In this document: positions 1-61,022 of the stretch, one piece after another
Numbering within the stretch: the stretch's first letter is position 1
How the letters are laid out: each line of letters opens with the position of its first letter
IMG/VR virus record: IMGVR_UViG_3300025816_001375
Location: 1 to 61,022 of that record
Direction: 5' to 3' (one strand)
DNA: 61,022 nucleotides
Origin: a virus
The notes under the pieces: generated by a model
What the model saw: the letters and a program-made list of their open reading frames with translations, nothing else
The model's database searches: none
What the model was told of the DNA's origin: nothing
Made by a program: the position numbers and the translations under genes

Positions 1-326
1 GCAAGTATGGCCACATTGATATTATCATTGAATATAACTTGATGTAGTAGATATGCAATAATAGTAGTTGATTTACCAGACTGTCTAGGTAGTTTACAAA
101 TAGAAAAACGATTTTCATGGAATGTCTTAACCATTTTTTCCTGAAATCCATACATATTAAAAGGCACTAGACCTTCATCAATGTTTACAATTTTAGTATA
201 TGTCTTTACAAAATGTATAGGGTTTTCCATACACTTAGCAATCTCTCTTATTTGTTCTTCGGTATATTCTTGTTTGAGATTTGCTTTGTAAAGATTAGGG
301 TTACCTAAGTATGCTTCACTCATCAT
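1..326 (-). CDS. gp17: Terminase large subunit gp17, N-terminal part (cut by window edge)
   Basis: Packaging ATPase/nuclease of T4-like phages; it docks on the portal and drives DNA into the prohead. About 108 residues are visible, read leftward off the window edge. A Walker A loop RQSGKST lies near residues 80-86, equivalent to the T4 gp17 P-loop, and the preceding 'NPIHFV' and 'PFNMYGFQ' segments fit the adenine-binding Q-motif region of these ATPases. Two ATGs in tandem (326 and 323) lie 4 and 7 nt after an AAGG Shine-Dalgarno, and both overlap the gp16 stop (316-318), so the two subunits are translationally coupled. The nuclease domain is outside the window. Confidence 0.93.
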   Translation of the reverse strand, partial: MMSEAYLGNPNLYKANLKQEYTEEQIREIAKCMENPIHFVKTYTKIVNIDEGLVPFNMYGFQEKMVKTFHENRFSICKLPRQSGKSTTIIAYLLHQVIFNDNINVAIL

Positions 327-789
327 TTACCTTTTTAAAATCTTTATCTTCTTCACTTTGAACTTGTGTGTTTTTGTTCTTTAACATTTTATGTAATTCT
401 GCTGATGAACCCACAAACAAGGCCTGTTTAATATTTGTATTATTTGTTTTATTAGGAACGTCTTTTAATGTTTTAAGTTTGCCTTGTAAGTCTTGTAATT
501 TATCAACTGTATCAGCAACTTGTTTAATAAGATTGCCTGCAACTTCGTAAGCACGAGGATGTTGACTTTCATTTGCAATATCAAGTATGCCTTGAATTGC
601 GTCTTGGCCTCTTTCGATTAGATTATAATAGTTTTCTCTACTGTATTTGTAATCATTATCCACATCTTCTTTTTCTTTGTCTTCTATTCTAGGAACAGGT
701 GGAGTATATTCTTTTTTGACTACAGCCTTTGTAACAGGCTTGTCGTTAGAGATACCAAGGGCTTCGTTTATTTTTTCGTCTATGCTCAT
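316..789 (-). CDS. gp16: Terminase small subunit gp16
   Basis: DNA-recognition subunit of the terminase, which forms a ring and stimulates gp17. The protein is 157 residues, close to the usual size for T4-like phages. It has an acidic N-terminus, a long central helical region (about residues 50-110, probably coiled coil) and a C-terminal 'LFVGSSAELHKMLK' patch typical of cyanophage-type gp16. Its place between gp15 and gp17 matches T4 order and supports the call. The gene ends inside the start of gp17. Confidence 0.88.
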   Translation of the reverse strand: MSIDEKINEALGISNDKPVTKAVVKKEYTPPVPRIEDKEKEDVDNDYKYSRENYYNLIERGQDAIQGILDIANESQHPRAYEVAGNLIKQVADTVDKLQDLQGKLKTLKDVPNKTNNTNIKQALFVGSSAELHKMLKNKNTQVQSEEDKDFKKVNDE

Positions 790-791
790 AA

Positions 792-1592
792 TTATGCGTC
801 ACCATCTGTACTCGGATCGTAATTTTTAGAGTCCGTATAGGTACTTATAGTTGTTGTAAACCCGAAGTCATCATTTGCGTCAGCTGATGTGGGATCTGGT
901 ACAACAATAATTCTTTCTTCTCTTTTAGGATCTCCTGATGTATCTGTATATAAATCAGTTTGTGTTTCTTTAATAACACTTTTAGAATAAACAGGACCAT
1001 ACAAATATGTTTTAGCGGTAAAACCTAAAGTATAGTTTACAGCTCTTCTTGTTGTAAATGCACCATCATATGTGTCTTCATAATTGACACTATTTAAAGT
1101 TATAGGTACATCTCTTTTAATACCCATTTCAGGAATTGCATTTATAGTTACTGTATAGTCAGGTTGAAAATATGGTAGTAGTTGTTCTATTATTTGTAGT
1201 CCATCTTCAGCTGTAGCAGTAAATGAGTATAAATTGAATGATATGTTGTAAGGTACAGGATTATATTGATAATACATTTTACTTGCGTCTGATGTATTAA
1301 CATTTTTAAATTTACCAATTCTTTGTAACTTACGAGATGAGTCATATCCTATGCCTGATATTTCAAAACCCATACGTGGTAAAGTTATAGCCATTTCTCT
1401 TTGATTTAAATTAGGTTGTTGCTCTAATCTTGTTAAAAACTTTTCTTTAGGCGAATATGATAGAGGTACTTTTAATCTTTGTATTACAGAACCATCGGCG
1501 TCTGTTCTATGAATAACAATGTTATTAAAAATTGTACCAAATGCTACAACTACTTTTCTCATTGATTCATGGTAAAATTGTCTTCCGAACAT
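792..1592 (-). CDS. gp15: Tail sheath stabilizer / tail completion protein gp15
   Basis: Forms the hexameric ring that caps the sheath and joins tail to neck. The protein is 266 residues and starts MFGRQFYHESMRK, which resembles the start of T4-like gp15 proteins. The middle contains a 'PEMGIKRDVPITLNSVNYEDTY' type segment known from this family, followed by an acidic, disordered C-terminus. The ATG at 1592 overlaps the last base of the gp14 stop codon. It lies in the canonical 13-14-15-16-17 run, so synteny supports the sequence-based call. Confidence 0.9.
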   Translation of the reverse strand: MFGRQFYHESMRKVVVAFGTIFNNIVIHRTDADGSVIQRLKVPLSYSPKEKFLTRLEQQPNLNQREMAITLPRMGFEISGIGYDSSRKLQRIGKFKNVNTSDASKMYYQYNPVPYNISFNLYSFTATAEDGLQIIEQLLPYFQPDYTVTINAIPEMGIKRDVPITLNSVNYEDTYDGAFTTRRAVNYTLGFTAKTYLYGPVYSKSVIKETQTDLYTDTSGDPKREERIIVVPDPTSADANDDFGFTTTISTYTDSKNYDPSTDGDA

Positions 1593-2398
1593 TATACTTG
1601 ACCCTCATCTATTTCACCAAAAGGGTTTCTTTCTGTGAAATCTAATATATCATCTTCCGTACTAGCAGTACCAAATCCTGCGTCTGCTTCATACGTAGCG
1701 TTATCAGCGTAATCTCTTGTTTGTGTTGCCAAGTTGACATCAACATGACTTTCTAATACCAAGTAGTCGTAATTTTTCAATACTGTATCTGTAGTTTCTA
1801 ATAAGAAACCTGTACCATCTTCTTGTACTAATTGATGTTGTAATTGATCTATAGATAATCTATCTTCAGCAATGTCAATTTCTGATCTACCAGTATCAAT
1901 TTTTTCTGAACTATACTCAAATCTAGTTGTCTTTAATTTGTAAACAGGTAAGTTACCTAATTGAAAGAATGGTTCCTGATCTTCTACAAATTGTATTTCA
2001 AAAAAACTATTCATCAAAGGTACATAAATTAAATCACCTTCGTTAGGTCTACCATCTACAATCTGTACTGCTTGATTATCAACTTGATTTTGCCATCTTC
2101 TTTTTGCAATGACAAATGTTGTATCTTCTCTAATTTCTAAGCCAAATTTAGATACCAATTCTTGTTCACCTGCAAATCCTTCAGTTGTTTCAACATACAT
2201 TTCTAGCATATATGATTGATCAAATTTAGAAAGAGTATCCTCTCCTAAAACTAAATCGTGGTTAACAAGTGTTCTTGGTAAATAGTAACAATCGTGGCCG
2301 TAAATTTTTAGGCCTTCTATGATTAAATCTTCGTGTAATTTTTTTTCAGCATCGTTTCCGATACCGTTACCGCCTTGAAAGTAATGATTGACTGGCAT
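1592..2398 (-). CDS. gp14: Neck protein gp14
   Basis: Head-completion/neck protein of T4-like phages. The protein is 268 residues and starts MPVNHYFQGGNGIGN, a start typical of cyanophage-type gp14. It continues with the 'EGLKIYGHDCYYLPRTLVN' region conserved in marine T4-like members. It sits 4 nt downstream of gp13 and overlaps gp15 by one base, so the neck genes form one polycistronic unit read from the late promoter at 3235-3242. The C-terminus ends in an 'ERNPFGEIDEG' stretch also common in the family. Confidence 0.92.
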   Translation of the reverse strand: MPVNHYFQGGNGIGNDAEKKLHEDLIIEGLKIYGHDCYYLPRTLVNHDLVLGEDTLSKFDQSYMLEMYVETTEGFAGEQELVSKFGLEIREDTTFVIAKRRWQNQVDNQAVQIVDGRPNEGDLIYVPLMNSFFEIQFVEDQEPFFQLGNLPVYKLKTTRFEYSSEKIDTGRSEIDIAEDRLSIDQLQHQLVQEDGTGFLLETTDTVLKNYDYLVLESHVDVNLATQTRDYADNATYEADAGFGTASTEDDILDFTERNPFGEIDEGQV

Positions 2399-2402
2399 GT
2401 CA

Positions 2403-3218
2403 TTATCCTATCATATATGTTACAGGCGTTTCGTATGTGCCTCTTATTTCTTCTTCTAATTTTCTTATGTCTTCTTGTGCCTCTGAAAATAACTGTTGAC
2501 CGTTTAGTGATACTCCACCAATCATAGTCACACCATTAAATTTTGAAAGGTTTGCACCCCATTGTCTTTTAAATAAGGCTGTGACATATCTTTTTAAGTA
2601 TATATCGTTATAAACATCTGTCATAACTGTAGGGTCTAGTTTTCTAAAACATTCAATTACAAGATACTCACCAACTGTAATATCAGTCTTCCAATCCATG
2701 TCTATAAACAACTTATTGTTATATTGATTAAATCTGATAGGTTTTTCACCAACTAATATATGATCTAAAAAATCTAAATGTTTCATTACCATTTCGTAAT
2801 GAATAATTGAAGTAGATGAAAAATCATATAGATCATTTAATCTCATTTGATATCGTATATCAAACATATTTTGATTACCTCTATTCGATAGAGGAAATAT
2901 TCTTGTAACTGCTAATACAGCTTCTGGTACTACTATGAAATTATTTTGTTCAGTCCATGCAGTAGTTACAGAATTTTTAGTTATACTTGAAGACGTATCT
3001 CCATCAGGAGATTTAATTCTATCTACGTCTGCTTGAGTAACTTGATATTTTAGATATGTTCTTTCAACACCATCATAATGATATTGAGCAAAGTATTGTA
3101 ACGCTTCATCTAATCTATCTTCTAATTGATCGTCATCCGCATTAATTTCAATAACAGGCTTACCTAATGTTCTTAAAGCGTACTGTTTTAATTCTTCTCT
3201 ACTTGCTGGGTTGGCCAT
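2403..3218 (-). CDS. gp13: Neck protein gp13
   Basis: Head-completion protein that, with gp14, seals the filled head before tail joining. The protein is 271 residues and starts MANPASREELKQYALRTLG. The 'DRLDEALQYFAQYHYDGVERTYLKY' region is highly conserved in gp13 of marine T4-like phages. It is the first gene of the 13-17 block. An exact T4-type late promoter on the minus strand lies 17 bp upstream of the ATG, so this gene and those downstream are expected late. Confidence 0.92.
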   Translation of the reverse strand: MANPASREELKQYALRTLGKPVIEINADDDQLEDRLDEALQYFAQYHYDGVERTYLKYQVTQADVDRIKSPDGDTSSSITKNSVTTAWTEQNNFIVVPEAVLAVTRIFPLSNRGNQNMFDIRYQMRLNDLYDFSSTSIIHYEMVMKHLDFLDHILVGEKPIRFNQYNNKLFIDMDWKTDITVGEYLVIECFRKLDPTVMTDVYNDIYLKRYVTALFKRQWGANLSKFNGVTMIGGVSLNGQQLFSEAQEDIRKLEEEIRGTYETPVTYMIG

Positions 3219-3234
3219 ATTAATCCTTTATTAC

Positions 3235-3242
3235 TATTTATA
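3235..3242 (-). promoter_or_regulatory. T4-type late promoter for the neck/terminase block
   Basis: Exact TATAAATA on the minus strand (TATTTATA on plus), 17 bp before the gp13 start. In T4 this -10 element is recognised by the gp55 sigma factor with gp33/gp45 and needs no -35. The same octamer precedes many other virion genes in this window. Confidence 0.75.
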
Positions 3243-3316
3243 TGATTTTCCATCTAGCAATTACACGTACCTATAGTAATCACAAAATAACGTTTTATGA
3301 TGTAGATTAATAATTT

Positions 3317-5368
3317 TTACGTTGCAGAACCGTATAACGATTTAACTACAGATCCAGAAGAGTCTAAAATCTGTAACTGAACAGCACTAGTCAAGTTTGA
3401 TGAAGTCAAACCAGAGATTGTGTTTGAACCAGCAGCAATCGTTTTGTTTGTCAATGTTTGAGTAGAAGTTAATAACGCAATACTAGCCGTATCTGATAAA
3501 TCAGTTGAAGCGATTGAGATGTTTGCACTACCATCAAATGATTGGCCAGCAATTGTTCTAGCAGTTTCAAGTGTAGTTGCTGTGTCAGCATTACCAGTTA
3601 CGTCACCAGTTAGGTTACCTTCAAAAGTTGAAGCAACAATTGTACCACTTGTAATTGTTAAATCACCTGTTGATGTATTTGTAGCAGTTGTAGTACCAAA
3701 TATAAATTTATCAGCACTTTCATCCCAAGCCATAATCGCATTGTCACCAGTACTTCCTCTTTCGATTAAGATACCAGTATCATTAGCGTTTGAAGCTGCA
3801 CCAGAGTTTAACTCTATCAAGTTGTCAGCAATTGTTGTGTTTGCTGAAGCGACAGTTGTAGTTGTACCATTAACTGTTAAATCACCACTTAATGTTAAGT
3901 TAGCAAATGAAACATTATCACTAGTTGCTAGTGATTGGTTTGTGTCAGATAAATCTGTAGCTGCAATTGTGATATTAGCAGAACCATCAAATGATTGACC
4001 AGCAATAGTTCTAGCAGTTGTTAACGTTGCAGCTGAACCTGAAGTATTTTGATTACCAGTTGTGTTAACGCCAGGTAAATCAATGTTTGCACTTCCATCA
4101 AATGATACACCACCAATATTTCTAGCAGTTTCAAGTGTTGTTGCTGTGTCAGCATTACCAGTTACGTCACCTGTAATGTTACCAGTAAATGTTCCTGCAA
4201 TTGCACCTGTGCCTGTGATAGTAGGTGATGTTAAAGTTTTGTTTGTTAATGTTTCAGTACCAGCCAATGTAGCAAATGAACCATCTGATAAAGCACTATT
4301 AAATTGTGCTGTTGTACCACTTACTGTATTGTTTGTTAAACTAATAGTTTTATTAGTTAGTGTTTGAGAACCAGTTAATGTTGCAACTGTACTATCAATA
4401 TCTAAAGTAATTGTATCTGTTGTAGCAGTTGATGTTAATCCAGTACCACCAGCAATTGTGAAAGTATCTGTACCAACTGTAATTGTGTCTGTACCACTAT
4501 CACCAGCAATTCCCATATTTGAAGATATAGAAGCTGTACCAGCAGCAGTTAATCGTCCTTGAGCGTCAACTGTAAATGTTGGAATTGCAGTTGAAGAACC
4601 ATAAGAACCAGCAGAAACAGCTGTGTCATCTAAATTTACTGTCAATGTGTTTATAGCACCTGAAGTACTAATACCGGTTCCGCCAGCAACTGTAAATGTT
4701 TCACTATCTAAATCAATAGCAGCTATACCAGTATCACCAGCAACATCTAAATCTTGAGCTGTAACTTGTGAGTCAACATATGCCTTAATAGATTGTTGAG
4801 TTGCAAGTTGTGTAGCAGAGTCAGATGCCATATTGTCTTCATCTAATATAGCAGTACCTGAAACGCCTGTGTTTAATACAGCACTTGTTAAAGTTTTGTT
4901 TGTTAAAGTATCTGTTGTTGCTTTACCAACTAATGTGTCAGTAGCGTCTGGAAGAGTAATTGTTCTATCAGCAGTAGGGTCACCTGCTGTTAAAGTTAAT
5001 TCGAAATCGTCACTTGTACTGCCTTCAAATACTAAAGCGTTTTGTACATCAATAGTAGTTGAGTTTACAGTAGTAGTTGTTCCTGATACTGTTAAGTTAC
5101 CTGATACTGTTAAGTTATCATCAACTGTAACTGTACCACCAGCTGAATCTATAGTAAGATTTCCTGATGATGTATCTATTTCGTTATTTCCTGTTACACC
5201 GATTTGAATATTTCCTGATCCATCTCCAATAGTGTCACCACCTGCAGTAGATCCATCGTGTAATCGAATTTTGTTTAATGTAGTATCTACTGTTATTTCA
5301 CCGACTGAACCTGTATAGGCATCGTTCTCAGCAGTAGTACCTCTTCTTAATTGTAAAATTGTTGGCAT
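3317..5368 (-). CDS. Tail fibre protein with repeated modules and Mtd-like N-terminus
   Basis: A 683-residue fibre/virion protein. Residues 1-50 ([15 protein letters not shown]..., '[17 protein letters not shown]') match the N-terminal attachment domain found in many phage fibres (Mtd_N type), also seen in the genes at 12690 and 13170. The rest is made of Ser/Thr/Asn/Gly-rich modules such as '[22 protein letters not shown]' and '[15 protein letters not shown]'. These are also present in the 2204-residue protein at 6072. The C-terminus ([19 protein letters not shown]) is nearly identical to that of the fibre at 41073 and close to that at 32365. It probably contributes to host recognition; exact position on the virion is unknown. 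Confidence 0.82.
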
Positions 5369-5405
5369 TGTTGTTCTCTCCCTTTATTAACAAACTAACT
5401 TCTAT

Positions 5406-5413
5406 TATTTATA
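5406..5413 (-). promoter_or_regulatory. T4-type late promoter
   Basis: Exact TATAAATA on the minus strand, 37 bp before the fibre gene that starts at 5368. Confidence 0.7.
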
Positions 5414-5448
5414 ATAATAAGTTGTTTAACTTCCCGCTTTTTATTAGT

Positions 5449-5703
5449 TTAAATATAACCAAAATCGACTATTCCAACTGTATCTTCAATTGTTCCCATA
5501 TCAATAATATCGAAACTTGAATTATTACAATCTGTTAGTACTTGTTCTAAAGAAACTCCAAAAGCATCTGTAGGTGAGTTATTAACTCCATCTTCACCGC
5601 CGCCTAAATAAATTGTTTGAATTGCAGATTTGTCTAAAGAAGTAGTCTTCATTTCAGCAAATCTGACTTTACTAATATCTATGTTGTTTCCTATATAAGC
5701 CAT
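5449..5703 (-). CDS. Small fibre-cluster protein, unknown
   Basis: An 84-residue acidic protein starting MAYIGNNIDISKVRFAEMKT. The N-terminal 'YIGN.....VRF' pattern resembles short structural proteins encoded next to fibres in marine T4-like phages, but no family can be named with certainty. It lies between two fibre-type genes on the same strand, 9 nt downstream of the 110-residue protein at 5713. It could be a fibre adaptor or tip; this is inferred from position only. Confidence 0.6.
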   Translation of the reverse strand: MAYIGNNIDISKVRFAEMKTTSLDKSAIQTIYLGGGEDGVNNSPTDAFGVSLEQVLTDCNNSSFDIIDMGTIEDTVGIVDFGYI

Positions 5704-5712
5704 TTATTGTTC

Positions 5713-6045
5713 CTATGTTGAAATATCATCTACTACACTTACAATAACATCAAGTGAACTAGCAGTATTAGAAACGACTTTTAAAACATCTCCACTTTTT
5801 ACTACGTATTTAGCTCCACCGTCTATTACTTGTAAAGTGCCACCATTTTGAATTGGTGCACCTTTGATAAGGTACACGTCATTTGAAGAATCAGCATCAT
5901 TTAATATCACGTCAACTTTTATTTCAGCTGTTGTAATATTAGCACATGCTATACCAATTACTGTGTCATAACTGTCAGCTGTAAATACTGTTGTAGCTGA
6001 AGTTCCAACGTTTCTTGCTGTGTATCTTCTAAAATTCTGTGCCAT
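5713..6045 (-). CDS. Small virion-associated protein, beta-rich
   Basis: A 110-residue protein starting MAQNFRRYTARNVGTSATTVFT. This type of short beta-rich protein, with 'R.VGTSATTVFTADSYDTVIGIACANI', is recurrent in phage structural regions and is thought to decorate head or fibres; the exact role is not known. Two overlapping late promoters (6061-6068 and 6069-6076) lie just upstream. The gene is followed at 5703 by another short fibre-cluster gene. Confidence 0.65.
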   Translation of the reverse strand: MAQNFRRYTARNVGTSATTVFTADSYDTVIGIACANITTAEIKVDVILNDADSSNDVYLIKGAPIQNGGTLQVIDGGAKYVVKSGDVLKVVSNTASSLDVIVSVVDDIST

Positions 6046-6060
6046 ATTTTTTCTCTCTTA

Positions 6061-6076
6061 TATTTATATATTTATA
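6061..6076 (-). promoter_or_regulatory. Tandem T4-type late promoters
   Basis: Two exact TATAAATA octamers on the minus strand, directly abutting (6061-6068 and 6069-6076). The upstream copy overlaps the stop codon of the giant fibre gene (6072-6074). They would drive the two short genes and the fibre at 3317. Confidence 0.7.
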
Positions 6077-9000
6077 ATGCAATTGCCATAGCAATAGCAA
6101 ATCCTCTTGTTGATTTATTATCTAACTGTGTTTGAACACTTGATGTAACACCATCTAAATAATCAAATTCAGTATTACTTACTGATCCAGATGAAATCTT
6201 AGCAGCGTCAATACCTGTTGTTAATTGACTATCTCCAATATTTGATATTGTATTACTAGAAGCGTCAATTGTCTTATTAGTTAAAGTCTGTGTAGTAGTA
6301 TCACCCACAAGTGTAGCTGCACCACTAGGTAATGTAATTAATCCATCACCTAATATTCTAAATCTTTCTGATCCGTTTCTATAGAAATGCCAACCTAGGT
6401 CCGGTTCAGTTGTAGCATTAACCATTCTAAATTCTTTATCACCAACAGCTTTAATTTCATGTCTGCTACCATCAGTTTCACTTATGTCAATATATTGTCC
6501 TGAACTATTGTGTCTTCTAACTCTAAAACCTTCAGAAGGATTTATCTGTTGAAGGTCTAAAGCAACTGCTGGAGAAGTTGTTCCAATACCTATTCTATTA
6601 TTAGTACTATCAATGTGTAAAGTATTTGTATCAAAAGTAGCGTCTCCTGTAATTGTAGGACCACTAATTGTTGGACTTGTTAAAGTTTTATTAGTTAAAG
6701 TTTGAGTTCCGTCTAATAAAGCAATATTAGATGTGTTTGATAAATCTGTACTTGCAATTGTTATATTAGCACTACCATCAAATGATTGACCAGCAATTGT
6801 TCTAGCTGTTTCTAATGCAGTAGCTGTAGCAGCATTTCCTGAAGTATCTTGGTTACCAGAAGTATTAACGCCTGGTAAATTAATATTAGCGCTTCCGTCA
6901 AATGAAACACCACCAATTGTTCTAGCAGTTGCCAATGCAGTAGCTGTGTCAGCGTTTCCTGTAACATCACCAGTTACATCGCCAGTTACGTTACCAGTTA
7001 AAGCACCTTCAAATGTTCCAGCAACGAATGTTTCAGAACCAACAGTCCATTTATCAGTTGTTTCATTCCAAACTAAAGTTTTATTTGTTGAAGTACCTCG
7101 TTCAATCTCTATACCACCGTCTTGTGATGGTGTGCCTGTTTCGTTACTATTTAAAGTAATAGTGTTATCAGCAAGATTTATAGTTTCTGTATTTACTGTT
7201 GTTGTAGTACCACTTACTGTCAAATTACCAGAAACAGTCATATCATTAAACGTTACATTATCTGTAGTTGATAGTGATTGATCTGTGTCAGATAAATCTG
7301 TAGCAGCGATTGTAATATTTGATGTACCGTCAAATGATTGACCAGCAATAGTTCTTGCTGTTTCTAAAGCAGTTGCTGTGTCAGCATTACCTGTAACATC
7401 GCCAACAAAACCTGAAGCAGTTACGGTAGAATTAAATGTGGCTGCACCAGCCTCAGACATATCTAAAGATAATGCTGTAATAAATGAACCACCATCATTA
7501 CCTCTTAGCAAAAGATCCTGATCACTTATTAAAGATTCTATTTTAAATCCACCATATGCAAATAATTTTCCATAAGATGTGCCATCGTTTTTCAACTCTA
7601 CAATACCGTTCGAGCCAGAATCTAAAAATATTTTATCATCAACGTCTAAAGTAATACTTTGACTTGAATTTAATGATATGTTTTCTGTACTTGTGATATT
7701 TGCAATAACTGGTGATGTTAAAGTTTTATTAGTTAAAGTTTGTGTTGCGTCATTTAAAGTAATATTTGACGTGTTAGATAAATCTGTTGAAGCAATAGTT
7801 ATGTTTGCTGAGCCATCAAAACTTTGACCTGCAATTGTTCTAGCAGTTGCAAGTGTAGTTGCTGTGTCAGCATTACCTGTAACATCGCCTGTCAATGGTC
7901 CTGAAAACGCAGTAGATGTTATTGTGCCAGAAACTTCAAGTTTAGTGCTTGGAGTTGTAGTACCAACACCAACATTACCGTTGTCATTAATAATCAGAGC
8001 ATTAGCAGTATCCTCTGTGTCAAACGCTAAATTCCAATTTGTAGTAGCATCAAAAAAACTTTTAATTCTTGCTTTTCTGTTATTGCCTTGTTGAAAAGAT
8101 AAAGCAACACCTCTACCTGCAGCATTTGGATTATCTAAATGTAGTGCATCCACTAAAGATGAGGTGTCTGGGGTTCTAACAGCTAAATATGTACTTGGAC
8201 TTGTTGTTCCAATACCAACTCTATCGTTAGTACTATCAATGTGTAAAGTAGATGTATCAAAAGTAACATCAGCTGCACCAAATGTAGCACCATTGATTGT
8301 TGGACTTGTTAAAGTTTTATTCGTTAATGTTTGCGTTCCATCTAATAAAGCAATATTAGATGTGTTTGATAAATCTGTTGAAGCAATTGTTATGTTTCCA
8401 GTACCATCAAATGATTGCCCAGCAATTGTTCTAGCAGTTTCTAATGCAGTAGCAGTAGCTGCGTTACCTGAAGTGTCCTGATTACCTGAAGTATTAACAC
8501 CAGGTAAGTTAATATTAGCAGAACCATCAAACGATACTCCACCAATATTTCTTGCAGTTGCTAATGTTGTTGCAGTTGCAGCTAAATTTACAGCGATGTT
8601 TGCTGTACCATCAAATGATGTTCCACCAATTGTTCTAGCAGTTGCTAAAGCAGTTGCTGTATCAGCATTTCCTGTAACATCTCCTGTTACGTTTCCTTCT
8701 AAATTTGCGACTAAAGTACCTGTAGTAATTGTTAAGTTACCTGTACTTGCACCTGTAAATGTTCCTGTACCTACTATGAATTTATCAGTAGACTCATCCC
8801 AACCTATAAATGCGTTATCACTATCGCCTCTTTCAAGTACGATACCCATGTCATTGCCAGGAGTACCTGTTGTACCATTACCTAACTCTATTAGTCTGTC
8901 AGAAATTACCGTGTTTGTAGTATTCGCAGTTGTTGTTGTACCATTTACGGTTAGATTTCCTGTGATTGTTGCGTTACCACCAACTGATATATTGTTATTG

Positions 9001-12000
9001 AATGTCGCTGAACCAGCGTCTGACATATCTAGTGTTAGAGCATCAAAGTAAGAGCCTCCATCATTTCCTCTTAATTTTAAATCATTGTCTGATACCATTG
9101 ACTCTAGGGCAACATAGCCTGAACTTTGAAAGAATTTCATTAAAGAAGATCCATTATCAGCAATTATCACAGTCCCACCAGAGTCGGCGTCTAATATAAT
9201 ATTTCCAACACTATCAAGTGTTGTTGTTCCACTAGATGATATTGTTAAATTTGTTCCGTCACCTTCTATTTTTTCTCCGTCATTACCAAATGTTAATCCT
9301 ACGTTTGCAGGTATATTAACATCATTTGTAGCAGTTAAATCTATATCAGCAGTACTTGTGATGGCTGCGATAACAGGACTTGTTAAAGTTTTGTTTGTAA
9401 GTGTATCTGTAGTATCTCTTAAAACTATTGTGCCTGTTGCGTCTGGTATTGTAACCGTTCTATCTGCTGTAGGGTCTGCTACTGTTAAAGTAGTTTCATA
9501 ATCATCAGCAGTTGCACCTTCAAACGTAATATTGTTATCAAGTGTAATAGTTGTAAAGTTACCAGGTGTAGAACCACCAGTTACATCTGTTAAGAAAGCA
9601 ACTGTACCACTACCGTTTTGGAATGTGATTGTTCTATCTGCTGTTGGGTCTACAACTGTTAAAGTTGTTTCATATGTGTTATCAGTTGCACCTTCTAATA
9701 CGATATTACCTTTTAATTGTAAATGACCACCATCTGTAAATCTAGCATACTCTCCACCATTATCACCAAAGACAATATTTCCATCTGTTGAACCTCTAAT
9801 TGCAAGGTCACCAGTGCTTGTTCCATTTATAAATGCGTTAGAATTTGTTGCAAATCCAATAAATCCTCTTGTAGCATCATTCGAACCACCTTCATCACTT
9901 GAAAATCTAATTCCAGGACCACCTCCTCTTAAATGAATTTGTGCTGAACTAGTGTTATGAACAGTAAATGGTTGGCTTAATGTTGTTGATCCAATACCAA
10001 CTCTGTTAGCACTAGTATCTACAAATAATGTATTTGAGTCAAAATTTACATCACCAGCAAATGTTACTTCACCTGTAATAGTAGCTGCGTTAATTGTAGG
10101 TGATGTTAAAGTTTTATTCGTTAATGTTTGAGTACTTGTTAATAATACAATATCACTTGTATTAGATAAATCTGTACTTGCAATTGTTATATTAGCACTA
10201 CCATCAAACGATTGACCTGCTATTGTTCTTGCTGTAGCCAGAGTAGTTGCTGTATCGGCATTACCTGTCACATCACCAGTAATATCACCAGTAAATGTAC
10301 CAGCGATTGCACCTGTACCTGTAATAGTAGGTGACGTTAATGTTTTATTCGTTAATGTTTGAGTACTTGTCAATAATACAATATCACTTGTATTAGATAA
10401 GTCAGTTGAAGCAATAGTAATATTACCTGTGCCATCAAACGATTGACCAGCAATTGTTCTTGCTGTTTCTAAAGCAGTTGCTGTTGCAGCGTTACCACTT
10501 GTATCTTGGTTACCAGAAGTATTAACACCTGGTAAATTGATATTCGCACTACCATCAAATGATACACCACCGATATTTCTAGCCGTTGCTAAAGCAGTTG
10601 CTGTATCAGCATTTCCTGTTACATCACCAGTTACATTACCTGTAACATCTCCTGTAACATTTCCTTCTAAATTTGCAACAAGTGTTCCAGTTGTAATAGT
10701 TAAGTTACCTGTTGAAGCACCAGTAAATGTACCAGTACCAACTATAAATTTATCTGTACTTTCATCCCAACCTATAAATGCGTTATCAGAGTCACCTCTT
10801 TCAAACACAAGTCCCATGTCGTTGCCAGGAGTACCTGTAGTGCCTGTGCCTAATTCTATTAATCTATCTTCAATAGTTGAGTTAGTTGTTGATAGTGTTG
10901 TTGTACTACCATTGACCGTTAAATTACCTGTAATTACAGCATTGCCACCAACCGTTACATTACTATTAAATGTAGCCGCACCAGCGTCTGACATATCAAA
11001 AGTTAATGCGTCAACATTTGAACCACCATCGTTACCTGAAATAGTAATATCTTTATCTTGGTTAGGATTTTTAACAATTAAATTTTGTGAGTTATTTACA
11101 AATCTTGCAAGTTCCGTACCTGCATTTAATATTTTTACATCATTACCAGCAGCGTCTAAAAGTATATCGCCAGCAGCGTCTAAAGTAAAGTCGCCAGTTG
11201 CGTCTATTTCAGCAATTACAGGTGTAGTTAATGTCTTATTAGTTAAAGTTTGTGTAGCGTCATTTAACGTTATGTTAGATGTATTTGATAAGTCCGTACT
11301 TGCGATTGTAATATTCGCACTACCATCAAAACTTTGTCCTGCGATTGTTCTTGCTGTTTCTAAAGTGGTTGCTGTAGCAGCGTTACCTGAAGTATCTTGG
11401 TTACCACTTGTATTAACACCTGGTAAGTTAATGTTTGCACTTCCGTCAAACGATACACCACCTATTGTTCTAGCAGTTTCTAATGTTGTTGCAGCTGTTG
11501 ATAATGCAACAGCTATGTTTGCACTACCATCAAATGATGTTCCACCGATTGTTCTAGCTGTTTCTAACGCAGTTGCTGTGTCAGCATTACCAGTTACGTC
11601 ACCTGTGATATTACCAGTAAATGTACCAGCGATTGCACCAGTACCTGTAATTGTAGGACTTGTAAGTGTTTTGTTAGTTAAAGTTTGTGTGCCTGTTAAA
11701 GTTACAACAGTTGAATCTATTGCATATGAAATCTGATTATTAGAAACAGTTGAGTCTATTCCTGTACCACCAGCAAATGTAAGTGTATCTGTACCTACAA
11801 CAACATCATCATTTGAACCACTATCAGCAGCAAGAGTTAATGTTGTTGATATAGCATCCACATATGCTTTGATTGATTGTTGCGTGGCAAGTTGAGTAGC
11901 CGAGTTAGAACTTAAATCGTCTTCATCTAATATAGCACTACCAGAAACACCTGTGTTTAAAACAACACTTGTTAGTGTTTTATTAGTTAAAGTTTGTGTT

Positions 12001-12686
12001 GCAGCCAATCCAGCAAAACTATCATCTTGTAAAGCAGTATTAAATTCTGCTAAAGAACCTGATATAGTATTGTTACCTAAATCAATAGATTTGTTAGTTA
12101 GTGTTGAACCAGTTGCCTCTAATACAATTGTACCTGTTGCATTAGGAAAAGTAATTGTTCTATCTACAGTAGGATCAGTAAATGCTAATGTTGTTTCAGC
12201 AGCGTCATCTGTTGCACCTTCAAATACTAGAGGACTTGCACCAGATAAAACCATACCTGTTGCATCCATAGTACCTGTAAATGTACCACTAAAAGTACCA
12301 CCAGCAATCGTTGGATTATTAATTGTAGGACTTGTTAAAGTTTTATTTGTAAGTGTTTGTGTTGTACCAGAAAATAAAGTATCTAATTGTGATAAAGTAA
12401 CTCTACCTTCAGTACCACCATCTGACAACATTATCTGGTCAGAAGCTTGTAGTGTAGCACCTGTTAAGTCTGTTGCACCATCAATGTTTATGATTGCCTC
12501 AACAGCACCAAATTCTATTGCGTTACCAGCACCATTTACTTTTAAAACCTGTCCTGCAGAACCTATAGATAAAGAAGCACCTAAACCACCATGTGTTAAA
12601 GGTATAAATTCACCTGATTGGTATTCTGCTAAACCTGTTATCGTAGATCCCGAAAAGGTTGCTCGTACTGGCGTTTTAGTTGTCAT
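6072..12686 (-). CDS. Giant repeat-built tail fibre protein (2204 aa)
   Basis: One unbroken 2204-residue frame. It starts MTTKTPVRATFSGSTITGLAEYQ, with a 'FIPLTHGGLGASLS' segment common near fibre N-termini. The body is a patchwork of repeats: '[14 protein letters not shown]', '[26 protein letters not shown]', '[34 protein letters not shown]' and '[17 protein letters not shown]', each present several times. Three non-repeat insertions begin with an 'RVGIGTTSP'-like motif, a motif often found in fibres that carry ligand-binding domains. No S74 intramolecular chaperone is visible at the C-terminus (ends RGFAIAMAIAL). Very high Ser/Thr/Asn content and beta-strand periodicity suggest a long trimeric shaft. 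It is probably the main adhesin. Confidence 0.85.
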   Translation of the reverse strand: MTTKTPVRATFSGSTITGLAEYQSGEFIPLTHGGLGASLSIGSAGQVLKVNGAGNAIEFGAVEAIINIDGATDLTGATLQASDQIMLSDGGTEGRVTLSQLDTLFSGTTQTLTNKTLTSPTINNPTIAGGTFSGTFTGTMDATGMVLSGASPLVFEGATDDAAETTLAFTDPTVDRTITFPNATGTIVLEATGSTLTNKSIDLGNNTISGSLAEFNTALQDDSFAGLAATQTLTNKTLTSVVLNTGVSGSAILDEDDLSSNSATQLATQQSIKAYVDAISTTLTLAADSGSNDDVVVGTDTLTFAGGTGIDSTVSNNQISYAIDSTVVTLTGTQTLTNKTLTSPTITGTGAIAGTFTGNITGDVTGNADTATALETARTIGGTSFDGSANIAVALSTAATTLETARTIGGVSFDGSANINLPGVNTSGNQDTSGNAATATTLETARTIAGQSFDGSANITIASTDLSNTSNITLNDATQTLTNKTLTTPVIAEIDATGDFTLDAAGDILLDAAGNDVKILNAGTELARFVNNSQNLIVKNPNQDKDITISGNDGGSNVDALTFDMSDAGAATFNSNVTVGGNAVITGNLTVNGSTTTLSTTNSTIEDRLIELGTGTTGTPGNDMGLVFERGDSDNAFIGWDESTDKFIVGTGTFTGASTGNLTITTGTLVANLEGNVTGDVTGNVTGDVTGNADTATALATARNIGGVSFDGSANINLPGVNTSGNQDTSGNAATATALETARTIAGQSFDGTGNITIASTDLSNTSDIVLLTSTQTLTNKTLTSPTITGTGAIAGTFTGDITGDVTGNADTATTLATARTIAGQSFDGSANITIASTDLSNTSDIVLLTSTQTLTNKTLTSPTINAATITGEVTFAGDVNFDSNTLFVDTSANRVGIGSTTLSQPFTVHNTSSAQIHLRGGGPGIRFSSDEGGSNDATRGFIGFATNSNAFINGTSTGDLAIRGSTDGNIVFGDNGGEYARFTDGGHLQLKGNIVLEGATDNTYETTLTVVDPTADRTITFQNGSGTVAFLTDVTGGSTPGNFTTITLDNNITFEGATADDYETTLTVADPTADRTVTIPDATGTIVLRDTTDTLTNKTLTSPVIAAITSTADIDLTATNDVNIPANVGLTFGNDGEKIEGDGTNLTISSSGTTTLDSVGNIILDADSGGTVIIADNGSSLMKFFQSSGYVALESMVSDNDLKLRGNDGGSYFDALTLDMSDAGSATFNNNISVGGNATITGNLTVNGTTTTANTTNTVISDRLIELGNGTTGTPGNDMGIVLERGDSDNAFIGWDESTDKFIVGTGTFTGASTGNLTITTGTLVANLEGNVTGDVTGNADTATALATARTIGGTSFDGTANIAVNLAATATTLATARNIGGVSFDGSANINLPGVNTSGNQDTSGNAATATALETARTIAGQSFDGTGNITIASTDLSNTSNIALLDGTQTLTNKTLTSPTINGATFGAADVTFDTSTLHIDSTNDRVGIGTTSPSTYLAVRTPDTSSLVDALHLDNPNAAGRGVALSFQQGNNRKARIKSFFDATTNWNLAFDTEDTANALIINDNGNVGVGTTTPSTKLEVSGTITSTAFSGPLTGDVTGNADTATTLATARTIAGQSFDGSANITIASTDLSNTSNITLNDATQTLTNKTLTSPVIANITSTENISLNSSQSITLDVDDKIFLDSGSNGIVELKNDGTSYGKLFAYGGFKIESLISDQDLLLRGNDGGSFITALSLDMSEAGAATFNSTVTASGFVGDVTGNADTATALETARTIAGQSFDGTSNITIAATDLSDTDQSLSTTDNVTFNDMTVSGNLTVSGTTTTVNTETINLADNTITLNSNETGTPSQDGGIEIERGTSTNKTLVWNETTDKWTVGSETFVAGTFEGALTGNVTGDVTGDVTGNADTATALATARTIGGVSFDGSANINLPGVNTSGNQDTSGNAATATALETARTIAGQSFDGSANITIASTDLSNTSNIALLDGTQTLTNKTLTSPTISGPTITGDATFDTNTLHIDSTNNRIGIGTTSPAVALDLQQINPSEGFRVRRHNSSGQYIDISETDGSRHEIKAVGDKEFRMVNATTEPDLGWHFYRNGSERFRILGDGLITLPSGAATLVGDTTTQTLTNKTIDASSNTISNIGDSQLTTGIDAAKISSGSVSNTEFDYLDGVTSSVQTQLDNKSTRGFAIAMAIAL
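6690..12360 (-). repeat. Degenerate tandem module array inside the giant fibre
   Basis: Nucleotide-level repeats of about 60-250 bp, diverged but clearly related, run through the fibre gene. Examples on the plus strand are the blocks around 6775-6960, 8395-8560, 10430-10600 and 11320-11480, which all encode 'A(G/)QSFDGS-N-I...[25 protein letters not shown]'. The same modules recur in the genes at 3317 and 13170, so recombination between genes is possible. Boundaries are approximate. Confidence 0.75.
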
Positions 12687-12689
12687 CTA

Positions 12690-13148
12690 TTATATCTCCG
12701 ATAACTCAGGCATATGTCCTGGTCTTACTGTTGTTACTGCTGTGCCACTTGCGTTTGTAAAAGGCAAATAAAATGATTGACTGACAACGTGATCTAAAAA
12801 ACCATTTATTGTTGTCATGTCTTTATTATTAGTCATTTGAATGTGTGATCTTGTTCCATCTGTTTTAATAAATGGTACTCTACCTTTTGCGTCATGGTCA
12901 TATTCATTAACCCATGCAGTACCATTATAAGCAAGAATTTGTGCAGAACCTAAACTTGAAATAGTTACGTCTGTTAAAGATTCTATAGTAGAAACTTCAG
13001 AGGCAGCTGCGCCACCGATTTCTTTAATAGTACCACTATCGTTTATGTAAAACTTTTGTGATGAAGTATCAATCGCAACTTCACGTGCCGCCAAATCACT
13101 TGTCGTAGGAGCACTTGTACCTGTCTTTAACTTAATAACTGTCGCCAT
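12690..13148 (-). CDS. Short fibre protein with Mtd-like N-terminal domain
   Basis: A 152-residue protein. Residues 1-46 (MATVIKLKTGTSAPTTSDLA, 'REVAIDTSSQKFYINDSGTIKEIGG') match the same N-terminal fibre domain as the genes at 3317 and 13170. The remainder contains a 'SLTDVTISSLGSAQILAYNGTAWVN' segment, a beta-rich motif frequent in fibre shafts. It ends 3 nt before the ATG of the giant fibre. It could be a separate adaptor that carries the giant fibre, since the giant fibre lacks this N-terminal domain itself. Confidence 0.72.
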   Translation of the reverse strand: MATVIKLKTGTSAPTTSDLAAREVAIDTSSQKFYINDSGTIKEIGGAAASEVSTIESLTDVTISSLGSAQILAYNGTAWVNEYDHDAKGRVPFIKTDGTRSHIQMTNNKDMTTINGFLDHVVSQSFYLPFTNASGTAVTTVRPGHMPELSEI

Positions 13149-13169
13149 ATATCTCTCTTATATAAACGA

Positions 13170-15548
13170 TTAGTAAGTTCCGCCGTCTATGTCGCCGTAT
13201 GTTACGTTACTACCGTTTGATTGTAAAATTTTTCCATTATTACCAAGTGCTAATTTAGCAAGTGTGTTTGATCCACTTGCATATAAAATATCACCAGTAG
13301 TGTAAGAAGATTGTCCTGTACCACCATATACTTCGTCAATAACAGTACCTTGCCAAGTACCAGTTGCAATCGTACCTAAAGTAGTGATTGATGTTTGACC
13401 AGAATATGTTGTTTTAATTCTTAATGCGTCTGAAGATACTTCAATTGTAGAGTCATCTACAGCAACGTCTAACTGATTACCTGTTTTAGTTAAAGCGTCA
13501 CCAGCAGATATTTGACCAGCACCAGAGAATTGTTCAACTGTTATATCAGTTGTTCCTAATGTTGGAGTACCGTTATGTGTAAATACATAACCATTGTCAG
13601 CATTTGCATTACCAGCTTCTACGAATACAAAAGCACCACCTGTTATTTCAATTGCCTCATCACCATCAGGTGTTCTTGTTAATACGTATGCAGTTGATCC
13701 ATCACCAACAGTTGTTACTCTATATAAACCATTTTCAGTTGCGTCTGTCTGATTTTTTAATAAAATTCTATCATTTGTTGAAGGTGTTGCACCGTCAATT
13801 GAAAATGCGCCATTTGATCCTGCAGTTATTGTACCAGCACCGTTATCGTATGTACCAGCAACGTTTGCTGTTGAAGCATACTTAACAGAAGCTTTTACAT
13901 CTAAACCATTTGCAACACTATCAACATATGCTTTTGTAGCAGCGTCTTGTGCTGAAGATGGATCAGTTACGTTTGTTATTCTACTTGAATTAACATCAAC
14001 AGTACCAGTACCTTTAGGGTCAAGTATTAAGTCAATGTTTGAATCATCACCAGCAGTTCCTATTGTTACACCATTACCTGTAGCCGAGTTTGTAATTTCA
14101 ACAGCATTGACAGCATTTGAAGTTTGCTGAAATAATATCTGTTCATTACCACTTGCGTCAGCAATAAAGCCTGCGTCAGCAAATCTAGGTGTAGTTAATG
14201 TAGGACTTGTTAATGTTTTATTTGTTAAAGTTTGTGATCCTGTAAGTGTAGCAACTGTACTATCAATCGCAACTGTTAAAGTATTACCAGAACCAGATGT
14301 ATCAATACCAGTTCCTCCAGCGATTGTAAGTGTTTCAGAATCTAAATCTATGTTTAATGCACCACCAGAGTCACCTTGAAAGTCAAGGTCTTGTGCCGTT
14401 ACTTGTGAGTCAACATATGCTTTAATTGATTGTTGAGTTGCAAGTGCTGTGGCACTATTACTTGACATATTGTCTTCATCAGCAATAGCAGTAATACCAT
14501 CAAGTAAATTTAATTCAGTTGCTGTTGCAGTTAAGACAACGTCTTCATTAATTTTAGGTGATGTTAAAGTTTTGTTTGTTAATGTTTCTGTATTATCTAA
14601 TAATGAAACTGTACCAGTAGCGTTCGGGAACGTAATCGTTCTATCTGCTGTTGGGTCTGTTACCGTTAATGTAGTTTCATAATCATCAGCAGTTGCACCT
14701 TCAAATACAATTGAGCTATCAGTAATCGCCAAACCAGAAACGTTTGGTGATGTAATTGTTTTGTTAGTTAATGTTTCTGAACCTGTTGTAGAAACTAAAG
14801 TTGCGTCAGAAACAGCACTATTAAATTCTGCAAGAGTACCTGTTACTGTAGCTTCTGATAAATCTATTGTTAAAGTGTTTGAATCACTATTAATAGTTTT
14901 GTTCGTTAATATTTGACTACCAGTTAATGTTGCAACTGTGCTATCAATAGCAAATGAAACTTGGTTGTTAGATACTGTTGAATCAATACCAGTACCACCA
15001 GCAAGTGTTAAAGTTTCGCCAGTGTTAAATGTATCATCTGAACCAATATCAGCAGCAATTGTAAATTGACTTGAAGCTGGGGCAGCAAATGATAGGTTAC
15101 CAGAACCGTCTGTAGTTAATATATGACCATTAGAACCATCTGTACCAGGTAAAGTAAACGTTAAACTACTTGCAACACTATTGGGAGATTTTAATGCTAC
15201 AAAATGTGCACCGTTATTAGTACCTTCGTTGAATTTTATTGTACCACCAACTGTAGCAGAATTACCTATTAATAATTCGTCTATGGCCTTGTTTGAATCT
15301 ACTATTAGACCAGATGAAGCAGTTAATGTACCATGTGCATGGTCCATCAATTGAGTATAGTATTGTCCGCCTATCTGAATTGCTGCATTTGATGTTGATG
15401 ATGGATCACCTATGAATAGTCGTAATCCGTTACCACCAGCGCCTGTGCTGGCTGCCGATGTATCATAAACGTAGGCAAGTTCCCCTTGCTCTAGACCTGA
15501 AGGTGCGACAGCACCTGTGGTTCGTTTAATCTTTATAATTGTTGCCAT
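13170..15548 (-). CDS. Tail fibre protein with Mtd-like N-terminus and receptor-type C-terminal domain
   Basis: A 792-residue fibre. Residues 1-50 (MATIIKIKRTTGAVAPSGLEQGELAYVYDT) are the N-terminal fibre domain. The middle carries the same '[29 protein letters not shown]' and 'LTNKTLTSP' repeats as its neighbours. Beyond about residue 530 it has a different beta-rich domain ('SIDGATPSTNDRILLKNQTDATENGLYRV'). This is related to the one in the fibre at 41073 and common in cyanophage fibres. It ends in 'GKILQSNGSNVTYGDIDGGTY'. Likely host-binding. Confidence 0.82.
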   Translation of the reverse strand: MATIIKIKRTTGAVAPSGLEQGELAYVYDTSAASTGAGGNGLRLFIGDPSSTSNAAIQIGGQYYTQLMDHAHGTLTASSGLIVDSNKAIDELLIGNSATVGGTIKFNEGTNNGAHFVALKSPNSVASSLTFTLPGTDGSNGHILTTDGSGNLSFAAPASSQFTIAADIGSDDTFNTGETLTLAGGTGIDSTVSNNQVSFAIDSTVATLTGSQILTNKTINSDSNTLTIDLSEATVTGTLAEFNSAVSDATLVSTTGSETLTNKTITSPNVSGLAITDSSIVFEGATADDYETTLTVTDPTADRTITFPNATGTVSLLDNTETLTNKTLTSPKINEDVVLTATATELNLLDGITAIADEDNMSSNSATALATQQSIKAYVDSQVTAQDLDFQGDSGGALNIDLDSETLTIAGGTGIDTSGSGNTLTVAIDSTVATLTGSQTLTNKTLTSPTLTTPRFADAGFIADASGNEQILFQQTSNAVNAVEITNSATGNGVTIGTAGDDSNIDLILDPKGTGTVDVNSSRITNVTDPSSAQDAATKAYVDSVANGLDVKASVKYASTANVAGTYDNGAGTITAGSNGAFSIDGATPSTNDRILLKNQTDATENGLYRVTTVGDGSTAYVLTRTPDGDEAIEITGGAFVFVEAGNANADNGYVFTHNGTPTLGTTDITVEQFSGAGQISAGDALTKTGNQLDVAVDDSTIEVSSDALRIKTTYSGQTSITTLGTIATGTWQGTVIDEVYGGTGQSSYTTGDILYASGSNTLAKLALGNNGKILQSNGSNVTYGDIDGGTY

Positions 15549-15560
15549 TTTTTCTCCCTA

Positions 15561-15839
15561 TTAAAATGTGCCACCGTTTAATATTAAATTTCCACTTTCA
15601 GTTTTTATTTCAGTTCTCGTTACAAATTTTTTTGTTGTATCATCATATTGAATCATTGCACCATCATCTAGCGTTGAGGCATTTACGTCACTCAAACCAG
15701 TAAATTTATTTACATTACTTTGGAGTTGAGCAACAGATGGTGATGTGACCGATACGTTATTCGGTCCAGTTGAGTTACTATTAATCGTAGCTGTGGTGTT
15801 AGTACCTGTACTATACGTAGCAGTAATATCGTTTGACAT
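15561..15839 (-). CDS. Small fibre-associated protein
   Basis: A 92-residue Ser/Thr/Asn-rich protein (MSNDITATYSTGTNTTATIN...). The 'LSDVNASTLDDGAMIQYDDTTKKFV' segment is a short fibre motif found in many marine phage fibre proteins, and the C-terminal 'LILNGGTF' resembles the end of the fibre encoded next (GDIDGGTY). It is 12 nt upstream of the 792-residue fibre and is preceded by an exact late promoter. It is probably a fibre segment or connector; the assignment rests on composition and context. Confidence 0.65.
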   Translation of the reverse strand: MSNDITATYSTGTNTTATINSNSTGPNNVSVTSPSVAQLQSNVNKFTGLSDVNASTLDDGAMIQYDDTTKKFVTRTEIKTESGNLILNGGTF

Positions 15840-15869
15840 TTTTACCCTTATTAAATACTGTTATTACAA

Positions 15870-15877
15870 TATTTATA
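15870..15877 (-). promoter_or_regulatory. T4-type late promoter
   Basis: Exact TATAAATA on the minus strand, 30 bp before the gene starting at 15839. Confidence 0.7.
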
Positions 15878-15917
15878 ATAATAAGATACTAAATCAAAGG
15901 CAATTATGTAATTTCAA

Positions 15918-16202
15918 CTATTTTTTGTCAGCAGTTGCGTCAGAATTAGTTTCAGGTTTCTTTAACTCTATACCTAATTCTTTTGCAATTACAGCGTCAT
16001 AATGTGCCTGAAGAATTGCGACTTTTTCTAACTCTAAAGATAGTTTAATTTTAGTTGCTTGTAAATCTTGTCTTACAATAATGCAATTAAAAGTTTTAGG
16101 GTTTAAGTCACTTTTTTTATAGTCTTTACCGTCTATAGTAAATACTGCTTCTTGTGGCGCACTTGTCGGTGCTGTTGTCGTGTTGATTGCTTCACTACTC
16201 AT
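15918..16202 (-). CDS. Small hypothetical phage protein
   Basis: A 94-residue protein. An N-terminal Thr/Ala-rich stretch is followed by 'AVFTIDGKDYKKSDLNPKTFN' and a helical segment, then a charged tail. Short proteins with an 'F.IDGK.Y...DL' start and a following helix are common in structural regions of marine T4-like phages, next to the protein type encoded at 16222. The function is unknown. It is possibly a chaperone or a tail-associated coiled-coil protein. Confidence 0.6.
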   Translation of the reverse strand: MSSEAINTTTAPTSAPQEAVFTIDGKDYKKSDLNPKTFNCIIVRQDLQATKIKLSLELEKVAILQAHYDAVIAKELGIELKKPETNSDATADKK

Positions 16203-16221
16203 GTTGTATATCTCCTTATTA

Positions 16222-16557
16222 TTATACGTTAGGTCTAACAGTCATTAGACCCTCAATTACTCTTGTTACTGTACCTGAAGAGTCTGTTATGTCCATATCG
16301 AACACATATCTTGCAGGTGCTTCTAAAGCTGCTGTTTGCGTTGCAGTTAGTGACATAGTGATACCACCTGTCGTTCTATCTGCTGTAAATTCTATGGTTA
16401 AATCTGTACGTGTTCTTGTACTCGCATAACCCAAAGCCATCTTTGCAGTTGCCGTATAACCAGTTAAATCTAACGGACTTCCCGCACTATCTTTAACTGT
16501 TACCGTTGAACTGAAAGTAGTTCCTTGATCTATCGTAAAATTTGCTACAGCTGCCAT
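16222..16557 (-). CDS. Beta-rich phage structural protein (BppU N-terminal-like)
   Basis: A 111-residue protein starting MAAVANFTIDQGTTFSSTVTV with 'GSPLDLTGYTATAKM' and a C-terminal 'YVFDMDITDSSGTVTRVIEGLMTVRP'. This pattern is shared by a widespread family of short phage virion proteins resembling the N-terminal domain of upper baseplate proteins. It is the most distal gene of the left fibre block. A late promoter lies 6 bp before the ATG, back to back with the sigma70-like promoter of the TonB receptor. Confidence 0.7.
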   Translation of the reverse strand: MAAVANFTIDQGTTFSSTVTVKDSAGSPLDLTGYTATAKMALGYASTRTRTDLTIEFTADRTTGGITMSLTATQTAALEAPARYVFDMDITDSSGTVTRVIEGLMTVRPNV

Positions 16558-16562
16558 ACTAC

Positions 16563-16570
16563 TATTTATA
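16563..16570 (-). promoter_or_regulatory. T4-type late promoter
   Basis: Exact TATAAATA on the minus strand, 6 bp before the gene that starts at 16557. The spacing implies an almost leaderless late transcript. Confidence 0.65.
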
Positions 16571-16579
16571 CATACACTA

Positions 16580-16607
16580 TTGACTTTTTTTTAAAAAGTG
16601 ATATTAT
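16580..16607 (+). promoter_or_regulatory. Sigma70-like promoter of the TonB receptor gene
   Basis: -35 TTGACT (16580-16585), 16 bp spacer, -10 TATTAT (16602-16607), then 5 nt to the ATG at 16613. The predicted start of transcription is at or just before the ATG. No Shine-Dalgarno fits in this space. Confidence 0.6.
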
Positions 16608-16612
16608 ATAGT

Positions 16613-18223
16613 ATGCACAAAATTTTAATAATTTTAACATTTTTATTTAGTAATATATTATTTGCAGCCGAAAACGACTGTCAATGGGAAAATGAAACTC
16701 CTTGTGTTATTATATCTAAATCAAACATAACAAATTCTAACAAAATTGGTGATAAAATTACACCGAGTATTTCTATAACAAAAAATCAAATAGAAAAATA
16801 CAATCTTATAGATTTAGCAAAAACTTTAAATTTTATTCAAAGCTTAGAAGTATCTCAATCAGGTCCTACAGGACAACAAGGATCAGTTTTTTTTAGAGGC
16901 ACTAATTCAAATCACGTTTTAGTTTTATTAAACGGTATACCAATAAATGATTATTCTACACCAACAGGTGCATTTGATATTGGACAAGATTTTATGTTCA
17001 ATGTACAACAGATAGATGTTTACAAAGGATCATCTGGTGCTCATTGGGGCGCTGACGCTGTAGGAGGTGCAATTAATTTTAGAACAACTATTGACTATGA
17101 AAAAAAATTAAATATTTCAGGAAATCATAACGATAAAACAATTAGTGGAAATTATTATACTAATATAAATGACTTTGATATATCCGTATCAGCAGGAGAA
17201 CATCAATCAAAAAATATATCAGCACTCTCTGGTGCTAATGAAAAGGATGGAACAGAAAATAAATCTCTTTCACTAAACGTAAGTAAATGGTATGACTTAT
17301 TACATTGGAGAACAAGTTTTTTTACAAGAAATACGTTTACCGATTTAGATGGACATAATGTACTTGTACAAAATGATAAATGGTCCGATAATACATTTTA
17401 TGCTTTTCAAACAGGACTAGATTACAAAAACAGTAGTTTAACTTTACATACACACCAATATGATAGGAACTATGATGATGATTATTATAAAAGTCAAAAC
17501 TATACGCTAAAGGCTACACAACAATATGAAAACTATGGTTTTGGATTTGATTATAAACACAATGAATCGTTAAACAATCAACATCATAATTTAGGATATT
17601 TTTTTAATTTATCATATGACATATTTTCCTATCATCACAGATTTGATGAAGAACACGAAACGCATAAGTTAGGATTTTTTAAAGAAATACAAGATGGATT
17701 AAGTATAAGTGGAAGTACATCTACAAGTTATAAAGACAAAACTACCTGGACAGCTATCGAGTATGGTGAAACACAGGAATTAACGTTAACTAAAAATAAT
17801 TTTTCAACAACAGTTTTTAAAAACGATATAGGTAATTTAAATACGGATGGTATTGAACTTGCTTATAATCTTAATGATATTAAATTTTTTGCAAGTCATC
17901 TTAACAGCAAAACAAACGATACGGTAACACTAAGACGCCCTAATTGGTCACTAGGATTTATTCACAATTATGATTTTAAAAATAACTTTTCACTAACCAC
18001 AAATTACAAATATAAAGGCGAACATTTAGATGTACATAACTCTAATTGGTCAACAATCTCAATGCCTGAAACACATTTATTAGATTTAAATATTGGTTAT
18101 AATTATTATGGAATAAAATTTGGTGTAAGTGCAACAAACCTTTTAAATGAAAATTATGAGTCACCTCACGGATTTAACCAAGAAGGTAGAAAATTAACTT
18201 TAGGTTTTAATAAGTCTTTCTAA
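16613..18223 (+). CDS. TonB-dependent outer-membrane receptor (BtuB/CirA-like)
   Basis: A 536-residue protein. It has a signal peptide (MHKILIILTFLFSNILFA, cleavage about residue 18) and a plug domain (about residues 40-155). The plug contains 'VFFRGTNSNHVLVLLNGIPIND', 'IDVYKGSSGAHWGADAVGGAINF'-type motifs diagnostic of TonB-dependent receptors. A C-terminal beta-barrel ends in Phe (LGFNKSF), the outer-membrane assembly signal. Length is short compared with BtuB (about 600). 'TPCVIISK' near the mature N-terminus could be the TonB box. The family imports cobalamin, siderophores, haem or glycans using host TonB/ExbBD; the substrate is not readable. An alternative GTG start at 16598 overlaps the promoter spacer, so ATG 16613 is preferred. 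Such receptors are very unusual phage cargo. The stop overlaps that of the convergent rSAM gene. Confidence 0.9.
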   Translation: MHKILIILTFLFSNILFAAENDCQWENETPCVIISKSNITNSNKIGDKITPSISITKNQIEKYNLIDLAKTLNFIQSLEVSQSGPTGQQGSVFFRGTNSNHVLVLLNGIPINDYSTPTGAFDIGQDFMFNVQQIDVYKGSSGAHWGADAVGGAINFRTTIDYEKKLNISGNHNDKTISGNYYTNINDFDISVSAGEHQSKNISALSGANEKDGTENKSLSLNVSKWYDLLHWRTSFFTRNTFTDLDGHNVLVQNDKWSDNTFYAFQTGLDYKNSSLTLHTHQYDRNYDDDYYKSQNYTLKATQQYENYGFGFDYKHNESLNNQHHNLGYFFNLSYDIFSYHHRFDEEHETHKLGFFKEIQDGLSISGSTSTSYKDKTTWTAIEYGETQELTLTKNNFSTTVFKNDIGNLNTDGIELAYNLNDIKFFASHLNSKTNDTVTLRRPNWSLGFIHNYDFKNNFSLTTNYKYKGEHLDVHNSNWSTISMPETHLLDLNIGYNYYGIKFGVSATNLLNENYESPHGFNQEGRKLTLGFNKSF

Positions 18224-19473
18224 CTTTGTACAGCAATATTATTGTGTTGATTAAGTTTATCTAAATCTTGTTGATAATGTTTTACTTTATCTAAAGCGTG
18301 TTGTTGAAACTGATAACCTAGGTCTTGTGCCAACTTCATCAATTTTTTAAACCTATCAAATCTAATTGAAAAATCTGAATTTTCGTTTTTCCAATGATAG
18401 CCAAATTCTGAATTAAATAAATCTCTATGTTCAAGGTCTAATGGTGTGTTTTGAAAAGTTATCATTATATGGTGTGAGATAGTAATTTTTTTAGCATACT
18501 TTCTATACTTTCTTAACATATCTAAAGTTTCTTCAAAGTCTTTTTCTGTTTCTGTAGGGTAACCACATATAAGTAAAAACTTCATATCTATATTACGTTC
18601 ACCCAAATTTGTAACAAAGTATTCTATATCATCATTGCTAAACTTCTTTTTCATATGGTGTCTTACTTGTTCACTACCTGACTCTATACCCATTTCTAAT
18701 ACACCACAACCAGATTTAGATAAGTTATCAAAGTCTTGTTGAGAGAAAGTCTTTTTATCTCTAACAATAAACTGAGCATCCCATTTTATCTTCTTCTTTC
18801 TACTTGCTAACTCATGGCATAAATCTCTAAAGTGTTTCATTGATCCATTGATTAGAGAATCTGAAAATACTATCTTGTCAAAACCTGTAGCGTCAGCAAC
18901 TTGGTGCATATCATCAGCAATCTTTTTACCTGTCTTCCATCTATACTTTGGCCATATTGACATAACATCACAAAAGGTACACTTACGAACACAACCTCTA
19001 CTACCAGATATAACTGCTCTATCGTATTTGTGTTGATGTATTGTATCTGAATAATCAGGTGGTGGCAAACTTTCTATGTCTTCCATCTGTACAGGATCTT
19101 TACCATTGATGCCAGGAAAATCTAAATCACCTTCTAAAAATGCTTTGAGAGCATGTTCTTCACCTCTTATAAAAGGTTTTCTAGGCCAATTCTTATCTAC
19201 ACCAGAACCACCAAACAATACGTTCTTATAAGGTTCAGCAAGTTTTAAAGCATCATCTTTCTGTAGAAAAGAAAAAACAGATATGCCCAACCATTTATAT
19301 TCGTACTTTGCAATTTCTTTATGTATGTTTTCTAAAGTATCTAATTGATTGCCATCTATGACTTTAACTTTATAACCAAAAGGTTCTAGGTAACCTTTTA
19401 TAAATGCAGGACCTGGTGCAGGTTTACCTTTATCCATTCCTGGTAAAGATGTAATTACTAAATCATAAATCAT
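18220..19473 (-). CDS. Radical SAM protein with cobalamin-binding-type N-terminal domain
   Basis: A 417-residue protein. The N-terminal 130 residues have the Rossmann-like order of B12-binding domains ('LEPFGYKVKVIDGN', 'KWLGISVFSF', 'VLFGGSGVD'), without a DxHxxG cobalamin lower-ligand motif, as in many members. The radical SAM domain has CVRKCTFC (C161, C165, C168) for the [4Fe-4S] cluster, followed by 'VFSDSLINGS' and 'VLEMGIESGSEQVR', which are typical of the B12-binding radical SAM group. Members methylate unreactive carbons or rearrange small molecules. The substrate is unknown. The ATG overlaps the stop of the 2OG-oxygenase gene (ATGA), so the two are co-translated. Confidence 0.87.
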   Translation of the reverse strand: MIYDLVITSLPGMDKGKPAPGPAFIKGYLEPFGYKVKVIDGNQLDTLENIHKEIAKYEYKWLGISVFSFLQKDDALKLAEPYKNVLFGGSGVDKNWPRKPFIRGEEHALKAFLEGDLDFPGINGKDPVQMEDIESLPPPDYSDTIHQHKYDRAVISGSRGCVRKCTFCDVMSIWPKYRWKTGKKIADDMHQVADATGFDKIVFSDSLINGSMKHFRDLCHELASRKKKIKWDAQFIVRDKKTFSQQDFDNLSKSGCGVLEMGIESGSEQVRHHMKKKFSNDDIEYFVTNLGERNIDMKFLLICGYPTETEKDFEETLDMLRKYRKYAKKITISHHIMITFQNTPLDLEHRDLFNSEFGYHWKNENSDFSIRFDRFKKLMKLAQDLGYQFQQHALDKVKHYQQDLDKLNQHNNIAVQS

Positions 19474-19916
19474 TGCAATGCGCCTACAATATGAATCCTA
19501 TCTATTTTTGAACAGTTTAAAGCTGTATGATTTTTTGTAGTATCTACAACATACGCCGTACCGTCAGCAGGCAAATGTATTCTATCTTCATCTATTAGTA
19601 GGAAACAATGAGGATGTGTATAAACTGGTATGTGTAATCTTTTTGTTTTATCAGCGTGCCATAGATAACAACTTTTAGGCCTCATTTTCATTAATCGAGT
19701 TCTTACTAAATTATTTTGTTTTATAATATTATTAATATAAGGTATATCGTCAAATAAAGGAATATTGTAAGTATGCTCTGTATGATCTACATCATATCCT
19801 TTATCAGCACCTTCTTCAGGATTCATTTCTTTTGAGTAACCTTGTAGATACAATTGTTTTTCGTATTTTGGTAGTCTTTTCAACTCTTTTTTAATGATTT
19901 CTAAATCGTATCGCAT
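19470..19916 (-). CDS. 2OG-Fe(II) oxygenase, aspartyl/asparaginyl beta-hydroxylase-like
   Basis: A 148-residue double-stranded beta-helix protein. Candidate iron ligands are H87, D89 (the 'WHAD' HxD motif) and H130. R93 ('TKRLHIPV') and R140 ('RIHIVG') fit 2-oxoglutarate binding in the Asp/Asn beta-hydroxylase family, and the order H-x-D...R-L-H-I-P...H...N...R-I-H is the family signature. It would hydroxylate a peptide or small-molecule carbon. It is the first gene of a two-gene minus-strand operon with the radical SAM enzyme, suggesting that the two act on the same substrate. Confidence 0.75.
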   Translation of the reverse strand: MRYDLEIIKKELKRLPKYEKQLYLQGYSKEMNPEEGADKGYDVDHTEHTYNIPLFDDIPYINNIIKQNNLVRTRLMKMRPKSCYLWHADKTKRLHIPVYTHPHCFLLIDEDRIHLPADGTAYVVDTTKNHTALNCSKIDRIHIVGALQ

Positions 19917-19930
19917 ACAGATATTTAGTC

Positions 19931-19967
19931 TATAAATATTGACGTAATTGAAAGGATATGTTATAAT
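19931..19967 (+). promoter_or_regulatory. Dual promoter (late + sigma70-like) for the accessory operon
   Basis: An exact T4-type late octamer TATAAATA (19931-19938) is directly followed by TTGACG (-35, 19939-19944), a 17 bp spacer and TATAAT (-10, 19962-19967). The ATG follows 6 nt later at 19974. From the -10 box onward it shares 18 identical bases with the promoter at 55593. Both early and late expression of the operon are therefore possible. Confidence 0.7.
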
Positions 19968-19973
19968 AGTATT

Positions 19974-20867
19974 ATGAAAAATGTAAATATAGTATGTACA
20001 AGTAAACCTGGTGATGGCCTTTTAAGATATAGTTATGAACATTGTTGTTATCTTAATAATTTAGGCCTTGATATTAAAGCCAACTTAATAATTATACCAA
20101 ACAAAAAACACACACAACAAGATTATATTGATGCTTTAGTGGAACAATACATTAAAGTTGAAAACATAATTTTTGATTTTTATATAGCTAAACCTGAAGA
20201 CATAACTTTAGTTATGGGTAGAAGTATGATCACTTTAGCTCATTTAGATTATATAGATTATAGCGAAACGCAAAAATTAACTTTACATCAATTATTTAAT
20301 AACAAAATTATATCTGTATATTCAGAAAATCATCCTAAAGATTATGATTTAGCTTTAAAACGTTTTAATCCTAAAAAAGTTATTGACTTATGTGACTTTG
20401 ATGTTTATAAAAATGGCGTAGGTCATCAATTTGAAAAGATTATAAACTTTAGTATATACAAATCATTTAAACACGATATAAAATATCAGTATTTATTTTT
20501 AGGAACAAATAAAACTTATTACGAAGCAGTTGAGGATGTTATTAGTAAAAACTGGCTTTTATATCAATCACATGGTATTATAACTTATCCAGACAAATAT
20601 TTAAATTCAAAATATAATAATTTAAATGTGCCAGTAAAAAATCTATTAGGTTCGTTTGAAACATATGCTTATACAAAACCTAATTTTGATCCTGCACCAC
20701 GTATCATACAAGAATGTAAATACTTTGGTAAAAAAGTATTATATTTAAGAGATAAAGAAATACAAGATGGTGGTCCTGTTTACTGGAAAAGAGAAGCAAA
20801 TTGTTTAACTGATAAACGAAATGAAGATAAAATATCAAACTTGATAACCGCAATCTATAGAATGTAA
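19974..20867 (+). CDS. Putative glycosyltransferase (GT-B-like)
   Basis: A 297-residue protein with no signal peptide. The N-terminus ('NVNIVCTSKPGDGLLRYSYEHCCYLNNLG') fits the first Rossmann half of GT-B enzymes. Near the C-terminus 'FDPAPRIIQECKYFGKKVLYL' followed by 'DGGPVYWKRE' resembles the donor-binding helix region (E...GK.V) of phage-encoded glycosyltransferases. It is the first gene of a contiguous plus-strand operon and its transcript is probably leaderless. The next ATG uses the last A of its stop codon. The enzyme class is moderately supported; the sugar is unknown. Confidence 0.55.
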   Translation: MKNVNIVCTSKPGDGLLRYSYEHCCYLNNLGLDIKANLIIIPNKKHTQQDYIDALVEQYIKVENIIFDFYIAKPEDITLVMGRSMITLAHLDYIDYSETQKLTLHQLFNNKIISVYSENHPKDYDLALKRFNPKKVIDLCDFDVYKNGVGHQFEKIINFSIYKSFKHDIKYQYLFLGTNKTYYEAVEDVISKNWLLYQSHGIITYPDKYLNSKYNNLNVPVKNLLGSFETYAYTKPNFDPAPRIIQECKYFGKKVLYLRDKEIQDGGPVYWKREANCLTDKRNEDKISNLITAIYRM

Positions 20868-21580
20868 TGTATAATAACTCAAACTTTATAAACAAAATAA
20901 AACCACAATTATCGTCTTTCTTCCACGAACAATTTTTTACAAGAGATGGTGGAGAAAATCCTGGTGTTAATGTTGATTTATCAGCTAGATGTGGATTAGA
21001 GTGTATGAGATGTCAAAGGCAAACTTACTATGAAAATAACAAAGATATACCTGGCCACGATTTAACAATAGATGATTTTATTAAAATAACTGATATGTTT
21101 AAAACAATTAATTTTTGTGGTCAATTATCTGATCCTGTTCACAATGAATATTTTATTGATATATTAAAATTGTGTAAAATGAAAAACGTAGGTGGCACAA
21201 TTCACAATGCGTCTTCGTTAAAATCTAAAGAGTGGTATATAAAGGCATTTAAAGCACATCCTGATATGCGTTGGGTTTTTGGTATAGATGGTTTACCTAA
21301 AGATAGTTTTAAGTATAGAGTAAACCAAGACGGTGAAAAATTATTTGATATAATGATAGAAAGTAAAAAATATTTAAACACTACACCTTTTTGGCAATAT
21401 ATTATATTTTCTTATAATGAAAATGATATAGATGAAGCAAGAAAAATAGCACAAAATAATGGCGTTAACCTTAATCTCACTTATTCATCCAAGTGGTTTT
21501 CTGAAGACGATCCTTTAATGCCTAAAAACAAAGATTATAGAATATGGTCTAATCAATATGGAGGCATAAATGAAGTTTAG
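20867..21580 (+). CDS. Radical SAM protein, first copy of the GQxSDP family
   Basis: A 237-residue stand-alone radical SAM core. CGLECMRC (C42, C46, C49) binds the [4Fe-4S] cluster. Where most members have a GGE motif for the SAM amino group, this one has 'FCGQLSDPVHNEYF' (about residues 84-97). 'GIDGLPKDSFKYRVNQDGEKLFD' and 'FWQYIIFSYNEND' are shared with the proteins at 21905 and 55934. The chain ends before any auxiliary cluster domain. That domain is encoded by the next gene, which starts 11 nt before this stop in the +1 frame. Probable role: peptide, sugar or cofactor modification as a two-subunit enzyme. Confidence 0.85.
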   Translation: MYNNSNFINKIKPQLSSFFHEQFFTRDGGENPGVNVDLSARCGLECMRCQRQTYYENNKDIPGHDLTIDDFIKITDMFKTINFCGQLSDPVHNEYFIDILKLCKMKNVGGTIHNASSLKSKEWYIKAFKAHPDMRWVFGIDGLPKDSFKYRVNQDGEKLFDIMIESKKYLNTTPFWQYIIFSYNENDIDEARKIAQNNGVNLNLTYSSKWFSEDDPLMPKNKDYRIWSNQYGGINEV

Positions 21581-21908
21581 GCCTAAATGCTTAATATCTA
21601 ATACACAAATGGCTGTAGATAATAGAGGTAGATTACTACCTTGTTGTTATATTGATACACCTAGATGGATTGAATATCCTGAAATTAAAAAGTTATTAAA
21701 TGTTAGTGACATAAGTAAAAATAAAAGTTTAAAAGATATAATAACTTCAGATGAATGGAAAGAGTTTTATAATACTTTAAAAAAAGGTGTCTTAAATAAA
21801 ATACCTGATGTATGTAAACATCATTGTTTAGATGATGGTGAAGATAAATTAAAAATAGAAGAATGGTTTGATCCGTCTGGCAATATGTTTGAAAGAAAAG
21901 GCAAATGA
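21570..21908 (+). CDS. Free-standing SPASM/twitch-like Fe-S subunit, partner of the preceding rSAM
   Basis: A 112-residue protein equivalent to the C-terminal auxiliary-cluster domain of SPASM/twitch radical SAM enzymes. C7, then 'AVDNRGRLLPCC' (C25, C26), 'SLKDIITSDEWKEF', and 'VCKHHC' (C82, C86) follow the C-x(n)-G-x(n)-C...C-x3-C order. It lacks the middle CxxCx5C part of full SPASM domains, so it may bind one cluster. The ATG (21570) is preceded by GGAGG with a 5-nt gap and overlaps the rSAM stop by 11 nt, which indicates coupled translation and probably a heterodimer. Confidence 0.78.
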   Translation: MKFRPKCLISNTQMAVDNRGRLLPCCYIDTPRWIEYPEIKKLLNVSDISKNKSLKDIITSDEWKEFYNTLKKGVLNKIPDVCKHHCLDDGEDKLKIEEWFDPSGNMFERKGK

Positions 21909-22561
21909 ACGATATATCATTTTATAGAAGATCAAAAAAAGGTATAAACATTGACATAAGTAATAGGTGTCCACTAGAGTGTATGAGATGTCAAAGACAA
22001 ACCAACTTTACACTTGAAGGCAGAAAAGTTTATGGTAGGGATGCTACAATGGATGAAGTAAGAAAGCTATCTGATTATTTTTCATCATTTAATTTCTGTG
22101 GTCAATTATCTGATCCTGTTCATCATCCTAAATTTGTTGAAATATTAGAATATCTTTATAAAAAAGAAATTCAAGTTACAGTACATAATGCCTCATCACA
22201 AAAACCTAAAGACTGGTATATAAAAGCATTTAAAGCCCATCCTAAAGCAAAATGGATATTTGCAATAGATGGTTTACCCGAAGAAAGTAATATGTATCGT
22301 ATCAACCAAGATGGTCAAAAGTTATATGAGGTTATGTTAGAGGCAAAGAAACATTTACAACAAACGCCATCATGGCAGTTTATAGTGTTTAGTTATAACG
22401 AACACAATTTAGAAAAGGCAAAACAAATGGCTAAAGATAATGGTTTAATGTTTATTATTTTACATTCATCACGTTGGATGGGAGAAGATGATCCTTTAAG
22501 ACCAAAGGAAAAAGAATATAATTTAGGATATAAAGGATATATTAGACCTTATGAAAGATAA
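21905..22561 (+). CDS. Radical SAM protein, second copy of the GQxSDP family
   Basis: A 218-residue paralogue of the protein at 20867, shorter at the N-terminus. CPLECMRC (C22, C26, C29) is the cluster motif. 'FNFCGQLSDPVHHPKFVEILEYL' replaces the usual GGE region. 'AIDGLPEESNMYRINQDGQKLYEVM' and 'SWQFIVFSYNEHN' align with the first copy. It starts with an ATGA overlap on the first SPASM subunit, so the two rSAM/SPASM pairs read as a tandem duplication within the operon. Different N-termini and divergence suggest different substrates or heteromeric assembly. Confidence 0.85.
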   Translation: MNDISFYRRSKKGINIDISNRCPLECMRCQRQTNFTLEGRKVYGRDATMDEVRKLSDYFSSFNFCGQLSDPVHHPKFVEILEYLYKKEIQVTVHNASSQKPKDWYIKAFKAHPKAKWIFAIDGLPEESNMYRINQDGQKLYEVMLEAKKHLQQTPSWQFIVFSYNEHNLEKAKQMAKDNGLMFIILHSSRWMGEDDPLRPKEKEYNLGYKGYIRPYER

Positions 22562-22925
22562 AAAAGATAAATTAGAAGGTAAATTTGTTGCTCAATGTAT
22601 GAATGGTAAAATGCAAATGGCAATGAGTAATAGAGGTCATCTATTACCTTGTTGTTGGTGCGACCAAGAATGGACATTAAGCACACCTTTATTTCAAAAA
22701 ATGTTAAAAGTAAGTAAAGTAAGTGAAGCAGAAAACATAGATGAAATAGTATTATCAGATGAATGGAGAGAGTTTGAAAAAATAATGAAAGAAGGTGAAG
22801 CAGGTGATCATAGTAGAGTGCCTAAAAACTGTTTGTATCATTGTCTAGTTAGACCAGACGACAATATAAAAATAGAACATCATTTAGACGAGAAAGGTAA
22901 ATCAATAGTAAAAAATAAAGTATGA
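22551..22925 (+). CDS. Free-standing SPASM/twitch-like Fe-S subunit, second copy
   Basis: A 124-residue paralogue of the protein at 21570. Cysteines are C16, C34, C35, C37 ('GHLLPCCWC') and C94, C98 ('NCLYHC'), with the linking 'EIVLSDEWREFEK' helix also conserved. As in the first pair, its ATG begins 11 nt before the rSAM stop and lies in the +1 frame. An AAAGGA sits about 15 nt upstream, farther than ideal, so initiation probably depends on translation of the rSAM gene. One extra Cys (C37) distinguishes it from the first copy. Confidence 0.78.
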   Translation: MKDKKDKLEGKFVAQCMNGKMQMAMSNRGHLLPCCWCDQEWTLSTPLFQKMLKVSKVSEAENIDEIVLSDEWREFEKIMKEGEAGDHSRVPKNCLYHCLVRPDDNIKIEHHLDEKGKSIVKNKV

Positions 22926-23605
22926 AAAAACTAATAGTAAGCGGCTGTAGTTGGGGTGATAGTCATTTCTTTTCACCTTTTCATCCTGAGATGGATTGTG
23001 ATTGGCCTAAATGGCCTGAACTATTGGCAAAAAAACTAAACATGGAGTGTGTTAATCTTTGTAAATGTGGTGCAGGACAAGAATACATTTATTCATCTAT
23101 ATCAGATTATATACAAAGCATACCTAAAGATGAAATTGGTACAATTATGGCTGCTTGGTCTACAGCGCCTAGACGTTGTTATAGTATAGGCAACAGATGG
23201 ACAAATGATAGACAAGATATAAGAGGCGACCTAAAATATTGGATAGAAAGAAGTATAAGATATCAATATGCTTTTCAAAATCTTATGGAACAATACAAAC
23301 TACCGTATATACATTTTCAAATGATTAGTTTATATAAAGGTCATTTGTGGGAGATAAGAAGAAAACAAAATGTTAATGAACAATATTTACAAAAATTAAG
23401 AAAAGATACACTAGACTTAATTAAAAATACTAACTACAAATTTAATGATAAATTTTTAGGGTGGCCTGTAGATGAGGAATTAGGTGGTAAAACAATTGAA
23501 ATGGGTGTATTAAGTGAAGAACACAGAATATCAGAACTGGATAGACATCCTAACGCAAAAGGGCAACAGAAAATAGCGGAGTACTTATATGACAGGTTGG
23601 GATAG
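22922..23605 (+). CDS. SGNH/GDSL-like hydrolase
   Basis: A 227-residue cytoplasmic protein. Block I is 'VSGCSWGDS' with the Ser nucleophile candidate near residue 9. Block V is 'DRHPNAKGQQKIAEYLY', with the catalytic D-x-x-H pair near residues 206-209. 'KCGAGQEYI' fits block II (Gly). SGNH enzymes remove or add acyl groups on sugars and lipids. In a glycan locus, O-acetyl transfer or removal on a sugar is the natural guess. A paralogue on the minus strand at 51110 shares 'GCSW', 'RWPSMLADKL' and 'HPN..G..KIA'. The ATGA overlap with the SPASM gene keeps it in the operon. Confidence 0.7.
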   Translation: MKKLIVSGCSWGDSHFFSPFHPEMDCDWPKWPELLAKKLNMECVNLCKCGAGQEYIYSSISDYIQSIPKDEIGTIMAAWSTAPRRCYSIGNRWTNDRQDIRGDLKYWIERSIRYQYAFQNLMEQYKLPYIHFQMISLYKGHLWEIRRKQNVNEQYLQKLRKDTLDLIKNTNYKFNDKFLGWPVDEELGGKTIEMGVLSEEHRISELDRHPNAKGQQKIAEYLYDRLG

Positions 23606-24641
23606 AGATTATCTAGCAAACAAAGATGAATACTTAAAACTTTTTGATAATGTTATGCAAAAAGAAAACGAAAGAAACGTTGAGTTTTTAGAAAAGAATA
23701 TTACAAGTATTATAAAAAGAAAGTATGCTGTAACATGTGCTAGTGGTACAGACGCTTTACGTTTTGCTCTAATGGCACTTGATTTAGGACCTGGTGATGA
23801 GATAATGACTACAAACTTTTCATGGATATCTACAGCGTCTTGTATATCAATGGTAGGTGCAACACCTGTATTTTGTGATATTGATTTAGAAACTTATCAT
23901 ATGTCAATTGATAGTATTAAACGTATGTATTCTGATAAAGTAAAGGCAATAGTGTATCCACATCTGTTTGGTAATATATCTGATATGACAGAAATACAAA
24001 ACTTTTGTGAAGATAAGAATATAAAACTAGTAGAGGATGCTTGTCAATCTTTTGGTGCAAATAGAGGTGGTCAATATGCAGGTACATATGGTGATATTGC
24101 AACGTTAAGTTTTAATGCAAACAAACCTGTTGCAGGTATATCAGGTGGTGGCGCTGTTTTACTAGACAATAAAACTCAAGCAGACTTTATTAGAAAATTA
24201 AAAAGACACGGTAACAACGAAGTATTAGGTTATAACTCTAAAATGTTGGCAATCAATGCTGAGTTTATAAATTTCAGAATATCTAAAATGCACGAATGGC
24301 AAGATAAAAGATTTAGAGTTGCAAAGAGATATGATAATTTATTAAAAGACCTTGTAACAATACAAAAGGTTGATGAAACAGTTAATCATTGTTATCACAA
24401 ATACGTTATAAGATTAGAGAATAAAGAAATAAGAGATACCTTAAAGAAAAGACTAGGTGCAGCTGTACACTATCCTAATCCTATATCGGAAAATGTAATG
24501 TATAATTCTATTATACATAGAAAAGATAGCTGCTTGAATAGTCAACAAATATGTGATACAATACTAACATTACCTATTCATCCATATTTAACAAATGATG
24601 AAATAGATAATACTTGTAATATAATTATGGCAACAGTATGA
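23589..24641 (+). CDS. DegT/DnrJ/EryC1/StrS-type sugar aminotransferase
   Basis: A 350-residue PLP enzyme that transfers an amino group from glutamate to a nucleotide-linked keto-sugar. 'CASGTDALRFAL' near residue 50 binds the cofactor phosphate. 'VEDACQSFGA' (D150) contacts the pyridine nitrogen. The Schiff-base lysine is K179 in 'LSFNANKPVAG'. 'PHLFGN' and 'GDIATLSF' are family signatures. Length is a little under the usual 365-400. The start overlaps the SGNH gene by 17 nt. It implies that an amino-deoxy sugar is made during infection. Confidence 0.9.
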   Translation: MTGWDRDYLANKDEYLKLFDNVMQKENERNVEFLEKNITSIIKRKYAVTCASGTDALRFALMALDLGPGDEIMTTNFSWISTASCISMVGATPVFCDIDLETYHMSIDSIKRMYSDKVKAIVYPHLFGNISDMTEIQNFCEDKNIKLVEDACQSFGANRGGQYAGTYGDIATLSFNANKPVAGISGGGAVLLDNKTQADFIRKLKRHGNNEVLGYNSKMLAINAEFINFRISKMHEWQDKRFRVAKRYDNLLKDLVTIQKVDETVNHCYHKYVIRLENKEIRDTLKKRLGAAVHYPNPISENVMYNSIIHRKDSCLNSQQICDTILTLPIHPYLTNDEIDNTCNIIMATV

Positions 24642-24955
24642 ATGAAATAATAATTAGTCCATCTTTTAAAACTTTCTGTTATTTTGATAATAACAATAAT
24701 ATGATTGACATAACAGATAAAATACCTTTTAGACTTTTAGAGTTAATTAAAAAAATGAGATATATCTTTGGTAATGATATAGTGCTTGATAAGTCTTTGA
24801 TAACAGATGACATTGAGGATATCTATCATTATATAATAGAAAAAGCCTATGAAAGATCAGACTACATATTTGAAGAAATAAATTTTAAAGATAAAGCAAA
24901 AGAAAAATTGTTATCTGCTTTCAATAAATTCTTTTTTGAAAAGTTTAATAAATGA
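24638..24955 (+). CDS. Hypothetical operon protein
   Basis: A 105-residue protein of no recognised family. It starts MNEIIISPSFKTFCYFDNNNNMIDITDKIP and is otherwise helical and rich in Lys/Glu/Phe. Short ATGA overlaps on both sides (24638 and 24952) show that it is translated with the aminotransferase and the radical SAM protein that follows. Its small size and position before an rSAM gene would suit a carrier or recognition partner. It has no leader-peptide or RRE pattern I can identify. Confidence 0.65.
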   Translation: MNEIIISPSFKTFCYFDNNNNMIDITDKIPFRLLELIKKMRYIFGNDIVLDKSLITDDIEDIYHYIIEKAYERSDYIFEEINFKDKAKEKLLSAFNKFFFEKFNK

Positions 24956-25806
24956 AAACATTAAAAGAAATACAAGAAAACTATTTAGCCATAGACTTTT
25001 TTATGTCTATGTCTTGTAATAAAGATTGCCATTATTGTACAAGTTATACTTTAGAAATGAGAAACTTGACGGTTGATATAGATTTCCTAAAACAAACACT
25101 AGACTATTTAAAAAATTATAAGATACGTGTTTGTCTTCTAGGTGGTGAGCCAGGCCTAATTAAAAATTTAGATGATGTAATTGCTGAAGTTAAAAGCAGA
25201 CCTAATCACGTATGCTCAGTACTATCAAACTCCTTTGTACGTAAAAGATATCCACATATACTAAAAGATCCTGATATACTTTATATTGAACATAATATAT
25301 TAGATTTCTATGAAAACGAAATTAAAAAACTTGGTAGTTTAGATTTACTACCACCTTACGGTTTCATACAACCAAATGAATACAATAATTACAATCTATG
25401 CGTAAAGACACCTAATTATTTTAAATACAAAGATAACTTTCCAGAAGAAATGAAACAGTTAGATCACAAAAATACAATGTGGAAATCATTTAATGGTAGA
25501 ACACCTAATAAAGATGATGTATTAGCAGTACATACTCAAGCTGCTGAAATAGATCGTAAGATGTGTGCAGCTTTTCCTATGGTACCTGTTATTAATTTTG
25601 AAACAAGAAAACTTGTTCATTGTAGTAAGAAGTTTGCCAATAACGCAATTCATTCTAAAACATTTGACATAACACAGGAAAATATAGACAAGATGATGAA
25701 TTTCAGATTATTTAAATATGAAAATTATTGTAAAAATTGTATGGAATGGGTGCAACCTAAAGGACATTTTCCAATATCAAAATATGCGAGTGTATTAAAT
25801 GATTAA
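24952..25806 (+). CDS. Radical SAM protein with C-terminal Cys cluster
   Basis: A 284-residue radical SAM enzyme distinct from the GQxSDP family. CNKDCHYC (C22, C26, C29) binds the catalytic cluster, and a canonical GGEP motif is at residues 64-67. A C-terminal set, C205, C224 ('LVHC'), C260 and C263 ('NYCKNC'), probably holds an auxiliary cluster, so it is a fused version of the split pairs upstream. It overlaps the carbamoyltransferase gene by 8 nt. Substrate unknown; the context suggests a sugar or peptide in the same pathway. Confidence 0.82.
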   Translation: MKTLKEIQENYLAIDFFMSMSCNKDCHYCTSYTLEMRNLTVDIDFLKQTLDYLKNYKIRVCLLGGEPGLIKNLDDVIAEVKSRPNHVCSVLSNSFVRKRYPHILKDPDILYIEHNILDFYENEIKKLGSLDLLPPYGFIQPNEYNNYNLCVKTPNYFKYKDNFPEEMKQLDHKNTMWKSFNGRTPNKDDVLAVHTQAAEIDRKMCAAFPMVPVINFETRKLVHCSKKFANNAIHSKTFDITQENIDKMMNFRLFKYENYCKNCMEWVQPKGHFPISKYASVLND

Positions 25807-27310
25807 AATAAATGCAGTAGCTTTAAATCTACACGACCATAATGCTTATGATGGTGTATTTCATAATCAAAGAGAAAGACATACTAGATTTAAACACAAT
25901 TTACCTTATCACGCTGAGGCATACAATCATCAATCAGACATATTAAATCCTGGTGATTATAGACTAAATGATGAATTTACTGAAAAATATTTTAAAAAAC
26001 CTGATAATGGTATATTAGCATTTACTTATACTTTTGGAGGTATAAGAAAATCTAAAGAAGAACTACTAAAGACTGTTTTAAAAGGCCACGATGAAATATT
26101 TGATTATAATCCTAAAACTTTATGGGATAATTATTACAAAGACAATATTTACTTTATAGACCATCATCAATCTCACGCAGCTTATGCCTTTTTAAATTCA
26201 GGTTTTTTAGAGTCAGATATACTTGCTATTGATGGAATAGGTTCTAAATTTAGATGTGTTTTTTTTGATAAGGATTATAACTTGATAGATTTATCAGATA
26301 AATTACCTATTGGTTGGTTATGGAATCATATGTCAAATCTTACAGGTTTTGGCACACTTGGTGCAAGTAAACTTATGGGTAAAGTTGGATATGGAAAATA
26401 TAGCGACTACTATTACAACACCTTTGAAATTATATTTGACGGTCCTATTACAGAAAGAAAACAAGAACATTTTAAAGAAATTGATATAGATAAACATGGA
26501 ATTGATGATCTTGCATTTACCTTACAAAAATTTACTATTGATAAAATTAAAGAGTATGTATTACCACTAAAAACAACTAATAAATTATGTATTGCTGGCG
26601 GTGTCGCATATAATGGATATATGAATGAAATGTTTACTGAATATTATGATGATGTATTTGTACCACCTGCTATAGGTGATGAAGGACAAGCTATAGGTGT
26701 TTATCAACACGCTGACTATATGTTAAATAAAAATATACATAAATCAAACTTATATGCTGGTAAAGAATACGAATTTACTGGTGATGAAAAAGTAGATTAT
26801 AGAGAAGTGGCACAAGCGATTGCTGATGGTAAAATAGTAGGTTGGTTTCAAGGCAAATCAGAAAGTGGTAATCGTGCATTGGGTAATAGAAGTATTTTAG
26901 CAGACCCACGTAATCCTAATATTAAAGATATTATTAATAGTACAATTAAAATGAGAGAAGATTTTAGACCATTTGCACCTGCAGTATTAGAAGAACAATA
27001 TAAAGAATATTTTGATACAAGATTGCCTAGTCCATATATGAGTAGAATATGTAAAGTTAAAACCGATAAAGTTCCTGGTATCACACACGTTGATGGTACG
27101 GCCAGAATACAAACAGTTAATAAAAACGATAATGAAAAGTTTTATAAATTATTATTAGAGTTTTGGTGCATTACAGGTATACCTATGTTATTAAATACAA
27201 GTTTTAATTGTCAGGAACCAATTGTTGAAACACCTAAACAAGCCATCAGAACTTTTAAAAGAACAGCACTAGACTTGCTAGTTATAGGAGATTATATAAT
27301 AAGAAAATGA
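25799..27310 (+). CDS. NodU/CmcH-type O-carbamoyltransferase
   Basis: A 503-residue carbamoyltransferase that moves a carbamoyl group from carbamoyl phosphate, via carbamoyl-AMP, to a hydroxyl, usually on a sugar. The N-terminal Kae1-like half shows 'DHHQSHAAYAFLNSGF' (metal-binding His residues), 'AIDGIG', 'LCIAGGVAYNGYMNE' and 'PPAIGDEGQAIG'. The C-terminal half shows 'QGKSESGNRALGNRSILADPR' and 'REDFRPFAPAV', family hallmarks, and ends with 'LLNTSFNCQEPIVETP'. Somewhat short of the 550-600 usual. Known in several marine phages. It overlaps the methyltransferase by ATGA. Confidence 0.92.
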   Translation: MIKINAVALNLHDHNAYDGVFHNQRERHTRFKHNLPYHAEAYNHQSDILNPGDYRLNDEFTEKYFKKPDNGILAFTYTFGGIRKSKEELLKTVLKGHDEIFDYNPKTLWDNYYKDNIYFIDHHQSHAAYAFLNSGFLESDILAIDGIGSKFRCVFFDKDYNLIDLSDKLPIGWLWNHMSNLTGFGTLGASKLMGKVGYGKYSDYYYNTFEIIFDGPITERKQEHFKEIDIDKHGIDDLAFTLQKFTIDKIKEYVLPLKTTNKLCIAGGVAYNGYMNEMFTEYYDDVFVPPAIGDEGQAIGVYQHADYMLNKNIHKSNLYAGKEYEFTGDEKVDYREVAQAIADGKIVGWFQGKSESGNRALGNRSILADPRNPNIKDIINSTIKMREDFRPFAPAVLEEQYKEYFDTRLPSPYMSRICKVKTDKVPGITHVDGTARIQTVNKNDNEKFYKLLLEFWCITGIPMLLNTSFNCQEPIVETPKQAIRTFKRTALDLLVIGDYIIRK

Positions 27311-27993
27311 TTGATAAGATAGATTTAAATTTATTTAAAAGAATTATACACGAAGGCAGACACAACGTTGATCTTTTAGACTCGTATAGTATAAATCAAT
27401 TTAGAGCAAAAGAAAGACTAATTAATCACGTTGAAAAATTAGGCATTGTAAACGAAAGTAGTGAGATAGTGATTATGGGTGGTTGGTATGGTAGTATTTT
27501 TATACCTGCCTTTAAACATGTAAAGAAGATTACCTTAATAGATTCAGATAAAGAAGTTATTAACATTGCTACTAATAGACTATTCTATGATTATGATAAT
27601 GTTGAATTTATATGTGATGATGTATTTGAAACATTTAAAGAAAAACAATTTAAAAATGTTGACTTGTTTATTAATACTGCTTGTGAACATATGCGACCTA
27701 TGAAAGAATGGGGACCATTAGGACCTAGATCAAAACATTTTAATTCAAAGTTTGGTGTACCTGTTACACGTAAAGAAGCATGGTGGGAGAGAGTTGCACC
27801 TACACACTTTGCGTTTCAATCTAATAATATGTTTCATATACCCACCCATATAAATTGTTGTAATACTATTGAAGAATTTAAAGAACAGCTGCCAAATAAA
27901 GAATTTAATGGCGTTGAATCTAAAGTGCTTGTAGAAGATAAAATTAAAGATGAACGTGGAACAAGATTTTTATTAATAGGTGAGATGAGATGA
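27307..27993 (+). CDS. Class I SAM-dependent methyltransferase-like protein
   Basis: A 228-residue Rossmann protein. 'EIVIMGGWYGSIFIPAF' is motif I (a GxxxG-like loop), 'KITLIDSDKEVINIA' contains the acidic residue for the SAM ribose, and 'VEFICDDVFE' is motif III. 'VDLFINTACEHM' is in motif IV position. No nucleic-acid binding domain is seen, so a small-molecule or sugar substrate is likely. The gene is sandwiched by ATGA overlaps between carbamoyltransferase and glycosyltransferase. Confidence 0.72.
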   Translation: MIDKIDLNLFKRIIHEGRHNVDLLDSYSINQFRAKERLINHVEKLGIVNESSEIVIMGGWYGSIFIPAFKHVKKITLIDSDKEVINIATNRLFYDYDNVEFICDDVFETFKEKQFKNVDLFINTACEHMRPMKEWGPLGPRSKHFNSKFGVPVTRKEAWWERVAPTHFAFQSNNMFHIPTHINCCNTIEEFKEQLPNKEFNGVESKVLVEDKIKDERGTRFLLIGEMR

Positions 27994-28862
27994 AAAGAGT
28001 AATATTCAGTTTTTATATTGACATACCAAAAGAACAACTAGATATATTTGATAAGGATTTACCTATTATAAAAAATCAAAAGGCCAAACCTATAAACTAC
28101 ATAACTAAAGATGAATTGAAAAAACATTATATAAGACTTTTAGTGTCAAAACAAGCATATGCAAAAAAACTAGGCTATGATTTTAAGTTGTTTGAGTATG
28201 ATACAAATTGGATTTTGTTTGAAAATCAATTAAAAAATAAACATCCATATCTGACAACCTACAATATTGTTAATTTTTACAAATTACATTTATTATATGA
28301 ACTGTCAAAACAATATGATGAAATTCTTTATTTAGATTTTGACGTTGTACCTATGCAAAACATAGACTTTTTTGAACATTGGGATTTATCAAAAGGTATT
28401 GCTGTGCTAAACAATAATGATAGAGTGGTAGTGCCAGAAAATGTAAATGAAGCCTCAACTACGATAAGAAGTCCTACAGCAAAATTTTATAACGCTCAAG
28501 CAATGTTATTTGAAAAGGGATTAAGTACAAAAAATGATGTAATTAATACAGGTATAGTGGGTGCAAACGCTGAATACTTAAATAGATTAGCATATTTTAA
28601 AGACTTTGATAAAAACTTAAAACTAATGACAGATTTAACGAAAGAATCAGACTTACATCCACCTAAAATTACAAAGTTTTTTGGTTGGGATAATGAAACT
28701 TTATTTGCAGTAAAAATAAAAGAAAATGACGTACCTATTTTATGGTTGGATGATAAATGGCATTATTTTTTTTCAAATCAATATCACGTACCTAGTAAAA
28801 CTATATTATGCCATACTATTAATAAAAAATTTGACATAGTATGGAGAGCAATGGATGCTTAA
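27990..28862 (+). CDS. GT-A glycosyltransferase-like protein (first of three)
   Basis: A 290-residue protein. The metal-binding DxD is 'LYLDFDVVPMQNIDFFEHW' near residue 115, preceded by 'FYKLHLLYELSKQYDEIL', a pattern of GT8/GT32-like sugar transferases. 'KLFEYDTNW' upstream fits the nucleotide pocket. No membrane segment is seen. The ATG overlaps the methyltransferase stop; the next glycosyltransferase starts 8 nt before this stop. The three in tandem suggest an oligosaccharide built by successive transfers. Confidence 0.7.
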   Translation: MKRVIFSFYIDIPKEQLDIFDKDLPIIKNQKAKPINYITKDELKKHYIRLLVSKQAYAKKLGYDFKLFEYDTNWILFENQLKNKHPYLTTYNIVNFYKLHLLYELSKQYDEILYLDFDVVPMQNIDFFEHWDLSKGIAVLNNNDRVVVPENVNEASTTIRSPTAKFYNAQAMLFEKGLSTKNDVINTGIVGANAEYLNRLAYFKDFDKNLKLMTDLTKESDLHPPKITKFFGWDNETLFAVKIKENDVPILWLDDKWHYFFSNQYHVPSKTILCHTINKKFDIVWRAMDA

Positions 28863-29574
28863 AATCTGTACAGTATATTTTGACGATTTTTATACACCTG
28901 ATTATGTTTCTAAACTTTACTATAGTTTAAAAAAACATTCAACAGTTGACTTTGAGTTTATATGTATAAGTGATACAGATGTTGAAGCAGATGTAATTTT
29001 ACCTTACAACCACAATAGCAACATAGTTAGACATTGGCATAAACTAAAGTTTTTTAGTCCACAATTTGCATATCAAAATACAAATGATGACATTATTGTT
29101 ATGGACATAGATCAAGTTATTGTTAATAATATAGATGATCTATTAAACTATCCAGTAGAACAAAATGAGCTAGTAACATATGGCCAATGGTGGGAAAATA
29201 AATTAGGTATCAATGGTGGCTTTTATAAATTTAAATCAGGTTCATTGAAGTTTGTATGGGACGACTTCGCACTTAATCCAGAATATTGGCAATTACACTT
29301 TTATAACAACGGTACTGTGCATAAAAAATATTATGGAGAACAAAATTATGTTAAATGGAAAATATTAGAACACAAAGCAAAACTAACTAAAACGCCTAGT
29401 GAATGGATTGCAAAATACACAGATGACTACAATGAAAATTTAAAACTAAATCAAATGTATATGCAGAAATTTGATACTGATTATATGATATTAGATAAAG
29501 AAGTAAACGATAAATTAAAAGTTATACATTTTACAGGTGTAGGAAGAAAAATAAATGAGAATTATTTGTTGTAG
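28855..29574 (+). CDS. GT-A glycosyltransferase-like protein (second of three)
   Basis: A 239-residue protein with a GT-A fold pattern. 'ICTVYFDDFYTPDYVSKLYYSLKKHS' is the nucleotide-binding start, 'IIVMDIDQVIVNNIDDLLNY' is the DxD region, and 'GGFYKFKSG' is the acceptor-side loop. Related to its neighbours on both sides. It overlaps the next gene by 20 nt. Donor and acceptor unknown. Confidence 0.68.
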   Translation: MLKICTVYFDDFYTPDYVSKLYYSLKKHSTVDFEFICISDTDVEADVILPYNHNSNIVRHWHKLKFFSPQFAYQNTNDDIIVMDIDQVIVNNIDDLLNYPVEQNELVTYGQWWENKLGINGGFYKFKSGSLKFVWDDFALNPEYWQLHFYNNGTVHKKYYGEQNYVKWKILEHKAKLTKTPSEWIAKYTDDYNENLKLNQMYMQKFDTDYMILDKEVNDKLKVIHFTGVGRKINENYLL

Positions 29575-30127
29575 ATTTGGTAAAAAATTTACTCAATGGC
29601 ACGTTGATAACCTAAAACATATGATAGACGAATACTCTGGTCTAAAGTATGATAGTTTTGAAGTTATAGAAGATGACCTATATGGTAATTGGTTTAACAA
29701 GTTTCAGATGTACGAAAAGTTCCGAGATGGTGAAAATCTATATTTTGATTTAGATGTGATAATCTATAATAAATTACCTAATCTTATAAGAGAAAAATTT
29801 ACATTATTAGATGATACATGGTGGAGAGAGCCTGCTCATACACCTTTAAACTCATCCATAGTATCTTGGACAGGAGACGTATCCTATATATGGGATAAGT
29901 TTAGAAAATATGATGAGTTTTTTATAGACACTTACACTAGAGGTAGTGACGAGTGGTACTATAAAAATATAAAGTATGAAACCTTTGATAGGATATGTCC
30001 TTCAATAAAAGACTATCTCTACTATAAACCTTTATCCTACAGTATGTGTACACTCGGTCAAATGCACCATCTACAAGAAAAAGGATGGTCAGGTTGGTAT
30101 TCTAATTATTTTTTACCTATACATTGA
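29555..30127 (+). CDS. GT-A glycosyltransferase-like protein (third of three)
   Basis: A 190-residue short member. 'GNWFNKFQMYEKFRDGENLYFDLDVIIYNKL' contains the DxD (FDLDV), and 'NSSIVSWTGDVSYIWDKF' matches the loop after the DxD in the second copy. It ends the plus-strand operon that starts at 19974 and converges with a minus-strand gene, overlapping it by 22 nt. I see no hairpin terminator between the two. Confidence 0.65.
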   Translation: MRIICCRFGKKFTQWHVDNLKHMIDEYSGLKYDSFEVIEDDLYGNWFNKFQMYEKFRDGENLYFDLDVIIYNKLPNLIREKFTLLDDTWWREPAHTPLNSSIVSWTGDVSYIWDKFRKYDEFFIDTYTRGSDEWYYKNIKYETFDRICPSIKDYLYYKPLSYSMCTLGQMHHLQEKGWSGWYSNYFLPIH

Positions 30128-30600
30128 ATAGCCGCTGAAAGAATATCTAATTTATTTTTAGCTTTTCTTAATTCTTTTTTAGCGTCTTCATTTGTAGATT
30201 CTTTGATAGAGTTTAGTTCAAATAAAGCAAGTTTTAAAGCAAAAACGTGATCCGCATTATCATCATCCTCAAACAAAGAAGTTACTAAAGTTGGATAAAA
30301 TTTAGTATCAATCCTTTCACTATCCATAATAAGACCATCTTTTTGTGCAATTCTTATCACAGTTTCTTCAAATAACTTTCTTTCATCTTTAGATTTTTGA
30401 TATGTAGACTCGTGTAGTTGATCCAGGTTCATATATTTTGATAAAGCTTTAAATTGTTCTCCATTTTCATCATATGGTATAATGGTAGTAAAAACACCTT
30501 TTTTATCTTCAGTTGTTGTTTGCACTTCTATATTTTGTCGTTCATTGTCTATAAAATATGCAGTTAAAAAATTATCTTTTAAATATTCTTCAGTTATCAT
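30106..30600 (-). CDS. Conserved phage hypothetical protein
   Basis: A 164-residue acidic, mostly helical protein starting MITEEYLKDNFLTAYFIDNERQNIEVQTTTEDKKG. The 'FTTIIPYDENGEQFKAL' segment and a helical C-terminus resemble short proteins found near tail genes in marine T4-like phages. Function not known. The ATG overlaps the epimerase gene by 11 nt, and the two are the only minus-strand genes between the accessory operon and the tail genes. Confidence 0.6.
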   Translation of the reverse strand: MITEEYLKDNFLTAYFIDNERQNIEVQTTTEDKKGVFTTIIPYDENGEQFKALSKYMNLDQLHESTYQKSKDERKLFEETVIRIAQKDGLIMDSERIDTKFYPTLVTSLFEDDDNADHVFALKLALFELNSIKESTNEDAKKELRKAKNKLDILSAAIQCIGKK

Positions 30601-31318
30601 TTCGGTTCTCCTTTATATAATTATATAGGTCAATTTTTGGTGACCATCCAATTGTATTTAGTAGGGTATTATCAGCAAGGTTATCTAATCGTTCAAACGC
30701 ATTTCCCACAACACGTTTACAATCAATTTTAAAATAATCCATCAACTCTATAAGATTATTTGTTTTTCCTGAACCTATATCTGTAATACCCTTTAAGTTT
30801 GATTTAATCAAACTGTCTATCGCTCTCACTAAATCGTCAACGTGTATAAAATCTCTACTATGATTTGTGTTAATGTAAGGAACATCATTTCGTAATATTC
30901 TTGGTATTAACATTGTATCTCTAGCATTAGGACCATATACGGTTGTAAATCTCATACCAACACTATTTTCTGGAGCAATTTGCTCAAGGCTATACTTACT
31001 CATAGCATATGGATTTTTCCAAGGCTCGTGTGCTGTTGATGAACTTGCGTATAAGATTCTTGTGTCTTTGAAATAATCAAAAAGTCTTTGACCTGCGATT
31101 ACATTTTGTTCCCAATATTCTGTAGGTCTATCTAAACTATCTCGTACACCAGAAAGGCCAGCAAGATGTATAACTAAATCTACGTTATATTTTAAGTCGC
31201 AAGTAAGCAGATCATTGCCTGTTTGTTTATCCAGACAAATTACTTTGTGATTAATTTTTAAAAAGTTGAATAGGTGTTGGCCTATAAAGCCTTCACTACC
31301 AGTTAATAATATATTCAT
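30590..31318 (-). CDS. NAD-dependent sugar epimerase/dehydratase (SDR)
   Basis: A 242-residue extended short-chain dehydrogenase. The NAD loop is G7-x-x-G10-x-x-G13 ('TGSEGFIG'). 'LVIHLAGLSGVRDS' and 'ILYASSSTAH' are next, then the Y104-x3-K108 catalytic pair ('YAMSK') and 'RFTTVYGP', 'SRDFIHVDDLVRA' as in NDP-sugar epimerases. It is shorter than the usual 310, with a trimmed C-terminus. It can supply an NDP-sugar for the aminotransferase and glycosyltransferases of the adjoining plus-strand operon. A near-consensus late element (AATAAATA) lies at 31343-31350. Confidence 0.85.
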   Translation of the reverse strand: MNILLTGSEGFIGQHLFNFLKINHKVICLDKQTGNDLLTCDLKYNVDLVIHLAGLSGVRDSLDRPTEYWEQNVIAGQRLFDYFKDTRILYASSSTAHEPWKNPYAMSKYSLEQIAPENSVGMRFTTVYGPNARDTMLIPRILRNDVPYINTNHSRDFIHVDDLVRAIDSLIKSNLKGITDIGSGKTNNLIELMDYFKIDCKRVVGNAFERLDNLADNTLLNTIGWSPKIDLYNYIKENRNDN

Positions 31319-31348
31319 AATTCATAATATAGTTTTTAAATCTATTTA

Positions 31349-32290
31349 TTAAGATTTTATAATTCGTAAATAATATGTGTTACTTGTTACCGCTGAACCA
31401 TCAGGAAACTCTTGTGCTCTATAATCATCAGCGTTTACAAACAATTGTTGATAGTTACCAGAACCATTTAAAATAGTATCTGCAATACCAGAACCTCTTG
31501 TATTACCTGTTGCTACAGTTCCTAACGTGTAACTTAAAGCGTATCCATCACTTGATGAAGCAGCTGTATATCTAACCCATTCTTGTAGTAATGAATCAAA
31601 TGCAGCCGTTGTAAATTCTTTAACGTCATTAGAACCATCCAAGAAGAACGGTTCGGTATATGTTGCACTTACACCATCAATTCTATGTAAGTAATAGTTT
31701 GTAACTGTTGTTGGTTGGTCAAGTGTTTCAGGAATACCACCAGCAGTATATAAAGATGTATCTGCTCTTGTATCTGAAAAGATTGGTGTTGAAGCACCAG
31801 ACACTTCAGTTGAACCTGAAACAGAAGCTGTAGTTGCAATATGATATGTTCCAGCTTGTGATGATGTTACTGAACCAGAAGCTAATAAGTCAATTGCAGG
31901 ATGTAAAAATGTATCTTTTACATCTGTTAAAGACATCGCTTGAATTTGACCACTTGCGTTATAATACACAGGCCAAGTTTTACCAGTATCACTTGTAGGT
32001 GTTACTGAAGCATTTGCTGAACTAATTTTGTCGTATGTTACTGTAACTGTACTTGGTTCTGCTGTTGTGGCTTCACTTGGGAATGCTGTTGTACTTGTTG
32101 ACTGTGCTCCCGCTTGCTTTCTTGTATCTGTAATACTTCCGATATTACCACCAGAACCTACAACGGATAAAGCAACACTAGGGTTTAGTGAATATTGATA
32201 GACTGCTCTAGCTACGATTGCATCGACCATAGTAGTGTCCATCTCTCGTAAGTCTCCGCTTACGTTATATAAAGGTTTTCTTACTGCCAT
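31349..32290 (-). CDS. Virion structural protein, marine T4-like type
   Basis: A 313-residue protein starting MAVRKPLYNVSGDLREMDTTMVDAIVARAVYQYSLNPSVALSVV. The end is 'EFPDGSAVTSNTYYLRIIKS'. This architecture, a helical start followed by a Ser/Thr-rich beta region, is common in tail proteins encoded near the DUF4815 gene in marine T4-like phages. No enzyme motif is seen. A late promoter (32351-32358) lies 60 bp upstream. The exact position on the virion is unknown. Confidence 0.68.
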   Translation of the reverse strand: MAVRKPLYNVSGDLREMDTTMVDAIVARAVYQYSLNPSVALSVVGSGGNIGSITDTRKQAGAQSTSTTAFPSEATTAEPSTVTVTYDKISSANASVTPTSDTGKTWPVYYNASGQIQAMSLTDVKDTFLHPAIDLLASGSVTSSQAGTYHIATTASVSGSTEVSGASTPIFSDTRADTSLYTAGGIPETLDQPTTVTNYYLHRIDGVSATYTEPFFLDGSNDVKEFTTAAFDSLLQEWVRYTAASSSDGYALSYTLGTVATGNTRGSGIADTILNGSGNYQQLFVNADDYRAQEFPDGSAVTSNTYYLRIIKS

Positions 32291-32350
32291 AATTTCTCCA
32301 TTTTTTCCTATGGTACCACTTTCATATAGTAAGTACCTTACTTATTTCTA

Positions 32351-32358
32351 TATTTATA
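32351..32358 (-). promoter_or_regulatory. T4-type late promoter
   Basis: Exact TATAAATA on the minus strand, 60 bp before the structural gene starting at 32290. Confidence 0.65.
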
Positions 32359-32364
32359 CATGTA

Positions 32365-33201
32365 TTAAGCGCCAGCTCCATACATAGTTTTTACTACTGT
32401 TCCCGCAGAGTCTAATATCTGCAAAGACACTACACTTTTTAGTTGATCCTGACCTATAGCATCATTTGCAATATTTGCCTCAGCTATTGTATCAGTTCCT
32501 ATCATACTTCCAGTTATTACTCCTGAACTACCTGTAGTTATTACTGTACCATCTTCGTCTGGTAGTGTAATTGTTCTATCAGCAGTTGGGTCTGTGACTG
32601 TTAGTATTGTTTCAAATGCGTCATCTGTTGTACCTTCAAAAACTAATTTAAAAGTTGCATTTAAATTTATATCAGATCCAAATCTTACAGGACCTGTTGT
32701 ATTTAATATGTTTGTATTAGCTGCTGATGGATTAATTTGTGTAGATCCTGCTGTAATTGTTCCAGACGCTGTTACGTTATCATTTATTGTTACAGTACCA
32801 CTATCACTTGAAGAAATTGTATTTCCAGAAACATCAATAGTACCTAGTCTATGTGTGCCTGTACCATTTGCGTTAAGATTTCCTGGTATAGTAACATCAT
32901 TAGGTAATGAAAATGTAACTGTATCTGTAGCTGAAACTGTAGCTGTAACTTGATTAGCTGTACTTGCAAAAGTAATTGTTTGAGTATTAGAAACTGTTTG
33001 AGTATTAGAACCGTCAGTAATATCAAATCCTAAACTTCCAGAAATAGAAGTATATAACTCATTTACAGCACCAATTACTGATGTTGCAGTAATACCAGAA
33101 TCAAGTGTAGCAATATCACCAAAATCTTGTGATGATAACGCATTAAACTCGGTTCTAAATTCTTCGAGTGTTTGTGTTGCTGATATTGTTCTTGCAGCCA
33201 T
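32365..33201 (-). CDS. Tail fibre-like protein
   Basis: A 278-residue protein. The N-terminal part (MAARTISATQTLEEFRTEFNALSSQDFGDI) is a helical anchor seen in marine T4-like fibre proteins, followed by beta repeats. '[34 protein letters not shown]' is the same module as in the fibres at 3317, 6072 and 13170. The C-terminus (VVSLQILDSAGTVVKTMYGAGA) is a diverged copy of the tag found at 3317 and 41073. The start overlaps the stop of the short gene upstream. Confidence 0.78.
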   Translation of the reverse strand: MAARTISATQTLEEFRTEFNALSSQDFGDIATLDSGITATSVIGAVNELYTSISGSLGFDITDGSNTQTVSNTQTITFASTANQVTATVSATDTVTFSLPNDVTIPGNLNANGTGTHRLGTIDVSGNTISSSDSGTVTINDNVTASGTITAGSTQINPSAANTNILNTTGPVRFGSDINLNATFKLVFEGTTDDAFETILTVTDPTADRTITLPDEDGTVITTGSSGVITGSMIGTDTIAEANIANDAIGQDQLKSVVSLQILDSAGTVVKTMYGAGA

Positions 33202-33422
33202 TATTTTTTAATTACCTCTTTTAATAATTTTTTAATTTCAAATAATTCATTTTTTAAAGTATTTATCTCTTTTACTGTATCTCTAAATACGTCACCTTGT
33301 TTTTGTCTATTCTTGTGACGTGACATATAAGTTTGATATTCACTTTTGTTTACATTTACAATTGCGTTAGAACTTGTATCTCTAACTAAACTTGCAAACC
33401 CTTCAACTTGTAATTTTGTCAT
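33201..33422 (-). CDS. Short coiled-coil tail-region protein
   Basis: A 73-residue protein if read from the ATG at 33422 (MTKLQVEGFASLVRDTSSNAIVN). This start lies directly after the stop of the 2033-residue gene and avoids the six extra residues of a longer frame. 'NKSEYQTYMSRHKNRQ' is followed by a heptad-like C-terminal helix ('IKKLLKEVIKK'). Such short proteins sit next to the DUF4815 gene in marine T4-like phages; function unknown. Confidence 0.72.
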   Translation of the reverse strand: MTKLQVEGFASLVRDTSSNAIVNVNKSEYQTYMSRHKNRQKQGDVFRDTVKEINTLKNELFEIKKLLKEVIKK

Positions 33423-33423
33423 A

Positions 33424-36400
33424 TTAGATAGCCAATGCAATACCTCTCATATCTCTCAATACAGGTGGATATGATGAATTGGTTCCTTTCATTACTATTT
33501 TAAGTTGGAATGATGTAAAGTCGTGTATATCGGTTGCTGAATATTTGTATTCTCTAAACGTACTATCATCCTCAGCGGGTGTTATTGATACGTCAGGACT
33601 TCCGTCCGTGTTAAATGGTGTCCAGCTTATATCGTCAAGTTGTCTTTCTTCATCTGGTCCTGAAACTCTAAAATACATTTCTACTTCAGATGTTGCTCTA
33701 ATGTTTGCAGTCAATCTTATGTCTAATGCTTTAGAGTTGTTTTCTAAAATAACTGGTTTAGTACAATACACAGCAGCTGATGATGTTCCTAAATTATTTG
33801 TATCAGTAAGATAATCTGGAGTATTGCTTGAAGTAGGACTATTTAATCTATTTGAAATTGTAAATGCACTCATTCTTTGAGTATCTAATACAGGAGAAAG
33901 TTTAGTATTTACAGTTGTCATTTCTAATATTGTATAGAAAGATTTGCCAACACCTTTTGCTGCAACACCCAATGCAGTATCTCCTGACTCATTTATTTCA
34001 CTTGCAACCATTTGAGGTGATGTGAAAAATAAGTTATCATTATTTACAACGGCAAGTTTATTTGCAGCTGATGTCAACGTAAATTGTGTTTCTGATCCGT
34101 GTATTGATTTACCTGTAGATGTTCTTACAAAATAATCTATAGTTGTACCAGGTACATTCATTGTTTGAATACCACCTAAATTTAAAACATCAAATGTTCT
34201 ATTTTGAGTTGCTGTAACTGTAGCACCACCAATATCACCTGTTGCAGTTGCTGTGCCAGAACCTAAAGTTATGTCATAACTGTCTAAAGTTACATTTGAA
34301 ATACTTGTATATGTTCCATTAATTGGATCTGTAGTTGTATCTATTCCATTGTATGTTCCACTTGGAATACCAGCAATTGTTACTGAATTGTTTGTACCAT
34401 TCATACCGTGATTTGGATGGAATACTCTAATTACACTAGAACTATTTGTTGTTCTTAAAGGATTATTTTTTAATGTTCTTGTAGATAAAGTGTCGTTTGT
34501 TAATGTGACTGTACCTGTAACTTGACTAAATTCTGCTCTTCTCAATTTGAATTTCATATCTTCATTTTGTTCAGCAGACCATGTCATACCATTTTGAGAT
34601 TTAAATAATACACCAGCATAAGGTTGAGCCGATATTGTTCTATTTGAGTCTAATGATGTTTCACCTATTCTTGCTACGTAAGCATTGTAATCTTGTGAGT
34701 TAGCCATTACAACAAAACAATACTCTACGTTGTTTTGTATATACACTGGACTTGAAAATGTAAATTTAGTTGCAACAGTACCATCTGTACTTGTATTTAC
34801 ATCGCCAGGATTTAAAGTTACTTCCGAGAATGGTAATATTTTTTGTCCTGGATAACCATTAACAACATCTCTAACTTGAACTGTAACTGGTATAGCACTA
34901 TCTTTTGTACTAAAGAATATATCAATTGAGGTTAAGAATACTCCACCCTCATCATCAATTAAAAATGTTTGTGCTAAAGGATCGTGGTAACCAACTTGTC
35001 TTTCTTCCGTTCTTGTAGATGTTCTTGTAATAGACTGTGTTTCGGTAACACTTCTCATTTCAACACGAGCTTCTCTACTTGATAAAATAGTTTCTCTTAC
35101 AGTTTCTAATAAACCTCTTGCAACATACTCAACGTTTGCAGCTGTTTCTACGTTTGCATTTGTTAAACTATTTGAAGAAGAACTTGTTAATCTGAATAAT
35201 CTTTGACCTGTTCTCCATCTAGGATTTGAACTAGTTTTAGGATCAGGTATTGCAAAAGTACCTTCAACTCTACCATTTGAATCTGTAATTAAATTACCAC
35301 CCAATGAACCACCATCAGGTGTTACATATGAAGATATGTCAACATTATCAAAGAATGGATAAACTTTTGTATTTGGTTTTAATCTTGTTGCAACAAATGT
35401 TAATGTTCTACTTCTAATAAAAGGAACAAATGCAACAGAAACAACTCTATCACCAATTGATGTTCTTACTGTTTCTGGTATTGCAACTGCTCTAATTCCT
35501 GTTCTTGTTTGCGATACTTGTTGAGCAGTAGTTACTTCTTCTTTTGCAATTACTCTCCAACCATGACCACCTCTTTTTTCGTATGTACCAACTCGTCTTC
35601 TTTCAGTTTCTATAGGTCTTCCTGTCCATGTATCTTGCCATGAATTCCAAACTGTTGACATAGGAAATTCAGATAACTGTCCACTATTACCAGTTTGTCT
35701 TGTTAAGTTATCCCAACTACCATTAGGATTATTAATAACAAGTTCTGGTGCTCTTTCTGTTTCTTTCCATTCATCTCCTGGAGGTGTTAATTCTATTGAA
35801 CCTATCCATGTAAATACACCAAACGGATTGACGTTGATAGCCTTACTTGCATAAGGTTGATCTATTAAAGTTGCTTCTGTATATGGTAAAGTTATTAAGT
35901 CACCAGTCTTTTGATAATTTGATGTTGTTCTATCAGCTGCAGTAATTTCTGTACCGTCATCATCTCTTTCAATTAACTGTATAGCATCTTCGTGGAATGT
36001 AGGTCGCATTTCACCCTTTGCATAGTCAATAGAAACTTTATAATCTTTATTTCCTATATCTCCAATATTGTGACCTGTAAAGTTATCTACTACGAAACCA
36101 TTTTTAAATCTATCAAAACCATTTGAGTCTTGTATTTGTAAATTTTGTGCAGCTGTTTCTAATAATGAAAGTTGAGTATAATACTCTACAGTATCAATTC
36201 TACTTTCTATACGACCAATATCTCTCATTGTATATCGTTTATTATCAACGTGTTCTATTCCAACTTCCGAAGTGTCTAAAGTATATGACGGTATATACAA
36301 TGTGTATAAATGCATTGCATTATCTAAAGTACCAGGAACTCTAGGATTAATTGAACTTGCGCCTTTTAAAACTTTAAAGTTACCATCTTTGTCTAAAAAT

Positions 36401-39400
36401 ATTTTATCTACTCTTCCTAAGTAATACTCAAAATCTGATCTTATGTCTGAATTAAATTTAATTGGTTGTACTACTGAAGCACCTGTACCATCAAATGATC
36501 TATCTTGGTTACCAGAGTCTATAGTTGAATCGTCATCAACTCTAGGTCTAAAATCTAAACTATCTCTTAACTCATATCTTACACCTGTTGTTGAAGAAGT
36601 ATAAGATGGAATATTTTCATAATCAATAACTCCTGAATATGAGTCAACATCAAAGTAATCACCAGAACTGTGAGTGAAATAATCAAAGTCAATCAATAGT
36701 CTACCTGTTGGTGTTACTTCGCCATCTTTTAATTTAATTCTACCAATGTCATAGAAGTTATCTCTTTGACCATTATCTAAATCAAATCTGTCTGTAATAT
36801 TTGTATCACTTGAAGTTGCAACTGTACTAAAATCAGCAGCCATATAAATTGCATTTATTTGATAAACATCAGCCTTAGCTAAACCTATTGTTCCACTTTC
36901 AATTGTTGTTTGATCTGAAATAGAAACTGTTGCACCTGAACTTAATGATTTAGATTTAGAAGTTCCAATAGTTTTATTTAAAGTTAATAAAATTTTTATA
37001 TCGTGTGAAGCGTAGTTAGCACCGAAATCAATTGTTAAAATAGTTTTAGCAACATTTAATGAAAATATTACTGTACCTTCGTGGTTATTTCCAGAAAGAC
37101 TTAAAATGTCTCCTACAGCACCTGTTCCACCAGAACCTAAACTTGTAATTGAACATGTGAAATCACTTTCTGTTAAATCAGCAAACGTTTCATTTACACC
37201 TGCTGAGAAAGTTGCGATACCATCTCCTGTTAAAGATGTAATTTCATGTTTTCTAAAAGTATATGTTGTATCTGAAGCATTACTGTTAGAAGTTGTTTTT
37301 AATGTTTTAATATTACTGTAAGGTAATTTAAATATAGAAACATTTTTTTCAGGTGATTGTGATTTTGCACGTCTTCTTGTTACAATTGTTTTTGTAGAAG
37401 CAGCTGCAGTTACACTTGATAATGTTAAACTTGAATTTGAAATAATAACTTCTACTATTTTTGTTTCTATATTTCCACTATCATTTGTAAATGAAATTGA
37501 GTCACCAACTCTTAATTCTTCAGTAAATCTTGTATTAATACCTTGTACATCAGCAGAACTTGAACCAACGTCAATTGATCCAGTCAAAACAAAGTTATCT
37601 CCATTTGTAGCATCTAATGCTGTATCAGCAGTAAATGTTGGACTACCCGCCATTGCAACTTGTTTAACTGATGGTAAATCAAATGCAGTAACGCCTTTTA
37701 AACCTACAGCATCTGATTGAATAACAGCTGTGTTACTTGAAGTACCACCTGTAATAGTTTCTTCAGTAACAAATACACCTTGTACATTTGAAATTACAAC
37801 AACTCCATGTGCAGCTGTTCCACCTGAACTATAACCAGTGAATGCTGATGAATCTATAGATGTTGTTCCGTCTGTGTCATATAATTCAAATGTTGTACCT
37901 GATGGGTTTCTAACTGTATAAACATTACCATTAACTTCAGTCATACCAGATACACTTGAAATTGTAACTTGCTGACCTTCTTTAAAATTATTATTTGCTG
38001 TAACTACAGCAGGATTAGCTTGACTAATACCTGTAATTGTAGCACTTTCAGTTGTAGAATGTGTTTGTACAACACCAGTTGCACCTGAAGTTCCACCAGT
38101 TACAACTTCTCCAGTTGTAAATGATTGAGCTGTTCTAATATTTAAATGAGTAAACAAAACAATATCAAAAAGATAATGTTTGTAAATAGCACTTGTTAAA
38201 CTTGAACTTGAAAAAATATTTGCTGATGCAGTACCAGACGAATATTCAAAACCTCTACTTTTTGCTCTTCCTATTTGTGTTATGGAAGATTCTGTTCCTG
38301 TATTTACAGTACCACGTGAACTTGTAGCCACATTATGTAGAGTTAAACCTTTAAACGGTTCAACACCTGAAGTAGAAGCAATATCTGGAGAACCATAAAC
38401 GTTGGTTACATTTACAAAGTTACCTATATCGAATCTTGTATTAAAATTATTTTGTGTTGCAAAATCTCTAGCCTTGTCAACATCAACATATGTTGTTGCT
38501 ATAGTATCAATTTCATATCCTTTAACATATGCTTTTCCTGGAGAGAAACCTACTGCAAGTTTAGTAGCATCACCACCATTACCTGAAGTGTAAATACCTC
38601 TATTATTTCCTGAAATTAAATGTTCTCTTATATCTATATCAAATGGTTTTACAACGTAATCACCAGACTCGTCATATGTTCTACGAGCAAGTGTGTCTTC
38701 TAATACAGCATATTCAGTTGATCTTACTTGATTTTGTAGTGTACCACTAGATAATCTTAATAATTCATAAAAGTTGTTATCTTCAGTACTTGCTAATGCC
38801 TTTTTAGTTAGTGTAAGAAGAATTTTAAATCTGTGGGCACCTGGTGCATTTGTATTAGAAACACCTTGTGCATTATCATTTAAAGATGAATCATCACCCG
38901 AAGTTACAAAAGACTCTGTAACTGTTAAACCAACTCTATATGATGGTGTGCTTGAATATTTTTCTAATATTAAAGTTTGTCCTGAAACTTGTACATGGTA
39001 TCCATTTATATAATAAACACCTTCTTGTATTTGTGCAGCTGAACCTGTTGCCGTAGTATTAACAACTACAGTTGGATTGCCTGAACCATCAGATGTTAAG
39101 GTTTCACCATCTGAAAAGGTAATTGTTGTATTGTCAGTACTATTTGTATTAAAATATTTTACAAATAATGTATCTGGATCAGTTCCATCAGTTGCAACAG
39201 AATTAACTACTTTTGCAGTAACGCCTGAAGTATTGCCTGTTAAAGTTGTTCCAACATAATCTGTTAAATTTGAAGCAGATTTAGATGTTAACTTAACAGC
39301 ATAATATTTTAAGTCATATCCAATTTCACCTGGAATAATCATTGCACCTTTGTCGAAAAGGTGATCTGATAATCTTTCTATTTGATTTTGTAATTGAGTT

Positions 39401-39525
39401 TGTGATTGAGTTAATTCTCTAGCCTGAACAGCAAAAGCAGGTCTAAAAAGTATTCTGTGAAACTTTTTTGACTCTGTAAAATCGTCATAGTAAGGACTGA
39501 CATTAAAATCAGTTGGACTTGGCAT
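33424..39525 (-). CDS. Large tail/baseplate protein, DUF4815 type (2033 aa)
   Basis: The N-terminus MPSPTDFNVSPYYDDFTESKKFHRILFRP, with 'AVQARELTQSQTQLQNQIERLSDHLF', is the DUF4815 signature found in large marine T4-like tail proteins. The body is beta-rich with 'TITGGTSSNT' type repeats. The last third has an 'SYPPVLRDMRGIALAI' end. The position after gp8-like suggests that it stands in place of the T4 gp9/gp10 baseplate-fibre connectors. It reads as one intact frame of 6.1 kb. Confidence 0.85.
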   Translation of the reverse strand: MPSPTDFNVSPYYDDFTESKKFHRILFRPAFAVQARELTQSQTQLQNQIERLSDHLFDKGAMIIPGEIGYDLKYYAVKLTSKSASNLTDYVGTTLTGNTSGVTAKVVNSVATDGTDPDTLFVKYFNTNSTDNTTITFSDGETLTSDGSGNPTVVVNTTATGSAAQIQEGVYYINGYHVQVSGQTLILEKYSSTPSYRVGLTVTESFVTSGDDSSLNDNAQGVSNTNAPGAHRFKILLTLTKKALASTEDNNFYELLRLSSGTLQNQVRSTEYAVLEDTLARRTYDESGDYVVKPFDIDIREHLISGNNRGIYTSGNGGDATKLAVGFSPGKAYVKGYEIDTIATTYVDVDKARDFATQNNFNTRFDIGNFVNVTNVYGSPDIASTSGVEPFKGLTLHNVATSSRGTVNTGTESSITQIGRAKSRGFEYSSGTASANIFSSSSLTSAIYKHYLFDIVLFTHLNIRTAQSFTTGEVVTGGTSGATGVVQTHSTTESATITGISQANPAVVTANNNFKEGQQVTISSVSGMTEVNGNVYTVRNPSGTTFELYDTDGTTSIDSSAFTGYSSGGTAAHGVVVISNVQGVFVTEETITGGTSSNTAVIQSDAVGLKGVTAFDLPSVKQVAMAGSPTFTADTALDATNGDNFVLTGSIDVGSSSADVQGINTRFTEELRVGDSISFTNDSGNIETKIVEVIISNSSLTLSSVTAAASTKTIVTRRRAKSQSPEKNVSIFKLPYSNIKTLKTTSNSNASDTTYTFRKHEITSLTGDGIATFSAGVNETFADLTESDFTCSITSLGSGGTGAVGDILSLSGNNHEGTVIFSLNVAKTILTIDFGANYASHDIKILLTLNKTIGTSKSKSLSSGATVSISDQTTIESGTIGLAKADVYQINAIYMAADFSTVATSSDTNITDRFDLDNGQRDNFYDIGRIKLKDGEVTPTGRLLIDFDYFTHSSGDYFDVDSYSGVIDYENIPSYTSSTTGVRYELRDSLDFRPRVDDDSTIDSGNQDRSFDGTGASVVQPIKFNSDIRSDFEYYLGRVDKIFLDKDGNFKVLKGASSINPRVPGTLDNAMHLYTLYIPSYTLDTSEVGIEHVDNKRYTMRDIGRIESRIDTVEYYTQLSLLETAAQNLQIQDSNGFDRFKNGFVVDNFTGHNIGDIGNKDYKVSIDYAKGEMRPTFHEDAIQLIERDDDGTEITAADRTTSNYQKTGDLITLPYTEATLIDQPYASKAINVNPFGVFTWIGSIELTPPGDEWKETERAPELVINNPNGSWDNLTRQTGNSGQLSEFPMSTVWNSWQDTWTGRPIETERRRVGTYEKRGGHGWRVIAKEEVTTAQQVSQTRTGIRAVAIPETVRTSIGDRVVSVAFVPFIRSRTLTFVATRLKPNTKVYPFFDNVDISSYVTPDGGSLGGNLITDSNGRVEGTFAIPDPKTSSNPRWRTGQRLFRLTSSSSNSLTNANVETAANVEYVARGLLETVRETILSSREARVEMRSVTETQSITRTSTRTEERQVGYHDPLAQTFLIDDEGGVFLTSIDIFFSTKDSAIPVTVQVRDVVNGYPGQKILPFSEVTLNPGDVNTSTDGTVATKFTFSSPVYIQNNVEYCFVVMANSQDYNAYVARIGETSLDSNRTISAQPYAGVLFKSQNGMTWSAEQNEDMKFKLRRAEFSQVTGTVTLTNDTLSTRTLKNNPLRTTNSSSVIRVFHPNHGMNGTNNSVTIAGIPSGTYNGIDTTTDPINGTYTSISNVTLDSYDITLGSGTATATGDIGGATVTATQNRTFDVLNLGGIQTMNVPGTTIDYFVRTSTGKSIHGSETQFTLTSAANKLAVVNNDNLFFTSPQMVASEINESGDTALGVAAKGVGKSFYTILEMTTVNTKLSPVLDTQRMSAFTISNRLNSPTSSNTPDYLTDTNNLGTSSAAVYCTKPVILENNSKALDIRLTANIRATSEVEMYFRVSGPDEERQLDDISWTPFNTDGSPDVSITPAEDDSTFREYKYSATDIHDFTSFQLKIVMKGTNSSYPPVLRDMRGIALAI

Positions 39526-39541
39526 TATCTATTTTCCCCTG

Positions 39542-41038
39542 TTAAAACTCAATAATGAGTTTGATGTTTTCAGTTTGATCGGTTGCTCTAGTAATTTTGG
39601 TTCTGTTCTCTACATATAAAATTTCACCTGAGTCATGTTGTAATTCTGGAGCAGCATATCCAGAAGTAAATACAACTTGATCAACTGTTTGAGTTGAAGT
39701 GTCTGGTGTACCAGTTGCACTTGAACCTTGACCAGTAATTACATTTGCACCTGAAAAGGCAGTTACATTTCCATCACTATCAGCCCCAGCGTCATTATGC
39801 CTTGTCTGAATGTAATATAAAATACCGTTTACAGAATCCCATTCAACAACTTTACCAACAGCACCTGTTGTTGCTTGATTAATTTCTTCATCAGCAGTAA
39901 ATGTTCCTGGTGTTGGAGAACTTGCAATTTTAATTGCATATGTTCCTCTTAATGTTGCAGCTGAAGCAGCTGTTCCACTTGCGTTGTTTGGATCTTTAAT
40001 TAAAGTAATTTTTCTAAAGTCGTTTGCAGCTGTAAAGTCTCCTGAATTTGTACTTTCAGTTCCTTCTAGTGTTGTATTTAACATTACAAAGAAAGCACCT
40101 AATTCTTCTACAGCATTAAATCCGTGACCACCTTTTGGTGGAATAATAACATCTAGTTCGGCACCTGAACCAGCACCACCAGCGTTTGTTGCTGTAAGTA
40201 TATCAGCGTTTCTAATATAGCCTGATGTATATCCTGTACCTCTTGTTGTAACTGTAACAGCTGTAATTGCACCTGAAGTTAAAGTAATTGAACAAACTCC
40301 ACCAGTACCATCACCTTTTATTGGTACAGCAGTTATTGTTCCTGATGTTGCACCACCTGAAACTGTATAACTTGATCCTGCAGTTTTAATTTTAATTACA
40401 TCTAAGGCACCATCAACAGCAGCTGAACTTACAGTTGAGTCTGTTGAAACTCCCATAAAATCTGTAGATAAGAAATTTGCTTGTTGTGACGCCGATAAAG
40501 TGTACATATATTTCCACTTATAATCGTCTGAAGTTGTAATAACTGAAGTAGAAGTGCCAGATGGTTGATCTGTTGATGTTCCACCGCCATTATTATCTAA
40601 ACATTTGTAAACGTTTCTATCTGAAGTTAAAACATAAAAAGTTGAATCAAATAAAGTAGTTGCACCACTATTTGAAGTTACTCTTGTTGACGTACTGCCT
40701 GTTATAAATTCTTCATAGTCGTGTCTGTAAATATCATAAACTGTGCCAGATGTCCAGTTTCTTCTTGGTATTACAAAAGACACGTCTGAAGCTGTAATTT
40801 TCTTAGCAGCTAATAAATCGTCAAAGTTTTTAAATTCGTTTAATACACTATCACCTGGTGTAATAGGTGCAGTTTCAGTTCCTTCGTAGTCTGTTCTTCC
40901 GTCTGGTCTTGTTAAAGTACCAAATTCTTGAGCTCTACCTATTCCTAAGTAGTAAACTGTTGGAGAAGCCTCAGAAAACGATTCTGAAAACTGTTCCGCA
41001 TTGTTTATTCTAAATTTGTTTGTTATAATTGCTGGCAT
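39542..41038 (-). CDS. gp8: Baseplate wedge protein gp8-like
   Basis: A 498-residue protein starting MPAIITNKFRINNAEQFSES. 'FVIPRRNWTSGTVYDIYRHDYEEF', 'FYVLTSDRNVYKCLDNNGG' and 'YKWKYMYTLS' are the conserved segments of gp8 in cyanophage-type T4-like viruses, where gp8 dimers help build each baseplate wedge. The middle has glycine-rich 'VTTRGTGYTSGYI' repeats. A late promoter is 17 bp upstream of the ATG. Confidence 0.8.
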   Translation of the reverse strand: MPAIITNKFRINNAEQFSESFSEASPTVYYLGIGRAQEFGTLTRPDGRTDYEGTETAPITPGDSVLNEFKNFDDLLAAKKITASDVSFVIPRRNWTSGTVYDIYRHDYEEFITGSTSTRVTSNSGATTLFDSTFYVLTSDRNVYKCLDNNGGGTSTDQPSGTSTSVITTSDDYKWKYMYTLSASQQANFLSTDFMGVSTDSTVSSAAVDGALDVIKIKTAGSSYTVSGGATSGTITAVPIKGDGTGGVCSITLTSGAITAVTVTTRGTGYTSGYIRNADILTATNAGGAGSGAELDVIIPPKGGHGFNAVEELGAFFVMLNTTLEGTESTNSGDFTAANDFRKITLIKDPNNASGTAASAATLRGTYAIKIASSPTPGTFTADEEINQATTGAVGKVVEWDSVNGILYYIQTRHNDAGADSDGNVTAFSGANVITGQGSSATGTPDTSTQTVDQVVFTSGYAAPELQHDSGEILYVENRTKITRATDQTENIKLIIEF

Positions 41039-41055
41039 TTCTTATTCCTCATTTA

Positions 41056-41063
41056 TATTTATA
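41056..41063 (-). promoter_or_regulatory. T4-type late promoter
   Basis: Exact TATAAATA on the minus strand, 17 bp before the gp8-like gene. Confidence 0.7.
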
Positions 41064-41072
41064 ATCATTTTA

Positions 41073-42227
41073 TTACGATCCTGAACCATATAGTGATTTA
41101 ACTACTGATCCAGAACTGTCTAATATTTGTAGTTGAACAGCACTTGTTAACTGTGTAGAACCGATAGATCCTCCTGTTACTGAAAATTCTGTGCCTGATA
41201 ATGTTAAAGATTGACCTGCTGAATATACTGCTGTTTCGGCAATTACAGAAAATGTAATATTTGTAGTGCCAAATGTAATTGTACCACTAGTATTCATTAC
41301 ATATAATTCCCCAGCACCTGTATCTCCTTCTTGTACAAAAAAGGCATCACCTTCTCCTAAAGAATCTGGATCAGAAGCACCATAACTATCTGTATCTGTT
41401 GTTCTTGTTAATACCCATGCAGTTGCACCATCACCAACAGTTGATACATAATACACACCGTTGTGAGTTGCATTTGATTGATTGTAAATTAAAACTCTAT
41501 CGTTTAAATTTAAAGCAACACCATCAATTGAAATGGCTGCTAAAGTATCTGTGTTAGTTAAAGTTGCACCTACACCTGAAGTGCCGTTATCATATGAAGC
41601 AGTTAAATTTGATGGTGCTTCTACTCTTACGGCTGTGTGATAATGAATACCTGCAGCTGCGATATTATCAACATAAGTTTTAATTGCTTTTGCTGAAGCA
41701 ATTGTAGTATCTGTGCCTGCAACTGAAGTTAAATCTGTATCTAATACACCAGATGCTAAGTCAGCAACTTCAATGTTTGAAATTGAGTTACCAGTGCCAT
41801 TTGCGTCAAAAGTTTTGTTAGTAAGTGTTGTTGTTGAACCTGCAGTTATGTAACTTTGTAAATCACTTATTTGACTTTCTGTAATAGAAACACCTGAATT
41901 TATAGCAGCTTGGTGTTGAGTGACACTTGATTGTGTAATATTAGCATCTGGAACATCAGCCCAAGTAACTGCTGATGATAAATCATTAGCTTCAGAAAAT
42001 GAAGTAATATAACCAGAGTCATTTGTCCATTGGGATATATTGCCTGACTTGTTAGTTAAAGTATCTGTTGATGAGTCTGTGATAAAACCTGTAGTTAAAG
42101 TAGTTCCATCACCTATTGCTGTATAAATTTCATTGAAATTATCATTAACTAAATCACCAGCGGCTCGAAGTGTTGAACCTGTGCCGTCATTTGCGATTGA
42201 TCCGATGTTTATTGTTTGTTTTGCCAT
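41073..42227 (-). CDS. Tail fibre-like protein
   Basis: A 384-residue protein. The N-terminus ('INIGSIANDGTGSTLRAAGDLVNDNFNEIY') is a common attachment segment in marine T4-like fibre proteins. The middle has a beta domain ('ISIDGVALNLNDRVLIYNQSNATHNGVYYVS') related to the one in the fibre at 13170. The C-terminus ([19 protein letters not shown]) is almost the same as in the fibre at 3317. It is inserted between gp7-like and gp8-like genes, where T4 has no fibre gene. Confidence 0.8.
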   Translation of the reverse strand: MAKQTINIGSIANDGTGSTLRAAGDLVNDNFNEIYTAIGDGTTLTTGFITDSSTDTLTNKSGNISQWTNDSGYITSFSEANDLSSAVTWADVPDANITQSSVTQHQAAINSGVSITESQISDLQSYITAGSTTTLTNKTFDANGTGNSISNIEVADLASGVLDTDLTSVAGTDTTIASAKAIKTYVDNIAAAGIHYHTAVRVEAPSNLTASYDNGTSGVGATLTNTDTLAAISIDGVALNLNDRVLIYNQSNATHNGVYYVSTVGDGATAWVLTRTTDTDSYGASDPDSLGEGDAFFVQEGDTGAGELYVMNTSGTITFGTTNITFSVIAETAVYSAGQSLTLSGTEFSVTGGSIGSTQLTSAVQLQILDSSGSVVKSLYGSGS

Positions 42228-42240
42228 ATCTCTCTCTTAC

Positions 42241-42248
42241 TATTTATA
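42241..42248 (-). promoter_or_regulatory. T4-type late promoter
   Basis: Exact TATAAATA on the minus strand, 13 bp before the fibre gene starting at 42227; it lies in the short gap before the gp7-like gene. Confidence 0.7.
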
Positions 42249-42250
42249 TG

Positions 42251-44863
42251 TTATCCTGCATCCATTGTAATATTAGTATCATCAAATGTTGTTGTTGTTT
42301 CATCAAAAGTATTACCTGATACATCACCTATTTGTGCAGGAATTGTAAAGTTTGTTTTAAGTTTTCTTCCTTCAGCACTTGAAGTCATTAAAAAGATTGC
42401 GTTTGATCCATCTAATGATGTTCTTGTACCTTGAACTTTTATATCATTTAATATTGCAAAAGTAATACCACTACTACTAAATGAATTGTTTGCAGTAACT
42501 CCAAAAGCAGTATTAATAAATTTGTTTAAAACGCCAAATCTTGGCCCAGCATATGCAAATCCTTGTCTTACATTTACTAAATCGCCTGATGGGTTGGATA
42601 AATTTCTTCTAACTCTACTTACATAATCTATATTAATTGGCTGTGTTTTTAAAGTTACATCTCTTGTTGTTTTATCAAACTGTGTAATTGTACCACTATC
42701 TAAATCAGCTGATACACCTAATTTTGCATTTACTCTTAATGTTGTTCCATCAGTTTCAGTACCTAATCTTCTTCCAACTATAAATGAATATAATCTTGTT
42801 ATTACTGATTTTAAAATTTGTGTTACACCAGAATTTATTCCTGTTACTCTTTTAATCTGAGCGTCTAGTTGAGTTTCAATTGTAATTTCACCTTGAAAAT
42901 AAAAACCAGCAGAGTGAAGTGTTTTAATATAACTATCTCTCCATTCATTGATTGATCTTCCAACTCTAATAATGTATGAGTAATCCTGATACAATAAACT
43001 GTCTTGTATTTTCATTGTATCTTCAGATACCCAACCGTCTTCATTTAAAAAAGCACCATCGGTTGTAATTACACCAGCTACATCTATAGTACCTGTTGCT
43101 TGTTCTAATTTACTAACAGTCGCTGTTGCACCACCAGAACTTGTAACTGTAATATTTGTACCATACACTCCTGTTGTATCTGATAATTTTAATATGTTTG
43201 TATCTGTATTAAATGAAACTACTGTAGCAGTTATGACAGACGAACCATCTGAACCTAATCCAGAAACAGTTTCACCTGCTGTAAATGTTCCTGAAACATT
43301 GGTTACTAAAAGATATGTTGGTAAAATTATTGTTGGAGCAGGAGAGGCTTGATAATTGTATCCAGCTTCAACAACATTTATTGTTAATGCTCTTCCTATT
43401 TCAGAACCGTATGCTAAAACTTTTGCACCTGTTCCTAAACTAGATGTAACTGTAAGTGTAGGTAAAGATGTAAATCCATTACCATTAGATATTAAACGAA
43501 TGTCTGTTATATCTCCTACATTGCCACCAACTTCTTGTACAACTTTATTTCCAAAGTATGAGTCATCAACCATTGTTTCATCTTCTAAAATAAGTTGACC
43601 AGAGCCTGTACCATCTTCTAATGTAACACCTCCATTAACAACAGAAACTTTAGCTGATGCATTACCAAAACTAAAATTAACAACATCACCAACTTCATAA
43701 TTTGCACCACCATCATCTATAACAATTTCTTGTATTGAACCAGAACCGACTGGTCCAAGTTTTAAAGATGCTCCTGTTCCACCAGCAGTTAATGATACAC
43801 TATCACCTTCACTATATAATGCACCATCATTTGTTATGACTTTATTATTAAGAATACCTGTAACTGTAACAGATATAGTTACATCTAAATCAGTATTACT
43901 TACTCCAGTTATTGTTTGTCCTGAAATAAATGTACCGTTTACTGAAGTATCTCCTAAAACTAATTCTACAACTTCTTGTCCACCAATAATAAATTTAAAA
44001 ACATCTTCAACAATAGCTGTTGCCTCATTAATAGATGAATCTGTTAAATTGTTTGGTTGTGTTATAGTTTGTCCAATAAGATTTGTAGCGTCAGAATTAC
44101 CAATTTCTATACAACGTAATATTTTTTTTGTATCCCATTTACCATCCGACACTCTTAAAATATTGTCTTTTGGATATCTTATCTCAGCTTCTTCGTTAAA
44201 TAATAGTTTAAAAAATATTTCACTTGCACGTTTTGTTCCTTTTGCTTGATAAAGTGATTTAATATTTTTAATTAGATTTCTTTTGTTAACATCACCATCT
44301 AATGTATCAGGTATAGAAGTTAAAAATGAATTTCTAAATTTAGTTAAGAATCCTGATATAGTTTTATCCACATCAGCGTAATCTAAAAGTTGTTGTATGT
44401 TTTGAACTGGATTGGCTCTATACTTACCAATGTTTGCTTGAGCGCCTGAAGATGTGCCTGTAATTAATTCACCTTCTATAAATTTATTTTGATGTGTAAC
44501 AAATAAACGAGAACCTGCGTCAACATCTTCTACTAAAACAGTAGCAGTTGCACCTGAAGTAGCGCCTGTAATTGTTTCACCATTTATAAAATCACCATAT
44601 GATGTATCTTCTAAAAGTATTCTATCTGTAGAATCATCTTTGTTTACATTTGTACCATCTAATAATAAAAAATTATTTACATTAGCTGAACTATCTAATT
44701 GAAGATGATCTGGATCTCCAATATTTGTTAATTTAATCTCAGCTGATTCCATCAACTGATAATACGCTTTTATAAAGTCTAAAAATAACGGATGATCTTC
44801 AAGTACAAAATCAGGTACTTGTGAATTTAAAAGGTTTGATATTTTATCTTTAAAGTCGGCCAT
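42251..44863 (-). CDS. Baseplate wedge protein, gp7 position
   Basis: An 870-residue protein starting MADFKDKISNLLNSQVPDFVLEDHPLFLDFIKAYYQLMES, a start typical of a large baseplate protein in cyanophage-type T4-like viruses. 'FLTKFRNSFLTSIPD' and 'YQAKGTKRASEIFFKLLFNEEAEI' are conserved there. The centre has several 'GETITGATSGATATV' type beta repeats. Lying between gp6 and gp8, it fills the T4 gp7 position, but sequence similarity to T4 gp7 itself is not evident. Confidence 0.75.
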   Translation of the reverse strand: MADFKDKISNLLNSQVPDFVLEDHPLFLDFIKAYYQLMESAEIKLTNIGDPDHLQLDSSANVNNFLLLDGTNVNKDDSTDRILLEDTSYGDFINGETITGATSGATATVLVEDVDAGSRLFVTHQNKFIEGELITGTSSGAQANIGKYRANPVQNIQQLLDYADVDKTISGFLTKFRNSFLTSIPDTLDGDVNKRNLIKNIKSLYQAKGTKRASEIFFKLLFNEEAEIRYPKDNILRVSDGKWDTKKILRCIEIGNSDATNLIGQTITQPNNLTDSSINEATAIVEDVFKFIIGGQEVVELVLGDTSVNGTFISGQTITGVSNTDLDVTISVTVTGILNNKVITNDGALYSEGDSVSLTAGGTGASLKLGPVGSGSIQEIVIDDGGANYEVGDVVNFSFGNASAKVSVVNGGVTLEDGTGSGQLILEDETMVDDSYFGNKVVQEVGGNVGDITDIRLISNGNGFTSLPTLTVTSSLGTGAKVLAYGSEIGRALTINVVEAGYNYQASPAPTIILPTYLLVTNVSGTFTAGETVSGLGSDGSSVITATVVSFNTDTNILKLSDTTGVYGTNITVTSSGGATATVSKLEQATGTIDVAGVITTDGAFLNEDGWVSEDTMKIQDSLLYQDYSYIIRVGRSINEWRDSYIKTLHSAGFYFQGEITIETQLDAQIKRVTGINSGVTQILKSVITRLYSFIVGRRLGTETDGTTLRVNAKLGVSADLDSGTITQFDKTTRDVTLKTQPINIDYVSRVRRNLSNPSGDLVNVRQGFAYAGPRFGVLNKFINTAFGVTANNSFSSSGITFAILNDIKVQGTRTSLDGSNAIFLMTSSAEGRKLKTNFTIPAQIGDVSGNTFDETTTTFDDTNITMDAG

Positions 44864-44868
44864 TTCAT

Positions 44869-46725
44869 CTAATAACTACTAGTCGTGGTATATCCAATAC
44901 CAGCGTTTGCTGAGCCTCCTACTAGTGTATCAGCCTCTACTGTGACTGAACTATTTGCAACATCTATTTCTAATATTTGATTTCTAATTGGAACTAAATC
45001 ATTTGAATTTGGTTTTACTGTCACTTCGATAACTGTTGAAGCTGCACCTCTAATGTTTTCTATGTTTGAAACATTTAAAGAGTTTACTTCAACTTTACCT
45101 GTTGAGTAATCTATTGTACCTTGTGTACTATTACCATATGATCTTACTGAACCATCCATTCTATATCTTCTAACATTTCCTTGTCCATCATCATCCAAGA
45201 ACCAAATATTTGTTGTATCACCATCTATTTTAAATCCTGTTGAAGATAAAATACCACCCTCAACAGAAGCGTGACCAGAATGTGGATTGTATAATGCGTT
45301 TGCAAAATTAATTGTATATTTTGTTGAACTGCCAATTGTAGGTATAAAAGACTTTCTTAATCTTACAGTAGTTATATTTGATAAAATACTTTCATCTGTA
45401 TCATCAATTAATCCTGTAAGTTTTGAGTGTCTAAAAATTGTATCAAAAGATTGTAGGGTGTTTGCGTTATAATTTGTAATTGTAGTTATAATATTTGATT
45501 TTAATGTGTCACTAGTTTTTGTTGTAACTTTTTCATCAAATTTAATTGTTGATGTTAAAAGTACATTTGTAGTTTCTGGATCAACAATTACAGGTGTTAC
45601 TGAAGCAACTGAATATTTTTTTAAGTCTGTTACTATTCTTGCCTTTGTAGAATCTGTAAGATTAGAACCACTTGTTGGTAAAATAGAAATATAAACTCTA
45701 CCATAAAAAGGTGTTTCAGCATCTTCACCACCCCAAGCAGAAACTGCTTGTGTGTTAGCGTAGAGTTGTTTTACTTTTGATTTATAATCTTCTATTGTTA
45801 CAGCTCTGTCTTGTGATGAATAAAAATCAGGAGTATTTCTTTTTATACTTTGTAATGACTCTGGTTCAGCACCACCTTGTGCTGACGAATTTACTGTAAC
45901 GGTAATGTCTGTAAAACCTGAAATAGAACCTGAAAGAGTAAATGCTGTAGCACCATTTGCTTCTGTTTTATTAGTTACAACATAACTTACATTTATAATG
46001 TTTCCGTCATCTAATTTTTTACCAATTACACCATCACCAAAATAAATTTCGTATTGACCATCCTCTGCTTCTTGTAAAAAGAAAACTTTTGATGTGCCAT
46101 CTAATTCTGTAATTGAGGTTGCTTTTGTATAAACATTTGTAGTAACATCTGAAGCACTATTTTGAATTACAACTTTAATTGTAGTTGTGTCAACTCTATC
46201 ACTTGATATTAAAAACCTTTGATCAATGTCTTGTTCATCATAAGTGTAATTGTAACTTACATAAGTTCCTTCATAAACATTTAAACTTTGTGCAGTATAA
46301 ACTCCGTCAACAGGTTGAACTGTTTTATCAGCAACCGTAACGAATGAATACGTAAGATCATCTATTGATGATGTAAATTTTGTACCTGCTGGAATTGTAA
46401 TTATTGATCCTGTACCATCATTGATTACTAATTTTAAATCAGCGATTGGTGCTCTAGCTGAATTGGGAGTATAGCCAACCAATTTGGCCAATGAAGCAAC
46501 ACTACTTCTTAATTGTGCTGTATCTAAAAACATTTCATTGGCAACAAAGTTAGCATTGTAAGCCAAATAGTGTGTATTATAAGCAAGTAAGTCTAATAAA
46601 ATTGCTAATGAACTTCCTTCGAAGTCGTAATCTTTAAATTCGTTTTGATTGGATAAAAATCTTTTAAGTGAACCTTTTATATTTTCAAAATCTAATTCTG
46701 ATATGTCTAGTCTGTGTGAACTCAT
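44869..46725 (-). CDS. gp6: Baseplate wedge protein gp6
   Basis: A 618-residue protein starting MSSHRLDISELDFENIKGSLKRFLSNQNEFKDYDFEGSS. 'ILLDLLAYNTHYLAYNANFVANEMFLDTAQLRSSVASLAKLVGY' is a hallmark of gp6/J-like baseplate proteins, and 'TIPAGTKFTSSIDD' is part of the same domain. gp6 dimers form the inner ring that holds the wedges. The gene directly follows gp25 (1 nt gap), as in most T4-like phages. Confidence 0.92.
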   Translation of the reverse strand: MSSHRLDISELDFENIKGSLKRFLSNQNEFKDYDFEGSSLAILLDLLAYNTHYLAYNANFVANEMFLDTAQLRSSVASLAKLVGYTPNSARAPIADLKLVINDGTGSIITIPAGTKFTSSIDDLTYSFVTVADKTVQPVDGVYTAQSLNVYEGTYVSYNYTYDEQDIDQRFLISSDRVDTTTIKVVIQNSASDVTTNVYTKATSITELDGTSKVFFLQEAEDGQYEIYFGDGVIGKKLDDGNIINVSYVVTNKTEANGATAFTLSGSISGFTDITVTVNSSAQGGAEPESLQSIKRNTPDFYSSQDRAVTIEDYKSKVKQLYANTQAVSAWGGEDAETPFYGRVYISILPTSGSNLTDSTKARIVTDLKKYSVASVTPVIVDPETTNVLLTSTIKFDEKVTTKTSDTLKSNIITTITNYNANTLQSFDTIFRHSKLTGLIDDTDESILSNITTVRLRKSFIPTIGSSTKYTINFANALYNPHSGHASVEGGILSSTGFKIDGDTTNIWFLDDDGQGNVRRYRMDGSVRSYGNSTQGTIDYSTGKVEVNSLNVSNIENIRGAASTVIEVTVKPNSNDLVPIRNQILEIDVANSSVTVEADTLVGGSANAGIGYTTTSSY

Positions 46726-46726
46726 A

Positions 46727-47158
46727 TTATCTTACTCTTTGTAAAAATGTTGATACTGAAACTGGTGCTTCTGTGCCGTTAATTAAGAATGAAACCATAA
46801 TATTTAATCCATTATTTTCTTCATCATTTTGAACGACAACATCCTCTACTGAAACTCTTGGTTCATATTTTTCAATTGCCATAGCAACTCTATCTTTAAT
46901 GATAACTAATAATGGTTCAGTTATATTTTCAAATAAGAATCCTCTTAGGTTACATCCAAAGTCAGAATTAAAAGGTCTTTCATACTTATTTGTTAAAATT
47001 ATATTTTTAACAGCTCTTTTAATTGCCTGTACATCAAATAATTTTGCAACATCCTTTGTAGCAGGATTTTTAGTAAAACTCAAATTTAAATCACTATAGA
47101 TTCGATTTGATCTTTTACTTTTATTTGTTGTTGTTGCGTCATAGTTTGAAAAGGCCAT
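46727..47158 (-). CDS. gp25: Baseplate wedge protein gp25
   Basis: A 143-residue gp25/LysM-like baseplate protein. 'IYSDLNLSFTKNPATKDVAKLFDVQAIKRAVKNIILTNKYERPFNSDFGCNLRG' is the conserved core; 'FLFENITEP' is the EPR-type region. gp25 starts sheath polymerisation at the baseplate. A late promoter lies 5 bp before the ATG, so this mRNA is also likely to be nearly leaderless. Confidence 0.93.
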   Translation of the reverse strand: MAFSNYDATTTNKSKRSNRIYSDLNLSFTKNPATKDVAKLFDVQAIKRAVKNIILTNKYERPFNSDFGCNLRGFLFENITEPLLVIIKDRVAMAIEKYEPRVSVEDVVVQNDEENNGLNIMVSFLINGTEAPVSVSTFLQRVR

Positions 47159-47163
47159 ATCAA

Positions 47164-47171
47164 TATTTATA
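47164..47171 (-). promoter_or_regulatory. T4-type late promoter
   Basis: Exact TATAAATA on the minus strand, 5 bp before the gp25 start, heading the gp25-gp6-gp7-like run. Confidence 0.7.
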
Positions 47172-47175
47172 TGAA

Positions 47176-47478
47176 TTATCTGCCGTTTACTAAAACGTTT
47201 AAGGATCCTGAAATCATTGCACCTGCGTCAGCACTATCACCTATACGTCCCCAAGGTATACCACCTATTAATACATTTAACGATCCTTGTTTCAACGTTG
47301 ATGAGTGAGTTTGACAAGGCGGAATATCAGGTGGAACTAAATGAACTACTGTTGGAGTACCTAAAACAGCACCTACAATACCGTTTGCCTTAACTGTTCT
47401 AACTAAAGATATTGCTAAACTTGTAATTGCGTCACATCCATGACCAGTTGTAAGTTTATCTCCCTCTCTTACGGCCAT
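47176..47478 (-). CDS. PAAR-domain spike tip protein
   Basis: A 100-residue PAAR protein that sharpens the tail spike (T4 gp5.4 equivalent). 'REGDKLTTGHGCDAITSLA' and 'SLNVLIGGIPWGRIGDSADAG...GSLNVLVNG' are PAAR repeats, with His and Cys residues ('GHGC', 'PPCQTH') suited to bind the tip metal ion. It sits just upstream of gp25 in the late operon. Confidence 0.88.
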   Translation of the reverse strand: MAVREGDKLTTGHGCDAITSLAISLVRTVKANGIVGAVLGTPTVVHLVPPDIPPCQTHSSTLKQGSLNVLIGGIPWGRIGDSADAGAMISGSLNVLVNGR

Positions 47479-47479
47479 A

Positions 47480-47629
47480 TTAACCTTTTCCTTGCCCGTT
47501 ATACGCTTTCCAACTACGTTTTTTAGATTTATTCATTGATGAAAACTTAACACTTCGTTTTTTCTTACCTAATGATGATTTTTTATAGTTTTTTTCCCTT
47601 GCAACGAAGGTTTTACTTAATTTTGCCAT
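47480..47629 (-). CDS. Small basic phage protein (49 aa)
   Basis: A 49-residue frame from the ATG at 47629 to TAA at 47480, starting MAKLSKTFVAREKNYKK and ending KAYNGQGKG. It is very rich in Lys, Arg and Ser. The start shares one base with the stop of the gene upstream (TAATG) and the stop lies 2 nt before the PAAR start, so it fits the operon without gaps. A similar small basic protein occurs next to baseplate genes in cyanophage-type genomes as far as I recall. Function unknown; it might bind DNA or a virion part. Confidence 0.65.
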   Translation of the reverse strand: MAKLSKTFVAREKNYKKSSLGKKKRSVKFSSMNKSKKRSWKAYNGQGKG

Positions 47630-47835
47630 TATCTACCTATTTTTTTCTTTCTACCAAGTGGTAATTGTATTGAAGATACGATTTTTTTGCCTTTTTTACT
47701 AATATATTCAAATCCAATCAGTTGATTCTTAAAATTCTCTTGGACTGACTTAACAGCCTTCTTAAAACTTGTATTTTCTTTCTTTTCTTCTTGTCCTGAT
47801 TCGTTCCAGAACAGAAATTCACGCATTTTTGCCAT
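47629..47835 (-). CDS. Small basic phage protein (68 aa)
   Basis: A 68-residue lysine-rich protein starting MAKMREFLFWNESGQEEKKE. No family is recognised. It is the first gene of the small-protein/PAAR/gp25 run, 29 bp downstream of a late promoter (47865-47872). Its N-terminal 'MAKMREFLFW' and basic C-terminus are the only notable features. Confidence 0.65.
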   Translation of the reverse strand: MAKMREFLFWNESGQEEKKENTSFKKAVKSVQENFKNQLIGFEYISKKGKKIVSSIQLPLGRKKKIGR

Positions 47836-47864
47836 AATTTCCTCAATTTTTAGTTAATTTCTAC

Positions 47865-47872
47865 TATTTATA
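47865..47872 (-). promoter_or_regulatory. T4-type late promoter
   Basis: Exact TATAAATA on the minus strand, 29 bp before the gene starting at 47835. It lies in a divergent gap of 157 bp (47836-47992). Confidence 0.7.
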
Positions 47873-47955
47873 ACGGTTTTTGTTCTTCTTTTGTTCTTTA
47901 TGTGCCAGAATACCGACTAGCTACGGAAGAATCGGACAATTATTCCATTTTTTTG

Positions 47956-47984
47956 TTGATTTTTACATAAAAATACGGTATATT
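47956..47984 (+). promoter_or_regulatory. Sigma70-like promoter of the small early-type gene cluster
   Basis: -35 TTGATT (47956-47961), 17 bp spacer, -10 TATATT (47979-47984), 8 nt to the ATG at 47993. The AGTATATGAAAAA around the start resembles the start region of the promoter at 19962. Confidence 0.55.
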
Positions 47985-47992
47985 AGTAGTAT

Positions 47993-48202
47993 ATGAAAAA
48001 CAAAAACACAAATATGAATATGGCAATTGTTAGAAACATTGCATATAGACAAATCAGTAAGATAAACAAAAACGTAAAAGAAGTTATTGAAGTTGATAAC
48101 ACTCTTTTAAAGATGATTGACATTAATATGAAAAATGCTATTAATAAAATCATTAACGACTATAAGGCATACGAAGAAACTGGTATAATAAAAGTAAAAT
48201 AA
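47993..48202 (+). CDS. Small hypothetical protein (69 aa)
   Basis: A 69-residue basic, helical protein (MKNKNTNMNMAIVRNIAYRQ...). No family recognised. First gene of a plus-strand cluster of short genes reading away from the late region, with the promoter so close to the ATG that no Shine-Dalgarno can be placed. This arrangement is like host-takeover genes of T4-like phages, which is an inference from position and size. Confidence 0.6.
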   Translation: MKNKNTNMNMAIVRNIAYRQISKINKNVKEVIEVDNTLLKMIDINMKNAINKIINDYKAYEETGIIKVK

Positions 48203-48216
48203 TAAAAGGAAACACT

Positions 48217-48453
48217 ATGACACTACAAAAAAATGCACTTAATCAAATTGAGGCTTATAATCAGTTAAGATACAAAGAAGAAACTATGAAAAAAATAAAA
48301 GAACATACATCGGCAGTTATGTTTGTTATTTTTCTATTCAGTATGATCGGATGTGCTGGTGCTGTAGAAGAAAACAACTTTATGATAGGTGCCATGATGG
48401 CCTTAACAGGAATAGTAACTGGTTTAATATCAATCGCATTACAAAACAAATAG
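48217..48453 (+). CDS. Small membrane protein (78 aa)
   Basis: A 78-residue protein with two predicted membrane helices (about residues 32-48, 'AVMFVIFLFSMIGCAG', and 57-75, 'IGAMMALTGIVTGLISIAL'). The AAAAGGA before the ATG at 48217 supports this start. It could also start at the Met near residue 24 (MKKIKEHTS). No enzyme motif. It could act at the host inner membrane; function unknown. Confidence 0.6.
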   Translation: MTLQKNALNQIEAYNQLRYKEETMKKIKEHTSAVMFVIFLFSMIGCAGAVEENNFMIGAMMALTGIVTGLISIALQNK

Positions 48454-48464
48454 GAGAAAACATT

Positions 48465-48716
48465 ATGAATATAACTAAATTTAATGAAATGATGAGTACA
48501 ATGACTATTAAAGATTTAAATAGTATGAAAAATATGATTAACAATGTTATAAAAGACAAAGTTAAAAATTCTATGGTTGTTGGACAAAAAGTTAACATTG
48601 TACAAAAGACTAAAAAAACACCTGGTGTAATTAAAAAGATTATGCAATCGAAATGTTTAGTACAATGTAATATTACAACTTATAGAGTACCAATGACTAT
48701 GTTGGAGGCTGCATAA
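48465..48716 (+). CDS. Small hypothetical protein (83 aa)
   Basis: An 83-residue protein read from the ATG at 48465, which follows TAGGAGAAAA (a good Shine-Dalgarno); a longer open frame extends upstream but has no ribosome site and overlaps the membrane protein gene. 'GQKVNIVQKTKKTPGVIKKIMQSKCLVQCNITTYRVPMTMLE' resembles short KOW/SH3-like beta proteins, seen from spacing only. Function unknown. Confidence 0.62.
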   Translation: MNITKFNEMMSTMTIKDLNSMKNMINNVIKDKVKNSMVVGQKVNIVQKTKKTPGVIKKIMQSKCLVQCNITTYRVPMTMLEAA

Positions 48717-48844
48717 TGAATAATAAACAATTAAAAACTGCAATTAAGAAACTTGAAAAAAGACTTGCTTATGGAAACAAATTACTTAAAACAAAATCTT
48801 TATTTCAAGTAATACAAATAATGAAAACTAAAAAGGACATATAA
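48716..48844 (+). CDS. Very small basic protein (42 aa)
   Basis: A 42-residue frame, MNNKQLKTAIKKLEKRLAYG to KKDI, whose ATG overlaps the preceding stop (TAATG). The gene directly before has its own Shine-Dalgarno, and a third gene follows 4 nt later. The content is mostly Lys/Leu/Ile, so an amphipathic helix is likely. Its coupling to the neighbours supports a real gene. Confidence 0.5.
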   Translation: MNNKQLKTAIKKLEKRLAYGNKLLKTKSLFQVIQIMKTKKDI

Positions 48845-48848
48845 CACT

Positions 48849-49211
48849 ATGACTATGGTAACACAAACTGCAAAAACACTTGATGAAGGAATTACAAATC
48901 TAATGGCTGGTGCCAAATCTGATTATGTAAAATGGTCAACAATGGGTGGCAAAGAACTTACTGGTTATTCTAAAGAACAAGTTGATAATTGGGATTCTAA
49001 AACATCTATAAGACCTGGTAAAAAGTACATTAAGATTGTACAAGAAAACGGCGTATTTTGTTTTATTGTAAAAGAAGATTTTAAACATTTTAAAAAAGGT
49101 GATATATTGAAAGCCGCTGGTTTTAATGCACCTGCTTTAAACTCACCAAGAGGAAATGTATTAACAGGTAACTATCCAATACAATGGACAGGACCTTTAT
49201 ATTTAAAATAA
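48849..49211 (+). CDS. Conserved small phage protein (120 aa)
   Basis: A 120-residue protein with 'GKKYIKIVQENGVFCFIVKEDFKHFKKGDILKAAGFNAPALNSPRGNVL'. Proteins with this 'KYIKIV......GFI......FK.GDILKA' pattern occur in many T4-like cyanophages and related marine phages, usually near small early genes. Function unknown; the segment looks like a small beta barrel. It lies 4 nt after the previous stop. Confidence 0.65.
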   Translation: MTMVTQTAKTLDEGITNLMAGAKSDYVKWSTMGGKELTGYSKEQVDNWDSKTSIRPGKKYIKIVQENGVFCFIVKEDFKHFKKGDILKAAGFNAPALNSPRGNVLTGNYPIQWTGPLYLK

Positions 49212-49230
49212 ACTAACAAAGGAGAACATT

Positions 49231-49506
49231 ATGACAAATGAACAATTAAGAAACGAAATTATTAACGTTGCAAAAAAAGTTGGTGCCACAGATGTCAATG
49301 TAGTTTGTGGATCATTGTTTTGTAAATTTAATAAAAATATTCATAACGTGATGGCTGAAAATCTTAAAACTGTTTTACAAAAGTTTTTTGATAAAAAGAA
49401 ACCAAATGATACGTTAGTTAAAATGTCAGGTGCATTACCTGATTATGAATATGCCTACGACTTTATGCCTGTGGTAGATTTTAGATTAAACGAATACGGA
49501 ATATAA
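49231..49506 (+). CDS. Small hypothetical protein (91 aa)
   Basis: A 91-residue protein preceded by AAAGGAGAA, a strong Shine-Dalgarno 8 nt before the ATG. It starts MTNEQLRNEIINVAKKVGATDVNVVCGSLFCKF. No family recognised. The last base of its stop is the A of the next ATG (49506), so the hydrolase gene is translated with it. Confidence 0.6.
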   Translation: MTNEQLRNEIINVAKKVGATDVNVVCGSLFCKFNKNIHNVMAENLKTVLQKFFDKKKPNDTLVKMSGALPDYEYAYDFMPVVDFRLNEYGI

Positions 49507-50711
49507 TGAAAAAACTTTTTATATACTATCTGTTATTTACATTTGTACTATCTATTGGTGTTGTTTTTGCTGATCATGGCAATGAGAAATATTGTTTTGA
49601 TTGTATGCACAAGTACAAAATTGGTGATAAAAAAAATAACACATATGAGTTTGAGTTTGATTTGCAAACTAACGAATTATCAAAAACAGTTAATGAACAA
49701 ATATCAGACAAAAAAACAGGACTTGTAAGTTATCTATTATGGGAAAATAATAAGATTATAGTTGATCAAAATAGAAAAAGTAAATACACAGGACCATATC
49801 CTTCACACTCAATTGGTAAAAGTTTAGTATCTGTTGTTACAGGTTATGCTTTATGTGGTGGTTATATTAATCATACAATTTTTGATAGAATAGATTATCC
49901 AACTGTAGCTAATACTTTATATGAAAATCAAAGATTGATTGATTTACTCAATATGCAGGCAGGTGATGATGAAATATTAGGTGAAAGAATTTACGGATGG
50001 GACAACCCTATCAAAGGTAAAGGTCCTAATGTTAATACAATACCGATTAAAACTGCTATGAAAAGATACTTTAAAAATAAAGATGGTTTAGAACCTGGTA
50101 CTTATTATAATTATAGTGCTATGACAACGAATGTTATAATTAACTATGTTATATACAAAACTGGTGATGATTGGGAAAAATTACTTCACAAAGTATTTGT
50201 TGAAGACGCAAAAGTTAAAAAAAGAGTTTATTTCGGCAAAACATTAAGAATAAAAGATGGTAACAGAAAAGGTGAATATGGTAGATATTCTTTTTGGGCT
50301 CAAAGATATGATTATTTAAGAATTGCAAAATTAATATTAGATCATTGGAATAATGATACTTGCGTTGGTAAATATTTAAAGACAATGTATGAAAATAGAA
50401 TTGATAAACAGTTTATTCAGTATAGTAAGTTTAGAGGTAACCATAGTGCCACTCAAAGTTATGGTGGTCAATTTCACTTTGATCCGATTGGTATTAATGA
50501 CAGACCTATTTTAATGATGGATGGTGCTTGGGGTCAACAAGTAGTTATTGATTTTGATAATAATAGAATTATTACTGCTCATTCTACAGATAGACATTAC
50601 GACTATTACAGTTTGATTTATTTACAACTAAATCAGGATGATGGACAAAGTAAGAGAAAGAAATGTAGAAAATACATTAGTGCTGAATATTTTGTATTAG
50701 AACCTTGTTAA
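49506..50711 (+). CDS. Secreted serine hydrolase of the beta-lactamase/PBP fold
   Basis: A 401-residue protein with a signal peptide (about residues 1-22, 'LFTFVLSIGVVFA'). The catalytic S-x-x-K is S102-I-G-K105 in 'YPSHSIGKSLVSVV', and the second motif is Y203-S-A ('YYNYSAMTTN'). The order and spacing are those of class C beta-lactamase-like esterases and D-Ala carboxypeptidases. 'GWDNP', 'YGGQFHFDP' and 'DGAWGQQVVIDFDNNRIITAHSTDR' are further family elements. It probably acts in the periplasm on a peptide or ester bond, for example in the cell wall. It is the last gene of the plus-strand early-type cluster and is an unusual phage cargo gene. Confidence 0.82.
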   Translation: MKKLFIYYLLFTFVLSIGVVFADHGNEKYCFDCMHKYKIGDKKNNTYEFEFDLQTNELSKTVNEQISDKKTGLVSYLLWENNKIIVDQNRKSKYTGPYPSHSIGKSLVSVVTGYALCGGYINHTIFDRIDYPTVANTLYENQRLIDLLNMQAGDDEILGERIYGWDNPIKGKGPNVNTIPIKTAMKRYFKNKDGLEPGTYYNYSAMTTNVIINYVIYKTGDDWEKLLHKVFVEDAKVKKRVYFGKTLRIKDGNRKGEYGRYSFWAQRYDYLRIAKLILDHWNNDTCVGKYLKTMYENRIDKQFIQYSKFRGNHSATQSYGGQFHFDPIGINDRPILMMDGAWGQQVVIDFDNNRIITAHSTDRHYDYYSLIYLQLNQDDGQSKRKKCRKYISAEYFVLEPC

Positions 50712-50785
50712 TATGGATAAGGTCCAACAATTAATGCAAACGCAACTAATAATATAATAAGTGTTCCTGTAACGTAGTAATTCAT
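50708..50785 (-). CDS. Tiny single-pass membrane protein (25 aa)
   Basis: A 25-residue frame, MNYYVTGTLIILLVAFALIV then GPYPY. AGGAGG lies 6 nt before the ATG, a full Shine-Dalgarno and one of the best in the window, which is why I accept such a short gene. Residues 6-20 form one membrane helix. It ends 3 nt inside the stop of the convergent hydrolase gene. Such tiny membrane proteins are typical of marine T4-like phages; function unknown. Confidence 0.55.
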   Translation of the reverse strand: MNYYVTGTLIILLVAFALIVGPYPY

Positions 50786-50795
50786 AGGAAACCTC

Positions 50796-51053
50796 CTATC
50801 TATTTTTTAATAACAGTTTTAATTTTTCGTACCAATAGATACCACCTTCTCGTAGGTCTTCATTGGCCGTTCTTAATTTTTCTAATCGTTTGGTTAAGTC
50901 TTTTAACGATTTTTTATCTAACGTCCTTTTACGTTCAACTAACTTTTCTAATTTACTGATTACATTATCTATAGACACACAAGTATATGATGGTATTTTA
51001 GGTGCCTTTTTCTTTAAAGACGTAAGTGTAATCTTCTTAGGCTCTTTAGGCAT
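50796..51053 (-). CDS. Small coiled-coil protein (85 aa)
   Basis: An 85-residue, Lys-rich, helical protein (MPKEPKKITLTSLKKKAPKI...). Residues 30-75 are heptad-like ('ISKLEKLVERKRTLDKKSLKDLTKRLEKLRTANEDL'). An AGAGGA lies just upstream of the ATG, and a late promoter octamer at 51121-51128 lies 68 bp before it. Function unknown. Confidence 0.6.
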   Translation of the reverse strand: MPKEPKKITLTSLKKKAPKIPSYTCVSIDNVISKLEKLVERKRTLDKKSLKDLTKRLEKLRTANEDLREGGIYWYEKLKLLLKNR

Positions 51054-51109
51054 AAGTGTAAGTCCTCTTGTGGGTTAATTCGACAATGTTCGGAAAATAA
51101 AATATAAAA

Positions 51110-51973
51110 TTATATGCTAGTATTTATATTATTTAAGATAATATTTGCTATTTTATTATGACCGTTTTGATTAGGATGATTATCTTTTTTATATTCTGTG
51201 AAGGTAGTTAAGTCAGATATAAAATCTGTTTTCTTATTTAATTTATCATATAATGAATAACCATCAAGTTGCATTAAGGTTGGCCAACCTATAAAATTAT
51301 TTTTATCTATCGAATGATAAAGCTGAAAATCTACCAATGCACTAGACAATTCTTTGTTAAAATCATTTTGAACTACGTCTAGGTTTCGTATTGTATCTGC
51401 TCTTTGTGATGAACCAAATGTGAAATCTAAATTAAACTCCGTTCCTAAATTTGATAATTGTTGTAAAGGTACAGCTTGTACCATCTTATATGGTATATTA
51501 TTAAATTTTAAAAAGGTTTGTAGTAAGTACATATATCTAATTGATTGTTTTACCCTATAAAACATATCGCCTCTTAAAGGGTCTGTGTATAATACACTAT
51601 CCCAAATATAATCTTTATTATACCTTTTTTTATCTCGGGTTGAAAAAAGCCCATTCACGTAATAATCATTTTCGTTTTTCCTATATTCAAAATCTGTACG
51701 CTTTGCCTCACTCCAAGCAACAATAACTAAACCAATATTATTTCTTTTGTTTTCATTCATTGATGAAATATTATCAATTAAAGAAGAGCAAATATATTCG
51801 TTTCCTGAAGCTATTTTTCCATAATTTATTAAATTCATATCTAACTTATCAGCTAACATACTTGGCCATCTATTATAATTACGTACAATATTATCTGAAA
51901 CATTTATATCTTCAGATAATTGATTTGGGTCAGTCCAACTACAGCCACTTACTATTAATATCTTTTTATGCAT
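51110..51973 (-). CDS. SGNH/GDSL-like hydrolase, paralogue of 22922
   Basis: A 287-residue protein with block I 'VSGCSWTD' and block V 'DNHPNQNGHNKIA', plus 'RWPSMLADKLDMNLINYGKIASGNEYI', which aligns with the copy at 22922 ('KWPELLAKKLNMECVNLCKCGAGQEYI'). It differs by about 60 extra residues in the middle. SGNH enzymes act on acyl esters of sugars or lipids. The ATG (51973) overlaps an upstream in-frame ATG of the plus-strand gene by four bases (CATG), so the two genes are divergent with no gap. Confidence 0.7.
   Translation of the reverse strand: MHKKILIVSGCSWTDPNQLSEDINVSDNIVRNYNRWPSMLADKLDMNLINYGKIASGNEYICSSLIDNISSMNENKRNNIGLVIVAWSEAKRTDFEYRKNENDYYVNGLFSTRDKKRYNKDYIWDSVLYTDPLRGDMFYRVKQSIRYMYLLQTFLKFNNIPYKMVQAVPLQQLSNLGTEFNLDFTFGSSQRADTIRNLDVVQNDFNKELSSALVDFQLYHSIDKNNFIGWPTLMQLDGYSLYDKLNKKTDFISDLTTFTEYKKDNHPNQNGHNKIANIILNNINTSI
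51121..51128 (-). promoter_or_regulatory. T4-type late promoter inside a coding end
   Basis: Exact TATAAATA on the minus strand, within the last codons of the SGNH gene; it would drive the coiled-coil gene starting at 51053. An 8-bp match inside coding AT-rich DNA can be chance. Confidence 0.4.
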
Positions 51974-51985
51974 GAATATATTTAT

Positions 51986-51993
51986 TATAAATA
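51986..51993 (+). promoter_or_regulatory. T4-type late promoter on the plus strand
   Basis: Exact TATAAATA, 5 nt before the preferred ATG of the nitroreductase-like gene (51999). The arrangement matches the near-leaderless late promoters of the gp25 and 16557 genes. Confidence 0.55.
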
Positions 51994-51998
51994 AAAAT

Positions 51999-52664
51999 AT
52001 GAATATTGATGATATTTTAAAAAAAAGAAAACACGTTTATGAATTTGAAAGTGAAATAATTCCTAGTAAAGATTTAATTAATTCACTTTTAAAACGAACT
52101 TGGAAAGTTACTCCTTCAAAAAATCAATTTATGGCATATACAATACACATTGTAGGCCCAAATGAAAAATCTATTAAAGAATCAATTTATAATATATGTA
52201 CAACAAATGAGGCACAGACTAATACCAACAACACTACTATTGATAAACCTAGATTAAATGAAAATTTACTTTGTTTATTAACTGCACCTTACAATTTAAT
52301 TTTTACAAACAGACTTGAAAATGAACCTAACAAGGAACAAGAATACTTAATTAGTAAAGGTGTTTATTATGAAGCTGTTGATCCTAAAAAATTTGAAACT
52401 TTATATTCAACCAATTCTATCGAAGTTGGTATGTTTGTAAAGATACTTACAACATTGTGTTTAGAAAACAATTTAGATGTTACTTATACAAAGTGTTTTT
52501 CTGCAAATTACAAAGACTGGATAAAAACAATACCGTTTGTAAAAACAAGTCCAATAATGATTATGTCTATTGGTAAAGGAAAAACATTTAAAGAACCAAA
52601 AAAGTATAATGGAGAAATAACTGACCTACGACCAAACTTTGAAAGAATTATTAATTGGATATAA
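51999..52664 (+). CDS. Nitroreductase-like flavoprotein (first copy)
   Basis: A 221-residue protein when read from ATG 51999, which aligns with the start of the second copy at 54810 (MNIDDILKKRKHVYEFE against MWEDLIKKRRQVRAAWD); the upstream ATG at 51972 would overlap the divergent gene. 'IPSKDLINSLLKRTWKVTPSKNQF' fits the FMN-binding P-S-x-x-N loop of nitroreductases and 'EVGMFVKILTTLCLENNLDVT' the second conserved region. Such proteins reduce, oxidise or rearrange small substrates with FMN and can also oxidise azolines in peptide biosynthesis. Two copies flank the SPASM-rSAM gene. Confidence 0.7.
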   Translation: MNIDDILKKRKHVYEFESEIIPSKDLINSLLKRTWKVTPSKNQFMAYTIHIVGPNEKSIKESIYNICTTNEAQTNTNNTTIDKPRLNENLLCLLTAPYNLIFTNRLENEPNKEQEYLISKGVYYEAVDPKKFETLYSTNSIEVGMFVKILTTLCLENNLDVTYTKCFSANYKDWIKTIPFVKTSPIMIMSIGKGKTFKEPKKYNGEITDLRPNFERIINWI

Positions 52665-53231
52665 ATGAAAACTGTTATATTATTAATTGACTTTGAAGGA
52701 CATAAAATACTTGCTGATGATTATGTAAATGATTTAAGATATAGTACCCTTCAACAAATAACTGAAAACACATCCATAGATAGGAATAGTTGTATTATAT
52801 TATCTATTGGTAATAGTATTAGAGATAAGAAATTGCAAGAAATACGAAATATTGCTGTAAATGAGAGATGGAAATGGCTAGATATTCAAAATGTTAATTC
52901 TAGTGTAGAAGATATTGAACAATTATTACTACAAACACTTAACTTTCAAATGCAAAATTACAACACTCAAATTGTCATAGGAGGTTGCAATACCTCGGGA
53001 TGTGTGATAAAATCTAAATTGTGTAGTGCAAAATATTTTTCAGAAAAAAAATATAAAACAAATATAGTATTACCTATGTGCGCTGAATATGAAGCTTCAG
53101 GAATAAATGATATAGAGAAAAATATGAAAGCATTTGCTAGAGTTTATAATTATGTAAAAAGAAATAAGTTAAATTATATTGATATAGTAGAAGTAATTAA
53201 CGATATTGAATTTATAAAAATAGATACTTAA
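52665..53231 (+). CDS. Isochorismatase-like protein (tentative)
   Basis: A 188-residue protein. It starts with a hydrophobic strand ('KTVILLIDFEGH') and has 'QIVIGGCNTSGCVIKSKLCSAKYFSEKKYKTNIVLP', where the GG-C-x-x-S-G-C pattern is like the catalytic Cys region of isochorismatase-fold hydrolases. The expected Asp and Lys of the family triad are D9 and, less clearly, a Lys in the middle. The gene directly follows the nitroreductase (no gap), so it should act with it. It might equally be an unrelated Rossmann-like protein. Confidence 0.4.
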   Translation: MKTVILLIDFEGHKILADDYVNDLRYSTLQQITENTSIDRNSCIILSIGNSIRDKKLQEIRNIAVNERWKWLDIQNVNSSVEDIEQLLLQTLNFQMQNYNTQIVIGGCNTSGCVIKSKLCSAKYFSEKKYKTNIVLPMCAEYEASGINDIEKNMKAFARVYNYVKRNKLNYIDIVEVINDIEFIKIDT

Positions 53232-53250
53232 TATAGGAATAAATAAAATT

Positions 53251-54810
53251 ATGAGTGACTTAAATAATAAGCCTGTGAAAGATATTGATGATATGCACGA
53301 TAAACAGGTTGAGAAAATGCTTACAAAGGGTGGTCCAGGTGATCGCTCAACACCTGGTAATGTAAATACTGAAGAATGGTGGAAATGGGAAAATCTATCA
53401 GATAAAACAAAACTCAAAGCTACTAAAACTATACCTGGACAACCACCAGAAGACAAGTCAATTTTACAACAAGCAAGAGATAAAGATATATGGTTTTGTA
53501 CAATACCATTTACACAAGTCTATAATGAGATAAGTGGTAAATACAGAGCTTGTTGTTTTGGTAAAGATGCTGAACACGAAACTATTAAAAATACCACGTT
53601 AAAAGAATGGATGGTTGATAGTGAATATATGAATAGTATTCGTAAAGAAATGCTTGATCCTAAAACAGACTTTAAAGCAGTTAATGATATATGCCGAAGA
53701 TGTAGAAGTGATGAGGACAAATACGGTAGAAGTAGAAGAACAAACTGTTTAAAAATTCATACTAACGATAAAGAGTTTTGGGATAATATTCAAAAAAATG
53801 TTGAACTATACAATGCAAGTGGTAAGTGGGCCTTTGATGAAAGAATTTTAGAAATACAATTAAAAGTATTTGGTTCAGAATGTAACCTTGACTGTTTTAT
53901 GTGTGTACACGCTAATTCAACAACTAGACAACGTGTTGCTGAAAAGGGTGTTTGGAATGATGCTGTATTTGGTGAACGAGGTAAAGTTAGAGAAGACTAT
54001 ATGAAACTTGTAATGGCAGATAAAACTGAAGGTGTTACTGAACAAGTACTTGAATTATTACCTTACGTTAGAAGTATTAAAGTGATTGGTGGTGAACCAT
54101 TAATTATGAAAAAACATTATGAGTTATTAGAAAAGGTTATTGAAAGTGGCCATGCAAAACATATCTATTTAAAATATCAAACCAACTTAACTAAAACTAA
54201 AAAAGGTAGACACAATATATTTAATTACATTCCTCATTTTAAAAATGTATCTATGGTCGCTTCAGTAGATGGTATTGGTAAAACTATTGAATATATGAGA
54301 AGAAGAACTGAATGGGAAGAAGTTGTAGAAAATATAGAGATGTGTCGTAAACACCCTAACGTTGTCGTTGACTTTAATGGTTTAGTTTCTAATCTTTCAG
54401 TTATGAGATTTTACGAAGTTATTGATTGGTGTAAAGACAATCCTGTTATTGACCAATTGAATTGGGCAATGATTGACAAACCTAAACATTTAAGACCTAA
54501 TAACTTACCAGAAAAAATTAAGAAGTCGTTAATACCAAAATATAAAGATTGGCCTGATATAATAGCTGCATTGGAAAGACCTGCTGATCCAGATGTAGAT
54601 TTACAAAATGTATTTGATTATATGTTAAAGGCAGATAAATTCTATGAAGGCACAAAATGGGAATCACATTTGTTTGAAGTGTTTCCTGAACTAGAAGAAT
54701 TTTATGATCCTACTAAACATAGAGATCATAACGAACAAGCAAAAATATTTCAAACATGGGATAAATCAGTAAAAGAAGCTGAAGAAGCTTCAGATACAAA
54801 TATAATATAA
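53251..54810 (+). CDS. Radical SAM enzyme with N-terminal SPASM/twitch-like domain (519 aa)
   Basis: A fused protein with an unusual order. Residues 80-165 hold an auxiliary-cluster region: C83, C101, C102 ('YRACCFGKD') and C148, C151 ('ICRRC'), with the 'TLKEWM' helix as in the free-standing subunits. The radical SAM core follows at C211, C215, C218 ('CNLDCFMC') and a canonical 'IGGEPLIMKKHYELLE'. 'MVASVDGIGKTIEYMRRRTEW' is part of the barrel. Similar 'twitch' radical SAM proteins are known in marine phages. Substrate unknown. The stop overlaps the second nitroreductase start. Confidence 0.87.
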   Translation: MSDLNNKPVKDIDDMHDKQVEKMLTKGGPGDRSTPGNVNTEEWWKWENLSDKTKLKATKTIPGQPPEDKSILQQARDKDIWFCTIPFTQVYNEISGKYRACCFGKDAEHETIKNTTLKEWMVDSEYMNSIRKEMLDPKTDFKAVNDICRRCRSDEDKYGRSRRTNCLKIHTNDKEFWDNIQKNVELYNASGKWAFDERILEIQLKVFGSECNLDCFMCVHANSTTRQRVAEKGVWNDAVFGERGKVREDYMKLVMADKTEGVTEQVLELLPYVRSIKVIGGEPLIMKKHYELLEKVIESGHAKHIYLKYQTNLTKTKKGRHNIFNYIPHFKNVSMVASVDGIGKTIEYMRRRTEWEEVVENIEMCRKHPNVVVDFNGLVSNLSVMRFYEVIDWCKDNPVIDQLNWAMIDKPKHLRPNNLPEKIKKSLIPKYKDWPDIIAALERPADPDVDLQNVFDYMLKADKFYEGTKWESHLFEVFPELEEFYDPTKHRDHNEQAKIFQTWDKSVKEAEEASDTNII

Positions 54811-55574
54811 TGTGGGAAGATTTGATAAAGAAACGAAGACAAGTAAGAGCTGCATGGGATAACGAAAAGATTCCAAGTAAAGAAGAAGTCAATACATTAT
54901 TAAAAAAATGTTTAGAGTTAACACCATCTAAAAATAATTTACAACCATTTAAAATACACGTCATAGGACCTGATAATAAAAAAGAACTAGATATTATTAC
55001 AGGTATATGTGCTTTACATAAAACAGGTAGTGTTGCAAAGTATGAATTAGAAATGGATACTAATACAGATTTGGGTTTACATAATAAACGTCCACCATAT
55101 ACATTATTGTTTACCGTAAGATTAGCCAATGATAATCAGTTTACTGCTGAACATGAAAATAGACATAAGCAAACTGATATAGATGTAGGTAGAACAGATA
55201 AAAGATTTTCACAATCTGATCCTAATACGTTTAGAAGAACTGCAAATAGAAATCTTGCCTCATTAGAAGTAGGTATGTTTATCATGTCATTGACAGCTCT
55301 TGCATTAGAAAAAGGATTATCTGTTTCATTTATACAATCTTGGCCTATATGGGATTGGGATGAAGAACAAAATAGATACTTTATAGAAAAGAACAAATAT
55401 GGTAAACAATGGTCAGAATTGCCATGGGTAAAAGAAGCACCATTACATGTATTACAACTAGGTTATAAAGCAGATTTTGATGACCCTCTAAAAACTAACT
55501 CTACAGACCCTAAAGGAGAGAATTGGGAAAACAAGTGTTCTCCAGATGATATAATAGAATTTCACAATGCTTGA
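54810..55574 (+). CDS. Nitroreductase-like flavoprotein (second copy)
   Basis: A 254-residue paralogue of the protein at 51999. 'IPSKEEVNTLLKKCLELTPSKNNLQPFKIHVIGP' is the FMN loop, 'RNLASLEVGMFIMSLTALALEKGLSVSFIQSW' the second conserved region, and 'ELPWVKEAPLHVLQLGY' the C-terminal strand. It is longer by an insertion around residues 100-140. The gene starts on the last base of the SPASM-rSAM stop codon, so the two products should be made together. The -35 box of the next promoter overlaps its stop. Confidence 0.72.
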   Translation: MWEDLIKKRRQVRAAWDNEKIPSKEEVNTLLKKCLELTPSKNNLQPFKIHVIGPDNKKELDIITGICALHKTGSVAKYELEMDTNTDLGLHNKRPPYTLLFTVRLANDNQFTAEHENRHKQTDIDVGRTDKRFSQSDPNTFRRTANRNLASLEVGMFIMSLTALALEKGLSVSFIQSWPIWDWDEEQNRYFIEKNKYGKQWSELPWVKEAPLHVLQLGYKADFDDPLKTNSTDPKGENWENKCSPDDIIEFHNA

Positions 55575-55598
55575 CATTAGTATTGTATATGATATAAT
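55571..55598 (+). promoter_or_regulatory. Sigma70-like promoter of the third SPASM/rSAM pair
   Basis: -35 TTGACA (55571-55576) overlaps the stop of the nitroreductase gene (55572-55574). A 16 bp spacer is followed by TATAAT (55593-55598) and 6 nt to the ATG at 55605. It shares 18 identical bases with 19962-19979, across the -10 box and start codon. Confidence 0.7.
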
Positions 55599-55604
55599 AG
55601 TATT

Positions 55605-55937
55605 ATGAAAGAAATGGATCCTAAAGATATAAAGATTAAACCTCGTTGTTTAACATACGAGCCAAAGAGTTATCATAAGCCTGCAGCTTACACAGCAGAT
55701 GGTTTTATGTTACCTTGTTGTTGGTTAGATGATCCTAAAAACGACCATAGTGTAGAGGAAGTATTTCATTTAAAAGATGAACATCTTGCATTAAAGAATA
55801 ATGATAAGTTAGAGGACATATATGGTTCTAAAGAATGGGAACACTTCTTTGATTCACTATTAAATAATCCAAGTTGTACACCAAAACAATGTCAATACAA
55901 GTGTGGTAATAGAGAAAAGGATAATTATAAAATATGA
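55605..55937 (+). CDS. Free-standing SPASM/twitch-like Fe-S subunit, third copy
   Basis: A 110-residue relative of the proteins at 21570 and 22551. C15, C38, C39 ('GFMLPCCW'), the 'DIYGSKEWEHF' helix and C91, C96, C100 ('CTPKQCQYKC') match, with one extra Cys at the end. Here the SPASM-like gene comes before its rSAM partner, with an ATGA overlap (55934). Its transcript is probably leaderless. Two-subunit modification enzyme is the likely role. Confidence 0.78.
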   Translation: MKEMDPKDIKIKPRCLTYEPKSYHKPAAYTADGFMLPCCWLDDPKNDHSVEEVFHLKDEHLALKNNDKLEDIYGSKEWEHFFDSLLNNPSCTPKQCQYKCGNREKDNYKI

Positions 55938-56692
55938 GCGAACTAACAGACTTTTATATTCGTAATCAACGTTTCTCATCACCTAATATGGATTTATCTC
56001 ATAGGTGTATATTACGTTGCCCACAATGTTTACGACAAAAGGTAGAAGGTCTACCTAGAATAGCAAGATCATTTGATATTGATCCTAATGAGTTTAGAAA
56101 AATACTATCCTACTATGAACATCAAATAACCTTTTGTGGTCAAATATCTGACCCAATCTATCACCCACAATTCTTAACATTTTTAGAAATGATGGATGGT
56201 TTAGGTAAAGGTTTAAGAGTTGCAACTAATGGTACTAACACAAAAGGCATGGATGAAAAGTGGTGGGAAAAAGCATATAGTTATGGTCTAGGAGAAAATT
56301 GTTGGTACTTTGGTGTAGATGGTTTAGATAAGAAATCAGAATTGTATCGTATCGGTTCTAACTTTGAACAAGTATGGGAAACTATGAAAATGGGTGTTGC
56401 CATGGGTCACCCGATAGTTTGGCAATATATAATATTTGGGTATAACGAACATGAGATTGAAAGAGCAAAAGAGATGGCTGAAGAAGAAGGCATAACTTTA
56501 TTACTAATTAATACTAATAGAGGTTTTGATCCTAGAAGTAGAAATTTAAGAAAGAACGTACAAGAGGCATATGCTAATTTTCCTAAACCAAGTGATAAAC
56601 ACGTAGTAAAGAAAATAAAAAAAGAAACTTATTTTAATGTAACACCAGAGTTAACACATTGGAGAAAAGTAAGACATGGAGAAATTAAATAA
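55934..56692 (+). CDS. Radical SAM protein, third copy of the GQxSDP family
   Basis: A 252-residue protein. CILRCPQC (C25, C29, C32) binds the catalytic cluster. 'ITFCGQISDPIYHPQFLTFLEMM' replaces the usual GGE region, as in the copies at 20867 and 21905, and 'FGVDGLDKKSELYRIGSNFEQVWETM' and 'VWQYIIFGYNEHE' align with them. It ends without its own auxiliary cluster. It overlaps the PP-loop gene by one base. Though this neighbour resembles QueC, this protein lacks the features of QueE. Confidence 0.85.
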   Translation: MSELTDFYIRNQRFSSPNMDLSHRCILRCPQCLRQKVEGLPRIARSFDIDPNEFRKILSYYEHQITFCGQISDPIYHPQFLTFLEMMDGLGKGLRVATNGTNTKGMDEKWWEKAYSYGLGENCWYFGVDGLDKKSELYRIGSNFEQVWETMKMGVAMGHPIVWQYIIFGYNEHEIERAKEMAEEEGITLLLINTNRGFDPRSRNLRKNVQEAYANFPKPSDKHVVKKIKKETYFNVTPELTHWRKVRHGEIK

Positions 56693-57537
56693 TGAATATA
56701 ACATATAATAACATAACAATTCCTTTCTATTCAAACATAGCAGATTTAATGGAAACATCACCTTATAAAGACAGAGCAAAGGCTGATGTAGCATTAGATG
56801 AAAATGGTATACCTAAAACAGTAGTTGCTTCATTATCAGGCGGTTGTGACTCTGCGGCCGCATTATATTTAACTGCCAAACATTTCCCTAACATTGACAT
56901 TTATCCTTTAACATTTAGAGATGTACATGGACCAAAAGATGCTGATGCAGCTGCTGAAATAGTTGAGTTTATAAAGAATAGATTTCCTAAGGCAAAGATA
57001 CACGAACATACAATTGAAAACTATGATGATAAGGATCCTGTACACTATGTAAAAGCACAAAAATTTATAGACGAAAGACCAGAATACAAAACGTTAAACC
57101 TACAACAAATGTCAAAGGCCAATCAAATAGATGATGGTTCGGATGCTTTTATGGCACGTTTAGATAGACCTTTACGTTTAGATGGTATGTCTGCAAATCC
57201 ACCTATGGAAGTAAGAGTAAAGTTTAGTGACTATGCAATAAAAAAGTTTCCTAATATTAATTTTGATAAAAATAACATTGCTAGAATAAGAGGTGAAGCA
57301 AGACGTGATGTTGAAAATGAACCTGAACTAAAATACAATGTATATAAACCTTGGGTTAATTTAAACAAAAGATTTATTGCAAGTATCTATAAAGAAGAAG
57401 GTTTAATGAAAGACCTATATCCTATTACACGTAGTTGTGTTGGAGGTCCTAATCAAACTAATAACTTTACTGAATGGTGTTGGCAATGTTTTTGGTGTTA
57501 CGAAAAAGCTTGGGCATTTGATTTATTACCTAATTAG
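56692..57537 (+). CDS. PP-loop ATP pyrophosphatase with C-terminal Cys cluster (QueC-like)
   Basis: A 281-residue protein. The PP-loop is S49-G-G-C-D-S54 ('VVASLSGGCDSAAALYL'), which binds ATP and adenylates a carboxyl or carbonyl group. At the C-terminus C249, C263, C266 and C269 form a C-x13-C-x2-C-x2-C site, similar to the zinc site of QueC (7-cyano-7-deazaguanine synthase). Length is above QueC (about 230). It follows a radical SAM gene with one base of overlap, and in queuosine biosynthesis a radical SAM enzyme and QueC act in succession; here the rSAM is not QueE-like. Other PP-loop roles, such as amide or thio transfer, remain possible. It converges with the sulfotransferase-like gene. 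Confidence 0.7.
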   Translation: MNITYNNITIPFYSNIADLMETSPYKDRAKADVALDENGIPKTVVASLSGGCDSAAALYLTAKHFPNIDIYPLTFRDVHGPKDADAAAEIVEFIKNRFPKAKIHEHTIENYDDKDPVHYVKAQKFIDERPEYKTLNLQQMSKANQIDDGSDAFMARLDRPLRLDGMSANPPMEVRVKFSDYAIKKFPNINFDKNNIARIRGEARRDVENEPELKYNVYKPWVNLNKRFIASIYKEEGLMKDLYPITRSCVGGPNQTNNFTEWCWQCFWCYEKAWAFDLLPN

Positions 57538-58387
57538 TATATCCGTAATACTTAAACTCTTTTTCATATTGTTCATTATACTTGTCTTGTATTTCAGCCA
57601 AATGTTCACCAAAATAAGTTTCATATTTAATAGTAAAAGGTTTATAAGGTTGAGTCCATTCACCATGTAAAGTACTATTTGGTATATAATATTCCTGAAA
57701 GAACATACTCTTTAAACTTTCATCATTACAATCCTCTAACCATAAATTACGTGTATTTAATTTAATACTAGTTTGATCATAATAAGGTATTATAATTTCG
57801 TTTAGATAACGAACACTTGTACAATATTGTCCAAAGAAATAAGCATCCCATTTAAACACAGGTTTATACTTTAACACAGTTGATTTTAAAGTGTCTTCAA
57901 GGTTAACACCTATATTAGTTTTATTATGCCAATTATGTAGTTTCTCTCTTTCAGTTGAACCTATATCCCCAGCTCTATCTAAACTATCTCTTACTGCTTT
58001 ATGAAACAACCAACTTATAAAAGCCTTCCACAAATACTTTCTACGTAGTATTACAATTTGATAACCACTATAGAACTCCTGAAACCAATCAAATACACAA
58101 TGTACATTTGGACGAGAACGTATATGAATTGGTGTCATTAATTGATGAGAATGAACATTCATAAACATATTTAAATTCCATGTATTACGGCAGTACTCTA
58201 AAAACTCTATTCGTTTAGAAATAGGTTGCATAGGTTTAGTAGGATTAACATCTAAAAATTCGTTTGTAAAAGATACAGGAGGTAACAAACCATTATGTTT
58301 GTATATCTCTCTTATAAAGTGAGCCACATAATGAGAGCCATTACGAGGCATAGAGATTAATATAGGTGTTTTCGTTCTTTCAAGCAT
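57530..58387 (-). CDS. Sulfotransferase-like protein
   Basis: A 285-residue protein. 'ILISMPRNGSHYVAHFIREI' matches the 5'-phosphosulfate loop of PAPS-dependent sulfotransferases (PRxGSx), and 'VILRRKYLWKAFISWLFHKAVRD' the 3'-phosphate region (R......S). I take the ATG at 58387 (MLERTKTP) as start; an upstream TTG at 58405 adds six residues. It would transfer sulfate to a glycan or other hydroxyl, consistent with the glycan-modifying genes elsewhere in the window. It overlaps the PP-loop gene by 8 nt at the 3' end. A related non-catalytic use is possible. Confidence 0.65.
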   Translation of the reverse strand: MLERTKTPILISMPRNGSHYVAHFIREIYKHNGLLPPVSFTNEFLDVNPTKPMQPISKRIEFLEYCRNTWNLNMFMNVHSHQLMTPIHIRSRPNVHCVFDWFQEFYSGYQIVILRRKYLWKAFISWLFHKAVRDSLDRAGDIGSTEREKLHNWHNKTNIGVNLEDTLKSTVLKYKPVFKWDAYFFGQYCTSVRYLNEIIIPYYDQTSIKLNTRNLWLEDCNDESLKSMFFQEYYIPNSTLHGEWTQPYKPFTIKYETYFGEHLAEIQDKYNEQYEKEFKYYGYTN

Positions 58388-58453
58388 ATAGTCAATTCCG
58401 CACAAGTTAACATTAGAGTATTTATCACAGTAAGCGAAAAATTTTTAGGCGTT

Positions 58454-58555
58454 TTATATACAATCACAAATGGTATTGGCCACCGCTAAAACAAAGACAT
58501 ATAGTATATAACTAGCAAAACAACCAAAGAGTATCTTTTCCCACCAACTAAACAC
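58454..58555 (-). CDS. Tiny membrane protein (33 aa, GTG start), tentative
   Basis: A 33-residue frame beginning with GTG at 58555 inside the end of the IscA gene; it runs W-W-E-K-I-L-F-G-C-F-A-S-Y then a hydrophobic stretch to the stop at 58454. GGGGA lies 8 nt upstream. One membrane helix is evident. The start overlaps the IscA stop, as in coupled genes. I am unsure because the frame is short and begins with GTG. Confidence 0.4.
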   Translation of the reverse strand: MFSWWEKILFGCFASYILYVFVLAVANTICDCI

Positions 58556-58877
58556 TAAACGATTCCCCACAGCCACACGAACTCTTACTATTAGGATTCG
58601 TTATCTTAAACTCACTATTAAACTCACCCTCTACCCAATCTAACGTAGTCCCTAGTAAGTATAATTCTAACTCTAAACTGGCCACTAATACGTTACCTAA
58701 TAAACAATCAGTATCTTCCCTTGTATCAGTAGTAGACCACTTATATTCAAAGCCTGCACATCCACCACCCTTAATGTCTAATCTCACATAACGAGTGCCT
58801 GCCTTATTTGCTATGTAAGTTAATCGTTGTATTGCGTTATCTGTTAGCTCTAGCATGGTTCCTTTGGGTTTCAACAT
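58548..58877 (-). CDS. iscA: IscA/HesB-type iron-sulfur cluster carrier
   Basis: A 109-residue A-type carrier. The three conserved cysteines are C40 ('GGGCAGFEY') and C101, C103 ('SSCGCG'). 'RLDIKGGGCAGFEYKW' and 'WVEGEFNSEFKITNPN' are the family core. It delivers [2Fe-2S] or [4Fe-4S] clusters to target enzymes and is found as cargo in several T4-like marine phages. An internal ATG at residue 8 (position 58856) has AAAGGA just before it and may be the true start. In this genome its targets could be the radical SAM proteins. Confidence 0.9.
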   Translation of the reverse strand: MLKPKGTMLELTDNAIQRLTYIANKAGTRYVRLDIKGGGCAGFEYKWSTTDTREDTDCLLGNVLVASLELELYLLGTTLDWVEGEFNSEFKITNPNSKSSCGCGESFSV

Positions 58878-58901
58878 AACTATGTATAATAGTAATAATC
58901 T

Positions 58902-59099
58902 CTAAAACTCCTTTGATATGGCCATGTTAGGTTGTTCTTTACAGTCTTCGACCGCGGATGCGATTTCTTCTATATTATTAACATTACAAGATACTGATAC
59001 TTTGACACAGCCACTTAATAGAACAAAAAATAGCACGAGAAAAATTTTCATATAGAAGGCTAAGGTTTTGCCTTTAGTTTGCGACCGTGATATATTCAT
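58902..59099 (-). CDS. Small lipoprotein
   Basis: A 65-residue protein with a hydrophobic stretch followed by a lipobox (LLSGC) at about residues 27-31. If translation starts at the inner ATG (59051, MKIFLVLFFVLL) the mature part is about 35 residues, which matches the size of outer-membrane spanin lipoproteins used for lysis. This is a possibility only; no inner-membrane spanin partner is recognised beside it. It could also be an envelope protein. It lies just upstream of the IscA gene. Confidence 0.6.
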   Translation of the reverse strand: MNISRSQTKGKTLAFYMKIFLVLFFVLLSGCVKVSVSCNVNNIEEIASAVEDCKEQPNMAISKEF

Positions 59100-59167
59100 A
59101 TGTTACTTACTACTTTTATAGATTAGAAAGGCCAGCCAGTTTTAATAGTGTTTAAGTTAGTCTTCGC

Positions 59168-60286
59168 CTAATTATGGTCAATAGGAGAACCGTATGTGTG
59201 ATACTCTCCTTGAGCGCTTCTTGTGGTCGTTGTCTGTGATGATTCTATGATTTTGTTGGCACTAATGGTTAACTGGCCTGTAGCGGCCATAGTAATGTCT
59301 TTACCTGCAAATAGATTAATATCACCACCTACTGTATTAGGGCCGTTTTGAGATGTAAAGGCAGATACATTGACGTTACCACCTTCTACTTGTATATTGA
59401 CATTGGCGTTAGGACCTATCTGTATATCATAGTTATTACCTGTTTGGCCGTCTGCGTTAATAATGACTTTATGACGGCCACCTAAGGTCACATCTGAGTC
59501 ACCCTTAATGTAGACCTTGTTATTCTTTTCGGTTATCGTATAGGTTGAGTCTTTGTTTATTTCATTTTTTGTTCCTGCGGCCGTGATTTCTGTTTCTGTA
59601 CCACTATGGTGATATTGTAGAATACGCTCTCGATCTGGTGTATCATCAAATTCTAATAGATGGCCGCTTTCTGTTTCATATACATGATTATAAGGATATT
59701 GAGCAGCGTATGTGTTTTCAGGTAGGGACCATACATCACCTTCAGAAGCAGTATCATATACGGCCTGTATAGTGGCCGTGGGTATGTTTGTATAATTTGC
59801 GGCACGTAAGGCCTTTCTTGCTTCAAGTGTAAGTGAAGAATCATCTGCGTCATTCCGTGCTAATCTATTCACATCATGTTGGGCAGCCGTACTACCTTCA
59901 GTCTGCGCTCTAGGGTATACTCCATTTGGATCTGAGAAACCTAATCCTTCTGCGGCATTAACTGCACCTGATGTAGTAGGTTTGCCTGGCAACGCACCAA
60001 GGATTACTGCGTCTTGTTTTGTATCTGCATCTCTAAAGAAACCAATCACCCAAGACCCTTCGACAAGACCAAGAGGAGTTTGACCAATACCAGATACGCC
60101 AGATGAAGTAATGGGTAACAATGGATGTGCCCAAGGTAAGTCTGTAGTAGGCAGTTGTTCTCTGTCCTCTGTGTGATAACCTAAACAACGTACTCGAACA
60201 CGGCCCAATTTAAGTGGGTCTGCTCTATCTTCGACCACACCTGCGAACCAGATGAAACCGTCTTTGCCCATAAAGTCTGTAATCAT
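59168..60286 (-). CDS. gp5: Baseplate hub/spike protein gp5, without lysozyme domain
   Basis: A 372-residue spike protein. Residues 1-100 form the OB-fold ('FIWFAGVVEDRADPLKLGRVRVRCLGYH', 'LPWAHPLLPITSSGVSGIGQTP', 'GSWVIGFFRDAD'). The C-terminal half has the repeats of the triple-helical needle, 'ETESGHLLEFDDTPDRERILQYHHSGTETEI' and 'YDIQIGPNANVNIQVEGGNVNV'. T4 gp5 has a lysozyme domain of about 170 residues between these parts; here about 100 Asn/Asp/Ala-rich residues occupy its place and show no lysozyme motif. A GATAAATA element at 60335-60342 could be a weak late promoter. Confidence 0.88.
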   Translation of the reverse strand: MITDFMGKDGFIWFAGVVEDRADPLKLGRVRVRCLGYHTEDREQLPTTDLPWAHPLLPITSSGVSGIGQTPLGLVEGSWVIGFFRDADTKQDAVILGALPGKPTTSGAVNAAEGLGFSDPNGVYPRAQTEGSTAAQHDVNRLARNDADDSSLTLEARKALRAANYTNIPTATIQAVYDTASEGDVWSLPENTYAAQYPYNHVYETESGHLLEFDDTPDRERILQYHHSGTETEITAAGTKNEINKDSTYTITEKNNKVYIKGDSDVTLGGRHKVIINADGQTGNNYDIQIGPNANVNIQVEGGNVNVSAFTSQNGPNTVGGDINLFAGKDITMAATGQLTISANKIIESSQTTTTRSAQGEYHTYGSPIDHN

Positions 60287-60447
60287 TTTATTTTTTTCCC
60301 ATAAGTAGCCGTATTTAAAGCGGTCACCTGCTTATATTTATCCGTATTTAAAAGGATTGCGTAGGCGCCGCGGTGCGTAGCACTAATTAGAGACCTATTG
60401 TTAGGAACTCTTATATTCATTGCTTCTTTTGTGATATATTCTTTCAT
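60283..60447 (-). CDS. Small protein overlapping gp5 start (54 aa, tentative)
   Basis: A 54-residue frame from ATG 60447 (MKEYITKEAMNIRVPNNRSL) to a TGA that overlaps the gp5 ATG (ATGA). An inner ATG at 60420 would give 45 residues. The coupling to gp5 supports it; a competing frame over the same DNA at 60420-60480 also reads as a plausible peptide but has no start. The coding DNA includes the GC-rich patch 60363-60385. No family is recognised. Confidence 0.42.
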   Translation of the reverse strand: MKEYITKEAMNIRVPNNRSLISATHRGAYAILLNTDKYKQVTALNTATYGKKIK

Positions 60448-60607
60448 ATTGTTCAAATTGTCTTTGGTCCTTTGTAAGTTCTAATATAGTTCGTTCTTAC
60501 ATTGTTTGTAGGTCTATTCTATTGTGACCTCTCGTGTGGCCATACCCTTATATGGAAAATTTTTTCAAACTCGCAATAAACTTTGAGGATGCTCAATGTT
60601 TGTATCA
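60448..60607 (-). other. Gap with only short broken reading frames
   Basis: About 160 bp between the small gene at 60447 and the truncated gene at 60608. The minus strand holds protein-like fragments without start codons, such as one reading ILELTKDQRQFEQYERIYHK and another reading VRTNYIRTYKGPK, in different frames and each bounded by stops. They may be remnants of one decayed gene. I see no RNA gene or terminator here. Confidence 0.35.
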
Positions 60608-61022
60608 TTAAAAGAACCCCTTAAAGATATTTGAAACACCCTTGCCAAAACTTGAATTTTTAAATGACACCATTGCTTTAGTTACAAAGTTATTGTTTAA
60701 TACTCTATCTCTACCCATTGGATTAGATGTTGTAGGCAATTTAAGACCACCAAACACTAACTTGGCCTTTTCTGCGATTTTCTCTACTACTGATTTTCTT
60801 GTTAATATGGCACTATTGATATTTGCAAGATATTTGCTTTGTAATACCCTATTGGATGTACTGTTTAGCACGTTATTAACCGCCTTATTAGCGGCATCCT
60901 TCACGTTTAAGTCTGTACTACTCAAATCTACACCTAGTGACTTAGCAATGTCTTCTACGGTACTTATCTGTGGTGATGGTATTTTAAGGTCTTTGTGTAT
61001 ATTAAACGGTGTAAGTGACGCA
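60608..61022 (-). CDS. Structural/baseplate-region protein, C-terminal part (cut by window edge)
   Basis: The frame is open from the right edge to the stop at 60608, giving about 137 residues, so the gene begins outside the window; the first visible residues read ASLTPFNIHKDLKIPSPQIS. It has Ala/Asn-rich helices ('AANKAVNNVLNSTSN') and ends with 'VSFKNSSFGKGVSNIFKGFF'. The place before gp5 in the same strand fits a baseplate hub or tail tube-associated protein, but I do not recognise the family. Confidence 0.6.
   Translation of the reverse strand, partial: ASLTPFNIHKDLKIPSPQISTVEDIAKSLGVDLSSTDLNVKDAANKAVNNVLNSTSNRVLQSKYLANINSAILTRKSVVEKIAEKAKLVFGGLKLPTTSNPMGRDRVLNNNFVTKAMVSFKNSSFGKGVSNIFKGFF

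Follow-up and report, generated by a model that had tools for sequence, protein, structure and literature searches.

Phages can supply their hosts with uptake and cofactor functions, such as PstS of cyanophages, for phosphate, and the pelagimyophage cobS/cobT genes, for cobalamin synthesis, which are cited in PMC9599517. TonB-dependent-receptor proteins are also encoded by phages, a SusC-type receptor in marine phage Mar_Mega_1 (PMC9723777) and an annotated TonB receptor in pelagiphage Skadi (PMC10504331), and no connection with B12 or with a riboswitch was made for either. Riboswitch Scanner returned no riboswitches in a pelagimyophage survey (PMC7029224), and those that a later paper detected in the pelagimyophage group were all of the glutamine type (PMC9004378). 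In SAR11, the probable host group, the cultured Pelagibacter strains HTCC1062 and HTCC1002 are without TonB-dependent transporters (PMC3400609), and a 2022 paper stated the B12 regulation of SAR11 btuB as unknown (PMC9296465). We found no earlier report in the open literature of a phage cobalamin riboswitch or a phage B12 receptor. The locus analyzed here would add B12 uptake, with a regulatory RNA in its relatives, to the functions that phages supply.

We analyzed a 61-kb virus record (61,022 nucleotides), the whole of which we refer to as the window. Its 2,033-aa VrlC-type protein is nearest to those of the Pelagibacter phages Mosig (60.6%) and HTVC008M (45.7%), and we therefore group the window phage with the T4-like pelagimyophages; by this relatedness, its host is most likely a SAR11 bacterium. 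Pelagimyophages have a hypervariable cluster for host recognition between VrlC and gp14 (PMC7029224). The gene under study lies in the fibre block, between tail-fibre-type genes, as the preliminary description of this DNA had placed it. The leftward genes are of tail-fibre type on the minus strand, and a divergent tail-fibre-assembly-type gene (16222 to 16557, minus strand; PHROG 1084/3304) precedes it. On the other side, a convergent gene encodes a 417-aa radical-SAM protein of the B12-binding type (18220 to 19473, minus strand), followed by a neighbor that resembles Asp/Arg beta-hydroxylases (19470 to 19916, minus strand) and by a plus-strand block that begins at 19974 and includes genes of the radical-SAM, DegT-type aminotransferase, and carbamoyltransferase kinds. 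The 417-aa protein matched Pfam Radical_SAM at 8.9e-16 and, weakly, the B12-binding domain at 2.4e-4, which is under the cut-off, and most of the NCBIfam models nearest to it describe B12-dependent radical-SAM methyltransferases. These matches make it a likely cobalamin consumer. The convergent gene is kept in the same orientation in four phage contigs (L001, L009, L012, and L018), a result that shows synteny only, since the radical-SAM profile is not specific for B12 binding and was trained partly on the window's own protein.

The reading frame of the receptor gene is open from 16598 to 18223 on the plus strand. The conserved start among relatives is the ATG at 16613, which gives a protein of 536 aa (16613 to 18223), and the GTG at 16598 was rejected as a start. 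The hydrophobic N terminus, read by eye from the sequence as a signal peptide (MHKILIILTFLFSNILFA; 16613 to 16666), is kept across the phage and SAR11 relatives and is directly followed by AEN. The mature N terminus (16667 to 16762) is flexible, with low pLDDT in the structure model, and carries a Cys pair (C23 and C31) that is invariant in the alignment. A TonB-box-like segment, PCVIISK, aligns where BtuB has DTLVVTA and may act as the TonB box. The plug domain (16763 to 17104) matched PF07715 above the cut-off (E = 3.8e-18), and the remainder (17105 to 18220) is a predicted beta-barrel of 22 strands, whose outer loops are short and conserved and which ends in a C-terminal Phe. An AlphaFold2 model built on an alignment of 50 relatives placed the plug inside the barrel (pLDDT 86, pTM 0.86); an earlier structure model from 13 close homologues was discarded (pLDDT 37). 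The C-terminal residue is F or Y in all full-length phage relatives, even where the flanking residues differ. The outer loops are about as conserved as the barrel strands (0.865 versus 0.878) and are not hypervariable; two of them, L10 and L11, show conservation across the phage and SAR11 receptors. These features bear out the earlier reading of the gene as encoding a TonB-dependent receptor with a signal peptide, a plug, and a C-terminal Phe, and the predicted protein is complete and apparently functional.

A search of the PDB with the model returned 233 significant matches, the best 11 of which were all Escherichia coli BtuB (best TM 0.83/0.76), with siderophore receptors ranking behind; SusC was only a distant fold match (TM 0.69/0.48). 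Two BtuB models (TIGR01779 and NF007926) were also the best family matches in NCBIfam. The scores of 83 and 94 bits are far under the equivalog cut-offs of 600 and 836, and for this reason we describe the receptor as BtuB-like rather than assign it to BtuB. The protein has in common with BtuB (PDB 1nqh and 2gsk) the plug and 22-strand barrel, the terminal Phe, and the position of the TonB-box-like stretch, and orthologues of the phage receptor are under riboswitch control. It differs from BtuB in its sequence (18% identity), its shorter outer loops, its N-terminal Cys pair, and its being encoded by a phage, and TonB was not found in the SAR11 genomes that bear its relatives. The Skadi protein did not come up in the phage search with the window receptor.

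Directly before the gene lies a sigma70-like promoter, TTGACT-16-TATTAT with an extended -10 element (TGATATTAT; 16580 to 16607, plus strand), with a consensus score of 10 out of 12. The number of such matches in the window is not above chance (34 found versus 28 expected), so the promoter is credible because of its conservation and spacing only. Nine contigs share, without a single difference, a block of about 38 nt that contains the promoter and runs up to the ATG, whereas the sequence immediately before the block is variable. The -10 box ends 5 nt before the ATG, and this spacing with a score of at least 10 occurs at only 11 of the 2,191 ATGs in the window and at 3 of the 61 gene starts. 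Given this distance, we infer a leaderless transcript with a predicted start at or next to the ATG. The host-type promoter claimed in the preliminary description is thus upheld by the identical block and its rare spacing. Leaderless-type sigma70 arrangements are also present before 19974 (19939 to 19974) and before 55605, the latter with a perfect TTGACA-16-TATAAT, and each starts a plus-strand gene block.

Two scans found the receptor in at least 74 viral contigs at 43 to 99% identity, and its synteny is conserved among phage contigs. In a separate phage collection, no genuine phage homologue covered most of the query, the matches being bacterial-looking BtuB records or distant pieces, and the receptor is missing from 15 of the 40 phage records examined. 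Full-length cellular relatives in the genome scan came only from SAR11 single-cell or draft genomes (31 to 37% identity). In the tree, all phage receptors group in a single clade that adjoins the one from SAR11 (100/98), and this argues for an old acquisition. The dN/dS ratio of 0.06 to 0.14 shows that the receptor is under strong purifying selection, in agreement with its functional look in the first reading. That reading had also held that phages rarely encode such proteins; the contigs show instead that marine T4-like phages of the SAR11 type often carry such TonB-dependent receptors and that the window copy is no one-off.

Of 147 Pelagibacteraceae genomes, 35 carried such a receptor, always as a single copy. 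Where inspected, the SAR11 receptors lie in variable O-antigen/glycan-type islands with radical-SAM genes. They belong to the family of the phage receptor over their full length and share its N-terminal CxW...PC motif and loops L10 and L11, but they are longer (about 615 to 628 aa versus 536), lie in a host glycan island, and adjoin a riboswitch and a gene for DUF6580, a small membrane protein. At 7 of 10 SAR11 receptor loci, Rfam placed an AdoCbl-II riboswitch directly before the gene. With a riboswitch model built from these SAR11 copies and one phage copy, 27 of the 147 genomes were positive, each with a single copy, and all positives fell among the receptor-bearing genomes (27/35 versus 0/112). 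This distribution points to regulation of the SAR11 receptor by the riboswitch. DUF6580, which typically adjoins the receptor, was found in 32/35 receptor genomes versus 2/112 others (P = 2e-26). B12-binding domains over the cut-off followed the receptor as well (32/35 versus 17/112), and the co-occurrence of the receptor with B12-binding radical-SAM proteins (P = 1e-16) was stronger than that of a radical-SAM-associated control family, SPASM (22/35 versus 41/112). None of the 147 genomes had MetH, and SAR11 is reported to be without MetE and MetH (PMC12478193), which makes the B12-dependent radical-SAM proteins plausible B12 consumers. That a quarter of Pelagibacteraceae genomes have a B12-regulated receptor linked with B12-binding radical-SAM proteins thus hints at why SAR11 may need B12. 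No TonB C-terminal domain was over the cut-off in 15 receptor-bearing SAR11 genomes (G001 to G015), and the ExbD-family genes inspected in such genomes were tolR. Either the receptor is powered by TolA/TolQR or a divergent TonB was missed.

AdoCbl-II riboswitches (RF01689) over the Rfam gathering score were present just upstream of phage receptors as well (L008, L009, L011, L013, L018, L110, and L146), and our own model was positive at 26 of 64 viral receptor loci. In the window, Rfam found no riboswitch, also when the threshold was relaxed around the receptor gene, and our own model was negative there as well. Among 24 distinct riboswitch sequences, 17 of 23 helix pairs had changes on both sides, with a covariation score of 0.54 versus 0.19 when shuffled and at most 0.11 when slid. 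Contig L009, a syntenic orthologue, has the gene order of the window, including the convergent 417-aa radical-SAM gene, and its leader runs promoter, riboswitch, ribosome site, and ATG. In L012, a nearly identical promoter leads directly into the ATG, an arrangement that the window resembles. The two leaders indicate that the riboswitch is a module gained or lost at the receptor leader, and loss would be the simpler reading, since both SAR11 and the deepest-branching phage lineage (L146) have the riboswitch. The preliminary description had missed both this riboswitch, which lies between promoter and gene in the syntenic orthologues, and the adjacent reverse-strand radical-SAM gene of B12 type. 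L009 and L012 also differ in their signal peptides but hardly at all in the mature sequence that follows, a pattern that a joint swap of leader and signal peptide would produce.

A scan of viral contigs for the SAR11-like switch identified further T4-like phages in which a single operon unites riboswitch, DUF6580, and receptor. These operons adjoin replication genes (helicase, gp32-like, and UvsX), and one such contig is 243 kb. DUF6580 was found in at least 93 viral contigs; among 80 of these loci that we examined (L277 to L356), 37 had the receptor in the sequence retrieved around them, and the riboswitch was present in 17. Viral DUF6580 often occurs without an adjoining receptor, in records that include ones of 328 kb and 243 kb. 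The DUF6580 profile had no match in the PDB, and the family is at most a candidate ECF/BtuM-like carrier. DUF6580 was not found in the window, where the host might supply it. Across 40 virus records, a B12-binding domain was present in 17 of the 26 with receptor or DUF6580 and in none of the 14 with neither (P = 4e-5), a value that is optimistic because of shared ancestry, the records being fragments from about six lineages and the receptor-or-DUF6580 grouping having been made after we saw the one exception.

We consider it probable that the gene encodes a BtuB-type cobalamin receptor of a T4-like, probably SAR11, phage that raises B12 uptake for radical-SAM enzymes and has been freed from its riboswitch. 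Cobalamin is the most likely substrate, judged from the riboswitches, the structure, and the co-occurrence. The receptor would be made early in the infected cell from its host-type promoter and would insert in the outer membrane, where it would increase cobalamin uptake. The imported cobalamin could then serve B12-dependent radical-SAM enzymes of the phage, such as that at 18220 to 19473, or of the host glycan island; both the timing of expression and the benefit to the phage are predicted. In the bacterial and several of the phage relatives, the riboswitch would shut the receptor gene when B12 is plentiful. The window lineage appears to have lost it, and we propose that its receptor is for that reason expressed regardless of B12.

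Iron and cobalamin had both been offered earlier as possible imports. Cobalamin is favored by the riboswitches, the structure, and the co-occurrence; iron-siderophore uptake is disfavored, as BtuB ranks above all siderophore receptors in both the structure and the sequence searches. A receptor merely of BtuB descent that takes up another scarce ligand (an iron-siderophore, heme, or another corrinoid-like cofactor) would suit the low identity to BtuB, the short barrel loops, and the missed equivalog cut-off, but the cobalamin riboswitches on orthologues and the conservation of L10 and L11 between phage and SAR11 also speak against it, and we hold it to be improbable. We give a similarly low likelihood to surface remodelling, in which the phage protein would replace or mask the host receptor, or act as a decoy, so that competing phages using the SAR11 receptor could not adsorb. 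TonB-dependent receptors are common phage receptors, BtuB among them (PMC8624392), the gene sits among tail-fibre and glycan genes, and the SAR11 receptors occupy variable O-antigen-type islands. However, the outer loops are conserved like the barrel, dN/dS is low, and a decoy would need neither a B12 riboswitch nor co-occurring B12-binding enzymes, so the earlier idea that the protein blocks other phages or is a decoy found no positive support.

The patchy presence of the receptor among phage records could be read as a selfish or recently captured host gene without a role in infection. This is very unlikely given an ancient single phage clade, strong purifying selection, the invariant promoter block, and the number of contigs that carry the gene. 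A bacterial contaminant or an assembly chimera, for which we found nothing beyond the host-like function of the protein, has next to no probability. No break at either gene end, as such an artifact would leave, is seen in the contigs: L006 spans window positions 16191 to 26193 at 91% and L003 spans 14985 to 22919 at 89%, both unbroken across the two receptor junctions, and phage genes flank the receptor on both sides. These independent contigs rule out a chimera.

Beyond the probable cobalamin receptor of the window, we put forward a wider proposal, to which we give an even chance: marine T4-like SAR11 phages would carry a portable B12 module of riboswitch, DUF6580 inner-membrane protein, and BtuB-like receptor that senses the B12 of the cell and feeds B12-dependent radical-SAM enzymes. 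Lineages like that of the window would have been cut loose from this control, with constitutive expression from a leaderless host-type promoter, and DUF6580 would act as a previously unrecognized transporter of cobalamin in the inner membrane, which gives this family a testable function. That SAR11 viruses carry a probable B12 gate, often with the B12-sensing RNA switch of the host, suggests that the infected cell is refitted for B12 uptake, and, if this is true, viruses influence who takes up the B12 of the ocean.

A second, more distant receptor type, with an open frame of about 602 aa, was present in four viral records (G181, G185, G196, and G197), which have DUF6580 near this receptor and two B12-binding proteins each. 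Another kind of phage, represented by L142, L144, and L145, has a KedN5-like methylcobalamin-dependent radical-SAM gene directly after the receptor, with a lysis gene of the amidase/endolysin type adjoining. Within a few kilobases upstream of the receptor, L132 and L126 carry a tmRNA and L129 carries several tRNAs.

Follow-up and report, generated by a model that had tools for sequence, protein, structure and literature searches.

A virus family of PP-loop proteins with an apparent QueC-type scaffold and its own substrate signature, encoded beside a split radical SAM/SPASM pair

Results

Genes of the locus

The window, a virus record of 61,022 bases, carries a PP-loop gene just downstream of a split radical SAM/SPASM pair (Table 1). 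The encoded protein has an SGGCDS loop at residues 49–54 and five cysteines, C52, C249, C263, C266 and C269, the last four of which are spaced exactly C-x13-C-x2-C-x2-C; none of 20000 shuffled versions of the protein contained any C-x(5-20)-C-x2-C-x2-C arrangement. Both features had been pointed out in the first-pass annotation, and both are exact in this ORF; each of the 26 aligned phage members of the family retains the loop (as SGGxDS) and the x13 interval.

Table 1. Features of the PP-loop cassette, its surroundings and the second cluster (positions in the window)
Feature	Position	Strand	Remarks
PP-loop protein (main finding)	56692–57537	+	281 aa, ATG start; apparent QueC-type scaffold with a remodelled substrate signature
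Radical SAM protein	55934–56692	+	252 aa; Pfam Radical_SAM 30.6 bits, cut-off 29.5; Cx3Cx2C at C25/C29/C32
Split SPASM/twitch-like partner	55605–55937	+	110 aa; conserved cysteines; 27% identical to 21570–21908
Nitroreductase-family protein	54810–55574	+	254 aa; Pfam Nitroreductase 30.3 bits, cut-off 23.5
Radical SAM protein with N-terminal twitch domain	53251–54810	+	519 aa; NCBIfam NF033640 309.9 bits, cut-off 170
188-aa protein	52665–53231	+	Repeated in related cassettes
Relative of nitroreductase-like protein	51972–52664	+	230 aa; ~28–32% matches in nitroreductase slot of related loci
DUF6071 / SGNH-like protein	51110–51973	-	287 aa; Pfam DUF6071 37.9 bits, cut-off 27
A-type Fe-S carrier (SufA/ErpA/IscA-like)	58548–58877	-	TIGR00049 82.6 bits, cut-off 58.8
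Second cluster	20867–27993	+	Two split radical SAM/SPASM pairs, SGNH-like, DegT aminotransferase, 105-aa protein, radical SAM (284 aa), NodU-type carbamoyltransferase, methyltransferase-like
The two split radical SAM/SPASM pairs of the second cluster	20867–21908 and 21905–22925	+	Related one-ORF pairs in L077, L102

The genes of the pair and the PP-loop gene are tightly packed: the SPASM-like and radical SAM genes overlap by 4 bases, and the 3' end of the latter shares one base with the PP-loop start codon. The three motif cysteines of the radical SAM protein and C68 are invariant in all 35 distinct rows, and in the SPASM-like partner C15, C38, C39, C96 and C100 are invariant in all 38 (a sixth cysteine, C91, is found in 20 of the 38). 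Pfam SPASM itself does not match this partner; it does match the related protein encoded at 21570–21908 (28.6 bits, cut-off 21.5). In contig L077 a comparable second pair forms one ORF (1070–2122, 350 aa), which has no NCBIfam match and in which radical-SAM-like and SPASM-like halves can be made out by eye; another single ORF, in L102 (4573–5709, 378 aa), is 37% identical to the radical SAM half. These one-ORF versions, together with the identity to the SPASM-matching protein, support the interpretation of the pair as a split SPASM enzyme. The QueE models of NCBIfam match neither protein of the pair, and no QueE match was found in the sets of ten window proteins that were searched. The earlier description of the neighbor as a non-QueE radical SAM protein with a separate SPASM partner therefore holds, in view of its radical-SAM motif, the conserved cysteines and the lack of a QueE model match.

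Among the other cassette genes, that for the 188-aa protein, which has no Pfam, PHROG or NCBIfam match, recurs as a homologue next to the PP-loop gene in 13 of 75 loci. The A-type carrier adjoining the cassette could possibly supply clusters to the radical SAM proteins. Two further genes recur in the neighborhood. A 291-aa ORF with GTG/TTG starts (57530–58405, minus strand) has no family match; many relatives encode a version of it, at 24–97% identity, 3' of their PP-loop gene, and its N-terminal PRNGS stretch may be reminiscent of sulfotransferases. The other gene (49506–50711, plus strand), present in most related loci at 31–95% identity, encodes a 401-aa protein that starts like a signal peptide and matches neither Pfam nor PHROG families; its SHSIGKS motif may be reminiscent of serine beta-lactamase/PBP-like proteins.

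Distribution and gene order

The PP-loop proteins form a conserved virus family. Successive IMG/VR searches returned 16, 34 and 44 loci, and queries with the SPASM gene reached more distant loci. The alignment used here contains 26 representatives, of which the other 25 are 40–89% identical to the window protein, two truncated loci and near-identical copies having been left out; 48 of its columns are invariant, including SGGxDS, D77, D83, RxDGMxxNP, P220, K226, TxSC, the four cysteines and WAF. Among cellular genome contigs a first search found no PP-loop relatives, and a further search gave one match, L077, a contig of a metagenome-assembled genome (MAG); when 398 genomes from the phylum of this MAG were searched with a diverse profile, the MAG itself was the one match. 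Two other proteins of the L077 contig, one of 942 aa that is tail-fibre-like and one of 304 aa that by eye is similar in its start and length to the window's 31349–32290 protein, are the reason for taking it as a phage contig binned into the MAG. No relatives were found among sequenced phages, either for three different PP-loop members or for the SPASM gene, or among plasmids for the one PP-loop member queried, and no publication on this PP-loop family was found in a literature search made mostly without subscription papers and preprints.

Seen from the split SPASM gene, the gene order is strict: 53 of 55 IMG/VR loci also hold the radical SAM and PP-loop genes, and in the remaining two the contig ends 31 bases past the SPASM gene. 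Since many of these contigs are near-identical, the independent loci are fewer than 55 (there are 38 distinct SPASM rows, the window included). The radical SAM and PP-loop genes mostly come directly behind the SPASM gene, and six loci have 125–128 or ~317 bases between the SPASM and radical SAM genes; identity to the window proteins across the set is 61–100% for SPASM, 60–100% for radical SAM and 36–100% for the PP-loop protein. The converse association is weaker, as the SPASM gene is present in 62 of 75 PP-loop loci, a count in which overlapping loci of one contig enter repeatedly and contig ends truncate several of the loci. In L011–L019 and L047 the PP-loop gene does not adjoin this SPASM gene: its neighbors in L011, L012 and L015–L019 are a different split pair and genes of the SGNH-like, DegT and radical SAM 284 types, and in L047 it is placed after a twitch radical SAM gene.

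Family assignment by profiles and structure

Against the Pfam QueC family (PF06508) the window protein scores 20.3 bits, below the gathering cut-off of 22, and it stays below the cut-off of every PP-loop family model. The QueC profile matches 17/17 members (best E 2e-5) and NAD_synthase 16/17 (best E 2.1e-6), with fewer matches for the others. Further comparisons used cellular controls comprising 24 QueC proteins (from 28 loci, 4 of them without the expected pattern), 26 NadE proteins and 31 TilS candidate segments from 26 TilS loci. Full-length hhalign local scores are 62.1 for TilS, 49.6 for NadE and 43.6 for QueC, the TilS match consisting of 26 columns of the P-loop; judged by sequence, the P-loop half alone does not decide the family, its fit to QueC being no better than that to NadE or TilS. 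The C-terminal half scores 30.4 against QueC (56 columns, 27% identity) vs 10.6 against NadE and 16.0 against TilS; none of 100 column shuffles reached 30.4 (maximum 21.6), and a reversed profile gave 13.5. When the cysteine site was cut away, leaving residues 155–245, the QueC match was lost (12.1), which places the match in the P..K, TxSC and CxxCxxC region.

A single-sequence search of solved structures gave no match, and profile searches gave weak PP-loop matches only (ThiI 0.12, NadE 0.048, QueC 0.17). A first structural model, built from 8 sequences (pLDDT 69.9, C-terminus not ordered), returned NadE, LarE and NcsA with Foldseek, QueC being absent among the 50 matches listed; it was superseded by a 25-sequence model with a mean pLDDT of 88.6, in which residues 257–259 fall below 50 and the cysteine region lies at ~53–79. 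With VIA-align this model matches TilS (Z 14.5), LarE (Z 13.1), Cap9 (9nto_B; Z 11.9, rmsd 3.0, 162/181 residues, 19% identity) and QueC (3bl5; Z 11.3, rmsd 3.5, 163/199 residues, 16% identity), and the Cap9 (90% covered) and QueC (82%) alignments extend through the C-terminal site to model residues 277–278. Among viral predicted structures 12 matches have E<=0.001; four of these, the top two included, carry the name 7-cyano-7-deazaguanine synthase. The resemblance to QueC proposed at first sight is thus borne out by hhalign and structure comparison for the scaffold, including the C-terminal four-cysteine region; relative to QueC the phage protein has ~40 extra N-terminal residues.

Sulfur-transferring enzymes also enter these comparisons. 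LarE, NcsA and TtuA stand high in the results of the two structure comparisons, and an A-type Fe-S carrier is encoded nearby, as might be expected if the phage protein were a thiolation enzyme of the TtuA/NcsA/LarE/TtcA type whose cysteines hold an Fe-S cluster. The Z scores of 11–13 that TtuA, NcsA and LarE reach against the model are tied with those of other PP-loop families. The invariant cysteines of the 26-member alignment, however, are four only, confined to the C-x13-C-x2-C-x2-C site, the position and flanks of which match QueC. Sulfur transfer is accordingly regarded as quite improbable.

The QueC substrate signature and the preQ0 pathway

QueC is the final enzyme en route to the modified base preQ0. 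Its signature, in the available portion of PMC13329287, consists of SGGxDS, YxQxHxxE, VPxRN, YPDC and C(x)8CxxCxxC, and the mutants Y35A, R99A, Y131A and Y189A of E. coli QueC are described there as having lost function. Several elements are common to the phage family and the cellular QueC controls, namely SGGxDS, P[FWYL]x4K and C(6-25)CxxCxxC (each 26/26 and 24/24) and TxSC (26/26 and 15/24). By contrast, YxQxHxxE, VPxRN and YPDC each occur in none of the 26 phage members vs 23, 23 and 24, respectively, of the 24 QueC proteins, and TxSCY, which contains the residue equivalent to Y189 of E. coli, occurs in 0/26 vs 15/24. A first spacing of exactly 8 in the cysteine site is found in no phage member and in just 2 of the 24 QueC proteins, so that this spacing is no sharp test. 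RxDGMxxNP is invariant in the phage family (26/26) vs 0/24 QueC proteins; a mapping of the QueC YPDC loop onto this loop was considered and is not claimed, as the global alignment is not confident there. Together these observations suggest that the PP-loop protein is a QueC-type scaffold rebuilt for another substrate.

The first-pass annotation had also called for a search of the rest of the genome for queD and folE. PTPS (QueD), FolE and TGT were found in none of ten virus records, several of which are fragments and two of which span 165.7 and 170.8 kb, whereas the same search detected its controls in known genomes; nor was the Pfam QueC cut-off reached in any of the ten. These results bear on the simplest explanation, an ordinary QueC that makes preQ0 for tRNA or phage DNA while the host performs the upstream steps. 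In its favour are the match of the SGGxDS loop and the C-terminal metal-site region to QueC, the closeness of phage QueC proteins among viral folds, nearer than any others, and the possibility that CDG comes from the host. Against it, the family lacks in every member the YxQxHxxE, VPxRN and YPDC motifs and the Tyr after SC, positions at which E. coli mutants lost function (PMC13329287, in the portion available), and the companion genes were not found in the ten records. This explanation is therefore considered highly improbable. Modification of phage DNA with 7-deazaguanine was likewise rejected, since pathway genes were not found in the ten records and the QueC signature is missing. The earlier suggestion of a different, perhaps new, pathway stands insofar as the locus is unlike the known preQ0 route; that the PP-loop and radical SAM enzymes share one pathway goes further, and is suggested by their strict gene order.

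Phage setting and the second cluster

The phages that carry the family are T4-like pelagimyophages, and their radical-SAM cassette is removable; the PP-loop cassette sits in a cargo site between baseplate genes. Pelagimyophages infect SAR11, which is among the most abundant bacteria. In the window the second cluster includes a DegT protein that resembles PseC (183.9 bits, below the cut-off of 423.5). Its NodU-type carbamoyltransferase is found in 8 of 10 PP-loop records tested, the window included (7 of the 9 others), the two records without it being 37.5 and 48.5 kb long, and the second cluster of G001 and G002 is colinear with that of the window. Upstream of this cluster lie three further genes: one for a 541-aa phage protein with a TonB-dependent receptor plug domain (16598–18223, plus strand; PF07715, 66.4 bits), one for a B12-binding-type radical SAM protein (18220–19473, minus strand), whose best match is a PhpK-like P-methyltransferase at 92.1 bits, far below the cut-off of 600, and one for an Aspartyl/asparaginyl hydroxylase-like protein (19470–19916, minus strand; PF05118, 26.6 bits).

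The nearest isolate found, Pelagibacter phage Mosig EXVC030M (MT647606), has a comparable second cluster of about ten genes (radical SAM/SPASM, SGNH, DegT, radical SAM, a carbamoyltransferase 80% identical to that of the window, methyltransferase and GT8-like). A profile search of its 56–100 kb region found no PP-loop, twitch radical SAM or such SPASM gene, and its site before the gp5-type baseplate gene, which corresponds to the cassette site, holds different cargo. Mosig has the second cluster without the PP-loop cassette, and the cassette is therefore separable; conversely, the sugar-type cluster does not need the PP-loop gene.

These observations also weigh on the possibility that the PP-loop protein is an amino-sugar amidating or amidine-forming enzyme like WbpG, acting with DegT and the carbamoyltransferase in a surface-glycan pathway. 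The frequency of the carbamoyltransferase, the PseC-like DegT and the part of the family in which SGNH-like, DegT, radical SAM and NodU genes are the immediate neighbors of the PP-loop gene would all fit such a role, as would the proposal, in the part of PMC7029224 available, that LPS-type genes of pelagimyophages alter the host surface. It is nonetheless judged rather unlikely, because the CxxC(x)6CxC pattern of WbpG-type N-sugar amidotransferases occurs in none of the 26 phage members and because Mosig keeps the sugar-type cluster without the PP-loop gene or its companions.

Discussion

Proposed function

The preferred explanation, in which confidence is evenly balanced, is that the PP-loop protein is a virus-specific ATP pyrophosphatase ligase on a QueC-type scaffold, which adenylates and amidates a carboxylate other than CDG that comes from the split radical SAM/SPASM enzyme. 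The SGGxDS loop would bind ATP, and the four C-terminal cysteines would hold a structural metal, probably zinc, as judged from QueC and QatC. By analogy with QueC-type chemistry, the carboxylate would be adenylated with release of PPi and joined to ammonia or an amine to give an amide or a nitrile; the substrate is taken to be other than CDG because the residues used for CDG by QueC and Cap9 are missing. The split enzyme just upstream probably makes or finishes this substrate, the twitch radical SAM protein and the nitroreductase may carry out further steps, and the product may go into surface or glycan modification. The DegT, NodU-type carbamoyltransferase and GT8-like genes of the same phages, together with the cargo site, favor a product destined for the surface or for a glycan over a DNA base. 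A related formulation is advanced more tentatively, at a little under even confidence: that this is a virus-only lineage of the QueC superfamily working in a dedicated radical-SAM pathway, in which the pair makes a carboxylate that the PP-loop enzyme amidates or joins to a protein or a sugar.

SPASM-type radical SAM proteins often have peptides as their substrates, which lends some weight to a further possibility, that this QueC relative modifies proteins, as Cap9 and QatC do, and attaches a small molecule made by the radical SAM/SPASM enzyme to the N-terminal end of a protein of the phage or its host. Cap9 is also the best-covered structural match, with PFx4K common to both, and QatC is active although it too lacks the Tyr/Asp pair (PMC13279940, as far as its available text goes). 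PADLOC, however, found nothing relevant to CBASS or Qat in the PP-loop protein or in eight of the nine other window proteins (P0002 and P0004 gave weak PglX, CARF and viperin matches only), the loci examined revealed no obvious partner protein, and the QatC and Cap9 cysteine patterns occur in none of the 26 members, so that this possibility is considered unlikely. Membership of a CBASS- or Qat-type defence system was itself rejected, as PADLOC returned nothing for the PP-loop protein.

A virus-specific ligase as preferred here would be of interest in relation to two anti-phage systems in which QueC-type enzymes have been turned from base synthesis to protein modification (PMC13329287 and PMC13279940, both in part). 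If phages retain an enzyme of the QueC type that has a signature of its own and a fixed radical-SAM partner, the same scaffold would be seen in use on the phage's side as well; should the proposal be true, the QueC fold would have been repurposed once more, in addition to QatC and Cap9. The set is compact, at about four genes, and is suited to expression and assay.

Comparison with known systems

In cellular QueC (cluster 1 of PF06508) the phage family finds its likeness in SGGxDS, P[FWYL]x4K, TxSC and the C-terminal C..CxxCxxC..AF/GF region. It differs in lacking the four substrate motifs YxQxHxxE, VPxRN, YPDC and TxSCY, in its x13 spacing and in the lack of PTPS, FolE and TGT genes in the ten records.

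With Cap9 of type IV CBASS (PDB 9nto) the likeness lies in the structural match and in PFx4K (available text of PMC13329287), scored here as P[FWYL]x4K in 26/26 members. It differs in that CE(x)6CxxCxxCxD is found in 0/26, the RN and YxDC motifs are lacking and no CD-NTase was found beside the gene. QatC keeps SGGxDS and the four-cysteine site, has lost the Tyr/Asp pair that recognizes CDG and is still active, according to the portion of PMC13279940 available. The phage family is like it in keeping loop and site with the CDG-recognition residues replaced (PMC13279940, PMC13329287, in the parts seen). QatC differs in its ~400 aa with extensions, vs 281 aa in the phage protein, in a first spacing of C-x19 rather than C-x13, in C(x)19CGxCxxRR, which occurs in 0/26 phage members, and in other motifs; no PADLOC Qat match indicating qatA/B/D neighbors was obtained among ten window proteins. 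The cluster 4 pattern is likewise found in none of the 26 members.

The closest likeness in setting is to the marine phages of two studies: pelagimyophages with cassettes of radical SAM genes in their host-recognition regions (PMC7029224) and a T4-like marine virus with an A-type Fe-S carrier, which the window shares, and 12 radical SAM genes (PMC5332604). Phage type and cassette type are the same, whereas in the available portions of both papers no PP-loop or QueC-like gene is named and the cassette genes are assigned no function. What is known, then, is the QueC-type scaffold and the type of cargo region in such phages; what is new is a phage family with its own substrate signature.
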